Source: Sabellastarte sp. h YS-2021 (lineage: Eukaryota; Annelida; Polychaeta; Sabellida; Sabellidae). From it: a DNA stretch of 64,000 nucleotides. Under the pieces are notes generated by a model. That model was not told where the DNA came from. It worked only from the letters and a program-made list of their open reading frames with translations, and made no database searches. The translations under genes were made by a program, and so were the position numbers. The stretch is from positions 63,645,603 to 63,709,602 of the forward strand of contig OZ024929.1 of assembly GCA_964017235.1 (NCBI GenBank), written 5' to 3'. Below, in pieces: positions 1 through 64,000 of this stretch. The number at the start of each line of letters is the position of its first letter. Within the stretch, counting starts at the first letter, position 1.

Positions 1-105
1 ACTTTACTATTATACACCTGTTTACTACTTTTCAAATGTCAGAAAATTACTTATAAAATGTCACATAAATACCTTTAAGCAATAAAGTTAAGAAAGTTGT
101 TAAAG

Positions 106-825
106 TTAAGAACCTTGAGAATCATCCTGGTTAATTAAAGTCATAGGTGTCATGGTGTTGGAATATAAGTTGCTGCTCTGCTGTAGCTGCTGCTGCAGCT
201 TTATCTGCTGCTGCATACTGTCCAATTGCTTCTTCCTGTTGTCCAGCTGCTTCTGTCTGTCATCCAGCTGCTTCTCCTTGTCCAGCTCCTGCCTCTGGAC
301 ATCCCTCTGTGCCAACAGCTTGGATTCTTTGAGAGTCTGGTTTAGGAGGTCCATACTCCTCATCTGGTAGGTTGGCCAGAGGTCCTTGTGTATCTTGCCC
401 ATGGCACTGGACATCCAGCCAGCCCAAGCAGTCCTGTCATTGGTCTGAGCCTCCATGGATGTCAAGAGTCTATCCAGCCTGTCAGAGATCTGGGCACTGT
501 TGTCACTCTGTTCACACATCCTGTCCAGGAGCTCTGACTCAGTACTGGCGCTTCTTCTAGTGATCCTCCTGGCTGTTGTAGTGGAGAGGCTGAGAAGTGG
601 AGGAGGGGTGCTACAAACTCTCGGTTCACCCAGGGATCCTGACTCGACAGGTTCGTCCACTGGATCGAAGTCTGTGGAAAGGTGTGAAGGCATGGTGGCA
701 GTGGCAGAAGATGCAGAGGCAGTTGAGGTTGAGGCGGAAGCAGTGGTGGCAGATGCGGAGGTAGAGGAGGCGGAGCTGGCAGGGACAGCGGTTGCAGATG
801 CAGATGCGGTAGAAGCTGGCTTAAG
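106..825 (-). CDS. Putative terminal coding exon, Ser/Ala-rich plus coiled-coil protein
   Basis: On the minus strand a pyrimidine-rich tract ending in TTTTTCAG gives a good splice acceptor at 826-827. The frame then stays open for 239 codons to a TAA at 106. The first ~60 residues are a low-complexity Ser/Ala/Thr tract. Around the middle there is RRITRRSASTESELLDRM, then a Trp-containing segment (WAGWMSSAMGKIHKDLWP), and the last ~80 residues are Gln/Lys/Glu/Leu-rich heptads (QRQELDKEKQLDDRQKQLDN), probably a coiled coil. I do not recognise the family. The architecture resembles the C-terminal half of Myb/SANT- or MADF-type DNA-binding proteins carried by DNA transposons, so it may be transposon-derived. 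No AATAAA is visible just downstream. Upstream exons would lie to the right and are not identified. Confidence 0.45.
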   Translation of the reverse strand, partial: LKPASTASASATAVPASSASSTSASATTASASTSTASASSATATMPSHLSTDFDPVDEPVESGSLGEPRVCSTPPPLLSLSTTTARRITRRSASTESELLDRMCEQSDNSAQISDRLDRLLTSMEAQTNDRTAWAGWMSSAMGKIHKDLWPTYQMRSMDLLNQTLKESKLLAQRDVQRQELDKEKQLDDRQKQLDNRKKQLDSMQQQIKLQQQLQQSSNLYSNTMTPMTLINQDDSQGS

Positions 826-1139
826 CTGAAAAATACAAACACATGTCAAGAAACACTTCAGGTACTTAGAGCTGTGAAGAAGTAACTTTTTTCTCGCTAC
901 ATAAAAAGATTTAACATATCTTGTCAACACCATTCAGTTACAGCTACATTGGTAATAGTTATTCAAAATATTCAAAACCAACATCTGCATACCAAGGTAA
1001 GTGAGACAGTGAGAATGTACATTATGCTGGAAATGGACTGCAAATGAGCAGTATTTACAAAAGACAAGCTGGCTTCATGTTAGGACAGGCCTGCAAGTGA
1101 TAAGGACAAGCCTGGAAGGGTTATGCAGGTGTTCCAATG

Positions 1140-1690
1140 GAGCCGACAGGCCGGTAACTATGCATCTTTGGAGAGTCGGGACCAATGTTTACATGGTTGG
1201 TTAGGGTCAGTTGTAAGTTACTGGCCTGTCGGGGAGAGTCGGTGAAATATCAAACATGTTTGATATTTCTATGACCATTGCCGACCCTTGTATTTGACCC
1301 TAATTTCAGCCCCCTAGCAACAGGCCTGTTGGTTAACTTAACAGCCTGTTGATTACACTTCCCGGCTTGTCGGTTAATCAAACAGGCCTGTCTGTAACAA
1401 GTATCTGGCTTGTCCCAAATATGGACTTCCACACTGTAAGTGATGACTCACCGACCGTGCGGGAAGTGTTACAGTACAGTCGGTAACTTTAGCTGGCCTG
1501 TCTGTAAGTGTTCCTGACAGGCCTGTAAAGTTTCAAGGCTGGTCGGTAACTTTAACTGACTGGGTCCTAGAGTCAGGAAAATTTGTAACCGACAGGCCTG
1601 AAACTGCAACAGACAAGCCGTAAACAATAACCGACAGGCCTGTAACACTAACAGACAAGCTGGGAACTGTAACCAACAGGCCGGCAATAT
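1140..1690. repeat. Subterminal short-repeat array of Harbinger A
   Basis: More than a dozen degenerate copies of a ~12-bp motif (GACAGGCCTGTAAC, or ACAGACAAGCC, and reverse complements) in both orientations. The same motifs fill the other end of A (5560-5860) and both ends of copy D (34980-35260 and 39380-39940). Clustered subterminal motifs in both orientations are usual binding arrays for transposase or accessory DNA-binding proteins; that role is inferred here. Confidence 0.7.
1244..1269. promoter_or_regulatory. 26-bp perfect palindrome near the MADF-side end of Harbinger A
   Basis: The core ATATCAAACATGTTTGATAT is extended by GAA/TTC on each side to a perfect 26-bp palindrome centred about 132 bp from the element end. 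An identical palindrome lies at the same distance in copy D, and a 32-bp version in copy C. A role as operator, replication or transposase site is inferred. Confidence 0.7.
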
Positions 1691-1729
1691 TTTTGCGTCT
1701 TACAGCCTGTTGGTTTCAAAATCTGTGGG

Positions 1730-1737
1730 TATAAAAA
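1730..1737 (+). promoter_or_regulatory. TATA box upstream of the MADF gene in Harbinger A
   Basis: TATAAAAA in a GGGTATAAAAAGG context, about 420 bp upstream of the MADF reading frame and just inside the subterminal repeats. The corresponding site in copy D has decayed. Confidence 0.5.
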
Positions 1738-2150
1738 GGTGAGTCGGTAGACAATCTGTGTATATTTGGGCTTTGACTTGTCGAGAAACAACTTGGTGTG
1801 CAGCTTTGATTTTAGGTTTTTTATTTTTTGGAAATTAGCTTAAGTACTGAGCTAGGCTGGACTGGTTGGGAGTGAAATCTGTTCTGTGAGGTTTCACTTT
1901 TATTTTAAGTTTTTGTTTTTTAAAACAAGCTGTACAATTGATTGATTGATTAGCATGCCAAGGGGCAGAAGGAGAAAGATTGAAGTACCAACTTGAGACA
2001 CTCAACCACAGTTTGAGTTAGGAGACACAGCAGAGGATATAAAGAGAAGGAGGAGGGAGAGAGAGGAGAGGGGTGAGAGAGAGAGGATTGAACAGGAGGA
2101 GAGGGATGAGAGAGAGGAGGGGAGAGAGCCAGGAAAGAGGAGAGAAGAGA

Positions 2151-3587
2151 ATGTGAACTGATACGGATACTGATGTAGAATCAACTCAATCCAGACAGAA
2201 GAAGGGCCATATGAAGTACATTTTCCTGAGTGATTCAGACGAAGAAGCCATTGTGGAGTTTGTTAAACAGCATGAGGAACTTTATGACAAGACCAACGAC
2301 AGTTTCAAAAACAAGCAGAAGAATGAAAGACTTTGGCAGCAGATAGCATCTACCATAAACGTGCCCATGAAGACTGTGAAGAAGTGGTTCGAGACTCAAC
2401 ATACCAGATATGGCAAGCTCACTCAGACGAGGTCAGGATAAGCTGCTGAGAAGAGCACAGAACGACAGACCTGGCTGAAGGACAGTTTCAGTTTTCTACG
2501 AGGTCACATCAGAAGGAAGGGAGTTTCCAAGTCTTCTGCATTCAAGTCACCCCAGAGACCTTCTGCAGCTGCAGCCTCAGCTTCAGTTCCAGATACATCC
2601 AGGGACACAGAGTCTGAGATGGAAATCAGCATTGCATCAGATGTTACTCATCAGCCTTCGAGCACCAGTCCCAAGCGACGACTGCCTCCAGTCGCAACTA
2701 CCACCACTTCTGCAAATCAAATCTTAGATCAGTTCCAGCAGATGAGGTTGATGATTTCCACATTTCTGGGTCCACGTCAGGACCCCACTCCAAGTCCTAG
2801 ACAGTCGTTCTGCAACTATCTCCACTCTGAGATTGAAAACCTGAAAGAAGGGACTTTTTAACCTTCAGGAATGAGACAGTGAAGCTTCTCAGTGAAATAC
2901 AGTACAAGGGTGAAGAAAGCAAGAGACAGGTCCACCAAAAGTAAAAGGTCACCACATTTCAACTTCCAGAAGCATCACAGGCCACAGCAGGACGTGAATA
3001 CATACTCACCATAAACTCAAACTCAACCAGTCTCCATTCCAGTTGTGCAGCCTACACAGACAGCCACAGGAGAGCCTGTTACAGTGATTGCCAAAGTACA
3101 GCAACCATCAAGGCCTTCATCAGCGTCAGCACAGCCAACTTCTTACGTAGTTGTGGATGACCAACAGCCTGGGACTTCCAGACAGATGATTTTCAACCCA
3201 CCTTCAGTTGCACCTTCACCACAGGAGGAAAGTCAGCACAATACTTCTGTATTATCCAGTCTCTTTGGAGCTATTACCAGTGTACTTCAGTACCAGCAGA
3301 TGGACACACCACAGCCATTTTCACCCTCTCAACTTCAACTTCAACCAGCACCATCACCAGTGCCATCTTCCACTCATCATGAACAGCCAAGACCTCCCAG
3401 CCAGTCCAGCCAGGAGAGTCAGCCCAAATCAGCCTGCACAAGTCGCACCAACCAGGCCCTTTTAAGGGCCACCCGAATCTTCCAAAAACAATTAACAAAC
3501 TACATGTCTGCCCAAAAACATAAAAAGCACACTGCCCAACACTTACACCTCCCCACAGTACACAAAAAAAGTTGTGTGAATGAATGA
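2151..3587 (+). pseudogene. MADF-domain accessory protein of Harbinger A, disabled
   Basis: The reading frame beginning around 2151 encodes a MADF (Myb/SANT-like, Adf-1 type) DNA-binding domain at 2235-2440, with AIVEFVKQHEELYDKTND near its start and VKKWFETQHTRYGKL near its end. In PIF/Harbinger elements such a second protein helps the transposase reach the nucleus and the transposon ends (family knowledge). Breaks: TGA at 2154-2156 where copy D has CGA, TAA at 2439-2441 where D has CAA, and a one-base loss near 2850 that ends the frame at 2861. The Pro/Gln/Ser-rich tail resumes at 3045-3587. This frame runs through the histone-like stem-loop at 3455-3470, and another frame stops at TAA inside that loop, so the true C-terminus is uncertain. 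Confidence 0.85.
3455..3470 (+). terminator. Histone-type 3' stem-loop at the MADF gene 3' end (Harbinger A)
   Basis: GGCCCT-TTTA-AGGGCC is a perfect 6-bp stem with a 4-base loop followed by ACCC, matching the form of the metazoan replication-dependent histone mRNA stem-loop. A downstream box CCAAAAAC begins 12 nt after the stem. Equivalent hairpins occur at the other five gene 3' ends in the three Harbinger copies. Confidence 0.7.
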
Positions 3588-3589
3588 GT

Positions 3590-4262
3590 GAATGTTACAC
3601 AAATATTAATAAAGTTCCACCACAAAACGGAGAAAAAAATAAAAAGTCCTCTAAATAAAAAATAATCCCCCTAAGACATTAAAGTAAAACCACCCACACC
3701 CCCCAACAAAACTCTATTTTAAAAAACACACTCCCCCCAAAAATCAAGATCCAGACTCAAACCGACGTCCCTCCCTCCCTCCCAAAACCCAACTTGAAAG
3801 AAAATGCCACATGCACACTCACAGACAAATAAACATGAGGCCTAACAAAATACTCAAACATATGAGTCGCAATGGACTAACAAAGTGAATAAAAAAATAT
3901 TAAACTGGACTGCAAATCTGTATAATTTTGTCTTACAAATTTCTTACAAAATACTTTTTTTTTTAATTCTTGGCAGAAAATATTTTCAGGTATTTATTTG
4001 AAAACTTTTTCTTTCATATTAATTTTTCATATTATTTTTTCTAAGAATAAAACCAGGTCATGTTAGGGTGGTATGTAAACTTTGTAAATCGAGGACCTGG
4101 GTTTTAATCTGTAAGCGATGGATTTTTTTTGTGAACTGATTTTGGGATGGATTTGTGTTTGTGATGGGGAATGGTTTTGGTGAAATTGATCTTATACAAA
4201 AGAGTTAGGAAATCGGGGTTATTTTTGAGGCAACACTTTGCTAAATAAAAGTTCTTGGATTA
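3590..4262. other. Spacer between the convergent genes of Harbinger A
   Basis: No gene. Strand-biased A/C-rich sequence (CCCT runs near 3768-3782) gives way to T-rich sequence after 3950. It holds a single copy of the ~40-bp unit (near 3735-3770) that is expanded to about six copies in copy D. Confidence 0.6.
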
Positions 4263-4269
4263 TTTGGGT

Positions 4270-4285
4270 AGTCCTGAAAAGAACT
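4270..4285 (-). terminator. Histone-type 3' stem-loop after the transposase (Harbinger A)
   Basis: Read on the minus strand: AGTTCT-TTTC-AGGACT, a 6-bp stem with one T-G pair, then ACCC and a CCAAGAAC box. It starts about 33 nt after the transposase stop codon, the usual distance for histone genes. Confidence 0.7.
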
Positions 4286-4318
4286 GATATATGACAGCAT
4301 GTTCTCCCCTCAGTCTTC

Positions 4319-5368
4319 TTAAACTCTGTCCCCCTGCCCAGCCAGTGCCCCCACATGATTGAAGTAGTTAACACAATGTCTCTCACAACTTTTGGCCTCT
4401 GCTCCATGGTGGTCAACAGCACCCTGAATCGCTTGACAAGTATACAAGAAATGAGTTCTCGAGCACCCTCCTCCCCTGGATATCCTGTAGTTGGATATTC
4501 TCTCTTATCTGGTCAGTTGGCGTCTACTGTAAGGCTTGACCAGCCAAGGCATCAGGGCAAAGGCGCCAGCCCCCAGCAAAAAGTAGTGTAGATCTGGCCC
4601 CCCAGGTCCAAGTGGTTCAGGTGGTGGTAGTCCCAAGGTTCCGTTTTCAATTCTTCTTTTCAGTTTGCTGCGGTTGAAAATCGGTGCATCAGATGATTAC
4701 CCACTGACCCCCGCATTGACCCACAGAAACTTGTACTCTGCATCAACTAAAGCCAAAAGTACCAGGGAGAAGTAGCCCTTGTAGTTGAAATATTCACTGC
4801 CAGACCTCTTGGGCTTCTTGATAGCAATGTGTTTTCCATCTAATGCACCGACTGCATGGGGGACATTCCATATGTTTCTAAATCTTTCTTCAATTTCCTT
4901 CCACTTTTCAGGATCAGTGGGACAAACCAGATACTCTTGTTGAAATTCTTTTAAAATGGCTTTGCAGACTTGGGGGACAAATTTGCAGATGGTCAATCTT
5001 CCAACCCTCCAGTGGTATTGCAGTGATGTGTAGCTGTGGATAAGTGTCTCAAAGTAACTGCCAGTTTCAGCCCAACTTCCAGTGGCTTCCTAAAGTTGGC
5101 AATTGACTTCCTGGGATGGGGGGGTGATCCTTTCTTCAATCAAATAAAGAAATGCTGGCTCCATCCTGGTGAAATTTCTGTAGCCTGGTATGTCACTAGT
5201 GATTAGCTCGTCCAAGAGTGTTCTGTAGCAACCTCTGTCCTCTCTCTGCAATATCCAGGGCAGGACCCATGGATTCTGTGGCTTCCTTCTCCTTCTGGGT
5301 GGTGGGGGTGATGGTGATGCTGGCTGGGCAGGTGCTGGGTTCTGCTGTCTTCTGTGTGTGGAAATCAC
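4319..5368 (-). pseudogene. PIF/Harbinger DDE_4 transposase of copy A, disabled
   Basis: The N-terminal piece (5368-5090) has a Pro/Arg-rich start and the conserved PWVLPWIL-type and YRNFTRMEPAFLYLIEER segments. The central piece (4996-4697) carries the HTH-like part and the first catalytic Asp in GALDGKHIAIKKPK. It then ends early (frameshift near 4697). The VVENSFGIL-type region with the catalytic Glu is present further left. Compared with copy D, sequence between RDIVLT and YFNHVGALAG is deleted. Homologous to HARBI1-type DDE_Tnp_4 nucleases, which cut and paste at TTA/TAA sites. At least three breaks, so inactive. Confidence 0.85.
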
Positions 5369-5492
5369 AACATATAAAATAAATTCAACTCAATAAAAAC
5401 AAAAGGACCCTCAAGTGATCTATCAATTGCTCTTGATGTGTTCCTGTCATCTTTGAAGTGTGAAATGAATGGCACATCACAGAGGTGCGGGG

Positions 5493-5500
5493 TTTATATA
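5493..5500 (-). promoter_or_regulatory. TATA box upstream of the transposase (Harbinger A)
   Basis: TATATAAA followed by CCCC on the minus strand, about 130 bp upstream of the transposase frame. It is conserved at the matching position in copy D (35324-35331), and copy C has a similar TATATATA. Confidence 0.55.
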
Positions 5501-5867
5501 GTGTGATATGGATCATGATTCTGGATCCCGACTATAGATACCGACCCACAAAAACAATCAGTCCTGTCGGGAAGGGTCGGGAACATATTTCCGGCTTGTC
5601 TGTTTGTCTTTACGGCTTGTCTGTTTGTGATCCAGCTTGTCTGTTAGGGGTTTAGGGCTTGTCGTAGTACTTCTACGACTGGCCATGCAAAAAAGGTCCC
5701 CGACCCTACGTCTTGTCAGGATGGCCATTACGGCCTGTCAGTAAGTGTACTGTCCTGTCGGGGATTTCATAACCACGCGCTTTTTCTCATGACTCCATGA
5801 CTTTTGCAACCGATCCTAGGGTCGTAGGGTCGGTTACAGGGCCGGCTCTAGTGGAACACCTGCATTA

Positions 5868-6066
5868 CAGATAAGCCTGGAAGTGTAACCGACAGGCCTG
5901 TTGCTAGGTGCATGAATTTAGGGTTTGTTACAAGGATTGGCAATGGTCGTAGAAATATCAAACAGGCCCGACAGGCCGCAAAGATACTACCGACCTTGTA
6001 AACATTGGTCCCGACTCTCCAAAAATACCTAGTTACCGACCGGTCGGCTCCAGTGGAACGGCCCCA
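5868..6066 (+). mobile_element. Harbinger remnant B, terminal segment disrupted by copy A
   Basis: This stretch matches the MADF-side end of copy D, including the half palindrome (GAAATATCAAACA) and an end reading GGCTCCAGTGGAAC...CCCA followed by TAA. About 50 bp of similar sequence lies left of copy A (1075-1123). Copy A therefore sits in the subterminal region of an older relative whose other end I cannot find. Confidence 0.7.
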
Positions 6067-6758
6067 TAATGCACAACATCCAATTAGTTAGGCATAAATT
6101 GCCAAGACATTAGACATATTCCAAGTTGCACCCAGGGAGGCAATCCAGTGTTCGGTAGTTAGAAACTAAGGTGGAAACGATTCCTGAAATAAGTAGATTT
6201 TTAGTTGACTTTTGAAACATGAGAGATTTGGAGCACTGCATATAACATGTGGAAGATCATTCCATAATTTTGGGGCATCATATGAGAAACTGTTGTTGAA
6301 GTGGGCCTTTTATTTATGGATAGAAGAACAATCATGAGGAACCTGAAAGAACATATTTTGGGGATTTGAGCATCTTGTGTTTACGGAATTTTTATACAAG
6401 GAGGGATATAGTGCACAATACTTAGGCTGGCCAGTAGTGAGATACTTATACACAAGAACTAGGGTTTTAAAGATAATTCATTGTCTGATAGGTAGCCAAT
6501 GAAGTGACTTCAAGCTGGATGTGATGTGAGTGAACTTAGAAAGCACCAGCGACAAACTGTGCAAGAGATTTTTGGACATATTGGAGCCTGGTAGTATTAC
6601 GGGATGACAAACTACGAAATAGAGAATCACAATAATCCAAACGACTGCTGACCAGAGCATTTGCAATCACCACTGATGTATCAACAGAAAGAAACCTCCT
6701 GATACGATGAAGGTCCCTCCGGCTCATAAAACAAGATTTGATGACAGAATTTACGTGA

Positions 6759-7457
6759 TTAGTAAAACAAAACACCAAGATTGTCAGCAACATCCGTGGG
6801 GGAGAGACAATTACCCAGGATATTGACAGGAAATGAGTCACTGAGCCATTTGTATCTACCTTGCACACCAAAAATTATAAATTCTGTTTTATCAGGGTTT
6901 AGCTTTAGTTTATTTTCAGACATCCAGACATGTATATTGTTCAAACAGGACTTGAGGCGGTCAAGAGACTTGAGACTATCTTCAGGGGATAGGAGAATGA
7001 ATAGTTGTGTGTCATCCACATAAAAGTGGTATTTAACTCTAGTATATTTTCTGATGTCTTGACTAAGGAGTGTTGTATATAGGGAAAAGAGAAGAGGACC
7101 TAAGACAGAACCTTGGGGAACGCCGAACTTCAATTTGAACAAATGAGAAACAGCACAGCCAATCTTGACTGACTGAAAGGGATCATGGAGATAGGATCCA
7201 AACCATTTTAAAACAGAGCCAGCAAAGCCAAACCTTACTGACAAACAGGAAAGGAGTGTGTCATGGTCAATCGTATCAAAGGCAGTGGAAAAGTCGAGCA
7301 GCACCAGTGTTGTAGGCATGCCCTTGGACAAAGATAAATGAATCTCATTTTTGATACACAACAAGGCAGTGTCTGATGAGTGCCCCACCTTATAGGCGGA
7401 ACTGAAAAGTGTTTCCAAGATCATGAGAATCCATAAGGGATCTAATTTGGGCAGCAA
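6759..7457 (-). pseudogene. LINE reverse transcriptase fragment (CR1/L2-like)
   Basis: Translated segment with RT motifs in order: HSSDTALLCIKNEIHLSL, LLDFSTAFDTIDH (catalytic Asp), FGVPQGSVLGPLLFSLYT (motif B) and HFYVDDTQLF (YVDD catalytic loop), then WMSENKLKLNPDKTEF. This polymerase primes cDNA synthesis at nicked target DNA. The upstream piece at 7390-7701 (NKLLSHLSLKS/VTPLIKK) is in another frame, and the C-terminal part (6478-6871) is frameshifted. Inactive copy. Confidence 0.85.
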
Positions 7458-7659
7458 CTATATGCTCAACCAAATTTGATAGAAAACTGAGACCAGACAT
7501 TGGTCGATAGCTCTCCAAATCCTCTTTTGAAAGGGTAGACTTTTTAATGAGAGGTGTGACAGTAGCTTGTTTAAAAGGACCAGGAAAAATGCCATAATGG
7601 AAGAAGGATATTGATACATTACTGTATATTTTTGTATACGATACATTACTGTATATTTT

Positions 7660-7661
<2 letters not shown>

Positions 7662-7695
<34 letters not shown>
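7662..7695. repeat. (TA)n microsatellite
   Basis: Seventeen uninterrupted TA units, preceded by two ~26-bp tandem units (GATACATTACTGTATATTTT...) at 7613-7660. Confidence 0.95.
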
Positions 7696-7696
<1 letters not shown>

Positions 7697-7967
7697 TGCA
7701 TACATAAACACTCCTATTAAAGTATTGTTTGTTAAAATACACACATATATATAGACTGTGTATTGTATTTGTGAGTGTCTGAATGTGAAGTGATTATTGT
7801 GTGTGAAGTGCTTGTTCATGTTGGAATGTTTGGTGAATGTTATTGTTGACTTTGAATGAACTTGAGTGATATATTTTAATTGTCTCCATTTTATCTAATT
7901 TGGATTAGATCATATTATTTGTCATTAAATAACATATTGAAGCACTTAAAAATCATTTGCCTGATCT

Positions 7968-8495
7968 CAATCCTAAAGCTGTGACACTGGCGAGCTTGCC
8001 AGGATTAGACGTGGTAATCTTGTCTACTTTACTTGTGTGTAGAGCTGTGGCACGATCCCACATAAAACTGGAGATTTGCTTCAAACATATACACCATTCA
8101 AATATGTACACGCAACTATTCTGACAACTATTTCGCTACATTTACCCCAGCTATTAGTCAGCATGCAAACATAATTGACTAAAAACAATTGACATTTCCT
8201 CATTTTTAATGTTTCTTTGGACCATTTCTCCAAAAAACCTGAAAATGTTCTTTTATTATAAAAACTGTGTAAAATAGCACATATATTATACACATATTGT
8301 AGTTGCTGTGTCCTTGCCTTAATATCAATTGTTTTAACTACATTAAACCATTTTCAGTCATTTTATCAAGTTTTATTCAACAGAAATAAATTTTATGCAA
8401 AACTCCAGTTCTATGTGGGGTTGTGCCATGGCTGTACATGAATGTAAAGTAGAGCAGACATAACCACGTCTAGCCAGGATTGAGACTATTTATAG
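7968..8495. repeat. Foldback/MITE-like inverted repeat
   Basis: The left arm (about 7968-8078, ...CCAGGATTAGACGTGGTAAT...GGCACGATCCCACATAAAACTGGAG) is matched in reverse complement by the right arm (about 8400-8495), with diverged identity and ~320 bp between. No coding sequence in the loop. Looks like a non-autonomous DNA element or old foldback. Confidence 0.6.
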
Positions 8496-8952
8496 TAAAA
8501 GATCAAATACTGTGTGAATAAATATTTCGATACTTGATTTCTTCATATATTCCAGCATATCTTGAGTACACTGAGTGTGCTTTGTTTTATATTTTTTTTG
8601 GTATGCAACTTTTTTTTAAAATACATTTTTGGAATATTCTCAGTTACTAAAGAGAATTACTATTTTTTATATCTGCCTCTTTGAAATTTCATCAAAGGCA
8701 GTTGTTGAAAGGTAAAAAACAAATAATTAAATAAAAAAAATTAATTTCTGCTTGAGGAGCATTTGTGGGCTTTAATGATTCTTGGTCATTGTTTATCTCT
8801 GTGTATAGGTTTATCCAGTTGTCATATGAACTGCTTCAAGTTTTATGCTTGGTTTCATATTTTCTTTTCGCTTGGTTAAAGATGGTATAAAATTTGTCCA
8901 GATTTTGTCTGTTTTTTGTGATTTTGGAACATATTGGAAGGGTAGTTTAGCA

Positions 8953-9210
8953 TTTCATCTTAGTTAATATGACATTAGTCATGATAGTTTGAGATAGTTT
9001 AAGGAAGAAGTACATTCACGAGGATCAAGCCACAATTATTCGTTCAGTTTTATTGGGAAGTGTATTAATTATTGTTGATTATTTCATCTTAGTTAATATG
9101 ACATTAATCTTGATAGGTTGAGATAGGTTAAGGAAGAAGTACATTCGGGAGGGTCAAGCCACAATTATTCGTTCAGTTTTATTGCGAAGTGTATTCATTA
9201 TTATTGACAC
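8953..9210. repeat. 129-bp direct tandem duplication
   Basis: Two adjacent copies (8953-9081, 9082-9210) starting TTTCATCTTAGTTAATATGAC and ending near GTGTATT, differing at about ten positions. No known family recognised. Confidence 0.85.
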
Positions 9211-9230
9211 TTTACCCAAACACTTTAGCA

Positions 9231-9464
9231 GGGGCCACAGTGGCAGAGTGGTAACACTCTCGCCTCCACCTCTGAGATTGGAGTTTGAATCCCGGCCTGA
9301 CCTCAAATGGGAAAGCTGGTGGTTGCTTGCCGTTAGTTGGCAGTTTACAGTACACAACCTTCACCAACTGTACTGGTTTCCTCTACCCATAAAACTACCT
9401 GTCCTATACATATGACCTATACAAAGTATTGAAAGTGATGTTAAAACCCCAATAAATAAATAAA
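9231..9464 (+). mobile_element. tRNA-derived SINE, copy 1
   Basis: The tRNA-like head has an A box (TGGCAGAGTGG) and B box (AGTTTGAATCC). A body with GCAGTTTACAGTACA follows, then a tail with TGATGTTAAAAC and AATAAATAAATA. Flanked by the 12-bp direct repeat CAAACACTTTAG (9217-9228 and 9465-9476). The same family recurs at 10456, 17506, 17707, 40788, 55657 and 56058. Confidence 0.9.
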
Positions 9465-9685
9465 CAAACACTTTAGTGAGTAGCTATATTTTGAGTTGTG
9501 CATTTATTTTAGATTATTAATTATTTTTAGTTTTATTGTTCAAAACATAAATTTTTACAGAACTATACCTGGAATCTCTACTAGTTGATATTACACTATC
9601 ATATCTTGCATTTTTTAGTTTAGATATTTCTTTAGCTTTGTTGGTTACACTTAGACTTTCAATAGCACAAATCAGGCTCACAGCA

Positions 9686-10455
9686 ATGGGCAAAGAAATT
9701 GGTTTGGAGGGCAAAGATCTTCAAGAATTTTTGAGAGATGAGAGAGGAGCTTGGAGAAATAAGCAAACATTTGAAAGGGAAAGAATGGAAGAGCAATAAC
9801 AGGAAAGAGAAGAGCAAAGAAGAGAAAGAGCGATATTTTCACAGCATGATCTTGACTTAGCTAGGTTAAAACTTGAAGAGTCCAGAAATCTCGCTCTTCT
9901 TTATGAATTGGGTTCGGTTCAGGCAACTTTTAAAACAGCAAGATTACCACCATTTTATGAAAATAAGGACAACATTGATGCTTATCTCACTAGCTTTGAG
10001 AAGTTCCATGAATCGATGAAAACAATAGGGTAATTTGTTTAGCTGCATTGTTAAAGGACAAGTCTTTAGAGGTGAACTTTCGTTTGTTAAGTGCTGACTA
10101 TGATGCTTTAAAATCTGCATTACTTCGCAGATACCAATTGACAGAGTAGTGAACTTGGGGAGTCATGCACCCAATACACGATAAGGTTAGAAAGTCAGTT
10201 GGAAAATTGTTTGACAGCAACTAACATGGGAAAAACCTATAATGATATAGTTGATTTCGTCCATGAACAGTTCTTGAGGTCTTGTGATAGCAGCATGGCT
10301 ATGTATCTTAGGAAAAAACAAGCGGAGGATAATTGTCATTTGGCTAAGTTTCATGATGGCTCAAAAAAGAACATATGGCATGATCAGAGTCTATTTAAAA
10401 AATTGCTTCTTATGTGCCAGGTCAGGCCACTTTGCTAAGGATTGCTATGTTAAAA
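9686..10455 (+). pseudogene. Gag of the Ty3/gypsy-type element, decayed
   Basis: From ATG 9686 the frame gives a charged N-terminus (FLRDERGAWRNKQTFERER), an in-frame stop near 9797, then LPPFYENKDNIDAYLTSFEKF, a segment typical of gypsy/SCAN-related capsid proteins. After a frameshift near 10030 comes LLSADYDALKSALLRRYQL, then YNDIVDFVHEQFLRSC. A CX2CX4HX4C zinc knuckle (CFLCARSGHFAKDC) lies at ~10405-10450. Gag builds the particle and the knuckle binds RNA. Several frames are needed, so this copy cannot make an intact protein. Confidence 0.75.
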
Positions 10456-10663
10456 TTTTATTTATTTAGGGTTTTATGTCGCTTTCAACACTGTACAGGT
10501 TATATCACGATGGGTAGTTGAAAGGGCAAAGGAAACCAGCACATACAGTTGTTCAAGGTTCTGTAATGTAAACTGCCGACCAACGACAAGCAACTACCAG
10601 CTTTTCCACTTGAGGTTGGGCCGGGAACAGAGGTTGGAAGCAAGAGTGTGCCACTGTGGCCCC
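10456..10663 (-). mobile_element. tRNA-derived SINE inserted in the gag/protease region
   Basis: Same family as 9231-9464, on the minus strand. Flanked by a perfect 15-bp target duplication ATTGCTATGTTAAAA (10441-10455 and 10664-10678), which proves retroposition into the older gypsy element directly after its zinc knuckle. Confidence 0.93.
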
Positions 10664-10867
10664 ATTGCTATGTTAAAAAGAAATAGATGCCAGCATTGGT
10701 TTCTGATGTTGAGTCTTGTGATAGTGCTTCCGGTGCTAGTGAATTTGATTGTGATAAAGGTTCTAATAGGAGTGTAAAGTTTTTTCACAGTACTTGAAAA
10801 TAAATGCATGTGATGATTCTGCTAGTTTATGTGCCTGTCATGTGACAAATGCTACTGAGTTTGTAGT

Positions 10868-11167
10868 GTAGGTTTTGTACAATACAGGGTGTTCAGGTGT
10901 TGTAGTATAGTGGGAAGAAAACAGAGATGTGTGGTCATTTATGGGTGAGCACATACTTTTCCAATGGCAAAAATATATCTTGATACACAATACTACACAG
11001 GTCATGTGTCAGCTATTGTTATTCAAAAGCCCTTGTATCCCTTGATAATTGGTAATATTCCAGGGATAAATGCTAGTTATTTAAAGTTCTCATCTATTTC
11101 TCCAGAAGGTCAAAGTACAGTTGATCAAGATACTTTGGTTGCACAGGGGGTTGTTACATGTAGTTAA
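10868..11167 (+). pseudogene. Retropepsin-region remnant of the gypsy-type element
   Basis: YNTGCSGVVV at ~10876-10905 corresponds to the D-T-G-C-S protease active site with Asp replaced by Asn. Downstream, IYLDTQYYTGHVSAIVIQ and YPLIIGNIPGI match the end of the protease domain in this retroelement group, where the second conserved motif ends in IIGN(I/V)PG. The protease cleaves Gag-Pol polyproteins. Stops around 10868 and 10950 and the active-site change show it is dead. Confidence 0.65.
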
Positions 11168-11499
11168 TCTGAAAAGGAAATAGGTAGCACTAAACCATTA
11201 AAGGTTTTGTGTAATGAATATTTGAGTGTAACTCAAGAAGAACCTGATTTCATTGCAACAAAATGATACTTCTTTGGCCTGATGTTTCACAAATGTAAGG
11301 TGCAGCAAGAAGTTAACCAGTGAAAAAGGAATATATTGGTAAGGATGGTTTTGCTCATGAGATGTTTCAAATTTACAGTAGTTATGTGGGTGTTCCACCA
11401 CATGACTAAGCTTTCCAATTAAGGGTTTTTTGTAGTTGGTTTCAAAAATTTCTTAGTCCCAGGCGTTCGGTATGGATCGGTAGTTGTCGGTTGGGGCCG

Positions 11500-11531
11500 T
11501 GAGAAATATCAAACATGTTTGATATTTCTCA
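11500..11531. promoter_or_regulatory. 32-bp perfect palindrome near the MADF-side end of Harbinger C
   Basis: Same core (ATATCAAACATGTTTGATAT) as in A and D, extended to TGAGAA...TTCTCA. It is centred about 130 bp from the left end. The sequence around it is unrelated to A and D, so the palindrome itself is conserved. Confidence 0.75.
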
Positions 11532-12004
11532 TGATCCAAACCGATTCTTATTTCCCGCCGTGAACAAAATGTCCAGTCTCAGGCTTCCTAATGCCTCCTC
11601 AGACCCAAATGTACACAGTCCTATGTTGTCTCAGGCCTCCTGCGACCCTTAGTCCCAGGCGTCCCTAGCTTAGTCCCAGGAAGCCTGTTTGTCAGTCCCC
11701 GAACCTAAAAGGTCTTTGAAGTTTCATGTGTGTAAAAAGGAATCAGTTTCATTAGTCCCAGGAAGCCTCAGACCGTCTCAGGTGTCCTGGGACTAAGAAA
11801 TCTGGGTCTGGGACTAAGCCCCGACTAAGAGAAGCCGATCCAAACCGGCCTCATCAGGCTGCCTGGGACCACACAAATTTAGTCTGCGACGGCCTGAGGA
11901 CGCCCCAGGAGGCCTGGGGCATTTTACTTGAGTTAGGGCAAATTTAACAGTTAGGAGACACATTTCAGTTTTTTTACTTTTTTTTTGTGATATTCACTGG
12001 AGTT

Positions 12005-13351
12005 ATGAGGAAAGAGAAAGGAGGAAAGAGAGGAAAGAAGAAGATGGAGGAGAGGCAAAAGGAGAGGGAGAAGGAAGGTGGAGAGTTGGAGGAGAGGACA
12101 GAGGAAAGGACAGAGGAGAGGACAGAGGAGGGTACAGAAGAGAGAGAAGAGAGGATAGAGGATAGAGAGGAAGATTTACAAGTTACTGAGGAAGCTTGCG
12201 AAGAAAATGAGAGGTGTGAGGAAGAATCAGAGTGCCACTCAGCAGGCAAGAGACCCAGGGTTTGTGCTACATTCACTGACAGCCCAAAAAATGCCATTGT
12301 TGAGTTTGTGAAGGAGCACCCAGAGCTGTACGACAAGGAGCATGGACGTTTCCACGACAGACATAGGAAGGAGGCTCTCTGGGCAGAAATCTCTGCAGAA
12401 CTGAAGCTCCAGCCCTTTGATGTCAGAAGGTGGTTTGAGTCACAGAGAACTCGTTATGGCAAGTTCTCCAAGCTACAGTCTGGCCAAGCCCCAAGGGAGA
12501 TGACCAAGAGACAGTCCTGGGTCTACCAACAGATGGGTTTCCTTAAGACCCACATCAGATGCAAGGGGGCCAACAGAAGCTCTGGGTTCGAGGCCAGTCC
12601 CAACACCAGCAGGCATGAAGAATCGCATGGATCTACTACTCATACAGAACATCTTGCGTCCAGTGTCCCGAGGGAGAGGAGAAGTCAACAAATTCTTACA
12701 TCTACACCAGTTTCTACAGATTCCAAGATACTCGAGCACTTTGACCAGATGAGGACACTGATCTCAGGTTTCCTGCAGCAGAAGTCAGACAGGCAGCCCT
12801 TCTTTGACTACGTGGCATCAGAGCCTGAAAAGATGACCCAAGAGGAGTTTGAGGACCTCAAGGGCAGCATTTTTAGAGGCATTGAAGAAGTAAAGAACAC
12901 TCATAGACGTCAAGTACTGCCCAAGAGATCAGCCACTATTACCAAAGAGTCACAGAGGGTCGGGATACTGCCAACAACCACTCAACAGGCGTCTAGTTCC
13001 ACCCAGGCAGCAGCAGGCAGCAGTTCCAGCAGTTACGTCTACTACACACCCAGCCCCATTGGCTTTGGAAACCCTCCATCAGAGCTCACAGTACAGGACG
13101 AGGGCAGCAGACACAACTTAAGTGGAATACTAAGCCAGATACCAGATCTAACAACAACACAGATCATTGAGCAGCACCGCCTCAACAGCAGCAGCCTCCT
13201 CAGTAGCCAACCAGTCCTCGTGGGTCTCGTACCCCCCATAGGCCCTTTTCAGGGCTGCCCAAATCTTCCAAAAACAATTATTAAGCTGAAAGTTGTTCAA
13301 ATTCCCCTCCCAAAACATGACAGTTCAGTACAAATACTTATCACAAAATAA
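12005..13351 (+). CDS. MADF-domain accessory protein of Harbinger C
   Basis: 448-residue ORF from ATG 12005. Residues ~1-70 are a Glu/Arg/Lys-rich low-complexity region with tandem EERTEERTEE. A MADF DNA-binding domain follows at about residues 90-165 (AIVEFVKEHPELYDKEHGRF ... DVRRWFESQRTRYGKFSKL). Then a linker (IRCKGANRSSGF), an acidic helix around DYVASEPEKMTQEEFEDL, and a Ser/Gln/Pro-rich tail. In Harbinger elements this protein type cooperates with the transposase for nuclear import and end binding (family knowledge). Convergent with the transposase. The last ~35 codons read through the stem-loop at 13241-13256; an alternative frame has TAG just before it, so the real stop may be earlier or reached after a small frameshift. 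Confidence 0.85.
   Translation: MRKEKGGKRGKKKMEERQKEREKEGGELEERTEERTEERTEEGTEEREERIEDREEDLQVTEEACEENERCEEESECHSAGKRPRVCATFTDSPKNAIVEFVKEHPELYDKEHGRFHDRHRKEALWAEISAELKLQPFDVRRWFESQRTRYGKFSKLQSGQAPREMTKRQSWVYQQMGFLKTHIRCKGANRSSGFEASPNTSRHEESHGSTTHTEHLASSVPRERRSQQILTSTPVSTDSKILEHFDQMRTLISGFLQQKSDRQPFFDYVASEPEKMTQEEFEDLKGSIFRGIEEVKNTHRRQVLPKRSATITKESQRVGILPTTTQQASSSTQAAAGSSSSSYVYYTPSPIGFGNPPSELTVQDEGSRHNLSGILSQIPDLTTTQIIEQHRLNSSSLLSSQPVLVGLVPPIGPFQGCPNLPKTIIKLKVVQIPLPKHDSSVQILITK
13241..13256 (+). terminator. Histone-type 3' stem-loop of the MADF gene (Harbinger C)
   Basis: GGCCCT-TTTC-AGGGCT: 6-bp stem (basal G-T pair) with a TTTC loop, exactly the metazoan histone loop form. GCCC follows, and a CCAAAAAC box begins 12 nt after the stem. 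Confidence 0.75.
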
Positions 13352-13571
13352 AAAAAAGCCCAACACCACCCCAAACATGAAACAAATAACCCATGGTAAT
13401 ACACATAACAACAGAAGGCCACATAGAAAAAAATAGATAAATAAACTCCCAATATGGCCAATAATCTGCCCATTTGTAGTTTAAAATCCATGGGATTGCT
13501 TTAAATCTGTAATAAAAAAGTCCAACACTGACACCATCCCTAGAGTTAAAAGATATTATGTTATCACATAG

Positions 13572-14040
13572 CCACCAACCAACAAACAGACAAACCCAAT
13601 AGCAAACATAATCCCCCAGCCAACGAACTGACAAACGAATTTGCAAACATAACTCCCCACAACCAACAGACAGATAAACCATACTGTAAATAGAACCATT
13701 TGGGTGGTTATATTTTGTAAAGTTCCTTGAAGTGGAATAAAAAAATTTAATTTTGAGATTTGCAATAAAGAAAAAACTTTCACTTTCAGTTATTTTTCCA
13801 GAATAAAAACCAAATGTAAGTGAAATTAGGGTGTCGATTTCAAAATATATGCAATATTTATTCCATTTACCAACTTATGTTTGGCATTGGGTTTGTCTGT
13901 TTGTCTGTTTTTTTTGTGGGAATTATGTTTGGCATTGGGTTTGTCTGTTTTTTGTGGGAATTATGTTGGGCATTGGGTTTGTCTGTTATTTTTGGGAATT
14001 ATGTTGGGCATTGGGTTTTTCTGTTGGTTGGGTGACTTAT
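13572..14040. repeat. Inverted arrays of ~45-bp tandem repeats between the convergent genes (Harbinger C)
   Basis: The left arm (13572-13680) holds ~2.5 copies containing AACAGACAAACCCAATAGC. The right arm (13875-14035) holds ~4 copies of the reverse complement (GCATTGGGTTTGTCTGTTTT...GGGAATTATGTTTG). The arms can pair into a long imperfect hairpin about 200 bp apart, between the two gene 3' ends. Confidence 0.8.
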
Positions 14041-14104
14041 GTTTGGAAATGGTTGGGTTATTTGGAACAAGCACAGCTGATTAATTGTTTTTGGAATATT
14101 TGGT

Positions 14105-14143
14105 AGTCCTGAAAGGGACTGGTTATTAGTCCTGAAAAGGACT
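14105..14143 (-). terminator. Tandem histone-type stem-loops after the transposase (Harbinger C)
   Basis: Read on the minus strand, AGTCCT-TTTC-AGGACT (14143-14128, perfect) lies 17 nt after the stop codon. A second hairpin AGTCCC-TTTC-AGGACT (14120-14105) follows after 7 nt, with ACCA after it and a CCAAAAAC box beginning 11 nt further on. Confidence 0.75.
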
Positions 14144-14160
14144 GCTTACTGCAGTGGCAG

Positions 14161-15379
14161 TTATATTCTGCCATCTTGCCAAGCCACTGCTCCCTCATTA
14201 TTGAAGTAGTCCTTGAGGTAATCCCTCAGTCTTTTGGCTTCTCTGGCAGGGTTTCTGTCGTGACCACCATAAGCAGGACCACCAATCAAGCGACCATCAC
14301 CAGGCTCATCATCATCATCATCACCACCAGGCTGTTGACCACCTTGTTGACCTTGATACTGGCTTCTCAGTATGTCGTGCAGAACCACACAGGTCATGAC
14401 CACATCCCTGACTGTTTCTGGGGGTAGTTCAATAGTGGTCATCATGACTCTAAATCTTGAAACCAGGATGCCAAAAGCATTCTCAACAACTCTCCTGCCC
14501 CTTGATATTCTGTAGTTGGCAATCCTTTCCTCTCTGGTTAACATCCTTCTGCCATAGGGTTTCATCAGCCAGGTCTTCAGGGCAAATGCATCATCTGCCA
14601 GGATGAAGTAGGGGACATCTCGACCAGCCTGGGTTATAGGTGCTGGGTCAGGGAAGCCTATGCTGCTATCATCAATCTTCCTCTTCAGGTGACAGGTATT
14701 AAATATCTGGGCATCTGAGCAAGATCCAGCTGTACCGACATCCACCCATCTGTACTGTCCATCAACCAAGGCCAACAATACTATTGAAAAGAATCCCTTA
14801 TAGTTGTGGTACAGGGCTCCAGAGTTCTTGGGTTTCTTCAGGGCCACATGCTTGCCATCAAGGGATCCCAGGGCATGTGGAACGTTCCACCTGATCCTGA
14901 ATTCTGTTTCCAGTTCTTTCCACTCATCTGGAGTAGTAGGACATCTGAGATACTCTCTGGTGAACTCATCCTGGATGGCCCTGCAGACCTCTGGTAGAAA
15001 CTTGGAAATGGTGGATCTGCCAACCCTGAACTGACAGGATAATGATGTGTATGACTCTCCAGTGGCCAGATATCTGATGGTGAGGGCTAACTTTTCCCCA
15101 ACACTGACTGGAGCTCTGTAGTTGGTGGCCTGCCTGGCTAGACGTGGTTCCAGTATGGTCTTTATCATTTCAAAGAATTCTGGGGTCATCCTCATGAAAT
15201 TGGTGAATCCTGGCCAGCCATAATGTTGTGGTAGGCCCCCTCTCCTCTCTCTGTAGTAACCATGGCCTGACCCACATGTTGTGCCTTCTTCTAGGTCTCT
15301 GTCTGGCTGGTGGTGGTGGTGGTGGTGGATGTGCTGCTTGTGGTGGTTGCTGTGGTCGACGTAGAAATAGCAAATACAT
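14161..15379 (-). pseudogene. PIF/Harbinger DDE_4 transposase of copy C, one N-terminal frameshifted zone
   Basis: An uninterrupted 344-codon frame (15195-14161) encodes the HTH region (SLSCQFRVGRSTISKFLPEV) and the DDE catalytic core. Catalytic Asp in GSLDGKHVALKKPK, second Asp in FILADDAFALKTWL, and Glu in RRVVENAFGILVSRF. The normal length is ~390-400 residues. The N-terminal ~60 codons (15379-15200, Pro-rich then MWVRPWLLQREERG) are in another frame, and sequence near 15215-15240 contains a small indel/deletion relative to the other copies. The enzyme is a HARBI1-type cut-and-paste nuclease. Whether an internal start could still yield a functional core is unclear; I treat it as probably inactivated. 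Confidence 0.85.
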
Positions 15380-15497
15380 CAGTATATGTAACTGAACAAA
15401 AACTAAAAAAGCCCTAAATTGTTGCTGAAGCTGTCATCCATTCAAAGGTGGCATCTTGCTGTGTTCCTAGACAAGTAATGATAATTACATCCCAGAA

Positions 15498-15508
15498 TTT
15501 ATATATAT
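15498..15508 (-). promoter_or_regulatory. TATA-like element upstream of the transposase (Harbinger C)
   Basis: TATATATATAAA on the minus strand, ~120 bp upstream of the transposase frame and in the same place as the TATA boxes of A and D. Confidence 0.5.
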
Positions 15509-15913
15509 ACCCAGAAAATCCAGTTATTTTGCAAAACAAGAATCGGCCATCGTGGTCTGGGGAACACTGAGGAGGCCTCAGGATGCCTGAGGAAGCCGGG
15601 ACTTAGTCGGGGGTTAGTCGGGGCTTAGTCCCAGGAGGCCTGAGGCGTAGTGGGACCCAGTCAGTATGTCTATGACAAGATCGTGGTTCAAACCGACCAG
15701 AAAATGGCTTAATCGGTTCTTAGTCGCAGAACAGTTGGGGACTGTGTGGGGCCTCCTGGGGCCTCTTCAGGCTTCCTGAGGCCGATCTGAACTTAATCCC
15801 AGGCTTTAGTAATGATTCAGTATTCCCGCCCATTTTACCTTTTTTTCACCAACTGTCCACGATTAAGGGTTGCGGACAGGATTGGGACTTAGTCCTTTGG
15901 TGGAACAGAGGCA

Positions 15914-16420
15914 TAAGGTTTGGGCTAGAATTTGCTCAAGTAGTTTTGCCTGGAAAGCTTTGCTTGCAAGTTTTGAAGTTGGGACATTGTGGATTGTTTT
16001 CTGGTCATCAAGATGTAACCAAGACTTTAGATAGGGTTACATCCAATTTTTATTTGCCTGGTGTTCATGGTGATGTGACAAGGTTTTGTGATGTTTGTCA
16101 GAAAACAGTTGCAAAAGGAAAAATTAGTAAGGTTCCACTTGAAAAGATGCCTGTTATTGATAGTCCATTTGAAAGAGTAGCAGTTGACTTGATAGGTCCT
16201 ATTCACCATGCTACCAGTGTAGGATTTTCGTGTCAAAAACATCCTCGACCATCGGTCATATACAAACTGAAACATTTAATGATGTAGTAATAAAGCCTGC
16301 TTTGAAACCACTGCAACATAAACAGTTGCTTAATATGTTAGAGCAATACTCTAAGATACTTACTGATATACCAAAGGTCATTAGCTTGTTGCAACATGCC
16401 ATTTCTATGACCACAATAGG
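15914..16420 (+). pseudogene. Integrase N-terminus and pre-RT linker of the gypsy-type element (right of Harbinger C)
   Basis: GHCGLFSGHQDVTKTLDRV and FCDVCQKTVAKG form the H2C2 zinc-binding domain of a retroviral-type integrase. Then comes PLEKMPVIDSPFERVAVDL, the start of the catalytic core, which is deleted shortly after (~16215). The next stretch (16258-16410: DVVIKPALKPLQHKQLLNML, LTDIPKV) resembles the linker that precedes RT. Protease, then integrase, then pre-RT linker is the order of Gmr1-like elements, in which integrase precedes RT, rather than the standard Ty3/gypsy order; this assignment is inference. Terminated by an R-family insertion at ~16424. Confidence 0.6.
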
Positions 16421-16423
16421 TCC

Positions 16424-16900
16424 TCAGTGGCCTAGTGGTTAGCAAGTTTGGAATCTAATCATAGGCTGTCGGATCTCTGGGTTCGAGTCCCACATGTGGC
16501 AATGCTGAGAACCTGTCCTATTATGACCCTTATATGCCTTATTGCACACTGTGCTGTGACATCACTAACATGAGTGGCGTCATAGGCCTTTGAAGCATAA
16601 CCACAAGTGTTACTTCTCATCAGCACAAGACTGGTCCCCGTCATAGTTCCCCCTACAAAAAAATGGGGCAAAATAGTAAAAGAGTAAAAAAGGAATTCCA
16701 TGGAACAGTAAAAAGGCCTTATATGCAATGATTGCTTTATTTCGGGATATAAACTGTTAAAAGGTGCTTTACACAATTCTCAATGACTTGCTAATAAAAA
16801 AATTAAATATCCAACCCTTAAACTGTTTCAAAATAATAAAACAGTAAACAGAAAACAGAAATAGTGCTTTACCGTTTTGTGTTTCTATAAATTGGTAAAT
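16424..16900 (+). mobile_element. R-family retroposon with tRNA-like head
   Basis: A head with A box TGGCCTAGTGG and B box GGTTCGAGTCC (16428-16490) is followed by GACATCACTAACATGAGTGG and AGGCCTTTGAAG. The latter sequences recur in the repeats at ~40000-40420, 46860-47190 and 48490-48970. A tRNA-derived composite SINE is the simplest reading. The end near 16900 is approximate. Confidence 0.6.
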
Positions 16901-17096
16901 CAGTGAACGGTATGTACCTTGATTGTTACTTCATGTAAAATTAACAGAACCAATCTCTTTAGTTAAAAGAGAGCTAGAATCTGAGCATATGGGTTCAGAT
17001 TGGTTTGGTGTGTTGTATACCCATTATTAATTGTTATTTATAATTACTAGTCTCTGCCAATAGTAATCTTTCGATTCAAACAAAAGCTCAGAAATA

Positions 17097-17294
17097 TCAA
17101 TGAGGATGTAGAAATTGAGGACGAATTCGCACATCGTACATTTGTTGGTAGTATATCATATTATCATCTATTGTTTTCTGCACATGCCTTGGTAAATCTG
17201 GCATCATCACAGGACTGACAGGTTTTGTCACAGATGGTTTAAATGTGCTGCTTGTCAAAACTCCCTCAAACCATGGCATCCATTCTTTAAAAAC
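17097..17294 (-). CDS. Sulfotransferase-like host gene, terminal exon
   Basis: Minus-strand acceptor TATCTTTTAG, then 65 codons (VFKEWMPWFEGVLTSSTFKP ... PDLPRHVQKTIDDNMIYYQQ) to TGA at 17097. The W..W....L.SS.F and ID.N..YY..MY motifs match the C-terminal end of the P-loop sulfotransferase-like proteins often called branched-chain-aminotransferase-like (recognised from memory). The exon starts in phase 0, matching the end of the exon at 19687-19775. No transmembrane segment. The cellular substrate is not known to me. Confidence 0.75.
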   Translation of the reverse strand, partial: VFKEWMPWFEGVLTSSTFKPSVTKPVSPVMMPDLPRHVQKTIDDNMIYYQQMYDVRIRPQFLHPH

Positions 17295-17505
17295 CTAAAA
17301 GATAGTCATTGATTAATAAACACACATATACACAATACTTGAATCTGAAAACACCATATTTTAACATATTTTCAATTCACTCTTATAATTTTTAAATAAA
17401 GTTATTGCAAATGGAATTATTTTATAAAGCTGCTTAGATGTGTAATTACTAGTTTTCCTATATATTCTAACCAATGTTGTGCAGGAGTTGTACTTAAGTT
17501 AATAT

Positions 17506-17961
17506 GGGGCCATGGTGGTGCAGTGGTAACACACTTGCGTCTCACCTCTGAGGTCAATGGTTCATACCCCAGACTTTATGTGTGAAAGTTAGTACTTTCT
17601 AACCAATGGTTGGCAGCTTACAGTACAGAACCTTGGGCAACTGTATGTACTGGTTTTTTCTGCCCACAAAACTACTTGTCGTGATATGACCTGTACAGTG
17701 TTGATTTGTTTATTAGGTTTTAACGTTGCTTTCAACACTGTATAGTCATATCATCACAGATAGCAATATAGGCAGGGAAAACCAGTACATATAGTCGGTC
17801 AAGGTTCTGTACTGTAAACTGCCGACCATCGATAAGCAACTACCAACTTTCCCATATAGAACCCGGGTTTGAACCGCAGACCTCAGAGATAGGAGACGAG
17901 TGTGTTACCACTGCATCACCCTGATCCCTGTGCAGTGTTGAAATCAACATGATTACAATGA
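17506..17961 (+). mobile_element. SINE with a second SINE nested in its tail
   Basis: The plus-strand tRNA-derived SINE starts at GGGGCCATGGTGGTGCAGTG (17506). Near its 3' end (after 17706) it is interrupted by the minus-strand copy 17707-17931, then resumes to ~17961. Confidence 0.8.
17707..17931 (-). mobile_element. SINE inserted into the preceding SINE
   Basis: Opposite-orientation member of the same family, flanked by CTGTACAGTGTTGA / CTGTGCAGTGTTGA (one mismatch). The two form a tail-to-tail inverted repeat within the host gene's last intron. Confidence 0.8.
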
Positions 17962-19686
17962 AATCATGAAAACAACTATGATTAGCCGGACTGCCTTGTG
18001 TTTCTCTATGGCTGATAGATTAGTGGGTGGACCGGTTCTGAAAATAAAAACCGGTTTCCAGGGCTTTGAAACTGAACACTGATATGGTGAATATTTTAGC
18101 GAGCGTACATGAGCAGTACTTTAAATAGGAAGTATGCATTCGCAAGATATTTTGAAGTTCAGAAACTTTATTTACCATGAATATAAAGTGAAACTGTAAA
18201 ATGTTTCCCCAAAATTATATGTTCTTTATTCTTTTGACATAGTATTAACCAGTAGAAAGCCCAATATAATGACGTTTTCAATAACCGGTACTTAAATATT
18301 TTTTCGTCATTTCTACCAGAACGAAACCAAATGTGGTATGCCAGTTTCCCATTCACACCACTATGATAGATAAATGAAATAATACTGAGAAAAGGGTCTT
18401 GTTATCAGGGAATTTTTGAGTTGAGTTTAGAGGTAAGTAAATATCCTTTGAAGGACCCCATAATTATAACCCAATCCTCCAGTTATTTCATGGAGTCTGA
18501 TACCTTATGCCTGAAACACATGATAGTGTTATGCATTCGAAATGTGTAGCTTTACACTGAAATGCCTTTTGTGAAACCTAACATATTTTCTTGACCTTGA
18601 ATGAATAGGGATAAGCAGTAAGCATCCCTGAAATCTAGAGATGCTACCTATTCATCCTCTTATAGAGTGAATGTGAGTCAGGAGTCCCCATTATGAAGTT
18701 ATTGACCCGTTACACAGAGATAACAAACAAGATAGATCATTCGATGTTGTAAAATCAGAAACATACATTTTTAAAAGGCTAGAGATCACTGGCTTATATC
18801 CTTCATGTTTAAGATAGTATGCAAAGTCTTGCAAGGAGTTGTTCCTAGACAGGTTTGCATAACTGCACTGAATGAAGATGTCTAGACAGAGGATATCATT
18901 TTGAAGCCCTTGGACTCACGCCTGACAAACCCAAACCAACCATAATTGTAGCAGGGGCCCCTGAAGAATGACTTGGCACGGCATTCAGTGGATTTGTGAT
19001 AGGTAGGGCAAAATTGAAAAACAAAAGAAATACCAGTGATACACTTTTTGCATGATACAAGACTCAAACATTTCTTTTGTTTCAGCCATAGTGAACAAGA
19101 AAGAAGTTACAACATGTTTAAAAAACATAGTTTTTCTTAAGACAGTTTAAACATTTGAAACGTCAGTGGCATATTACACAATCTCTACACCTTTCCAGGG
19201 GGCTACAGTCAAAAACTCAGACTTAGGCAATAATTGCACTTGGTAGCCTTAAAATCAGGGTTAGAACTGAGGTCCGTACCTCTAGAGGTATTGCATTGGA
19301 TCTTATTATATCAGTTAGGTGATTACTCACCTATAGACTGCGTGGGGAAAGGCCCAGACTGGCCTTGTAGTCTGACTTTTTAAAAATTGTGGAAATAAAT
19401 AAATACTATTCATGATTGTTATGTACTTGAATATCAACGCACCATGCTACTTTAGCATATTTGCATGTTACATTACAAGTGTGGAATGAAGATGAATTTG
19501 TATTTCTACCTCTAAAATTCAAACTTGATGTGACTCACTTGTAATCTTGCCGAGCCGAGTTGCTTACACTTGTAAAAAACGTGGGTTAATAAAGACATAA
19601 AAATTACATTACATTCATAACAAATGGGAGGACATGAGAATCTTAGTTTTAAAAGTATCACAAGGCAAGATTTGCTCACACTGTAC
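17962..19686. other. Intron sequence, no recognised feature
   Basis: Last intron of the sulfotransferase-like gene. AT-rich, no ORF or repeat family I can name. An unassigned minus-strand stretch around 18885-19065 (ECRAKSFFRGPCYNYGWFG) lacks supporting splice sites. Confidence 0.6.
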
Positions 19687-19775
19687 CTCTTGATTCGGCT
19701 TTGTCTCACTCCAGTCTATCATACTCTGCTCAAATCGAATTCCCACTTTTTCACAATACAGTCTCAGCATTGTTT
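19687..19775 (-). CDS. Sulfotransferase-like host gene, penultimate exon
   Basis: 89-nt exon with acceptor TTCTGTTATAG and donor GTACAG. It begins by completing a codon (phase 1) and encodes ETMLRLYCEKVGIRFEQSMI followed by DWSETKPNQE. The YC..VGI.F...M..W pattern is the expected bridge between the VDADDLL segment and the C-terminal exon in this family. It ends in phase 0, so it splices cleanly to 17294-17097. Confidence 0.8.
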
Positions 19776-22210
19776 CTATAACAGAAGACAGAAAAAGAAT
19801 GATATATGTGGACTTCTATCACAAATATTTACCCAAAAGTTAATGGCATTAACTATACAACTGGAAGATTTCAGAGTAAGGAAGTGTTTACGTTATTGCA
19901 AAATGATCTATGTACTTTTACACAAACAAATTATAAACAAGTCACTTTCTACCATTAATAATTCAAAATTAGTTGTTAAAACTGCTCAGTAGAAAATTAA
20001 TTAATGAACTAAGTGGCATGAACCAAGGCAACTCTTCAATTTTGTAGATGAAAGACAAACAATCAAAAATAAAAATAAATTAGAGAGGGAGTTGTTGTGG
20101 TGTTAGTGAGGTAATTAGCCTGATATAATGTTGACTTATATTTTGATTTCCTATGTAGGATAAGTCTCATAAGAGGCTGATTTGATTTTATGCTTGACCT
20201 CCTAAAATACTCTTTTTGGCTCCGGCAAGCAGCTTTATTAACTGGGTTACTCCGGGGGTGTATTTAGATGTATTTAGTGGGTCTACTGAGTGACCCCTGG
20301 GAAATATTGAAGGGTAATATTAAGTACTTGAATATAAGTTATTTGCTACTATGATAACAATTGCATTAGCTCTAACCCATTGTCCCTTAGTGACTCAAGG
20401 TGGTTACCGTGGTATACCATATCAAGCCAGAATTGTATAAAATACCGATTGGGCAAGTCAGTTGCCTATTTCACGGGGTGGGCAATCTTCTTGTCTATTT
20501 CACAAAATGGGCAATTTCATGGATTGGGGATAACATGGATATACTTTAACAGTTGTTAATATAGTTGGATAGTTTCAAGCCACCTTAATTTGAAGTAGTT
20601 ATATGACATTGACCTAAGGTAGCCTTAACCTAAGATATGCTTCATTAATTTACCAGTAAAGAATTACGAACTGTATTATAGTGGTTTTTTTACTAGAGTC
20701 AAACCCAACAATTAGGGTGATGCTGCCTATCTAGTTATACTGAAAAATGACCCTACGTGACTACAATACAGACTTTCTACACTACAGAATTGTAATTATG
20801 CCCCTAATCCAGCATCATATCTCCCATCAGCAGTACTATGGAGTAGCCGGAGTGCATACCATATCTGGACCCCATTAGACTCAGTTGTTGGGCATGATAC
20901 TGTCATCTGGCTAGTGTTATGGTCAAGGGCGACTGGGTAGCAATTACAGGTTGCTTTTTTCTTTGCAACAGGAAAAGACAAAAAGTTTTACTTAACAAAT
21001 TTATTTAACAATTAATATTAATGATTACAATCAACTGGTATGCTGTCAATGGTACGTACAGTGATACAGTAATGAAAACCAATCTGACATGACCATAATC
21101 CCATCTATGTAACTAACAGATAAGTTTGTCCACTGTATCTACAATTTGTCCTGTGATCCATCCGGTGTCCACTAACACACAAATATCTGTATCCTGTGAT
21201 CCGTTCAATGTCTAACAACACAAAATGTCCTTATCCTGTGATCCTTTCAATGTCTAACAACACAAAATGTCTTTATACAGATATTCAGAGAGTTTGCACA
21301 ACTATGCTGTCCACTCCAAGATATGGATAATGTCCCAAATACAGCAAATCCACTCTTTGGTAGAACTACACACTATATCCAGATACAAACAACATCCAAA
21401 GTAGTGTAAATCTACTCTCTGGTAGATCCGGACACTGTATCCAGTATCACTCCAACAAGAGTTCACCACAATACAAGAAGTTTATATCCACTTGATAACA
21501 CAATTAGCTTTCCTTATTGCCAGTGAATACTATGTTCATCTGTGGTCAGATATACAGCACCTATATACAGCTATGGAAATGGTAAGAAGATTATAGAACT
21601 AACTTGCAGGTAGTATCTCACCAGAATCAGTGAGAAAGTTCTAGAAACCAGTTTAAGGGGTTTCTCTAAATCGATTAACAGAATCCCTGAGGTTACAGAA
21701 GCCTAAAGGGATTTCCCCCAGTCTATAAAAATATCCATACAGCAGAGTACAGTAAACAAAAATACTACATGATACAAAAAAACAATAACCCAGTTACCTT
21801 ATATGGTAATACACACAAACCTTGTCCTTAGATTAAACAATAGATTGGTACAGTGCTTATATATTTAACACTAGTGTTGCATAATTTCTGGTGGTATTTG
21901 AGGTAGGGATGTCACAACAACAAATATTTCATGTCGGCTAATCGCCAAGTATTATTCGTGTTGACACCGAATAACCAACCACAAATAAACCACCACAAAT
22001 CTTAAGTTTCTTATTGTGAAAGGCAATGACAAACAATAAATATGTGAAATAAAATGAAAATATTTGTACATAATCTGTAAAATGTAATAAATTTGCTGTT
22101 TTCTTCTGATGCATTTTTCTCATACAGGAAGTGGGCAATACAAGAGGTATATGGTCCTTCCGGTTTTCAGGTTGTGAATGCACAAACAGTACAGAAAGCG
22201 TGGGTGTTGT
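19776..22210. other. Large-intron sequence before the DIRS element
   Basis: No gene seen. Contains loosely repeated segments at ~21120-21450 (TCTAACAACACAAAATGTC and GTGATCCATCCGGTGTCC-like units, two to four degenerate copies). Confidence 0.6.
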
Positions 22211-22230
22211 ATTTTATTGCGAAAAATACA

Positions 22231-22395
22231 CTTACCATTTCCTGACCATAGCTATTTGTTGGTGCCATCCAACTCACTGGCCAACGTTGAGAAACGTTTT
22301 ATACTACCTTAAGAAGCCAGTGAGTGAGTGTGGAAGTAGGAAGCCCCCCAATGGTCATGTGACCACGCCAATAGGCGCCATTCATTGTTTTTGTT
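22231..22395 (+). repeat. DIRS left inverted terminal repeat
   Basis: Begins CTTACCATTTCCTGACCATA and ends TTCATTGTTTTTGTTG. It pairs with 27741-27905 with very few differences. Confidence 0.93.
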
Positions 22396-22502
22396 GGCCA
22401 TCCTTGAGTGTGGATGTGTATTGGAATCTTTCGTTTTTTCTGGAAGTTTTCTGGAATTATTGTGGATTTTGACTGTTCTGAGGTAAGGCATATGTTATAA
22501 CA

Positions 22503-24242
22503 ATGTCTTCCCAGGATAAAATTAAAAAAGGACAGAGGAAAAGTGCTTTTTGTGGCCATTTTATGGCAGAATGGGATGAGCACCATTATTGTCCTAAGTG
22601 TAGGGATGACTTGAAGGGTGACGATCCCTGTGCTAATTCTCAGGATTGTGTGATTTGTTCAACCTTTTCTGAGGATCAGAAAAAGAAAATTAGGAATAGA
22701 AACAGATACAAGAGCAAGAAGGATCAGAATTCATCTGTTTCAGTGGACAATGGCGGTAAAGAAGGGAGTATTGATGATTCTTTGTTGGACGAGGATGAAG
22801 TTTCTTTTACTGTCTTCCCAAGTTCCTGTTTCTCAGAAAAATAGATCTTTGGAAGATAAATTAGACAGATTTTTCAGTGAGTTTGCAGTTTTATCACAAA
22901 GAATTCAGACTTTGGAACAGAAAGACTCTGAAACTACCGGCAGTCATGTTAGCTCCGGTAGGGACAGTGTACAAGTTGCTAAGCAACCGGTGGTGAGATC
23001 TAAATCTCAACCGGTTTCTTCTGCGAGTTCTTCCCTCCTGAAAAGATCTGCTACCATCACCAGGTCTGAATTTGATCAGCAGTCTACATCCGGTCAGGGG
23101 TCGGATGAAACCGGTGGTGTGGCATCATGTAGAAAGAGATCTTATTCTCAGTCTTCTGATGAACTGGATCCGGATCCTGAGGGTGATTTTTGCTCTAGGG
23201 AAGAAGATTCTCCAGGTTATACTGAAACTTTGGAAACCATTAAAAAGTGGCTTGATTTAGAGGTCAAGAATGTGGAATGTTTTGTACCTCCATCAGTTTT
23301 TTCAAGCAGAGATCAGGTCAAGAAGTCTGTGCAACAGTCTATGGCTTTGCCTCCTGCTCAACCTTTAGTAGAACTTTGGAAATATAAGGAGTTCTCGGCT
23401 TTGGGCAGCAATGATGTTGATGATGCTGACCCTCATCACCCTCCTTTATCCAGGGGTCATTTTCTTAATTTTCCTAAACCTCAAATGAAGTTTTACCAGG
23501 TTTCTCCACAGTCCTTTTCTTTGGCTGCTCCCAGGATTCAGGATGCGTTTAAGAACATTGTAACTCCTCCATATCAGCCACCTTCTTCACTTTCAGTGCC
23601 TTTGAAACAATATTTGACTTGGGAGACTGTTTCTAGGGAAAATATTCAAATTCTAAACCATGTCTTTTGGTTTAAGGGAGCCATGGAAAAAGCTACTAAT
23701 GAGATGTTTACTGAATTGGACAAAACGAAGGATTCTTCTGATCAAGAAGACATTCAACAGAGTATGAATTTTTTGCAAAATTGTTTGCAATTGCAGTCAA
23801 CAACTATGGGATGTTTAGGCAAAGCTTTGGATGATGTTTTAGATACCTCCATGACTTTTGCTTCAAATTTATTACTGAACAGAAGGGATAATTTTTTGAA
23901 GCTCTGTCACAGGGATGTGACCGATAAAGATGTGGCTAGATTGAGAAATGCTTCTCTTACAAAAAAAGAACTGTTTAATTCAAAGGTTTTAGCTGAAGTC
24001 GAACAAAACTTCATTCAGTGGAGATAAACCGGGAGCCGGCTTTTAAGAAACACAGAGGTGAATCCTATGGTTCCCGTTCTTTTGCGGATTCAAAGAAAGA
24101 ACAGCCACAAAACAGGTACCAGAATGCAGCGTTTCAAAATTTTCGACCTCAAGGCAAGCAAAATGATCAAAACAAAAGACAATCTGGCTCCTACAACTCC
24201 AACAGAGGCTCTGCCCGAGGGGGTAGGGGCAGGAGGAAGTGA
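22503..24242 (+). pseudogene. DIRS Gag, two frameshifts
   Basis: From ATG 22503, MSSQDKIKKGQRKSAFCGHF begins a Cys-rich N-terminus (HYCPKCRDDLKGDDPC, CVICSTFSEDQ) typical of DIRS Gag. It leaves frame at ~22810. The main body continues in the 22750-24027 frame (LEDKLDRFFSEFAVLSQRIQ coiled coil, then a capsid-like region ending FIQWR). A third frame (to 24242) gives a basic Gly/Arg/Asn/Gln tail (NRYQNAAFQNFRPQGKQ, ARGGRGRRK) likely to bind nucleic acid. The second shift near 24010-24025 could be programmed or a mutation. Confidence 0.8.
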
Positions 24243-26010
24243 CTACATGAAGGTAAGCCCAAAATATCCTGGTTCCCGTTTACAAGCTTATTGGAAAGTG
24301 TGGGAAAGTTTCAAGGTGCATCCGAGAGTAGTTCTTGTTTTAAAACAAGGTTATTGTCTTCCATTCAAAGAAAAACCACCTCTGACCCGGTTTCCGACTA
24401 TCAAAAGCAGTTATTCAACTCCAGTAAAGCAAAAAGCCTTGCTGGAAGCGGTTCAACAAATGGTTCAAAAAAGGGCAGTGGTTCCAGTTCAAAACAAGAA
24501 CTCTCTCGGATTCTACAGTCGTTTGTTTCTGGTTCCAAAACCAGAAAACAAATGGCGACCAGTAATAGATCTCAGTGTGGTAAATACATTCTTACATGTT
24601 CCCACTTTCAAAATGGAAACTGCAGAAGTCATTCGGGCTTCTCTTCAAGCAGGCGAGTGGGTGGCTTCCATAGATCTCACCGACGCTTATTTTCATGTAC
24701 CCATACACCAAAAGTTTCAAAAGTATCTGCGCTTTCATGTACAGGGTCAGGCATATCAGTTCAGAGCCCTACCCTTCGGGATCGCGACTGCTCCACTGGA
24801 GTTCACTCGAGTGGTGAAGGAGGTCAAGTTCATAGCTCTTTCACAAGGGGTTCGAATCCATCAGTATTTGGACGATTGGCTGGTGAGGGCCAAAGATCCG
24901 GATTCTTGTGCTCGGGATGTTCAAAAATTGATCAGTCTAGTCGAACAGTTGGGTTGGATTGTCAATTTGAAAAAATCAGAACTCAATCCAACTCAGGATC
25001 TCGAGTTTCTGGGTTATCGGTTCAACCTTCAAGAAGGTTTGGTCTACCCAAATCAAAAGAAATTGGACAAGCTCAAAATTTTGGCAGTTTCCATTTTGCA
25101 AGGTCACAACACTACTCCAAGGAAGCTCATGTCATTAATTGGGGTCATGGCTTCCATGGAGAAAACAGTTCCTTTGGGTCGGATCCATATGAGACCGTTT
25201 CAGTGGTTTCTGAAGACCAACTGGCAGTTTCCCCAGTCATTGGACAAGGTGGTCCCAATTTCTCAGTTGATAAAGGACCATCTGGCTTGGTGGATGGATC
25301 CTCAGAACTTACTCAAGGGTTCGAATCTGCATCAGAAAGAACACAATATGCTGATGTTCACAGATGCATCAGAGAAGGGTTGGGGGGCTCAATTGAACAA
25401 TTGTACTGTAAGTGGGTTCTGGCAACCATCAGAAAAAGACTTGCATATCAATATTTTGGAACTGAAAGCTGTTTTTCTAGCTCTGAAACATTTTCAAGGA
25501 GAATTAAGGCAAAAAATAGTGTTGGTTTCTTCAGACAACTCAACTGTGGTCTCCTATATCAACAAAGAAGGAGGCATTCACTCCTTCGAAATGTGTGCTT
25601 TGATGTGGAGAATTCTGGCTTGGTCCAATGCCAGGGAGATCCAGATCAGGGCCAGACATATTCCAGGGAATCTCAATGTGATAGCAGATTCCCTGTCCAG
25701 GAGGGACAAGGCCATTCAGACAGAGTGGTCTTTGCATCCTCAGGTCTTTCAAGAAATTTGCCAAGTTTGGCACAAGCCAATGGTGGATCTGTTTGCCACC
25801 AGCTTGAATGCCAAGCTTCCAACCTACGTATCTCCTGTCCCAGACGACAAGGCCTGGCAGATAGATGCATTGAACATCTCTTGGGAGGCTCTGGACGCCT
25901 ATGCTTTTTGTCCAGTAGCCATCCTTCCTCAGTTAGTTCAGAAAATGATCACCTACAGGTGCAGGGTCATTGTGATAGCACCAGGGTGGCCGGGGATGCC
26001 TTGGTTTTGA
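24058..26010 (+). CDS. DIRS reverse transcriptase / RNase H
   Basis: The frame is open from 24058; an ATG at 24247 (MKVSPKYPGSRLQAYWKVWE) is the more likely start. RT motifs: FYSRLFLVPKPENKWRPVID, WVASIDLTDAYFHVPI (catalytic Asp), FRALPFGIATAP and HQYLDDWLV (YLDD at ~24864). RNase H follows: MLMFTDASEKGWGAQL (Asp), NILELKAVFLALKHF (Glu), VSSDNSTVVSYINK (Asp) and RHIPGNLNVIADSLSR. It copies genomic RNA to cDNA. All catalytic residues are present over 588 codons (from 24247) without interruption, so this is a young copy. Confidence 0.93.
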   Translation: MNPMVPVLLRIQRKNSHKTGTRMQRFKIFDLKASKMIKTKDNLAPTTPTEALPEGVGAGGSDYMKVSPKYPGSRLQAYWKVWESFKVHPRVVLVLKQGYCLPFKEKPPLTRFPTIKSSYSTPVKQKALLEAVQQMVQKRAVVPVQNKNSLGFYSRLFLVPKPENKWRPVIDLSVVNTFLHVPTFKMETAEVIRASLQAGEWVASIDLTDAYFHVPIHQKFQKYLRFHVQGQAYQFRALPFGIATAPLEFTRVVKEVKFIALSQGVRIHQYLDDWLVRAKDPDSCARDVQKLISLVEQLGWIVNLKKSELNPTQDLEFLGYRFNLQEGLVYPNQKKLDKLKILAVSILQGHNTTPRKLMSLIGVMASMEKTVPLGRIHMRPFQWFLKTNWQFPQSLDKVVPISQLIKDHLAWWMDPQNLLKGSNLHQKEHNMLMFTDASEKGWGAQLNNCTVSGFWQPSEKDLHINILELKAVFLALKHFQGELRQKIVLVSSDNSTVVSYINKEGGIHSFEMCALMWRILAWSNAREIQIRARHIPGNLNVIADSLSRRDKAIQTEWSLHPQVFQEICQVWHKPMVDLFATSLNAKLPTYVSPVPDDKAWQIDALNISWEALDAYAFCPVAILPQLVQKMITYRCRVIVIAPGWPGMPWF

Positions 26011-27200
26011 GATCTGGTGGAATTGTCAGTCAAGATTCCACTGAGGCTTCCTCAAATGCACAATCTCCTGAAGCAACCCTTCAGTCTCAGATTCCACAAG
26101 AATCTGGAGTATCTGAACCTCCATGCTTGGTATCTGGACTCTTACAAGAAGGTCAAGGAGGATTCTCTGTTGATGTGGCAGATAGAATTAAGGCACCTCA
26201 GAGACAATCCTCAAGGCGAGTATATGATTCAAGGTGGGCCATATTTCAAAAGTGGGCCCAGGAGAATCAGGTGGATGTCACAAAACCAACTATTCCTCAG
26301 ATAGCTGATTTTCTGAATCATCTTTTCACTGATAGGAACTTGAAACCTAGAACTATTGCTGGTTATAGAACCTCAGTAGCAGATGGGTTAGGCTCTGCAG
26401 GTCAAATGGTTTCTCAAAGTTTAGATTTGAATCGTTTGATTGCTAGTTTTCATAGGGACAGACCTTCAGCAAATAGGTCTATTCCTAACTGGGACTTGTC
26501 CTTGGTCCTACTTGCCCTCGCTCGGGCTCCTTTTGAACCTTTGGGTAAAGCTGATCTTAAGATTTTGACTTTTAAGACAGTTTTTCTGTTGGCTCTAGCA
26601 TCTGGTAAAAGGCGTAGTGAGATTCATGCTTGGACTTTTGACTCCTTCAGTAGGAAAAGGGACTGGTCTCAGGTGACTTTTTCGCCTTCAACTGCTTTCA
26701 TAGCTAAAAATCAGTTGGCTTCTGAGGGTCCTTTGGCTATTCAACCGGTAGTGATCCCTGCTTTGAAACCTACATTGGATCCTTCCTTGATTCAGGATAA
26801 GTCTCTTTGTCCAGTGAGAGCTTTGAGATATTATCTTGACAAAACAAAAGATCTCAGGAAAGGCAAGAAACTTCTTTTTGTAGCTATTAAGGAGGGCTAC
26901 TCAAAAGATATCTCTAAGGCTACTATATCTTCTTGGATCAAACAGTCTATCATTTTGGCCTACCAAAAGTCTGATCAGGAGGTTCAAAATGTTTCCCAGG
27001 TCAAGGCACATGAGGTTAGAGCTTTGGCTGCCTCTTTGGCTTTTAAGGGAGGAGTTGCTCTAGATGAGATAATGGCTTCTTGCTTTTGGAGAAGCCATTC
27101 AACTTTCACAAATTTTTATCTGAAAGATTTGTGCTGGCATAATGGTGATGTAATGAAAATTGGGCCTGTGGTGGCGGCTCAACATGTTGTAAATTGTTAA
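24291..27200 (+). CDS. DIRS tyrosine recombinase (in a 969-codon ORF overlapping RT/RH)
   Basis: The recombinase proper occupies ~26200-27140: a SAM-like N-domain (RWAIFQKWAQENQVDVTKPT ... TIAGYRTSVADGLG) and a catalytic domain with Arg in SGKRRSEIHAW, H-x-x-R in KAHEVRALAASLAF and the nucleophilic Tyr in FTNFYLKDL. It resolves and integrates the circular cDNA by strand exchange. The first ~570 codons overlap the RT/RH gene in a different frame and are Ser/Gly-rich with no recognisable domain. Overlap of these two ORFs is known for DIRS elements, but such a long stop-free overlap is notable; translation probably starts far inside it. Confidence 0.9.
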   Translation: MESVGKFQGASESSSCFKTRLLSSIQRKTTSDPVSDYQKQLFNSSKAKSLAGSGSTNGSKKGSGSSSKQELSRILQSFVSGSKTRKQMATSNRSQCGKYILTCSHFQNGNCRSHSGFSSSRRVGGFHRSHRRLFSCTHTPKVSKVSALSCTGSGISVQSPTLRDRDCSTGVHSSGEGGQVHSSFTRGSNPSVFGRLAGEGQRSGFLCSGCSKIDQSSRTVGLDCQFEKIRTQSNSGSRVSGLSVQPSRRFGLPKSKEIGQAQNFGSFHFARSQHYSKEAHVINWGHGFHGENSSFGSDPYETVSVVSEDQLAVSPVIGQGGPNFSVDKGPSGLVDGSSELTQGFESASERTQYADVHRCIREGLGGSIEQLYCKWVLATIRKRLAYQYFGTESCFSSSETFSRRIKAKNSVGFFRQLNCGLLYQQRRRHSLLRNVCFDVENSGLVQCQGDPDQGQTYSRESQCDSRFPVQEGQGHSDRVVFASSGLSRNLPSLAQANGGSVCHQLECQASNLRISCPRRQGLADRCIEHLLGGSGRLCFLSSSHPSSVSSENDHLQVQGHCDSTRVAGDALVLRSGGIVSQDSTEASSNAQSPEATLQSQIPQESGVSEPPCLVSGLLQEGQGGFSVDVADRIKAPQRQSSRRVYDSRWAIFQKWAQENQVDVTKPTIPQIADFLNHLFTDRNLKPRTIAGYRTSVADGLGSAGQMVSQSLDLNRLIASFHRDRPSANRSIPNWDLSLVLLALARAPFEPLGKADLKILTFKTVFLLALASGKRRSEIHAWTFDSFSRKRDWSQVTFSPSTAFIAKNQLASEGPLAIQPVVIPALKPTLDPSLIQDKSLCPVRALRYYLDKTKDLRKGKKLLFVAIKEGYSKDISKATISSWIKQSIILAYQKSDQEVQNVSQVKAHEVRALAASLAFKGGVALDEIMASCFWRSHSTFTNFYLKDLCWHNGDVMKIGPVVAAQHVVNC

Positions 27201-27579
27201 TAGGTAATGTCATTATTAGTATTCTATTATTATAATGTCATTCTATTTAGACTATGTTATTGTATTTTGAAGCCAGTATTTGTATTGTTTTCTTATATTT
27301 GGCTTCTTGTTTTTCAGATGAGTTCTTAGATGGGTGTATAGCTGTAAATATTCCAGTTTGCTGTTAGTTTTCTTGATGTTAGTGGTGGTGGTATGAACGG
27401 TATCAATAGATGGATTATGGCTTCCACAGTAATACTCAACAAATCGGCTTCCTCGTGATTGAGGTGAGTCTGGGTATGAATGCTTGTATGCTTGTGGTGT
27501 GCTTTATTACTGTTCATTTGGTTTGTAACTAGGGTCTTTATATTCTAGTACTACCCGCCATCCATGAAGGCTGAATTCA

Positions 27580-27680
27580 GCTATGGTCAGGAAATGGTAA
27601 GTGTATTTTTCGCAATAAAATTGAAAAATTTTGTTGTAATTTTAATTTTTATTAGATAAATACTTACCATTTCCTGACCA
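27580..27680 (+). repeat. DIRS internal complementary region
   Basis: Left half CTATGGTCAGGAAATGGTAA through CGCAATAAAAT is the reverse complement of the element's left edge. The right half (TGAAAAATTTTGTTG ... CTTACCATTTCCTGACCA) is the reverse complement of its right edge. This is the template region proposed for circle closure. Confidence 0.92.
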
Positions 27681-27740
27681 GGATAGTCCCCCCCCAGCCT
27701 CCCCGCGGATTCAGTACTAGGTTACTAGGGGTGAGCTTTG

Positions 27741-27905
27741 CAACAAAAACAATGAATGGCGTCTATTGGCGTGGTCACATGACCATTGGGGGCTTCCTAC
27801 TTCCACACTCACTCACTGGCTTCTTAAGGTAGTATAAAACGTTTCTCAACGTTGGCCAGTGAGTTGGATGGCACCAACAAATAGCTATGGTCAGGAAATG
27901 GTAAG
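27741..27905 (-). repeat. DIRS right inverted terminal repeat
   Basis: Reverse complement of 22231-22395; followed by a right extension (TATTTATCTAATAAAAATTA...) that is also present in the internal complementary region. Confidence 0.93.
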
Positions 27906-27950
27906 TATTTATCTAATAAAAATTAAAATTACAACAAAATTTTTCAATTT

Positions 27951-28960
27951 AAACCTGTTTTATGTGACAATATGGACATATTTGACGGATTCAAACCTTC
28001 TGCCATTTTTTACTACATTGGGCGATTATTCATACTTAAAAATATGAACCAGTAAATAACACTATTCTAACCGTTGTGGATTAGTCGGCTAGTCGTGCCA
28101 CCCCTAATGTGAGGTAATGGTGTTTGGATTATTAAGGCCACATGTGGAATCAAGGCTTAACACACTTAACTTATTTAACATTGTATAACAGAGCCTGTTA
28201 CTGATAATGCCTCAAAGTGAGAGAATTCGCATTTATATTTATTACACATCTGTAGAGTCTTACAAGGTTACATTAGTATCTTAGAATTACATTAGTGGTT
28301 TCATAGTGTCATCAGTTTTGTTTTTATCAAATTCAGCTCATCACAAGTTACTGCTAATAAAAATTCACTTTAATATGCCATCTTGTAAACATAACAGTCA
28401 AAAGGCAGAATATACATTCATGCTAGTTAATTGCTGATAGAGATCTTGCACTAATGCCCTGGACGGATTCCTAGAAGAGCTGTGTCATCATTATATTAAA
28501 ACTGCTTGTGTCTTTTAAGCAGAAGAAACCATTCCCCTACAAAAAGTAAAACTCTAAATCTACTTCTCCTACACACACTATGCAACAAAGCAATTACTTG
28601 AGATTCACTCCTGCTTATCACTCAGTTCAAGGAAAGTTGTCCCCAGACGTCTTGTTTTCTATCTAGTTCGTATGTGGCTTTGTGTTCTAAAGGAGAGGAC
28701 TATTTTGTTCCAGCTGATTTTCAGGAATTTGGATATTACAAGGTTACATTGCTTTTTTTCTTATATTAAATGAATAATAAATTATATTTTCATTAGATTC
28801 AATTTACCCCTAGTTAATACCAACAACAGGCCATCTCACATGTCATCATGTGAACATATTATACAAAAAGCACAATGCTGTTTATTATTGTTTTGACAAT
28901 ACCTTATCTTGGTATATGTTTTGTTTTAGTTCCGTGTACATGAGCCATAACATCAGCACT
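27951..28960. other. Intron sequence without recognised genes
   Basis: AT-rich; no ORF above background and no repeat family recognised. Confidence 0.6.
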
Positions 28961-28984
28961 TGTGTATTATTAAAATAAACATGT

Positions 28985-31570
28985 CCAGTTGTGGATATAG
29001 TTGTGTTGTTGACAGATTCCGGTCCTGGTGTCTCCATAAGCAATTTAATGAAGTGTTCAATAAGCATATTGACTACTCTGGTTGTGTACGAGCCTTTATC
29101 AACATTGGTCCTGTTGACCCCCCCCCCTGTGATAGCCAGACTTCCTATCTACAACACTGAAAAACTTAGACTCTTACAGGAAAAATGGATGAGCTAGAGG
29201 ACCTAGGTGTCCTTGCCAGACCAGAAGATGTAGGTGTAAAGATAGGTGTGAAAAGTCCCCCAGCTTTTTGGTAAAGAAAGGTGACCATGATTTTCAACTT
29301 GTCACAGCCTTCAACACTAATGGTACCTATACCAAGCCTTCATCCTTCCGTACTGCCACAACTGATGATGTGTTCCACTTCCTTTCCCAACATAAATATA
29401 TTATCAAGACAGATATGACAAAACAGTTCTTTCAACTCCCAATGCAGAAGTCCTCACTAAAATATCTCGGTGTCATCACTCCGTTCAAGACCCTACAGGT
29501 TTACACTAAAGCAGCAATGGGCATGCCCGGTTCAACTGAGCATTTGGAGGAAAAAATGCAGATGGTCTTTAGACTGGTGGAAATACAATTGATGAGCTCT
29601 CCACCAATTGGGACCACATTTAAAGATTCCTACAGAACAACCTCTGTCTCTCAGCAACTAAAATAGTTATTTGCCCTGTCACCACTACCATATTAGGTTA
29701 GGTCTGGTCCTCAGGCAGAATACAAGCCTCTCCACATTCCTGAAATCACCTCTACCACGAACAGTTAAGGCACTGCGATCATGGTGCGGTGCCTTCAAAC
29801 ACCTCAAAGCCTGTATCCCACAGTATTCTCAGCTGCTCTCACCCCTGGAAACAACCACTGCTGGCCAGGACTCCTTCACCATTGTCGATTGGACAGAGGA
29901 ACTTTCATCTCACTTCTCAACTGCCCAGAAATCTCTCAATGACATCAACGCTATTGTCATCCCTTCCCCTAGTGACATCCTAATAATAATCACTGATGGC
30001 GCCTTCTCCAATGGTGGCATTGGGTCCATTGTGTATGTCCTACGAGAGGAGGTAATGCATATTAGTGGATTTTTTTCAGCTAGACTTAAACAGTCAACTG
30101 GTTACCTTGTGAAATTGAAGCTCTTGCTATCAGTGCATCCATCAACCTTTGGTCACCCTATATCTTAGAATCCACAAACACAGTTCAAATTCTGTCCGAT
30201 TCTCGGCCCTGTGTTCAAGCCTATGACCGATTATGTAGGGGTATTTTTTCTTCAAGTGCAAGTGTGTCTACATTTTTGTCAGCACTGAGTCGCTACAAAG
30301 TTTCCCTGCAACATATCTCTGGTGCTGCCAATCTTCCTGCAGACTACCACTCATGACATCCAATGGAATGTGACACTCAAGATTTTCTAATCTGTCGCTT
30401 TATCCACAACTCAGCTACAATTACTGTCCACAAACTCTGTATCTCTGACATACTGGATGGCAAATTTAACATGCCATTTTTATCTCCGACAGCATGGAAG
30501 GCTACACAGTAGGATTCTCAGACAGACTTATGCTCACTTGGCCCAAGGAATGAGGCCAAACCGAAAAAACACCACCATTAAACATCTTAAGCGTTATCTC
30601 AGAGTTGTTACATTGTCACCCCGATGGTCTACTTGTTGTGAAGAATGACATCCCTTTTACTCAGACACACTCACCACCATTGCGCCCCCCCCCCCCCCCC
30701 CCCCCATTTTTGAAACCGACTACAAAAAAACCTTAATCGGGAAGCTTAGTCATGTGGTGGAACACCGGCACTAGAGCTAGTTTACTCAATGCCCTGCACT
30801 TCAAGCTCCAACATCCCAACAAAACCAAACTTTCTGCATTATGTCACAAATACTTTCTGCCCGACAGAGAATATTGCTCATATCTAACTGTTTCCCTTCT
30901 TTCACAACAACCAGACTCATCCCAAATGAACAAACCATTTCACTGCCAGCAGCCATTAGTGAAGCCACAGCAGAGCTAAAAGATGCCTCAGGCTGTATAA
31001 TTCACCTTGACAGTACATCTGCATCCTCAGTCTAGTCAAAAGACCGGGTGCTCGACAACCTCAATACAAGCCTTGAAATTGGCCGGATCAAAAGTAAGAA
31101 CAAAAACCCTATTGCTGAAAAGGGCATTTTAAGAGTTCAAGAGAAAAACAATTAAAAACAGCTTATCCCAAAGGTGGTCCTATTACTCCACCACAATTGA
31201 CACTTGTCACAGATACATTAAATACTAGAGTTTGTGGGCTAGCAGCCAAGGAAATTTTATTTCAGCATGACAGTTACACCGGTGATCAGTTAAACATCTC
31301 AAATAAAGCCTTTGCTGATGCTCAGATTGTCAATCGTCAAGCCAACCACATATACAGTGCTGGAAGCAAAGCTCCAAATGCCCAGCCTGCCACCAAAGCC
31401 AACGTGAAAGTGGGTGATATTATTTTTGTGAAACAAGATGGCAATAAACACACCAAACAAGAAAAGTGCATTAGACCAGGACCACTTATGGGCAAGGAAA
31501 CTCACTGGCTACCAATTCCATGCCAAGACATATGAATTAAAATATTGTGATGTTTACCTCGTACCAACAT
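28985..31570 (+). pseudogene. LTR-retrotransposon pol remnant (RT, RNase H, integrase-like region)
   Basis: Plus-strand fragments in pol order. PPVIARLPIYNTEKLRLLQE (~29110-29180) leads into FLVKK-type sequence and VTAFNTNGTYTKPSSF, IIKTDMTKQFFQLPMQ (RT Asp) and YTKAAMGMPGSTEHLEEKM. The YxDD region is missing. RNase H: VIPSPSDILIIITDGAFSNG and, after 30168, LSDSRPCVQAYDRL-like sequence. Then KNTTIKHLKRYL (30580) and an integrase-zone remnant LHFKLQHPNKTKLSALCHKY (30795-30855). The tail at 31197-31535 has ANVKVGDIIFVKQDGNKH, typical of a post-integrase region. Many stops and frame changes; no LTR identified. Confidence 0.7.
30685..30705. repeat. Poly-C tract (21 C)
   Basis: Uninterrupted run of 21 cytosines in the pol remnant; able to form i-motif/G4 structures and prone to sequencing error. 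Confidence 0.95.
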
Positions 31571-31599
31571 CCCAGGTACATTTATCCCCAAATAAATCT

Positions 31600-32330
31600 T
31601 CAGATCCCTAAGCAAGTGATGCATCAAGTGATGACATTTCATGAACATGTATTCACACTGGTTTGATTTATTTTTCAAAATGTCAACGCCAGACTTTCAG
31701 GCCTACTTTGAATTGTGTATGAACCAATAAAGATCAGTATGGAAATATTTAATAGAGAAATCTCAAAATGGAGCTCTGTCTGTGGTCAAAATGGCCAACT
31801 TGATGTTAATGAGTGATATTTAATTAATTATGACAGTTGATTGTTGAAGGTAAGAAACTCTAGAAAAGCAAGGGAAAAACTTGGGCATATGTTGTAAATG
31901 TCAGCACTAGAAAAGTTATAAACTGCCAGGAATTACTTAAATAAGGAGTCACATACAAATGCATCCATTTGGGGACTGGAACTACTGAGGGGATAGAAGG
32001 ATACTATGTAGTCTGTTTCTGTATTACGGGAACAGGGACTGCAGAGATTGGTAATCAGTAAGTACTATGACCTGCCATGTGAAAAATACATCAATTCATA
32101 TCGAGTTTGGCTACTTCCATAGATATATTTTGAGCCATAGTTGCCAATATAATGACATTAGCGGCCCATGTGATCAAGACTGAGACCATAGCTGCATTGT
32201 CACAGTGTACTAAGAGATTTTATCTGTCCAGACTTGGGTCTTGGTGCGGATTGCTACTAAAATATCAACCATTACAAGATAAAATATATGGTATTAACTG
32301 TAACCTATTAATATATGATGGCATAAATCT
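31600..32330. other. Intron sequence without recognised genes
   Basis: Nothing identified. A short plus-strand ORF at 32152-32358 has no known motif. Confidence 0.5.
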
Positions 32331-32342
32331 GACAGCTCCACC

Positions 32343-32780
32343 TAGCCCCAGCCCTTAAAGTAACACTTCCAGCTCAATCTCATGATCAATTCTTGGTTGA
32401 TCAAAGAAGGCTGTGCCGTTGAACTGGGGTTACAAAGCCTCTCAGGTCTTACCTGAATTCCGAGGTGAGAATAATGATCTTTTGGTTGCAATGATCTTAA
32501 CGGGTCAAGCATGTAGTTTAGAAATACTCCGGATGCCTTAATGCACTTCAGTACATAGAGTAACTTCTCCAGATGGGACTGCATCTCCCTTTTGATCCCT
32601 TTATCTTGTCATCCCATATCTTAGAGATATTTATTATTTCTTTCATAGCTGCTTAGGCTACTTTGAATCCATCAGTTGAAATATCAACCCCTAGACAGAT
32701 GTCTTTGGTACTCTCGGGACTAACTAATGGCCACTGATATCAAAACCTAATTCCTGGAACTTCTGATAAAGTCTTTGCTG
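32343..32780 (-). pseudogene. Reverse-transcriptase connection-region fragment
   Basis: The minus-strand frame contains SHLEKLLYVLKCIKASGVFL followed by NYMLDPLRSL. Upstream, in broken frames, are FQELGFDIS-like and AAMKEIINISKIWDDKIKG segments. The pattern G-x-D...W..K....K.E.QS.LGKLLYVSKC.....R.FLNRML is typical of the RT thumb/RNase H connection in LTR-type and DIRS-like retroelements of invertebrates. Too short to assign a family. Confidence 0.5.
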
Positions 32781-32809
32781 TAGGAGTGGTGTGCCGAATG
32801 ACGTCATCG

Positions 32810-34130
32810 TTTGTGACATCATAGCCTTCTGTGACCATGAAGTGACCACACTATCACTTATTCTTTGAAATATGTTTGATTAGTGGCGAAAACCGGATGG
32901 GAGACACAAGTTAATAAAATAGGAATCAAGTTTTAGGGATAAAGGATTTTTGTGTGCCTGAATGCTCCTGCGATTTTAATTTTAAATAGAAGCGAACCTC
33001 TATTTAATGACTGTTTTCTTATCTCATTCACTGAAAGTGGCGTTATTTCGAGCAGAGTTTATGGCATGTTTGTAATTTCTTTGTCAACTGACTGTTGACT
33101 TACACTGTGTGCATGGGAGATCAGCAACACTTAGGTTATCATCATTTTGCTTACAGTTTTAATCAAGGAAGTAAATCTGTTCACCCATGAAAACAGAGTT
33201 TGTATCATCAATGTGAAATTAATATCAAGACTTTGACCATTGACACGTTTGTGGGAGTATGATTTCTGTCACAGACAATAGAATTGATTTTACACATTTT
33301 GCTTTTGTATTATTTCCTTTGGAATTTGTAGCAATCTTGTAACCACTGACTAACATTTTTTTGTTGACTGTCTTGTTTTGACATCATCCTGTAATTGGCT
33401 TTAATATATTGTGCCAAAAATCCTCCCTTGTGAATACTGCCATATGATTTTGATTCACCTAACCACCAGTCAGCTTTCTACTGATAGAGTTCCTTTAATG
33501 CCCCACTTGTGGATGAACCTACATCGACAAAGTTCCCAACTTGATCTTGTTTTAAAATCGACCTTGGATTGCATGATGACTCTGCTTACTATGTTGTCCA
33601 AAACATCACTGATTTGGAGGAAAAAAAGATCTTGGAGAGCAGAAATTCAGATTCTGTGGATGCAAATAATAGAACAATTGCATGTGCTACAATATCATAG
33701 CTTCGTTCTGAGGATGAATTTTCAGACTATGGTGCTGAATTTCAGCCTACTAAATACAAAATTTCCCATCTCTGGCAGATTTGCATCGTTCATATTTAGA
33801 GATCCTCTCAGGGATTATCAGTGAAAAGAGAACCATGGATGGAGGCCATCATGCAAAGACACAATATTTTATAAACTCAGATGGCCATTATTGTGCACTC
33901 GTGCAAAGATCGAGAGGTTTTTGTCCAGTCAAAAACTTCCACACAATCACCCAAAACTCTTGCTGGAGTTAAAGAGAACAGTAAGGTATGGTTTGTGAGG
34001 TATGTTTTTTGTGAAAAACATGGCCTGGTTGAATAAACTTGACACATTACTGATGAACATCCGTCAACAGATTCTGACAGAAAAAGTATTAGCTACAAAA
34101 GGAAAACACATCTTTAGTTATAACGTAAAA
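32810..34130. other. Intron sequence with unidentified broken ORFs
   Basis: Plus-strand overlapping frames at 33411-33970 (for example DLEEKKILESRNSDSVDANN and SEDEFSDYGAEFQPTKYKIS in one frame) look like decayed coding sequence, perhaps a retroelement gag, but I cannot name it. The rest shows nothing. Confidence 0.4.
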
Positions 34131-34330
34131 GAAAATAAATACAAAGAACATTTAAATAAATGAATTTATTTTGAGCTTTTGGTGCTTCACTCCTTCATCA
34201 GAACAAAAATACAAGTTGTTTTGTTTTACATTTTATTTGGATATTAAAACATTGAAGCAGCAGGAACTTAGTTGATTTGGACATCTTTGATTTCACAGCA
34301 GTTCCATGGTGAAGAAGATATGAAGATACT
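34130..34330. repeat. Penelope-like terminal sequence with hammerhead-like hairpin, copy 1
   Basis: On the minus strand CTGATGAAGGAGTGAAGCAC is followed by CAAAAGCTC (core GAAA mutated to CAAA). On the plus strand TTTTACATTTTATTTGGATA begins a segment resembling that at 53440-53510, which precedes a Penelope-type RT. No RT follows here. Confidence 0.5.
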
Positions 34331-34900
34331 GATTTTGAATATTTAATACTCATGAAGATGGATGAAAACAATCGTTTTGATGGCTACATATGTTTAAACT
34401 ATATCTATATCTCTGGAAGTCAAATTCGGCAGAACTGATGAAAAGCATTTTCACAAAAACACTATCTGAAACACATCACAGATTAGTACAACCGGTGAAA
34501 AAACACAAGCCCAACCTAGGCTCAGATAGAAAACATAACTAAAACAACCAATGAAAATAAAAAATCAAGCATCAGAAATTGCAGATGAAAAATAAAAACC
34601 AGCAAAAAATCCCACGATTAACAAGGTGAAAAAAAAGAAAACCATCATGAACACCAGAGAAAGAATTTCAAAGCTGATGAAAGTCTTCATGATGAAGTAA
34701 TGTATAAATTAGTGTAAATTAGTTTCTTGAGAACCCAGCATGGCCTCTGGAGTCTAATTGAATATTTGCTCCTGGAAATCATATTGCCTAAGAAATAAAA
34801 GTAAAAGTTTTCTTGCAAAAAAAAACTTTTGTAGCAAGTAGGAAAACTTTCCGAATGATATATGCAGGAAAAAAATATACCACAAAGATAATAATATAAT
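34330..34900. other. No feature recognised
   Basis: A-rich sequence without ORFs; may be decayed Penelope-like 5' sequence. Confidence 0.4.
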
Positions 34901-35323
34901 ATGAGTGATTAAATGAGGGAACTGTCATTTACTGTTTTTCTAGCTTTATGCAGTGTTTCCACTGGAACCGATCCTGTAACCCACCCTACGACCCTAGGGT
35001 CGGTTGCAAAAGTTGTAGGGTCGTAGAAAAAAGGCGCAAAAATGATGAGTCGGTTATGAAATCCCCGACAGGAGGTAAAGTTACAGACAGGTCATAATGA
35101 CCATCCCGACAAGACGTAGGGTCGGGAACCTTTTTTGCATGGCCAGTCGTAGAACTTCTACGACAAGGCCCGAACCCCTAACAGACAAGCCGGATCACAA
35201 ACAGACAAGCCATAAAGACAAACAGACAAGCCGGGAACATGTTCCCAACCCTTCACGACAGGACTGATTGTTTTTGTGGGTCGGTATCTAGAGTCGGGAT
35301 CCAGAATCAATATCCATATACAC

Positions 35324-35331
35324 TATATAAA
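35324..35331 (+). promoter_or_regulatory. TATA box upstream of the transposase (Harbinger D)
   Basis: TATATAAA followed by CCCC, about 115 bp before the transposase frame; same context as in copy A. Confidence 0.6.
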
Positions 35332-35438
35332 CCCCCTCCCCTGTGATGTGCCATTCATGTCACACTTCAAAGATGACAGGAACACACCAAGAGCAACTGA
35401 TAGATCACTGTCCTGTTTTTTATTGAGTTAAATTTATT

Positions 35439-36670
35439 TTGTATGTTGTGATTACAAAACACAGAGGACAGCCAAACCCAGCATCTGCCCAGCCAGCATC
35501 AGCATCACCCCCACCACCCAGAAGGAGAAGGAAGCCACAGAATCCATGGGTCCTGCCCTGGATACTGCGGAGAGAGGAGAGAGGTTGCTACAGAACACTC
35601 TTGGACGAACTGATCACTAGTGACATACCAGGCTACCCAAATTTCACCAGGATGGAGCCAGCATTTTTGTATTTGATTAAAGAAAGAAAGAATCATCCCC
35701 CACCTCAGGAAGTCAATCACCAACTTCAGGCAGCCAGTGAAAGTCGGCTTGAAACTGGCAGTTACTTTGAGACACTTATCCAAATGGGAAAGCTACACCT
35801 CACTGCAATACCACTGGAGGGTTGGAAGATTGACCATCTGCAAGTTTATCCCCCAGGTCTGCAAAGCCATTTTGAAAGAATTTCAACAAGAGTATCTGGT
35901 GTGGCCCACTGATCCTGAAGACTGGAAGACAATTGAACAGAGATTTAGAAACAGATGGAATGTCCCCCATGCAGTTGGTGCATTAGATGGAAAACACATT
36001 GCTATCAAGAAGCCCAAGAAGTCAGTGAATATTTCAACTACACGGGCTACCTCCCTGGTACTTTTGGCCTTAGTCAATGCAGCTTACAAGTTCCTCTGGG
36101 TCAACGCGGGGGCCACTGGGTCATCATCTGATGCACAGATTTTCAACCGCAGCAAACTGAAAAGAAGAATTGAAAATGGAACCTTGGGACTACCACCACC
36201 TGAACCACTTGGACCTGGGGGGCCAAATCTACACTACTTCCTGCTGGAGGACGACGCCTTTTCCCTGATGCCTTGGCTGGGCAAGCCTTACAGTAGACAC
36301 CAACTGACCAGAGAAGAGAGAATAGCCAACTACAGGATATCCAGGGAGGAGGGTGGTCGAGAACTCATTTGGTATACTTGTCAAGAGATTCAGGGTGCTG
36401 TTGACCACCATGGAGCAGAGGCCAAAAGTTGTGAGAGACATTGTGTTAACATGTGTGGTACTACATAACATGCTGAGAAGCCATCAGGGGGCAGCAGACA
36501 GACCACCTACTCCAGCTGACGACATACAACCACCAAAGGGGGACCAGGGGGAACAGAGACATCAAGAGAACTTCAGGAACCCATCGAGGGAGGCTAAACA
36601 TCAACGAGACCTACTGAAAGACTACTTCAATCATGTGGGGGCGCTGGCTGGGCAGGAGGACAGAGTTTAA
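35439..36670 (+). pseudogene. PIF/Harbinger DDE_4 transposase of copy D, two frameshifts
   Basis: The N-terminal part (from 35439) has a Pro/Arg-rich start, PQNPWVLPWILRREERGCYR and FTRMEPAFLYLI. It leaves frame near 35735. The core continues 35737-36468: GRLTICKFIPQVCKAILKEF (HTH region), GALDGKHIAIKKPK (catalytic Asp), YFLLEDDAFSLMPWL (catalytic Asp) and LTREERIANYRISREE. A second shift near 36350 moves VENSFGILVKRFRVLLTTME (catalytic Glu) and the C-terminus to the third frame, ending at TAA 36668-36670. All three catalytic residues survive, spread over three frames. HARBI1-like nuclease. Confidence 0.88.
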
Positions 36671-36700
36671 AAAGACTGAGGGGACATGCTGTCATATATC

Positions 36701-36716
36701 AGTCCTTTTCAGGACT
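36701..36716 (+). terminator. Histone-type 3' stem-loop after the transposase (Harbinger D)
   Basis: AGTCCT-TTTC-AGGACT, a perfect 6-bp stem, TTTC loop, followed by ACCC, 30 nt after the stop codon. CCAAGAAC begins 12 nt after the stem, resembling the CAAGAAAGA histone downstream element. Confidence 0.8.
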
Positions 36717-37159
36717 ACCCAAATAATCCAAGAACTTTATTTAGCAAAGTGTCGCCTCCCAAAAATAACCCCAAGTTTCTAACAATATAATTCAAATTCA
36801 ATTTCACCAAAAATATTCCCCATCACAAATACCAATCCATCCCACACTCAGTTGAAAAAAGTAAATTATATCACTTACAGGTTCAAACCCAGGTCCTCAC
36901 TAAACAAAGTTGCCATTCAACCCCAACATGACCTGGCTTTATTCTCGGAAAAAAATAATTTACAAAGTGGTATTAAGAAAAAAGTTTCAAATAAATACCT
37001 GGAAATATTTCCTGCAAAGAATTCACAAGAATTAAAAAATGATAGGAAATTTGCAAAACAAAATTATACAAGTTTTGCAGTCACAGTTTTAAATAATTTT
37101 TTTTTCAGTTTATCAATTCATTGCCACTCACATTTTTGTAAATTTTGTTAGGCCTCACG

Positions 37160-37400
37160 TTTGTTGGGGTTTTGGGAGACAGGGACATGGGTTTGAGTCT
37201 GGATCTTGGTTTTTGAGGGACGTGGGTTTGAGTCCACATCTTGGTTTATGAGTGATGTGGGTTTGAGTCTACATCTTGGTTTTTGGGGGATGTGGGTTTG
37301 AGTCTACAACTGTGTTTTTGGGGGTTGTGGGTTTGAGTCCACATCTTTATTTGGGAGGGGGGGGGGTTGGGGTTGTGGGTTTAAGTCCACATCTTTTGTT
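37160..37400. repeat. ~40-bp minisatellite between the genes of Harbinger D
   Basis: About six tandem units of GTGGGTTTGAGTCCACATCT plus TGGTTTTTGGGGGAT. Copy A has a single unit at the matching place. Each unit contains a B-box-like GGTTTGAGTCC. Confidence 0.85.
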
Positions 37401-37545
37401 TTTTAAATTTTGTTTTTGTTTGGGTGGTGGTGGTGGTTTTACTTTGATTTCTTAGGGGATTATTTTTTTAAGGGGAATTTTTTTTTTGTTTTTTGTTTTT
37501 GTTTTGTGGTGGAAGTTTATTTATACTTGTTTAACATTCACATAT

Positions 37546-39055
37546 TCATTCACACAATTTTTTTTGTACTGTGTGGAGGTGTAAGTGTTGGACGGTGTGC
37601 TTTTTTGGTTTTTGGGCATAGACATGTAGCTTCTTAATTGTTTTTTGAAGATTCGGGTGGCCCTTAAAAGGGCTGGGTTTGGTGCGACTTGTGCGGGCTA
37701 ATCCGCTGATTTGGGCTGACTCTGGCTCTGCTGGCTGGACTAGCTGGGAGGTCTTGAATGTTCTTGATGAGTGGAAGATGGCACTGGTGACGGTGCTGGT
37801 TGAAGTTGAGAGGGTGAAAATGGCTGTGGTGTGTCCATCTGTTGATACGTAAGCACACTGGGAATAACTGGATAATCCATAAGTGTTGTGCAGACTCTCC
37901 TCCTGTTGTGAAGGTGCAACTGAAGGTGGGTTAAAAATCATCTGTCTGGAAGTCCCAGGCTGTTGGTCATCCACAACTACATTAGAAGTAGGCTGGTGCT
38001 GACAATGATGAAGGCCCTGATGGTTGCTGTACTTTTGCAATCACTGTAACAGGCTGTCCTGTGGTAGTCTGTTGAGGCTGCAGAACTGGAATGGAGACTG
38101 GTTGAGTTTCCGGGATGGTGAGTATGTATTCCTGTCCTGCTGTGGACTGTGATGCTTCTGGAAGTTGATATGTGGTGACCTCTTAACTTGTGGTGACCTG
38201 TCTCTTGCATTCTTCTGCCTTGTACTATATTTCACTGAGAAGCTTTACTGTCTCATTCCTGAAGGTTAAAAAGTCCCTTTCTTCAAGATGTTCAATCTCA
38301 GAGTAGAGATAGTTGCAGAACGACTGTCTAGGACTTGGAGTGGGGTCCTGACGTGCACCCAGAAATGTGGAAATCATCGACCTCATCTGCTGGAACTGAT
38401 CTAAGACTGGATCTGCAGACGTGGTGGTAGTCGTGACTGGAGGCTGTCATCAATGGGGACTGGTGCTTGAAGGCTGATGAGTAACATCTGATGCAATGCT
38501 GATTTCCATCTCTGATTCTGTGTCCCTGTATGTATCTGGAACTGAAGCTGAAGCTGTGGCTGCAGAGGGCCTCTGGGGTGTCTTGAATGCAGAAGACTTG
38601 GAAACTCCCTTCCTTCTGATGTGACCTCGTAGAAAACTGAAACTGTCCTTCATCCAGGTCTGACGTACTGTGCTCTTCTCAGCTCCTTGTCCTGACTTTG
38701 TTTGAGTGAGCTTGCCATATCTGGTACGTTGAGTGTCGAACCACTTCTTCACAGTCTTGACAGGCAAGTTTCTGGTAGCTGCTAGCTGCTCCCAAAGTCT
38801 TTCTTTCTTCTGCTTGTCTTTGAAATTGTCGTTGGTCTTGTCATAAAGTTCCTCGTGCTGTTTAACGAACTCCACGATAGCTTCTTTGTCTGAATTACTC
38901 AGGAAAATGTACTTCATCTGGCCCTTCTTCTGTCTGGATTGAGTTGATTCTACATCAGTATCCGTATCAGTTCGCATTCTCTTCTCTCCTCTTTCCTGGC
39001 TCTCTCCCCTCCTCTCTCTCATCCCTCTCCTCCTGTTCAATCCTCTCTCTCTCAT
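37546..39055 (-). pseudogene. MADF-domain accessory protein of Harbinger D, frameshifted
   Basis: From ATG 39055: an Arg/Glu-rich N-terminus (MRERGLNRRRGMRERRGES), a MADF domain (AIVEFVKQHEELYDKTNDNF ... VKTVKKWFDTQRTRYGKL), then FLRGHIRRKGVSKSSAF and an acidic EMEISIASDVTH segment before an indel ends the frame at 38450. Homologous sequence continues in other frames (VVVDDQQPGTSRQMIFNPPS, ~37950; RTSRTKPSPFKGHPNLQKTI, ~37680). One frame runs past the stem-loop at 37659-37674; another terminates at TAA inside its loop. DNA-binding partner of the transposase (family knowledge). Intact through the MADF domain, unlike copy A. Confidence 0.85.
37659..37674 (-). terminator. Histone-type 3' stem-loop of the MADF gene (Harbinger D)
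   Basis: On the minus strand AGCCCT-TTTA-AGGGCC then ACCCGAATCTT; the basal pair is mismatched (A-C) but five pairs remain. Copy A has the intact 6-bp version. Confidence 0.7.
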
Positions 39056-39806
39056 CCCTCTCCTCTCTCCCCCTCCTCCTTCTCTTTATATCCTCTGCTG
39101 TATCTCCTAACTCAAACTGTGGTTGAGTGTCTCAAGTTGGTACTTCAATCTTTCTCCTTCTGCCCCTTGGCATGCTAATCAATCAATCAATTGTACAGCT
39201 TGTTTTAAAAAACAAAAACTTAAAATAAAAGTGAAACCTCACAGAACAGATTTCACTCCCAACCAGTTCAGCCTAGGTAATTTCAAAAAAATAAAAAACC
39301 TAAAATCAAAGCTGCACACCAAGTTGTCTCTCGACAAGTCAAAGCCCAAATATACACAGATTGTCTACCGACTCAATATTTTTCCTTCTTACGGCCTGTC
39401 GATTTCAAATTCCTGGCTTGTCTTTTAGTGTTACAGGCCTGTCGGTTGTTGTTTACGGCTTGTCTGTTTCAGTTTACGGCCTGTCGGTTACAATTTTTCC
39501 TGACTCTAGGACCCAGTCTGTAAAAATTACCGACTGGCCTGTAAACTTTACAGGCCTGTCGGGAACAGTTACAGACAGGCCGGCTAAAGTTACCGACTGT
39601 ACTGTAACACTTCCCGCACGGTCAGTGAGTCATCACATACAGTCTGGAAGTCCATATTTGGGACAAGCCAGATACTTGCTACAGACAGGCCTGTTTGATT
39701 AACCAACAAGCCGGGAAGTGTAACCGACAGGCCGTTAAGTTAACCGACAGGCCTGTTGCTAGGGGCCTGAAATTAGGGTCGGATACAAGGGTCGGCAATG
39801 GTCGTA

Positions 39807-39832
39807 GAAATATCAAACATGTTTGATATTTC
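39807..39832. promoter_or_regulatory. 26-bp palindrome near the MADF-side end of Harbinger D
   Basis: Identical to 1244-1269 in copy A and centred 132 bp from the element end. Confidence 0.75.
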
Positions 39833-39955
39833 ACCGACTCTCCCCGACAGGTCAGTAACTTGCAACCGACCCTAACTGACCATGTAAACATTGGTCCCAA
39901 CTCTCCAAAAATGCATAGTTACCGGCCTGTCGGTTCCAGTGGAAACACTGCATTA

Positions 39956-40420
39956 CTTTTACTACCACAAACATACAGATTTCTTATATTTAAAGTCGCT
40001 ATTCATAAATTAATAAACAGTTAGGCTAAATCACCGGGTGGGGGACTAAGAGTTAATTTAATAATTATATCATCTCTCAGTATATAGTGTAAAGAAAAAA
40101 CAGTCATTTACAGTATTTTAGACTTCCCTGCAGAACAAGATAATCTTGTTTTATGTATCTCCGTGTGATAGGACAATACCTCAATAAAAGAAAACAGATA
40201 ACAGAATTCCTTTTCCTACTACCCATTACCTATTTTTTGTGTATGAGTCTGTGTGTGCATAGTAAATGGTTTTTTACTTTTCTTGAGGTTGAGGGGGGTG
40301 GGGGTGGGGTGTGCTTGTGAAAATTTGCCCTTGTTGTGGCATTTTAAAGGCCTGTGACGTCATGTGTGCTATAATGACTTTAAGGCTACCAATTCAAAGG
40401 CTAATAGATAATATATAAAC
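39956..40420 (-). repeat. R-family dispersed repeat, target of Harbinger D
   Basis: Together with ~34900-34948 this is the inverted counterpart of 48490-48970, visibly similar throughout (for example AATTAATAAACAGTT, ATCATCTCTCAGTATA, ACCCATTACCTATTTT, GTGACGTCATG). Confidence 0.85.
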
Positions 40421-40787
40421 TCTAACGGGAAACCCAGTTTAAGGTTAGGAATAACAAATAATAAATTGATTATAGTCACTTTAAAGTTAGTAAATGTTAC
40501 ATCATCTTATGTGTCACATGTAACTTAAATATATTTGAAATTAAACATTTTCGTAAATAACTTGTTTAACTACTTATCCATAAATATTTTTTTTTCAACA
40601 AGGTTTAGAATTCTAACTGTTACACTTATCAGGTAATTTTTCAAACTGTGCAGGTGTAGTACAGTTAAAGTTGTAAAATTTATCAATTGATCTTTTAATT
40701 ATTCGAAGTATAGCTTTTAATGGAGATAGCAGAATTAGGTAAAACTATATATAATAATCATTTGCAGCATTCCACATATCTTTGGGT

Positions 40788-41034
40788 GAGGCCAATGTGG
40801 CACAGTGTTAACACACTTGCCTCCCACCTATGAGATTACAGTTCAAATCCCAGCCCGACCTCAAGTGGGAAAGCTAGTAGTTGTTTGCCATTGGTCTGCA
40901 GTTTACAGTACAGAACCTTGACCAGCTGTATGTACGGGTTTCCTCTGCCCATAAAACTATCGATCGTGATATGACCTATACAATGTGTTGAAAGTGATGT
41001 TAAAACACAAATAAATAAATACAATAAATAAATA
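40788..41034 (+). mobile_element. tRNA-derived SINE
   Basis: A box TGGCACAGTGTT, B box AGTTCAAATCC, GCAGTTTACAGTACAGAACC body, TGATGTTAAAAC and AATAAATAAATA tail. Confidence 0.9.
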
Positions 41035-41372
41035 CAGCTGCATAGATTTTAGTTTACTGATTAATGTTGTCATCTTGCTATTGGCATTAGCATCAGACTG
41101 TAATGTTTGTATGACAAAAATCCCTTTGGGATGAAAAGAAAAGATATAATAGCCACTGAAAAAGTCCTCATACAAGACTTGCCCTTTGAAATAAACAATG
41201 GAGATGTCTTTAACCTTTTGACTTCTTTTCCCAATTGTGAAATTGTTGGAAATGTAAACTTCTGTAGAGCATGAAACCTTAATGGGGGTGGTCAAACTTT
41301 AAAAAATGGAGATCGTTTCTGCTATGTGAAGCTCCCCTACAACCACCACTACCAAAGTTTGCGCATTTAGGA

Positions 41373-42329
41373 GTGCTGAGATGTAGAATCTATCACAAAA
41401 GTCAGCATTCACAAGAAAGGCAATGCAAGGTATGCCAAGGTGAAGGACACAAAGACAAGACACTCCAATGTCCCTTCTATGAACCAGAGTATACAGACAA
41501 TATCATCGCTTTCAGATCACCCATGATTTTTTTGAACTTCTTTGAATGCGACATTGCCTATGATGGTAGAAACTTTAGATCTGTTGAGCATGCCTACCAG
41601 TATACACAGGCTATGACACTAGGATATCAGGAGACAGCACAAGATATTCTCAATACAGATACAGGTAGAGATGCAAAAATGGTATCTAAAGAATTGCCAC
41701 AATCTAACGCTTGGGACCTAGTCAAATTAGATGTGATGAGGGATCTTGTCAAGATCAAAATGGACACATGCATGATGTTCACAGAGGCATTGATTGAAAC
41801 TGGTGACAAAATTCTGGCTGAAGCTACTTCTGACTGTTTCTATGGCAGTGGGTTGTCACCAGAACTCACAAAATGTACCAGACCAGCAAATTTTCCGGGC
41901 CATAATGAGTTAGGCAAGCTGATGATGGAGCTCAGAAGTGCACATCAACTATTCCATGATATAGTGTTGCCAGCTAAGGATGGGTCAAAGACCCCTGCCT
42001 CACCAAATTACAGTGTCTTTGTACAGAGTCTTTCAACTCCCCCTCACTCAGCGAAAGAACTCAACCAGGAAACCTATGACAGTTACAAAAAAGAAATGGA
42101 GGCTATTGAACAGGAAATAAGAGCAGCCAGAGACTTAACCAGGACAACTTCTGCTTGTAGAAGCTCTAGTGGCCCAGCTAGAAAATCTCCCAAGAATGTA
42201 CCATCTGATGCTGCCAAAACTGGTATAAAGAAATATCTCACCTCAAAACGGCAAGCATCATCATCTCCGGTCAAAGATGACATTCAATTTAAAGAGAAAC
42301 AGGCAACATTGCTACCAAACACTAAGTAG
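41373..42329 (+). CDS. LINE ORF1 with zinc knuckle and NADAR (YbiA-like) domain
   Basis: 318 codons. Residues 18-33 form a zinc-knuckle-like CKVCQGEGHKDKTLQC (CX2CX4HX6C). Residues ~44-190 match the NADAR/YbiA family: IAFRSPMIFLNFFECDIAYD, FRSVEHAYQYTQA with the conserved Glu72, AWDLVKLDVM, ETGDKILAEATSDCFYGSGL and GHNELGKLMMELR. NADAR proteins act on ADP-ribose-type N-glycosidic substrates. The last ~110 residues are Lys/Ser/Thr-rich. Upstream, in a different frame and with a stop, is DLPFEINNGDVFNLLTSFPN, an RRM-like segment normal for this LINE class, so the true ORF1 began earlier and the ATG at 41373 is only the start of the surviving frame. It is followed 60 bp later by the endonuclease ORF. 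That the domain belongs to the LINE is strongly suggested by position, not proven. Confidence 0.8.
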   Translation: MLRCRIYHKSQHSQERQCKVCQGEGHKDKTLQCPFYEPEYTDNIIAFRSPMIFLNFFECDIAYDGRNFRSVEHAYQYTQAMTLGYQETAQDILNTDTGRDAKMVSKELPQSNAWDLVKLDVMRDLVKIKMDTCMMFTEALIETGDKILAEATSDCFYGSGLSPELTKCTRPANFPGHNELGKLMMELRSAHQLFHDIVLPAKDGSKTPASPNYSVFVQSLSTPPHSAKELNQETYDSYKKEMEAIEQEIRAARDLTRTTSACRSSSGPARKSPKNVPSDAAKTGIKKYLTSKRQASSSPVKDDIQFKEKQATLLPNTK

Positions 42330-42389
42330 TTCACTACAAAGTGTTGTAGTTAGATAAGAAAAATGTAAAAAAATTGTAAGATCTAAAAT

Positions 42390-43975
42390 GGATACGTGCA
42401 CAATCAAAAACAATGAATTTAGTATTATTACTCTAAATGTACGAGGATTAAGGCAAGCCAAAAAGCGAAATGCTCTTTTTCATTGGTTAAAAAAAGAAAA
42501 AGCTAGATATTATATGCTTATAGGAAACATTCTGTACACCTGATTTCAAAAATGTTTTTAATAAAAGCTGTGATGGTATAGTAATTCATTCTCATACAGA
42601 TTCAGTGCATTCCAGAGGTGTTTGTTTTATGATAAGCAATAACTTAAATTGTGAAGTTTTAGATTCTCAGTGTGACATAGAAGGGCGGAAATTGATGGTT
42701 AAAATAAAAATACAAGAGGATATCTACAATATTATAAACATTTACGCACCAAATAATGTCACAGAATGAAATAAATTTCTTACAGTCCTAAAAAATAGTA
42801 TAGTTTCATATCAGATAATTACTACTCCTTATTGATGGGAGATTTCAACACAGCTATGTCCAATAAAGATAGAAAATCAGGAAACATTGACAGTAGCAAA
42901 TACCACCTGGAAAAATGTATTAAACAGCTATGTCTAAATGACATTTGGAAAAATCAAAATCAAAATTTGAATGAATACACATGGGAAAGTAATGGTAATT
43001 CCAATATGAAAAGTAGAATTGATTGTATATTTGTATCTAAGAATCTGGTACCTTTAACTAAATGTTGTGACATAACTCCAGCACCTGTCTCTGACTATAA
43101 AAGTGTATTACTAAAGATAACAAACCAACAAGAAAAAAGTGGTCCCAACTTATGGAAATTGAATACTTCTGTTTTAAAAGAAACATCTTATTGTAGTCAA
43201 ATAGAAGCATTGTTTGATAAAGTACTGCAGGACTGTTCATACTTCAATTTAAATAAACGTGTGATTTGGGATTTATACAAAGTAAAGGTTAAAGAATTTT
43301 CATTGAAATACTCTCTTTTCATTGCTCAACTCCAAAAAGATATTATTGATAAGTTAGAAAATGATATTAGTGTCCTAAATAGAGCTTTATAACAGAAAAA
43401 CAGTGATCTGCTTAAATAAAAAAGAGAACAACTTAAGAAAGAACTTGTGAACACATTATCTATGAAAGCAATAGGTGCACAAATACGTGCTCGAGCCCAG
43501 TATGTAGAAGAAGGTGAGAAGTCTACTTCCTATTTTCTGAAACTGGAAAAACACAGACAGATGAACAATAAAATTAGTAAACTTATATCAGAAGATAGGG
43601 TAATAGAAGATGTTGATAGAATCTTAAATGAGTGCAGGGCCTTTTATAAAGAGCTATACACCACTGCAAAACCCAATAGAACAAATACAAATATTTAGCA
43701 ACATGCAGATTAGATAACATACTTACTGAAAATGAAAAAGACTTCTTTGATAAACCGCTAACACTTGATGAGTGTACCTTTGCGGTAAATAAATGCATGA
43801 AATTGAACAAATCACCAGGTCTAGATGGACTTCCAGTTAAATTTTACAGAATTTTCTGGCCAAAGTTAGGTCTTTTTTTGCTTGATGTATATAAAGAAAA
43901 TTTTTTTGAGGAAAAACTGTCAAATTCACAATGTAAAGCTGTAATTACATTAATTTATAAAGGTAGTGCACAGTG
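42390..43975 (+). pseudogene. LINE ORF2: apurinic-type endonuclease and start of RT, decayed
   Basis: EFSIITLNVRGLRQAKKRNA at 42415 starts the endonuclease. After frameshifts, NIINIYAPNN and LLMGDFNTAM (42832) and SRIDCIFVSKNL ... APVSDYKSVLLKI (43010-43120) complete it. Next AQIRARAQYVEEGEKSTSYF with FLKLEKHRQMNNKIS (43470-43580) and the RT entry MKLNKSPGLDGLPVKFYRIF ... QCKAVITLIYKG (43797-43965). These motifs are those of Tx1/L1-clade LINEs. RT palm missing. Confidence 0.8.
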
Positions 43976-44154
43976 GTTTCCAGTCTGTACATTTAGTTTT
44001 GTTGAACTTTTTTAACACACACATGTAATGCTGCAGTAAATATTGCCCCTCCCCCAAACCCACGAGCTTCCCACACAACTCTGTTTATGCAGGATTTTGT
44101 GTGTAAAGAAGAAGGTTATGTATTTTGTTTTAGCGAAAAAAATACTTCTAATGA

Positions 44155-45765
44155 TTATTTTAGGAAACAAATTACATGTATTAAAAGATTGAACATATTT
44201 GTTTTCTTGTAATTTTGTAGAAGCTCCTTGACACATTGTGACAAATCCTTGATATAGACAACAGGAACTTCAATATCAGTGAAACCTTTTGAGCTTTTGT
44301 ATGCAGCACCATCCCTTTCTTTGGCTTTTATGTTCTTTGTTGTTAAGTGATCAGATAGTAGGAACTTCTTTATTTCTCTCAATGAATGCTCACTCACACA
44401 TTTGATGCCAAGACTATGGCTGAGAAATCTTTTTTGCATTCTGTGTTGTGCCCAAGATAAATGTAATGATGTTTTCATTGCAAGTGCTACTTTTCTTGAC
44501 AGGAATGCATTTTCCTTACCCCAGCCCCAGCACAAATATGTAAACGAGATATCTTGGTAATTATCTCGAGTTCTGATGTTTGTTGATTTTGATGGGATTG
44601 AAAATCAGATCCAGCAACTATAGAACGGACCTTTGAGATCTGTTTGGCATGCTTTTTCTTCAGTTGGTGATGTTGCAGTGGCAGAGGACTTTCTTGGCTT
44701 GGTAAGTTTTTGCAATAGAATCGGCTGTCCTCCAGTTTTACAAGCAATGGTTGATTTGTCTTTTGCAAACGTTAATTTACGTTTAGTTAAATGTGTATGG
44801 ACCTTTTCTTCCTCTTTTGATAAAGGTGAGGCTAATGGTCTCTTTAGTGTACTCTGAATACTGGTATCTTTTGCAAAAGTTGGTGTCTTGGGCTCTTGTT
44901 CAATTGGAGAGGTCTGTGTTTCCATTTCCATTCTTTCAGCTAGATTGGAATGCACAGGAGTACTATGCAGCATGTGGTGGTCTGTAGAATCCAAAACACT
45001 TGTCTCAAAGCTTTGTGATGTTGAAGGTAATTCACAGGTGTGTAAAGCCAAAGTTGATAGTGGTCCAGTCCATTTACATTTCAAGCACACAACATCAAGA
45101 ATTCCTAACTGTTCCTCAAATCTTTTATCAGCTCTTCTGATTTCTTTTTGTTGAATTAAAGTATGACAAATTGGACATTCGGTAATATTGCTTTCTTTGT
45201 GTTTGAAATGACTGTCCATGCACTCTGAACAGAAATAATGATCACACGTAGTCCTTACAGTGCAGAGAGAGAACACATCTTTGCATATTTCACATTTGAA
45301 ACTTTTTATCTGAGCTTCTGACATATTTTGAATTTCAATATCTACATTTGTGTCAACTGTATTGTCAAACAATTTGATGAAAACATTTTCTGATGCATTT
45401 GAAACTTTCTTTGGGCGGCCAAGTCTCTTTATATTTTATCTGAACAATATTCACTGCATAGAGGGCAGTTATATCCGCAGTGCTTGCCTTCTCTTTTTCC
45501 CCCAGAAACTTTTCCTCTTTGTTTGAGAATTCATCAGACAGAACTTTTGCTTTTTTCATTTTATTGTAACAAGAATAACACATAATTTTTGGGTGAATTT
45601 CACTATCATTTGAGATATCTAATCCATAAAATATGTATACTTCATCTGCTACATTTTTGCAAGTTCTCTTGGGTGTCTTTTTTTAATCTGTGATTCTGTG
45701 AGTGCTTTTTTGCCACATACGCTGCACATATTCAATAAAAACTGTTGATGTTGATCAAAAGACAT
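44155..45765 (-). pseudogene. RAG1 N-terminus-like protein (zinc region, RING, second zinc finger), N-RAG-type element
   Basis: Minus-strand frames in order. From ATG 45765: LNMCSVCGKKALTES, then after a shift in an A-run, EVYIFYGLDISNDSEIHPKI and MCYSCYNKMKKAK. The C-x-x-C ... IHP...C-x-x-C layout is that of the RAG1 N-terminal zinc-binding region. A RING finger follows (45280-45170: FKCEICKDVFSLCTVRTTCD, HYFCSECM, ECPICHTLI), then ADKRFEEQLGILDVVCLKCK with LHTC, like the zinc finger after the RAG1 RING. A Lys/Thr/Ser-rich stretch leads into SLHLSWAQHRMQKRFLSHSL and KCVSEHSLREIKKF (44460-44350). No RAG1 DDE core is seen. Mobile elements encoding RAG1-N-like proteins (N-RAG-TP) are known from molluscs (established). 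At least three frameshifts. Confidence 0.75.
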
Positions 45766-45849
45766 ATTGAACTTGAAGATATATTTCCAATATAAAACAT
45801 TTAACTTATAACAATTTCAGTATTTATACACATTCTAACATTGTATTTG

Positions 45850-46640
45850 TCTTGCATGATTACCACCTGTCTTACTTCTATACCTACTCAGGATGACTGA
45901 CCAACCACCTGGAATTAGTAAGTCACCACCTGGATGCAGTAAGTCATCACCTGTCTTGTCTTAGTCTACCACCTAACGTGTCTTACCTGCCAGAATGACT
46001 GAAATTAACACCATGTCTTGCCTGATTACCACCTGTCTTACCTGTACACCTACTCAGGATGACTGACCAACCACCTGGAATCAGTAAGTCACCACCTGGA
46101 TGCAGTAAGTTACCACCTGTCTGTCTTAGCCTACCACCTGTCATGTCTTACTTACAAGAGTGACTGAAATTAACACCATGTCTTGCCTGATTACCACCTG
46201 TCTTACCTGTACACCTACTCAGTATGACTGACCAACCACCTGGAATCAGTAAGTCACCACCTGGATGCAGTAAGGTACCACCTGTCTGTCTCAGCCTACC
46301 ACCTGTCGTGTCTTACAAGAGTGACTGAAATTAACACCATGTCTTGCATGATTACCACCTGTCTTACTTCTATACCTACTCAGGATGACTGACCAACCAC
46401 CTGGAATCAGTAAGTCACCACCTGGATGCAGTAAGTCATCACCTGTCTGTCTTAGTCTACCACCTAACGTGTCTTACCTGCCAGAATGACTGAAATTAAC
46501 ACCATGTCTCGCCTGATTACCACCTGTCTTACCTGTACACCTACTCAGGATGACTGACAAACCAACTGGAATCAGTAAGTCACCACCTGCTTGCAGTAAA
46601 TCATCACCTGTCTGTCTTAGTCTACCACCTAACGTGTCCT
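45850..46640. repeat. ~165-bp minisatellite, about 4.8 units
   Basis: Units start GATTACCACCTGTCTTACCT at about 45859, 46024, 46189, 46350 and 46514. They contain repeated ACCACCTG motifs and ATGACTGACCAACCACCTGG. Units differ by scattered substitutions and small indels. Located just upstream of the RAG1-like frames. Confidence 0.93.
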
Positions 46641-46859
46641 ACCGTTAATTTACTTTCTTATTACCTATATTATATTTTTCATCTGGAAAACACTGTCTTC
46701 CTACTTAACAGCCTGCCTTAATGGGTAAACAGGCATCTTCCCACATGGCTTCCCTTTTCCAAAAATATGAAATGTACTTATTACCTATTTTAATGCTATG
46801 CATAGAAAACAGACAAACAGTAGCTGATAATATAATTAACAGTTGAACTTTACTGAGGG

Positions 46860-47190
46860 GACCAACTGTTAATTATACTTCTTTCTAAATGAGGTCAAAA
46901 TTAAAATTAAAAGATAAATTTAGCCTATGTTATCCGTTTTCGACTTCCAACATGAAAATAGGAAATAGGTAGAGCAGAGTATTACTTATTATTGATCCAT
47001 CTCTGACAATGAATCACACTTCAACTTTCAATTATCTATTTCCCATTTGATTGTTTTGTACCAACGATTTTAGTGATTTTTGAAGGGGAGGGGGGACAGC
47101 CAAGTGTTGGTAAGAATTAATACTTGTAAAGTTCAAAGGCCTGTGATGTCACATATGTTGATGATGTCACAATGAAGTGTACTTCATATT
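46860..47190 (-). repeat. R-family repeat, degraded copy
   Basis: The minus strand shows GTGACATCACAGGCCTTTGAA followed by a CCCCCTCCCC run, matching the order in the copies at 16424 and 48490. Confidence 0.5.
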
Positions 47191-47204
47191 ATACATGGGG
47201 ATTT

Positions 47205-47270
47205 AACAGTGGCATGGTGATACAGTGGTGTCACACTCACCTCTGAGGTCTATGGTTCAAACCCTGGACT
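47205..47270 (+). mobile_element. SINE head fragment
   Basis: TGGTGATACAGTGG ... CACCTCTGAGGTCTATGGTT: the tRNA-like head only. Confidence 0.55.
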
Positions 47271-47279
47271 GAAGAAACA

Positions 47280-48480
47280 GTTATTTTGCAATAAAGTAGC
47301 ATACATTACGGATGATTTAATATAACAATAATTATGTAGTATATATCTGTGAGTAAATTTCAATTTAAAAAATATTGGTACAAGATGCATTAGCATCCTT
47401 GTACACCCTCCATTTTCTTAGAAACTGATTAAAAATTTAAATAATATGTATTAACATATTATAACAGTGGCAGATTTATATAACGGTGAAAGGCAGAAAT
47501 AAAAACAACAAACTCATCAATTTCTCGTTGTGATTTATTTTGTTGGCTTTCTTGTTGATCTTCTTTGTAAAACTTCTTCAGTTAAATTTTATTTAATATT
47601 TAAATCTTTGGCATATGCTTGTTTTCTAAGACTTCAAATATTTAAGTACTTCACGTTGTATTTAACAATATTTTACAAAAGTCCAATAATATTTCTAAAG
47701 TGTTTTGCCAACTTCGGGTTCCTAGTTCTGAAGGATTCAAACAGCAGGTACCTCTGTAGGTAATCTGACAATTTGGGCTCAAGCATGAGCTTATATACTA
47801 CTTATGACATCAAAATGACATTCAAATTTCTAGAAAATCCCTAATCTCTTAATTTTGATTAGTTGAACCTGGAATACCTGCTTACATCAGCACAGGATAT
47901 TTCACAATTCCCCTTAATTTGCATATAATTTCAAAACAACTTCTAATATTGCTTTAACATGCAATTTCTTTGTTTTCTGTGTCCTCTAAAACTTCCAATT
48001 GTATTGCCTTGCACTGGTCAACACTTTATTTTCAAAAGACTGTGTCCTCGCTTAATGTCAAAACATGGCTGTAAAAACTTGCCCTACCTTTTAATTGAAA
48101 AACATATTGTAATCTACCCCAATCTAGCTTAAATCAATTTTGGAATCTTCATTTAATAAATAATTATAATATCCACCTTTAATTTTCATATCTGCACTTT
48201 ACAGTTGAAGCAATTATAATAATGATAATTATACAATGATAATTCACTAATAAATGTAACCGTGTTACAATATCAACTGAAGTTTACAAAGTAGTTTTTT
48301 CCTTACTAGCCTTTAAGAGATAACCTTAAAGTTAGCATAATGTAATTATTGTCAGAAGTTTAAGGTCACCATAAACAATTGTTCTAAGAGCATTAAATTT
48401 TTTCTACCAACTATGATCTGAACCTGTGATGCAGTTTTGAATTATTTATTATTTTGACCCTAGAAAAATTACAAACCTTA
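47280..48480. other. No gene recognised
   Basis: AT-rich intron sequence; the ORF at 47530-47763 has hydrophobic, low-information sequence and no motif. Confidence 0.55.
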
Positions 48481-48489
48481 ACCACAATG

Positions 48490-48970
48490 CCAATTCTGAA
48501 GTTTCACATCACTAGCATGCATGACGTCACAGGCCCTTGAAGTGCCAGGACAAGTACAATTTCTCACAAAAAGATGCCCCCCCTGCCTCAACCCAACACA
48601 AACACTTTTTCAGGGACCTGGGCATGTACCACACACACACACAAAATAGGTAATGGTTAACAATAAATGGGAAGGGATTTTGTTCTCTGTTTATCCTTTA
48701 TCAAGGTATTATTCTATCAGAGGGATATAAATAAAACAAGATTTACTTGTTCTTCAGTTAAGTCTGTAACACTGTAAATGGCTGTTTTCCTTTACACTGT
48801 ATACTGAGAGATGATATGATTATTAAATTAACAGTTTGTCCCCCCACCCCATGATTTAGCCCAACTGTTTATTAATTTATCAATTGTCACATTAACTGTA
48901 AAAAATCTGTATGTTTGGGGTTGTAAAAGTTAGGCTAGAAAAACAGTAAATGGCAGTTTCCCAACTTTTA
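48490..48970 (+). repeat. R-family repeat, unoccupied relative of the Harbinger D target
   Basis: Inverted relative to 39956-40420 and continuous across the position where Harbinger D inserted in the other copy. Contains GACGTCACAGGCCCTTGAAG. Confidence 0.85.
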
Positions 48971-49084
48971 ACTGAAGAAGTCATAAGTATTGAAAAGGTA
49001 GACCATACTCTTCAAGAAATTTTTAAGAATATAGGTAATAGGAATACAAATTAACGGTGGGTCCCCTCATTCTCTCTGTATATC

Positions 49085-52000
49085 CCCTTGTATAGGTCAT
49101 ATACAACTCATGGTGGGTAATAAAAAGAATATTCTGTCATCTTTTGATACAGATGTTGGAAAATATGGTACCATTTTATTGTATTTCAAAACCTTAACAT
49201 GGTTGAGGGGTTGCAGTGATATTGATTTTCCTGTACACACTGTACTAGACATTCAAACTAATAACGAGGGTAGAAAAGTAATGGTAAATATTGAAACACA
49301 TAGCACTCAACTGATATTGACTTTAATCAGCATATAGGCCCCAAATGATATAAACCAGTGAATAACATTTTTTTCAGGATTTAGAAGAATGATAACACAG
49401 TACTCTAAAAGCTAACTCCAATATTTTTATTGGAAGGGATTTCAACTGCTGTGATAAAAATGAGTGACAATCAAAAAGGTCAGAGAAATTGAGTGAAGTT
49501 TTCTCAGAATTAAAGAATTAAGAAAATAAGTAATGTCTACAGTTTATATAACCCAGAAGAGCATAAGTATACTTATGTTTACTCTATTGACAAATCAAGA
49601 AATCAAGACCATATTATAATATATGTAACATTATTTGTGAATTTATAAAATCAAGTTCAATAATCTATACACTGTTTCCTGACCATAAAGCTGTGACAAC
49701 AGTTTTTGATACACATAATAAAAGATGAGAAATGGTATTGAGATCAAATTAATAGTACACCAAAAGATAAAAATTGCGAGGACTGAATCAGCAAAAACTA
49801 ATTTCAAACACAAAATCTCAATAATCAAATGAATTGTAAAAACTGAATTTTTTGGAAATTATAAAATTCAGAATTTAAGAGCAGGCTATCCAATATTGCA
49901 TTAAAAATACATTAAGAAAGACAATATCAGCTTGAACTTGAAGCATGTTTACAATATATTGATCATGTGTTGTAATGATGTGGTCTGTTTGTATGAGAGG
50001 CTCCAATTTCATTTGTCCCTCTTTATGAAATAAGTCATATGCTGCATTTATCCGGTCACTGAGTAAATTGTTAATTTACTGGATGCTCCATTTTTAAATG
50101 GATCAAGCAAAAAAAACCCGCTAAATTAAAAATAATATTTACAATCTAACTATGTAAATGGCAATCATTATACACATGTTAAAGACATATTAAATCATTG
50201 TACAATTACTACTCTGAATTGTCTAATAGTTATTCTTAATTCTAATTTGACTTTTATAGCGCCTAATCTCCCCTATTCAAAGGGGACTCTAAGTCGCACC
50301 AAAACCAAAACAGTCAACCAATTTCAGTATCCAGGGACAGAAAAAAAGGCCAAGCACCACAGAGAATGCCAGGGGGTGAGTAAAATCAAGGTGGGTATGC
50401 CTTAGTGTACAGGTAGGTTTCTGAAAGAGGGTAGGGGGACGCATAAATCTCATCAGGAAAAGCATTCCAAACAGTGGGGGCATCAAAAGCAAAACTGTAT
50501 AACCAAACTGCTTGACAGATTTATAGATAGAGGCTTGGAACTTTGAATGAACAAGGAAATTACCACCACTCTGACTGTGCCTGGTACTGTAAGAACTGCT
50601 GTAATATGGATAAAAAAACCAGTGTGAAGAAACAAGGGTACCTGTGTAAACAAGCTGTTTTAAAGACTGAGTGATGTTCAACAGGAAGCCAATGTAATTT
50701 CTTAAGCACAGGAGTTATACAGGAGCATATCTACTGGTATTTGATACAATTCTAGCTGAACTATTTTGAATGCACTGTAATTTATGAAGATTGAAATCAG
50801 AGAGACTCCTGAAAAGTGAGTTACAGTAATCCAACCGACTACTAACAACAGCATTGGCCACAAGAAACATCATGAGTAAGAAAGCTCCTGGCATGTCTAA
50901 AGTCATAAAGTTCATAACAACTTTTGCAGACATTCTGAACATGTTTGGACAAGGAATATCATAATCGAACCACACCCAAAATTCTTGATTGATTCAGCAG
51001 GGCAGAGGGGACTACCCAGGATGGTATTTGGCAAATATGCTTTCAACTTATCTCTCTGTCTTTATGAACCAAATAAAATAAACTCAGTCTTATCTGGATT
51101 TAAGTTTACTAGTTGAGATCCACTGTTTTACATCATCTAGGTGCCTGTTCAACTGTTCAAATGCATGAGCAGATGAATTCTTCTGGGATAGATGGACATA
51201 AACTTGGGTGTCATCTGCATAAAAAGTAAACTTTATTCCTTTGTATTTTCCAATAACCAAACTGAGGGGGGCAGTGAGAACCTAGGGGAACACCAAATAG
51301 GAGTTTTAAAAGATCAGAAAGAGTAGAACCAATTTTTATTGACTTATGTCACTTAGAGTGGTAGGAAGTGAACCATTTCAGAACAGAATCACCGACTTCA
51401 AACCAATTCTAAAAAAACTAAGAAGAATGGAATGATCAATGGTGTTGAATGCTGCCGGGAGGTCAAGCAATATCAAGACAGTAGGTTTGACACTCGAGAA
51501 GGCTAGATGAACTTCATTTTTTATGCACAGAAGAGCTGTCTCAGTCGAGTGACCTCTTTTGTATGCAAAGTTATGTAGATTATCTAAGTTATAACATAAC
51601 ATAACAAATGCTTTTTAAATATCGCTTATAACATGTTGTCTCTAAGCACTGCTACATAAAAATTACATATCACAAGCATGTTTGAAGAAGTATGTTTTGA
51701 GCTATTTTCTAAGGTCTAACAGTGATTTTGAGGATCAGAATTTAAGTTATGGACATCTATATGTTCTAGCAGTTGCATAGCAACTGCTCGTTCAACCAAT
51801 TGTGAAATGAGACTAAGGCCAGATACAAGACAATAGTTTTTCAAATCATCAGCCGGAAGAGTAGCCGTGAAAATCCTGAAAACTCTTGCATAGATAAAAA
51901 GCTTGCCAATGTAACCACAGTGCTAGTTTTATCAAGTAAATATCAAAGTCAGCGTGGGGATAAAATAACCAACTTAGAATGTAAAAATGCAATTAAGTTA

Positions 52001-52650
52001 ATGTGAAACAATAAAGCTCTAGGTTCTGATAGATTAACTGTAGCATTTATAAAACATTTTGGATTGATATATAAGACCTTGTTCTACATTCTTGCAATGA
52101 CTCTTTTGATCTTGGGCACTTATTTTATTCACAAAATGTTTCAATCTTATCATTAATATTTAAAAAAAGAAATCCAGAAAAATTTTAGAAAACAATAGAC
52201 TACAATAGACCAATAAGCTTAACTAATGTTGACTATAGAATTTTGGCTTTTGCCTTGGTGTTAAGATTACAAAATGTTATGGGTACAGTTATTTCCAGAG
52301 ACCAAACAGAGTATATAAAATTGATTCATACTAATAAATGTTAGAGCTAGTCTTCATATCTGTGATAACATTGAAAATACCAACAGTTCAGGCATTCTTC
52401 CTTTACTTGATTTTGAAAAAGCCTTTGACAATGTGAAATGGCCTTTCGTGTGATATCCATACTAAGGAAATTTAACTTTTGGGAGCAATTCATAAATGAA
52501 TAGAAGTTCTTCTTAGTAAGCCTACATTATGTTTAAAGAATAATTGCAGCCTTTCCAATTATATTAATGTAAGATGGGGTATCAGGCAGGGATGTCCAGT
52601 TCAGCCTTATTATTTAATTTAATAATTGACAAAAAGATCATAACACTATT
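49085..52650 (+). pseudogene. Second Tx1-like LINE (endonuclease and RT), split by another LINE
   Basis: The endonuclease part (49110-49480) shows EGRKVMVNIETHSTQLILTL, then APNDINQ and FIGRDFNCCDKNE. After the insertion at ~50240-51870 the RT resumes: ITNLECKNAIKLM, NNKALGSDRLTVAFIKHFW (52010), YNRPISLTNVDYRILAFALV (52210), SSGILPLLDFEKAFDNVKW (52385, catalytic Asp) and NVRWGIRQGCPVQPYYLI (52565). The YxDD block is absent. Many stops. It belongs to the same LINE class as 41060-43975 but is more decayed. Confidence 0.75.
50240..51870 (-). mobile_element. CR1/L2-like LINE fragment inserted in the Tx1-like LINE
   Basis: The minus strand reads YKRGHSTETALLCIKNEVHL (51570) and LILLDLPAAFNTIDHSILLS (RT Asp replaced by Pro-Ala context). 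Further on are degraded RT motifs including SRLDYCNSLF (50840), and FDAPTVWNAF-like sequence near 50480. The 3' end has GGCGCTATAAAAGTCAAATT (~50255), typical of the CR1/L2 tail. Similar to 6080-7742. Confidence 0.75.
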
Positions 52651-52869
52651 TTGGAAAAAATAACAATTATAAAGATACTATCCATCCCAAAACTTTTGTA
52701 CCCAACTCATTTTTACCGGTACCTCCAGAGATGATCCAAAAAGCAAATAAAATGTTTAATGCAAATGTCTAGGAATCAAAAGATTATATCAAAAGAATAC
52801 CCTTATTTCAGATATATCTGAAGGAGGTTTAAATATACAGGATACAAGGAAAAAATAAGATATCTCAAA

Positions 52870-53460
52870 ATGACATTTGAAAAGCAAAATCATGTCATTA
52901 TTACAAAACAAATTTTTAGTGTATTTGCGTCATAAATCAAAATATGATGTCACAAAAACCGTTTTTTTACGTAAGAAAATTCAATTTTAAATCTTTTTTT
53001 TGCAATTTTTTACTATCAAATTTTTTTTATTTTTTTTCAAATTTTTCACGATGAAATAAAAAAATTCAAAATTTCTTCAATTACTACAATTAAACTATGA
53101 CAATGAAAATCAAAATTCCCACTTCGCATGAACAGGATCATTTGACTTATAGTATAACTGTTATCTCTCTTCTAATTTGTTTAATTTGAACTACTTTGTT
53201 TAGAATTTTGATTTTGTGACATCATGGTAAAAATTGCAAAAAAAACTTTAAATTTTAATTTTGGAGACATTATAGCAAAAATAAATTTTTGTGACTTTAA
53301 ATGTGTTTTCATAATAATGACATGATTTTGTTTTTTAAACATCACTGTAAGGTATTTTTCATCTTTTGCAAATTTAAACAGTTGTGTTTATTCTAATGAA
53401 GAAGTTATGCTCTGAAAGCTCTTTATTCTTATTATTTTACATTATATTGGGTTATTGAAA
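52870..53460. repeat. Penelope-associated inverted repeat and hammerhead-like hairpin, copy 2
   Basis: 52870-52970 (AAAATCATGTCATTATTAC...) is inverted relative to 53255-53350. The strand leading into the RT carries CTAATGAAGAAGTTATGCTC followed by TGAAAGCTC at 53394-53422, then TTTTACATTATATT. Related segments at 55890-56470 and 58020-58240. Confidence 0.6.
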
Positions 53461-53554
53461 GAGTAAAGCAGAAGAAACTTTGTTAAGTTGGATTATCAAT
53501 TTATACAAAACTTGTTTGTGACATCATTAATAAAATAAAAAAAAACTCAAATCA

Positions 53555-54470
53555 ATGATCTCTAAAGGTAAACTGCCAAAAACAGCATTGAACTTATTGG
53601 TAGACAATCCAAAATGCTGTAACTTTTACATGTCACCTAAAATTCATAAGGTTGGAAACCCTGGTAGGCCTGTTTTGTCCTCTTGTTCTTGCCTGACAAC
53701 TTTGATATCCAAGTACCTGAGTGACTTGTTAAAACCAATAGTCATAAACTTAGAGTCATTTGTGAAAGACAATAATCATGCCTTGAAGCTGATGAAGAAC
53801 TTCAGCTTTCAAGAAAAAAATGCATTTCTTTTCATCATGGATGTAAGGGGACTCTATACCAATATACCAAATGACTATGAACTTTATCCAATGAAGTATT
53901 TTTAGAGGAATGTGAAATTCAGAATCCACCTACACACAAAGTTAAGACTTGCAGAACTTGTATTATCTGAAACATATATTAGTTTTGATGATGCTTTTTA
54001 ATCACAAACAAGTGGTACTGTGATTGGGACTCCATTTAGAACAGAATATTCAAATTTGGCTGTTGGAAATTTGAAATTTTATATTCCTGAAAGTTTCAAT
54101 TTCTCTATGATATAACAGATATTTTGATGGGGTAGTAGGTGCAACTTCCATGTCAAGAGTAAAGCTTTATCAGTTTATTGATTATGTCTTGAATTTCCAT
54201 CGTGCTTTTCAGTTTACTTTTGATATACCTGAGAAACAAGTTGAATTTTGGGATATAAATATTTTAGTTTGCAGCAACAGACTGTCCACTTCAGTGCATC
54301 ACAAGGATAGTGGGAGTCATTCATATTTGTGATATGGTTCTTGGCACCCAAGTGCTTGCAAAAATTCTATACTATGCTCACAGATTTTAAGATTGAGAAG
54401 AGCATGTTCAGAAGATTATGACATTGTGTCCAAAGTGAATGAAATTGAAAATTTATTTTTTTTCTGATGG
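53555..54470 (+). pseudogene. Penelope-like element reverse transcriptase
   Basis: NFYMSPKIHKVGNPGRPVLS and FIMDVRGLYTNIPND (RT Asp) are signature Penelope RT motifs. After frameshifts: VLRLAELVLSETYISFDDAF-like, TSGTVIGTPFRTEYSNLAVG, and VKLYQFIDYVLNFHRAFQFT with VEFWDINILV and STSVHHKDSGSHSYL, ending in a HPSACK-like segment. Related to telomerase RT (family knowledge). No GIY-YIG endonuclease was found downstream. The catalytic YxDD block is degraded (near 54120). Confidence 0.8.
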
Positions 54471-54489
54471 GCTATCCCCAAAAAGTAAT

Positions 54490-55130
54490 TGATAAAAACA
54501 AAGCATCAGTAATTGGTGTCTATCAAGCTCAATCTCTTTAAGAAAGATAAAAGGGTATGTGAATGCTAAAAGATTTATTTTAGGCATTACCTTTAATTCA
54601 CACAGCAAAAAAAGATAAAAAATCATAAAAAATAGATATGTCTCATAATGTATGTTGGGAAGAGTTATTTCAAAGTGGGTTATTAGCCATATCTGACAAA
54701 TGTGATGGAGATGCATGATCGGCACAATGATGCTGTCAAATGTTATGACTGACAAAATATGTCACACCACTGACTGCCCTAGACCACATAATTAGGGTGG
54801 TTCGGGCCTTGATATACTAGTATCTTCCATTTTATTGATCTTAAGAGGAAACCTGTTAATATTTCTATGTTTAAATCATGTACTCAAAGAAAATACCTTA
54901 GGGTCAATCATCAGGACAAATAATTGTACAATTATCTATGCTAATGGATCAAGTATTTATGATTTATGGGAAATGACAAAATGTTCTGTTTGCATTCTAT
55001 CCTGAATATTAAGTGTTTCAATTAGAAAAAAAAAATTGTTTTATATTTTGAGATTTGATTAAAGCCATTCCTTTGTCATTAAGCAATTAACATTGGTCAT
55101 TGTCATTAACAAATAATATATGAAAATAAA
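54490..55130. other. Probable decayed Penelope 3' sequence, no ORF
   Basis: No recognisable motif; stops in all frames. Confidence 0.4.
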
Positions 55131-55133
55131 TAC

Positions 55134-55261
55134 CTGGATGTTGTAATAAATCATCTGCATCGACAACAATTGCTTCTTGTCCCATCTTTTTTGTTACCAT
55201 ATCAAACATAACAAATAACTCCTTGAAGCCCGCTTCAGATGAATCAAAATGATCCCACCCT
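55134..55261 (-). CDS. Sulfotransferase-like host gene, upstream exon (with a 2-bp insertion)
   Basis: Minus-strand acceptor TTTTATCTAG and donor GTATTT. The exon completes a Gly codon, then WDHFDSSEAGFKELFVMFD, and after a 2-nt shift VTKKMGQEAIVVDADDLLQH and P, leaving one G that joins AA of exon 19775-19687 to make Glu. GW-H---SEAG-KEL and VDADDLL are family hallmarks. The shift is a GATATATGG where GATATGG would keep frame (~55200), so either the gene is inactive, the assembly has an error, or an allele is damaged. The 35.4-kb intron downstream holds most of the window. Upstream exons were not found in 55.3-64 kb. Confidence 0.72.
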
Positions 55262-55656
55262 AGATAAAATAAAATATTATACGGTTACTAAAGTATTATG
55301 AATGTCTTTAATTACCTATTGCCCTTAATTTAAAGATTCTGTTTCTGGAATTTGAGTAAAATGCACTAAGATGTGACTGATAAGCTTTCATAAGCTTGTG
55401 ACTACTATTGACAGGAAGGTGACTTACATGTACAAGACCCTGACTTATACAAGCAAGACTATGAATGATATGTACAAGACTCTAACTAATGTGCACAAGA
55501 TTATAACTTATTTGTACATTAATGTGTATTATAATATGTACAGTACTGTAAGTAACATATGCAAAGGTCAGAGTTGAGATTTTATGTCCCATTCAACAGC
55601 CTGGGTCACATTGAAACAGGTCTTAGACATTGTCACTAGTGGGAGTGACAGATGCT

Positions 55657-55889
55657 CTTTTATTTTTTATTTATTTGGGTTTTCACATAGCTTTCAACAC
55701 GTTGTATAGGTCATATCACCACGGGTAGTTTTATGGGCAGAGGAACCCAGTACATACAGTTTTTGAAGGTTCTGTACTGTAAACTGGCGACCAACGGAAA
55801 GCAACTATCAGCTTTCCCACTTGAGGTCGGGCCAGGGATCGACCTCCATTCTCAAAGGTGTGAGGCACTCTGCCACCGTGGCCCCTCCT
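55657..55889 (-). mobile_element. tRNA-derived SINE
   Basis: Minus-strand member of the same family; head GGGGCCACGGTGGCAGAGTG at the right end, ATAAATAAAAAATAAAA tail at the left end. Confidence 0.88.
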
Positions 55890-56470
55890 TTGCTTTCTCA
55901 ATATCCAAATAAAATGTAAAACAAAGCAAACACAAAGAGTATTTAAAAAAATTATTTATTTTAGCTTTCGGAGCATCACTCCTTCATCAACATGAAAATA
56001 CATCTGTTTAAAAAAATTTATGTGAAACTAGACAAAAATACCTCACAATGATGTTTATTTATTTGGGTTTTAATGTTGCCTTCAACACATTGTATAGGTC
56101 ATATCACGATGGTTGGTTTTATGGGCAGAGGAAACCAGTACATACAGTTGGTCAAGGTTCTGTACTGTAAACTGCCGACCAACGGCAAGCAATTACCAGT
56201 TTTCCGACTTGAGATCAGGCCAGGAATCAAACTCCGATCACAATGATGTTTAAATAATAAAATTACTTCATTATTATGAAAAGACATTTTTGTTTTCTTT
56301 ACATCATAAAATAATAAAATGACAACTCAAAAAAAGTCAAATTTTTATTTTTATGCAATTTTGTACTATGACGTTACAAAATCAATTTTTCAATGACATC
56401 AGAAAATTCAAAATTTCTTGAATTTGTACAATTTTTACTATGATAATGAAAATCAAAATTCTAAACAAAA
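55890..56470 (-). repeat. Penelope-like terminal sequence, copy 3, with inserted SINE
   Basis: The minus strand has TTGATGAAGGAGTGATGCTC then CGAAAGCTAAAATAAAT (55995-55960), the cleanest hammerhead-like hairpin (GGAG/CTCC stem then GAAA). A SINE splits it. The distal part (56290-56470) resembles 52960-53180. Confidence 0.6.
56058..56238 (-). mobile_element. tRNA-derived SINE inside the Penelope-like repeat
   Basis: Flanked by a perfect 15-bp duplication TCACAATGATGTTTA (56043-56057 and 56239-56253). The head is slightly truncated. Confidence 0.9.
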
Positions 56471-56479
56471 TAGTTCAAA

Positions 56480-57780
56480 TTAAACAAATTGTAAGATGGG
56501 TAACAGTTATACCACAATTCAATTGTCCCCTGTTCATACGAAATGGGTACACACAACCAAATTTCGTAATGCAATAACTTTCCTTGATTTTCCTGGCCAA
56601 ATTACCTTTGATGTTTTACAACAAAACTTGCACTCTGAAATGATCTAAACTGTGGCCAAAATAATTAAAGAGAATAGCTACCTCTTTATGCCTATTCTTG
56701 TTCTTGACATCTCTCAAATGTTCTCTGATCCTATCACCAAATCTCTTTTCTGTTTTTCTGGTAAAATCTCTCCACATTTAGTACATTAAATGCAATGGAT
56801 GACATCTTTGCTAATACAAGAAAAGCTGTCGGAAGGAGTTAATTTACCTCTAGGGCCCCTAACTGTATGTACCTCTTTTACGTCCAGAGGCAGATCTGGG
56901 GGTGGGGGTGGGGTGGAGGGCACACGCCCTCCTATCAGAGTTTGAAACCTTTGCCATGGGGCTTTTTATCCCTGTCCACGCCCCCTCCACTCCCCCAACC
57001 CTATATATGTCTTTGCTAGGGTAAAATACCAGTTTAAAGTGACAGTTATAATAATACCTTTGTCACTGTCCAATATCAAAGGGGATTAGACTCTTTTGTA
57101 TGTGTAGTAAGTTAGCTCTCATCCTCAAACAAGCTGAGGATTAAATCGTTTGTGAATAACTTTGTTTATAAACCTTTTTTGTTTACCAGTGTATGTTTAA
57201 ACATGAGATATTCAATTTACAAAACTGGAATCACTCACTCCAATTAATAATTTATTACTGTACTTCTATGTTTCAGTTAGAATTTGCTACAGTAGCTATG
57301 ATAAGATTAAATTGCAAAAAAGTTAAATCTGAAAATGTTTCATGAAATTTAATCAATTGATTTATGTTTTTTTAAAGAAAAACAATAACAGAATCAGTTA
57401 TTTTAAAATGGAAAAGTTGAAGAAGCATTGTGGCATATAAATTTAGAGTCAAGTATGTTATGGAAAGCCCCTTTGAAGTTTATTTTAGGTTTCACGTGAT
57501 TTTATTCATGACAGTAAACCGTCCTTTGATCTGAGTATTGAGTGTAGAAAAAGCCCCTTTGAAAAAAAACTTCAGAAAAAGTCACAGTAGAAAACTAATG
57601 TATCAACAAATAATCCTAATAGAAAATACCCAAACCTTTTGGCAGTGCTTGTGTAAATGTGTTATGTACCTATTTTGTTAGAGGGCTTTTATACTGAGGT
57701 TATTTTCTACTGCAGGTTTTTATAGAGGCTTTTTTCTGCTAGAGGCATTTTTAGTTTACTTGACCATCAGTGTGACATAT
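56480..57780. other. No gene recognised
   Basis: Contains a G-rich then C-rich stretch (56892-57000: GGGGGTGGGGGTGGGG ... CCACGCCCCCTCCACTCCCC) able to fold back; otherwise AT-rich. Confidence 0.5.
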
Positions 57781-57796
57781 AAAGTGTTTTGATAAG

Positions 57797-57960
57797 ATCT
57801 GCATTTTGCCATCCCTGTCCCATAAAATGGCCTGCATTTTGTCCTCCTTGCAATTTTGACTGGCGTTTTGTGCACCAGTATTTTGCCCGCCGACATTTTG
57901 TTCCTAGACATGATATGTCCCGCTACGAAATGTCCAAGTATGAAATATCCATGCACGCGA
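57797..57960. repeat. Quasi-periodic ATTTTG-TCC / GAAATGTCC repeat
   Basis: About nine degenerate 15-18-bp units: GCATTTTGCCATCCC, GCATTTTGTCCTCC, GTTTTGTGCACCAG, TATTTTGCCCGCC, CATTTTGTTCC, then ATATGTCCCGCTACG, AAATGTCCAAGTATG, AAATATCC. The motif flips from ATTTTG-like to its complement-like form midway, so the whole block is roughly palindromic. Confidence 0.6.
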
Positions 57961-58019
57961 CAACCCACACACCCCTTTCTGGTGTAAATTCTGTATCTGC
58001 CTCTGACGTCATAGTAAGT

Positions 58020-58240
58020 CAATAAATTTTTGTGACATCATCTTTTTGGTTTATGACTAAATATGTGTTTTCGTAACAACAACATGATTTTGCTTTTAAA
58101 CATATTTTGTGAGGTATTTTTTGCATAGTTTCACAAAACAACAATTTTTTCAAATTTAAACTGTTGTATTTTATTCTGATGAAGAAGTTAAGCTCCGAAA
58201 TGCTCTTTGTGTTTACTTTCTTTTACATTATATTTCTTAA
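58020..58240 (+). repeat. Penelope-like terminal sequence, copy 4
   Basis: Similar to 53250-53460: CATGATTTTGCTTTTAAACA, then CTGATGAAGAAGTTAAGCTC and CGAAATGCTC (58175-58205), then TTTTACATTATATTTC. No RT follows. Confidence 0.65.
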
Positions 58241-58249
58241 GTTACAGTT

Positions 58250-59030
58250 TGATTCCATTCACCCATTAATATTTAATGTAGAAATACTGATTGTGGAATG
58301 GGGTTGCCACTGAGTTCATCTGAAATACAGGTAGACCAAGCACTGAACTTGCTTGGGTGCTGTCATACCCTGTCATGGAATTATTGTTGCTCCCTCCATC
58401 TGACAAGTTAAAATTGAGTGGTGCATGGTGATGTGACAGTATTGGTATCTGTTTGCTTGGAGCAGGGATATTTGAGTACAGTCAATACATTTCTGTGACT
58501 TTGGAATCACTGAGACAATTTCTGTGCAAGTATATCTTTGCCACCTGGGTGAGAATCTGGGACTGCTTCAAAATAGCCAATGTTTTCTTTCAGTATATCC
58601 GCAACTGGTTCTTTTGCAAATCACCTCCCCATTGCCAGCAATTCTAAATTTGTTGTAGTAGGTAGCTAGTATAAAACTGTCTTCATGTTCATAAGATGAA
58701 TCCTTTCTGTATGACTGTGTGAGCTGCCCAAAAACACATTTGTGAATCTTCCTCTACAGTCTTTGAGTCTGTTTATTATATAAAATGTCAACTTTCATGT
58801 CAATGGCCTGTACCACTATTTTCAGGATACCAGAGCTCTCACCTCGAGTCTGTAGATTACAATAGAGTATACTGCTTCATATGACCAGATCACCTGTGTA
58901 TTACATGTTACCTCTCATTTCATAAGCCTAATTAGTGTTCCATTAGTAGAAAATGTTTCTAGATAAACAAACCTGCGTGGATCTAAACCAGAAAGTGTTT
59001 TTCACATGATCAAACATGGGAATAATAATC
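58250..59030. other. No gene recognised
   Basis: Short ORF 58453-58647 without motifs; no repeats seen. Confidence 0.5.
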
Positions 59031-59319
59031 TGGGAAGTTTTTACTTTACCGGTATGAGATTTCATTGAGCGATAATCCGTTTATTGCCGTATCAGCTTTT
59101 CCTTTTAATTTTATGTTATATTTCACATAAAACTGGGTCATACCGAAGGTATGACTTATTCTGCCCTTATTTTATCACTATATATTCTATTTCCCTATTA
59201 TAATTTTGTCCAATCATAAAATTAATTCTCTCGCAAAGTTTTATCTGCAGGCTGCCATTGTTGCTATGGAGATGGCTAAAACTGTTCCTTTGCCGTAGAT
59301 TTAAAATGTCGGATAAATC

Positions 59320-60123
59320 ATGTCTCTTTTAAGGCTTGTGTATGATGATATTTATGAAATTTGTAAAAATCACAATAACTTAATAAATTGGTTGCAAGAA
59401 AAAAACATTTTGGCAGACTTTCAGGATATTTTGTGTGATAAGTGCTGTTCTGGATATTTTCATTTAGTAAAAGATAAATCTTATCCTAGAGATCAAGTGG
59501 TTTACAGATGTACTAATCAGAAGTGCAACTGCAAAAAATCTATAAGAACCAATAGTTGGTTTGCCGGATCTCATTTGAGTTTGAAACAGATTGTTTTTTG
59601 CTAGTTTTGCTAGGGAAGTTTGTCTCCAGATAGCCATTAGTGATAATAAACAGATTGGTGGTGATGGAGTAATAGTTGAAATTGATGAAAGTAAATTTGG
59701 AAAAGGAAAGTATAACAGAGGACGCAGAGTAGATGGTTGTTGGGTTTTTGGAGGAATTGAAAGAGTTGCTAAAAAGTGTTTTTTTTTCAAATTGTTGAAG
59801 ATAGGTCTGCAGAAACATTAATTCCTATTATTAGGAAATTTATAAAGAAAGGATCCATTGTCCATAGTGATTGTTGGAAGTCTTATTCTTGTCTTGAGGC
59901 TGAGGGGTATTCACATTTTACTGTTAATCACAGTAAAGAGTTTGTAGACAGTGAAACTGGGGCTCACACACAAACTATTGAATCGACATGGCATGCCCTT
60001 AAGTCAAGCCTTCCAAAATCTGGATCCCAGAAACAACTTTATGATGGATATTTTTGGGAGTACGTGATTCGGAAAAAATATCTGAATAGTGCCAGTGACA
60101 AATTTATACAATTTTTTATCTAA
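59320..60123 (+). pseudogene. Merlin (IS1595/ISXO2-like) DDE transposase, two homopolymer frameshifts
   Basis: The N-terminal zinc-ribbon-like region has ILCDKCCSGYFHLVKD and YRCTNQKCNCKKSIRTNSWF (CxxC pairs). The catalytic part has VIVEIDESKFGKGKYNRGR (first Asp), GSIVHSDCWKSYSCLEAEGY (second Asp) and GAHTQTIESTWHALKSSL (Glu). Two breaks fall in T-runs (59590-59600 and ~59780-59790), so one or both may be sequencing errors rather than decay. The remaining protein (~265 residues) is near the usual Merlin length. The enzyme performs cut-and-paste transposition. Confidence 0.85.
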
Positions 60124-60244
60124 TCAAGAAGGTGCATAGCCCCAACTCTTCAGTGGAAGACAAGGAAAACAGCTATTTTGACACTAGCTGTGACCTCTTT
60201 GATTAAGGTAATATATTAGTTAGAATATGCTGTACAGAGTTTTA

Positions 60245-60425
60245 GGGTTGGGTTATGTCCCCCCAATAAAAAAATACTGTCACTTTTAAATTTAAATAAT
60301 TCTCAACATGTACAATATGGGGGGTTTGGGGGTGTCCCCCCAATTTAACACAATTCTGTTTCTTTTATGTATCAATAATTCTTAAATTACAGTATTTTGG
60401 GGGTTGGGGGGTTTCCCCCCAAAAT
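60245..60425. repeat. G-rich hairpin repeats in the Merlin 3' region
   Basis: Roughly three diverged ~95-bp units, each with GGGGGGTTTGGGGGTGTCCC-type sequence (60318-60342 and 60399-60422; the first keeps only the CCCCCC part). Stems of six G-C pairs and possible quadruplexes. Confidence 0.75.
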
Positions 60426-60599
60426 GCAATACTTCTATAGTTTCAAATTTGAAATAGAATTTTTTTTTAAATTTGTCGATAATTTTTACGGTTATTTAAT
60501 AAAATAAATGTCAAATGAATTTTCTGCGAAACTATACCAAACAAATATGGCGGATCTCGTACTGGTAAAGTAAAATTGCTCCAATAACGGCTATTATAC

Positions 60600-61570
60600 T
60601 TAATTTTCTATAAAAGATACAATTTTTCCAAGCTACCTCCGTACTATTTATTTTAAGAATTGTTTTAAGTACTTTAGATAATGTCATTTTACACTATTAT
60701 TTTAGTAAACTGTGAATTCATGTCAATTCTAAAAGTATGTCTTTATAATTAAGAGGAAATAATTTTTCATCTGTGCCATATTTGAAATATTTGTATCTCT
60801 ATATTTACAGTTTTCTGTGTTTTTTCCATAAATTAGATGTAATATTTTTATTGTTTGCTTTTTTCATCCTCCTTTTCTATTAAGCACTGATGTATTGGTA
60901 AAAGTGTGATTCAAATGACTTTACATAGAATATAATACTGTCATAATAATGAAGATCATAAAATAAATGGTATATTTCGTCAAAAGAAAGGAAGGTGTAT
61001 GTTTGTCGTTTTCTGACCTTTGCACATATATACACACTAACCATTTGTTAGTTATGTTGTGATAAACAATACTTCTGCAATTTATAATCTCCTCTAAATT
61101 GGTTTATAATTTGATGATAAAATAAATACAAGGTAATTATTTTATTTCCTTAATTCCCAATTAACATGCTTTTTAATACTTAAAAAATTTAGGCTTCCAT
61201 TTATTGCTCCAGTTATCACAGATATAAGTCATGTTGATAAGGCATTTAAAAATGATATGTTGTTCATGACTTTGAAAGTTAGGCTTACTCCAAGACAATA
61301 GCATAAAAATAAATACAAAAATACAGATTCTGTATATCACAAGCTTTAAAAAGATATAATAGAAAAACTTCCTGAATGACATATACAGAAAAATACATCA
61401 AGAGTGAAAATAAAAATATTTTACCGGTGCATAGCACGAGGATTATATTGTTAATCTTTATGAGTGATTTAATTTTTTCTGTGAATGTCTAGGGAGGGAT
61501 GTTTTACTTTTATTACCCACCATTTTAAGGGACAATATCACTAGTGGTGTCAAGGCATCACGTCTGTCAG
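60600..61570. other. No gene recognised
   Basis: AT-rich, no ORF or repeat identified with confidence. Confidence 0.5.
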
Positions 61571-61577
61571 TATCCTG

Positions 61578-61712
61578 GAGAAGTCTGCATGCACCATAAG
61601 TGATGCTTTTGGGTGCATGTACCAATTGAGGGAGTTTCCCTGTTCCCATAGTGACCATTTGAATGACCTTCCATGATTGTCTACACTTGGCTGAACCGTT
61701 GAAAGTGGAGGT
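61578..61712. repeat. Dispersed repeat, copy 1 (copy 2 at 63036-63126)
   Basis: Shared segments: TCTGCATGCACCATAA, ATAGTGACCATTTGAATGAC, and TTGGCTGAACCGTTGAAAGT followed by GGAG. The second copy lacks ~40 bp in the middle. Family not recognised. Confidence 0.8.
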
Positions 61713-62089
61713 TAAAACCCCCACTTGTAACTTAGAAGTCAGAGGGAAAGGACTGACTGTTTTCACTGTTGAATTATATAATTATGAACAACTTTAAATT
61801 AGTTTTATATTCGTTTTTTTAGGATTCTTATACTTTATGTTTTAGAATATTGTTTTTATTTTTAACTTCATGGCTGTATACTTGATATTGCTGCTGATTA
61901 TATGTGACATTGGACATTAGAACTCTCTTATGCAGGCTGAATTTGTTCTCAATATGTTGACACCTGTATTGATGGGGCTAAAGCCGGTAAAGGTAGACAA
62001 CTCAGGCCACCACCCTCATATAAGACTTTAACAGAGACTTGCATTGGTTTTAGTGCTTTCTGAACCAGTTTGACGCATGTCTGTCAGGA

Positions 62090-62740
62090 TTGGGAGGCAG
62101 GTTGAACAATTTACCATTTGCCTCTGGAGAGTCATCTCCAGAACTTATGCATAGTCTTTTTGGAGATGATAAATATTATAGTTGCCATTTGATACCCAGG
62201 ACAGAGATGTTATTAGCTTCTATTCAGGTTTTTCCTGGGCTTCGTTTTTTTCAGTTGCATTGTATTCTGGCATATTTAGAATTCCTAGTAATGAACAACG
62301 TGTCTGTCGGTATGATTACAAAACATATCTCAGCTCTGAAGGCCCAGTTTATAATCTATGGCCTTCCTTTTTATTGATTAGATCACCAACAGGTAAGGTA
62401 TTTATCAAATCACTAAAATCAACAGGCCTTTAAACATTGTCACTCGTAATATTATATCTTTAGTGGTCGTGTCCAATTTGCTACAGCAGTGCAGTTTCCC
62501 CCCTTTGGCTCGGGTGTTCAAATCCATCTTCCTTCTCCCCCCCCCCCTTTATTGAGAATCTCTACTATGGCTCCCTTCTCCATTTCAAATTTTGACTCTT
62601 CTAGGCACTTAACACTGAGTGACATTAAATTCAATATCACCAGTATGGAAGTCAATCAAAACTCTCCAAAACAGGGAGAGTGACATTAAATTCAATATCA
62701 CCAGTATGGAAGTCAATCAAAACTCTCCAAAACAGGGTGC
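62090..62740 (+). pseudogene. Tyrosine-recombinase fragment (non-DIRS-copy)
   Basis: From 62090, LASIQVFPGLRFFQLHCILA, then YLEFLVMNNVSVGMITKHIS and ALKAQFIIYGLPFY resemble the SAM-like N-domain of tyrosine recombinases of retrotransposons or Cryptons. After frame changes, LRISTMAPFSISNFDSSRHL (62540-62600) corresponds to the region of the first catalytic Arg. The rest of the catalytic domain is absent. Differs from the 26-27 kb recombinase in sequence. Confidence 0.55.
62617..62737. repeat. Exact 61-bp tandem duplication
   Basis: Two adjacent copies starting GAGTGACATTAAATTCAATA, identical over ~60 bases; a very recent event (or assembly artefact). Confidence 0.95.
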
Positions 62741-63035
62741 ATGTAGTCACTGTACCAAAGCTCCTAGGTTCCCCTTTGTGTATAGTTAAGGCATTGAAAA
62801 AGCCCTATTAGTCATATTTTTACTGTAACAGATGTTCCTTTATTTCAAATTATAACCCCGAATGGTATAGTAGTTGTTAGTTAAACCAAAAAGCAGGAAA
62901 GTCTTGCTGCTACCTTTGCATGGGTTGTCATTTGTAAGTGTTTGTTTGGGTTTTGAGGATTTTCTTTATTGTGATTTTGTTGATTACACACATTGATTAC
63001 ACTGCCTGATCATGTATTTGTGTGTGTTTCCAATC

Positions 63036-63126
63036 CTAGGGGAATCTGCATGCACCATAACCATATAGTGACCATTTGAATGACATACCATGCTTTGGCA
63101 GTTGGCTGAACCGTTGAAAGTGGAGA
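63036..63126. repeat. Dispersed repeat, copy 2
   Basis: Shorter partner of 61578-61712. Confidence 0.8.
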
Positions 63127-63129
63127 CAA

Positions 63130-63660
63130 AAATCAGGGGCACCAGTAAATACAAAAACTTCAATGTTTCACCCGCGATATTTCAGCCATTTTGGCATGGA
63201 TTTTTATGCAACAAAAATGAGCAGAAGGGCCGTAAAATACTTTTCTAATGATATATAAAGCTTACATAGTTTCCCAGATATTAGTGAAAAACCTGAAGTT
63301 ATTGATACTCAGTATCCATGGTCAAGTGGTGTCGCTGTATACAAAAAAAGATATCCCGCTCCTTATATCCCCTATTCAAGTCCAAAATGACTTGCATTAT
63401 ATAATAAATAATATGTTAAAACCAACCAAGAACTAATATTTTATGTTTTTTTTCTGGCAAATTAGTGATTGTTCTTGTTTGAAAGGCAGTTTGTTTTTCA
63501 ACATTGCTGAATATAAACATGGGTACTGCACATGAGCAATCAGAATTCCATTTAGGATTATTATCTAGACCTTATGTTTTGAAATATTTAAAAACAGTTA
63601 CTGAATCATGATCTTTTTAAGTATGTAAAATTCAGGCTGTGTATGAAAGCACTTGAATAA
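63130..63660. other. No gene recognised
   Basis: AT-rich; no repeat or ORF supported. Confidence 0.5.
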
Positions 63661-63667
63661 TAATCTT

Positions 63668-64000
63668 CTGCCCCATTCACACTACAAGTCGTATCCCCTG
63701 CGGTGACCTGTTATTCCAGGCGGCAGAACCGCCTCCCAGGTTGCCCCCATTTTTCTGACGGTATTTGGTGCCACTATCCTGCTACTGTCATGTCATGGTG
63801 GTTCCCACGGTCTGTTCATGGTGACACTGGTTTTCAACAAGGTTTCTCACAGTCATCAATGGACAAGCACTGACGTCCAATGTTTTGTATGGTCTGCATT
63901 CGGTTAGACATGCTACTCGCATGGTGACATAAGGTGAGGCAAGGTTCCCAAAGGTTGTGTGTTGTTGATGCATGTTTGTAGTACTCTCGTGCCACTGTCA
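63668..64000. other. GC-richer block starting with a transposon-end-like sequence
   Basis: Composition changes abruptly at TGCCCCATTCACACTACAAG. Starts of this type are common at ends of cut-and-paste elements, but no partner end or protein is in the window. Confidence 0.3.

Follow-up and report, generated by a model that had tools for sequence, protein, structure and literature searches.

The closest described systems are the 3′ ends of replication-dependent histone mRNAs and the PHIS transposons. Pairing of the downstream element with U7 is an established part of the histone pathway, according to a passage of one account (PMC7026596). Passages on the clam Lucina pectinata report histone mRNAs that carry the hairpin, with a reservation on the 3′ end of H1_B (PMC6210712), and the pathway is therefore ordinary in a mollusc. 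As far as the available passages of another account go, PHIS transposons (PIF/Harbinger, ISL2EU and NuwaI) combine a DDE transposase, a separate Myb/SANT-type protein and terminal inverted repeats within ~4.5–5 kb, with a target duplication of AT in ISL2EU and TWA in PIF/Harbinger (PMC4482050).

The two-gene DNA transposon described here shares this general PHIS architecture. The text of that account is without the words "untranslated" or "polyadenyl", and its available passages make no mention of histone-type 3′ ends (PMC4482050). The genes of the present transposon carry the end signals of replication-dependent histone mRNAs, with a 6-bp stem, a TTTC or TTTA loop, ACC behind the stem, a conserved G2-C pair, and a box 10–12 nt beyond the stem that matches the host's own. 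The genes are also open in one frame, as in the histone system; unlike histone genes, they encode a transposase and a Myb/MADF protein. The sequence itself shows the signals, their agreement with those of the host, their position behind stop codons, the way they are conserved and covary, and their occurrence at thousands of sites, young intact copies included; this argues that both transposon mRNAs are very probably formed by the host histone 3′-end machinery. No earlier description of histone-type 3′ ends in transposons was among the papers listed by searches of the open-licence literature.

Transposon copies and hairpins in the 64-kb window

Three copies of the transposon, each with a Myb/MADF gene and a convergent DDE transposase gene, lie in the window, i.e., the whole 64-kb stretch of DNA that was analysed. 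Copy A1 of subfamily A (1121..6069) has its Myb/MADF gene on the plus strand and its transposase gene on the minus strand, both decayed; copy B of subfamily B occupies 11382..15916; and copy A3, again of subfamily A (34946..39955), is inverted relative to A1. Copy B retains a Myb/SANT-like (MADF) open frame (11987..13351, plus strand; PF10545, 1.8e-12) and a DDE_Tnp_4 transposase open frame (14161..15195, minus strand; PF13359, 1.5e-27), the latter with ~90 N-terminal residues fewer than in its relatives. The products of the window copies are MADF and DDE_Tnp_4 domains, not histones. The copy termini read TTATG...CATAA, except for a CATTA on one side of A3, and a 2-bp AT target duplication, as given for ISL2EU, fits all three copies. 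By its protein domains the element belongs to the PHIS superfamily, and it is filed only at that level because the AT duplication fits and the TWA of PIF/Harbinger does not. The name Harbinger in the original prediction thus holds only for the superfamily, given the DDE_Tnp_4 domain and the separate Myb/SANT-like protein. No tRNA or tmRNA genes were found in the window, and tblastn found no transposon relatives in viral and prokaryote contigs.

Hairpins had been predicted at the 3′ ends of both convergent genes, and all seven are present, in sense orientation to their genes and each with a TTTC or TTTA loop. The A1 Myb gene is followed by GGCCCT ttta AGGGCC (3455..3470, plus strand; RF00032 33.4 bits), with box CCAAAAAC after 11 further nt, and the A1 transposase gene by AGTTCT tttc AGGACT (4270..4285, minus strand; 23.1 bits) with box CCAAGAACTTTTATTT, 33 nt past its stop. 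In copy B, GGCCCT tttc AGGGCT (13241..13256, plus strand; 26.8 bits; box CCAAAAACAATTA) lies 34 nt past the family stop of the Myb gene, which reads TAG at 13204–13206 against the window. The copy B transposase gene carries a tandem pair on the minus strand, in which the upstream member, AGTCCT tttc AGGACT (14128..14143), begins 17 nt past the stop and the downstream member is AGTCCC tttc AGGACT (14105..14120; 21.3 bits; box CCAAAAACAATTAAT). In A3, AGTCCT tttc AGGACT (36701..36716, plus strand; 27.5 bits; box CCAAGAAC) stands 30 nt past the transposase stop, and AGCCCT ttta AGGGCC (37659..37674, minus strand; 22.7 bits; box TTCAAAAAACAATTA) 23 nt past the Myb family stop, TAG 37700–37698 (minus strand) as read against A3. 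The predicted distance of 17–33 nt from transposase stop to hairpin agrees with these positions (17 for the first of the two hairpins in B, 30 in A3, 33 in A1).

Some predicted details apply to most of the sites rather than to all. Complete 6-bp stems are present in five of the seven hairpins, with one non-standard pair in each of the other two (A-C at the base of 37659–37674 and C-A beside the loop of 14105–14120). The ACCC-type tail with its downstream box is borne out, as ACC or GCC, behind six of seven; the exception, 14128–14143, has neither ACC nor a box directly behind it and reaches 18.7 bits against a model derived from the other six. The proposed check against Rfam RF00032 gave no match in the window at the gathering score (34 bits), an outcome of the three old window copies that, taken strictly, counts against the prediction; 38 dispersed sites of the genome exceed this threshold, however, six of them with scores above every histone site. 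With E up to 10, the model found six matches of 21.3–33.4 bits, all at the sites named above, and none elsewhere in the 64 kb on either strand. Chance hairpins were ruled out by these matches together with Markov-1 controls: a consensus in which all six stem positions pair, with G2-C and T6-A among them and a TTTM loop, occurs six times in the window, at five of the sites and once more at 61707, versus 0.26 times per sequence in 164 random Markov-1 sequences of window length, and the same consensus with A/GCC behind it occurs four times versus none in all 164.

Host histone genes and genome-wide occurrence

The species' own histone 3′ ends have the same hairpin form, the same spacing and the same two boxes as the transposon genes, in agreement with the comparison suggested at the outset. 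Host H1, H2A, H2B, H3 and H4 genes end in GGCTCT tttc AGAGCC ACC, whereas the transposon stems are mostly GGCCCT/AGGGCC and AGTCCT/AGGACT. The downstream boxes of the host genes are CTTCCAAAAACAATTAATAAG (H3), CTTTCAAAAACAATTATTCAG (H4), ATTCCAAAAACAATTAATAGC (H1) and CTTTCAAGAACTTTTATTT (H2A and H2B), and those of the transposon are ATTCCAAAAACAATTAATAGC behind Myb B, ATTCCAAAAACAATTAATCAGC behind transposase B and AATCCAAGAACTTTTATTTAGC behind transposase A. Two boxes, CAAAAACAATTA and CAAGAACTTTTATTT, are common to host histone and transposon genes, the second identical over 15 letters, and the spacing from stem to box is equal in both. The predicted second box therefore lies where histone genes place their downstream element, by spacing and by sequence. 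The hairpin is 17–34 nt past the stop in the transposon compared with 31–41 nt in the host histone genes, and many transposase genes, unlike host histone genes, have two tandem hairpins. Similarity between host and transposon is almost confined to the hairpin and the box. Because it goes no further than the box, the signals may have arisen either through an old capture of histone 3′ ends or through convergence. That one transposon carries both box variants points to two captures or to the pull of a single U7 snRNA.

The search for the processing machinery recovered the RNA-binding domain of SLBP (PF15247) on C6 in two pieces 10.8 kb apart (56.8 and 35.9 bits), and 0 of 14 control genomes responded to the same search. 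For U7 snRNA, RF00066 gave nothing over its cut-off; its best matches are an interspersed repeat, and 12 of 14 control genomes respond at that E-value. A pattern of Sm site plus box complement had 26 matches versus 18 in the control, and none of six inspected was convincing. Pairing of the transposon box with U7 would follow from the agreement of this box with that of the host histone genes, taken with established knowledge of the pathway.

Transposon signals far outnumber histone signals in the 1.786-Gb genome. The RF00032 search had 382,297 first-look candidates, of which 75 were scored, and all 75 are over the cut-off (37 histone-type and 38 dispersed); 1 of 14 control genomes gave a match, below the cut-off. 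Of the histone-type sites, 32 belong to an H1 array on C4 that repeats mostly every 1,932 bp, where H1 was confirmed in the first unit (L012) and the remaining units were assigned by the same signal, and five belong to a C2 cluster, where H3, H2A and H4 were confirmed in four and the fifth was assigned by a signal equal to that of H4. The six top-scoring sites of the genome are transposon sites (43.0–43.6 bits; best histone site 42.9). Myb/MADF or transposase sequence of several subfamilies adjoins 37 of the 38 dispersed sites, including Myb proteins only 27–32% identical to Myb B, and at one site (L057) no recognisable transposon genes accompany the hairpin. Exact signals counted by pattern number 2,562 of transposase type and 1,949 of Myb type, a transposon total of 4,511, versus 39 of histone type (32 + 6 + 1), and reversed-pattern controls across the genome gave 0 for each type. 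Among the first 100 listed transposase-type sites (C1, 2–62 Mb), 54 face a Myb-type site within 4 kb at a median of 1,036 nt; conversely, 54 of the 75 Myb-type sites listed in this interval have a facing transposase-type partner, and three pairs within 4 kb have another orientation.

The signals are also present in young copies. From 23,153 transposase candidates 96 were scored; over 436 residues all of these share 97–100% identity with P0128, and an internal stop is absent from 84. The transposase is one uninterrupted frame, and there is therefore no intron there, as in histone genes. The exact signal is present in 19 of the 3′ flanks examined for 20 of the 96 copies, with one stem base changed in the 20th, and 18 of the 20 flanks have two exact tandem hairpins. 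No AATAAA or ATTAAA occurs in these 20 flanks (211–216 nt). As near-identical sequences, the young copies are not independent, and they therefore reflect recent use, not independent events.

Transposase ends were also compared in a sample of loci picked by the hairpin of their Myb gene. The transposase end was located in 17 loci outside the window, and 16 of the 17 have a hairpin there. Nine of the 17 ends carry AGTCCTTTTCAGGACTACC, several of the nine with a changed box base. In other loci the hairpin is AGTCCTTTTCAGGACTACC with loop TTTT (L042), has one mismatch (L047) or is degenerate (L043), and the close relatives L002–L005 have an AGTCCT/AGGGCT hairpin without ACC and with an altered box. 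L001 is the transposase end without a hairpin.

Conservation, gene ends and alternative explanations

Conservation in the hairpin and box matches that of coding sequence, whereas their flanks drift. Between subfamilies A and B, the two 25-column windows over hairpin and box at the Myb end are 0.72–0.84 identical and the others 0.16–0.64; at the transposase end the hairpin window reaches 0.88, the next window, which contains a gap, 0.40, and the other windows of the 3′ stretch 0.28–0.64. For subfamily B, 11 transposase 3′ ends were compared, of which ten come from loci picked for the Myb hairpin; identity is 0.977 in the stem-loop, 0.955 in the spacer, 0.925 in the box and 0.924 in the coding sequence, compared with 0.755 in the 30 nt before and 0.795 and then 0.513 behind. 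The 16 Myb ends, picked for the hairpin, have values of 0.992 (hairpin), 0.979 (spacer), 0.926 (box) and 0.863 (coding), with flanks of 0.773 before and 0.821 and 0.792 behind; single 20-nt windows behind the hairpin and box reach 0.893 and 0.958. Covariation was assessed with 26 hairpins from transposon and host, 14 of them distinct and two entered as shifted rows; in these, 96.3% of stem cells are paired and the second stem pair is G-C in 13/13. Only 1 of 500 shuffles was as high for cells paired, for cells changed on both sides and for the covariation score, and 102 and 140 of 500 were as high for both-side-changed pairs (three) and for further pair types, respectively. Covariation is weak within the six window sites alone (31/500 shuffles). 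The claim that the stems differ between the genes yet keep pairing is thus upheld by compensatory changes in divergent family members.

Could the hairpin be conserved merely as a part of the Myb open frame? As they stand, the frames of A1, A3 and B do run through it, because these copies are frame-shifted (copy B near its end), but the frame differs from copy to copy, many relatives stop before the hairpin, and the same block stands behind the transposase stop in another sequence context; this explanation is rejected. Among 120 listed relatives of Myb B (of 336 found), 74 fit an end pattern ...PPQQQQPPQ and 77 a second pattern, and 57 of 120 listed relatives of the Myb A tail (of 373 found) end KSAD-like. 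Judged by these relatives, the read-through in the window is decay. Some relatives also read through, compatible with hairpin and box in several frames. In a reverse-translation test of 360 listed relatives against the hairpin-plus-box 40-mer, which is blind to proteins that stop before the hairpin, a fit of 34 or more of 40 was obtained for 5 of 120 (Myb B) and 17 of 120 (Myb A) listed relatives. Among listed transposases, 5 of 120 fit the B pattern at this level, whereas the A pattern fits 0 of 120 and scores 33 at best; the 51-letter two-hairpin pattern fits 4 of 120 at 48 or more.

Three further explanations accept the conservation and read it in other ways. The hairpins might be DNA sites, serving either as inverted repeats to which the transposase or Myb protein binds or as a cruciform in the stretch where the two genes converge. 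This would suit an element that encodes both a transposase and a Myb/SANT-like protein and whose intergenic region in copy B is an imperfect inverted repeat, including the stretch behind both hairpins. A DNA palindrome would not have the polarity observed, with the loop motif on the mRNA strand in 7/7 and ACC/GCC behind 6/7; the box moreover matches host histone genes, and the signals lie just past stop codons, not at the terminal repeats, so we regard DNA sites as highly improbable. Passive inheritance, in which an ancestral element took a histone 3′ end once and the relic has no function now, would explain why host similarity is limited to hairpin and box, as an old capture would leave it. 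Against such a relic stand the transposase B hairpin, spacer and box at 0.93–0.98 identity versus 0.51–0.80 in the neighbouring sequence, stems that keep pairing although their sequences differ between genes and from those of the host, and signals that persist beside Myb genes 27–32% identical to Myb B, and there is little chance that it accounts for the data; capture as an origin is compatible with present function. Finally, the stem-loop could serve something other than 3′ cleavage, with SLBP stabilising or localising a polyadenylated mRNA or being titrated. In favour of such a role, AATAAA is found 90–137 nt downstream of the Myb hairpin in all three window copies, and exact transposon-type signals number 4,511 compared with 39 of histone type. 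ATTAAA occurs 161 nt behind one window transposase hairpin, and host H3 itself has AATAAA 39 nt behind its hairpin. Back-up polyadenylation is therefore possible. The downstream box lies beyond the cleavage site and is absent from mature histone mRNA. That this box is conserved together with the hairpin and matches the host box, and that 20/20 young transposase flanks have no AATAAA or ATTAAA, makes such another role very unlikely.

Predicted processing and its consequences

Processing by SLBP and U7, as originally proposed, is supported by the match to host histone 3′ ends and by hairpin conservation. SLBP and the U7 snRNP would bind the transposon RNA, CPSF73 would cleave it a few nucleotides after the stem, and the mRNA would be used without a poly(A) tail. 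Such a tail-less mRNA would hence follow histone mRNA in its synthesis and decay around S phase, a time at which replicated DNA and sister-chromatid repair are available. It is likely, from the sequence evidence, that a recently multiplying class of non-histone protein-coding mRNA uses SLBP/U7, namely a DNA transposon with both genes replication-coupled and tail-less.

If this holds, poly(A)-selected RNA-seq would miss the transcripts and could call an active family silent. The copies would also form a natural set of thousands of variants for mapping the requirements of SLBP and U7, and their 3′ ends would suggest how mobile elements might get round control that is based on poly(A). If true, transposon transcripts (>4,500 exact signals versus 39) could compete with histone mRNA for SLBP and U7, and the family would possess an S-phase switch for transposition.

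Tandem stem-loops behind subfamily B transposase genes

Many subfamily B transposase genes carry two tandem stem-loops, whose starts lie 23–25 nt apart, and the ACC and the downstream box are present only behind the second stem-loop of the pair. The tandem arrangement is located at 14105–14143 in the window, at further genomic loci (L031, L036, L039, L040, and L046–L048), and in the flanks of young transposase copies (L074–L093; two exact hairpins in 18 of 20). Among database proteins, the transposase relatives P0188, P0203, and P0218 (60–64% identity) are encoded on short contigs of 1,363–2,515 bases, which are perhaps transcripts of other species.

Genomic arrays of signals

Six Myb-type signals (the exact stem-loop and box found behind Myb genes) occur at C1:64935297–64942630 of the same genome (G000) with a spacing of exactly 1,460 bp; this region is a tandem array that includes the Myb 3' signal. 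The 32 H1-type signals form a separate array at C4:31445726–31509284, mostly with a period of 1,932 bp. A small core-histone cluster with six signals, distinct from the H1 array, is located at C2:27.65–27.74 Mb, and a single further histone-type signal lies at C8:62488613.

Other elements and the intergenic region of copy B

At 24058–27200 the window contains a frame with matches to reverse transcriptase (PF00078) and RNase H (PF13456). An overlapping 969-residue frame had no Pfam match and resembles a tyrosine recombinase by eye; the region is perhaps a DIRS-like element. A stretch at 16420–16500, also judged by eye, resembles a tRNA and may be the head of a SINE; ARAGORN called no tRNA genes within the 64-kb window, this stretch included.

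In copy B (11382–15916), the stretch that separates the Myb and transposase genes is an imperfect inverted repeat, with arms at 13259–13312 and 14050–14103 and at 13576–13657 and 13875–14034. Read-through of either gene would therefore be expected to yield self-complementary RNA.
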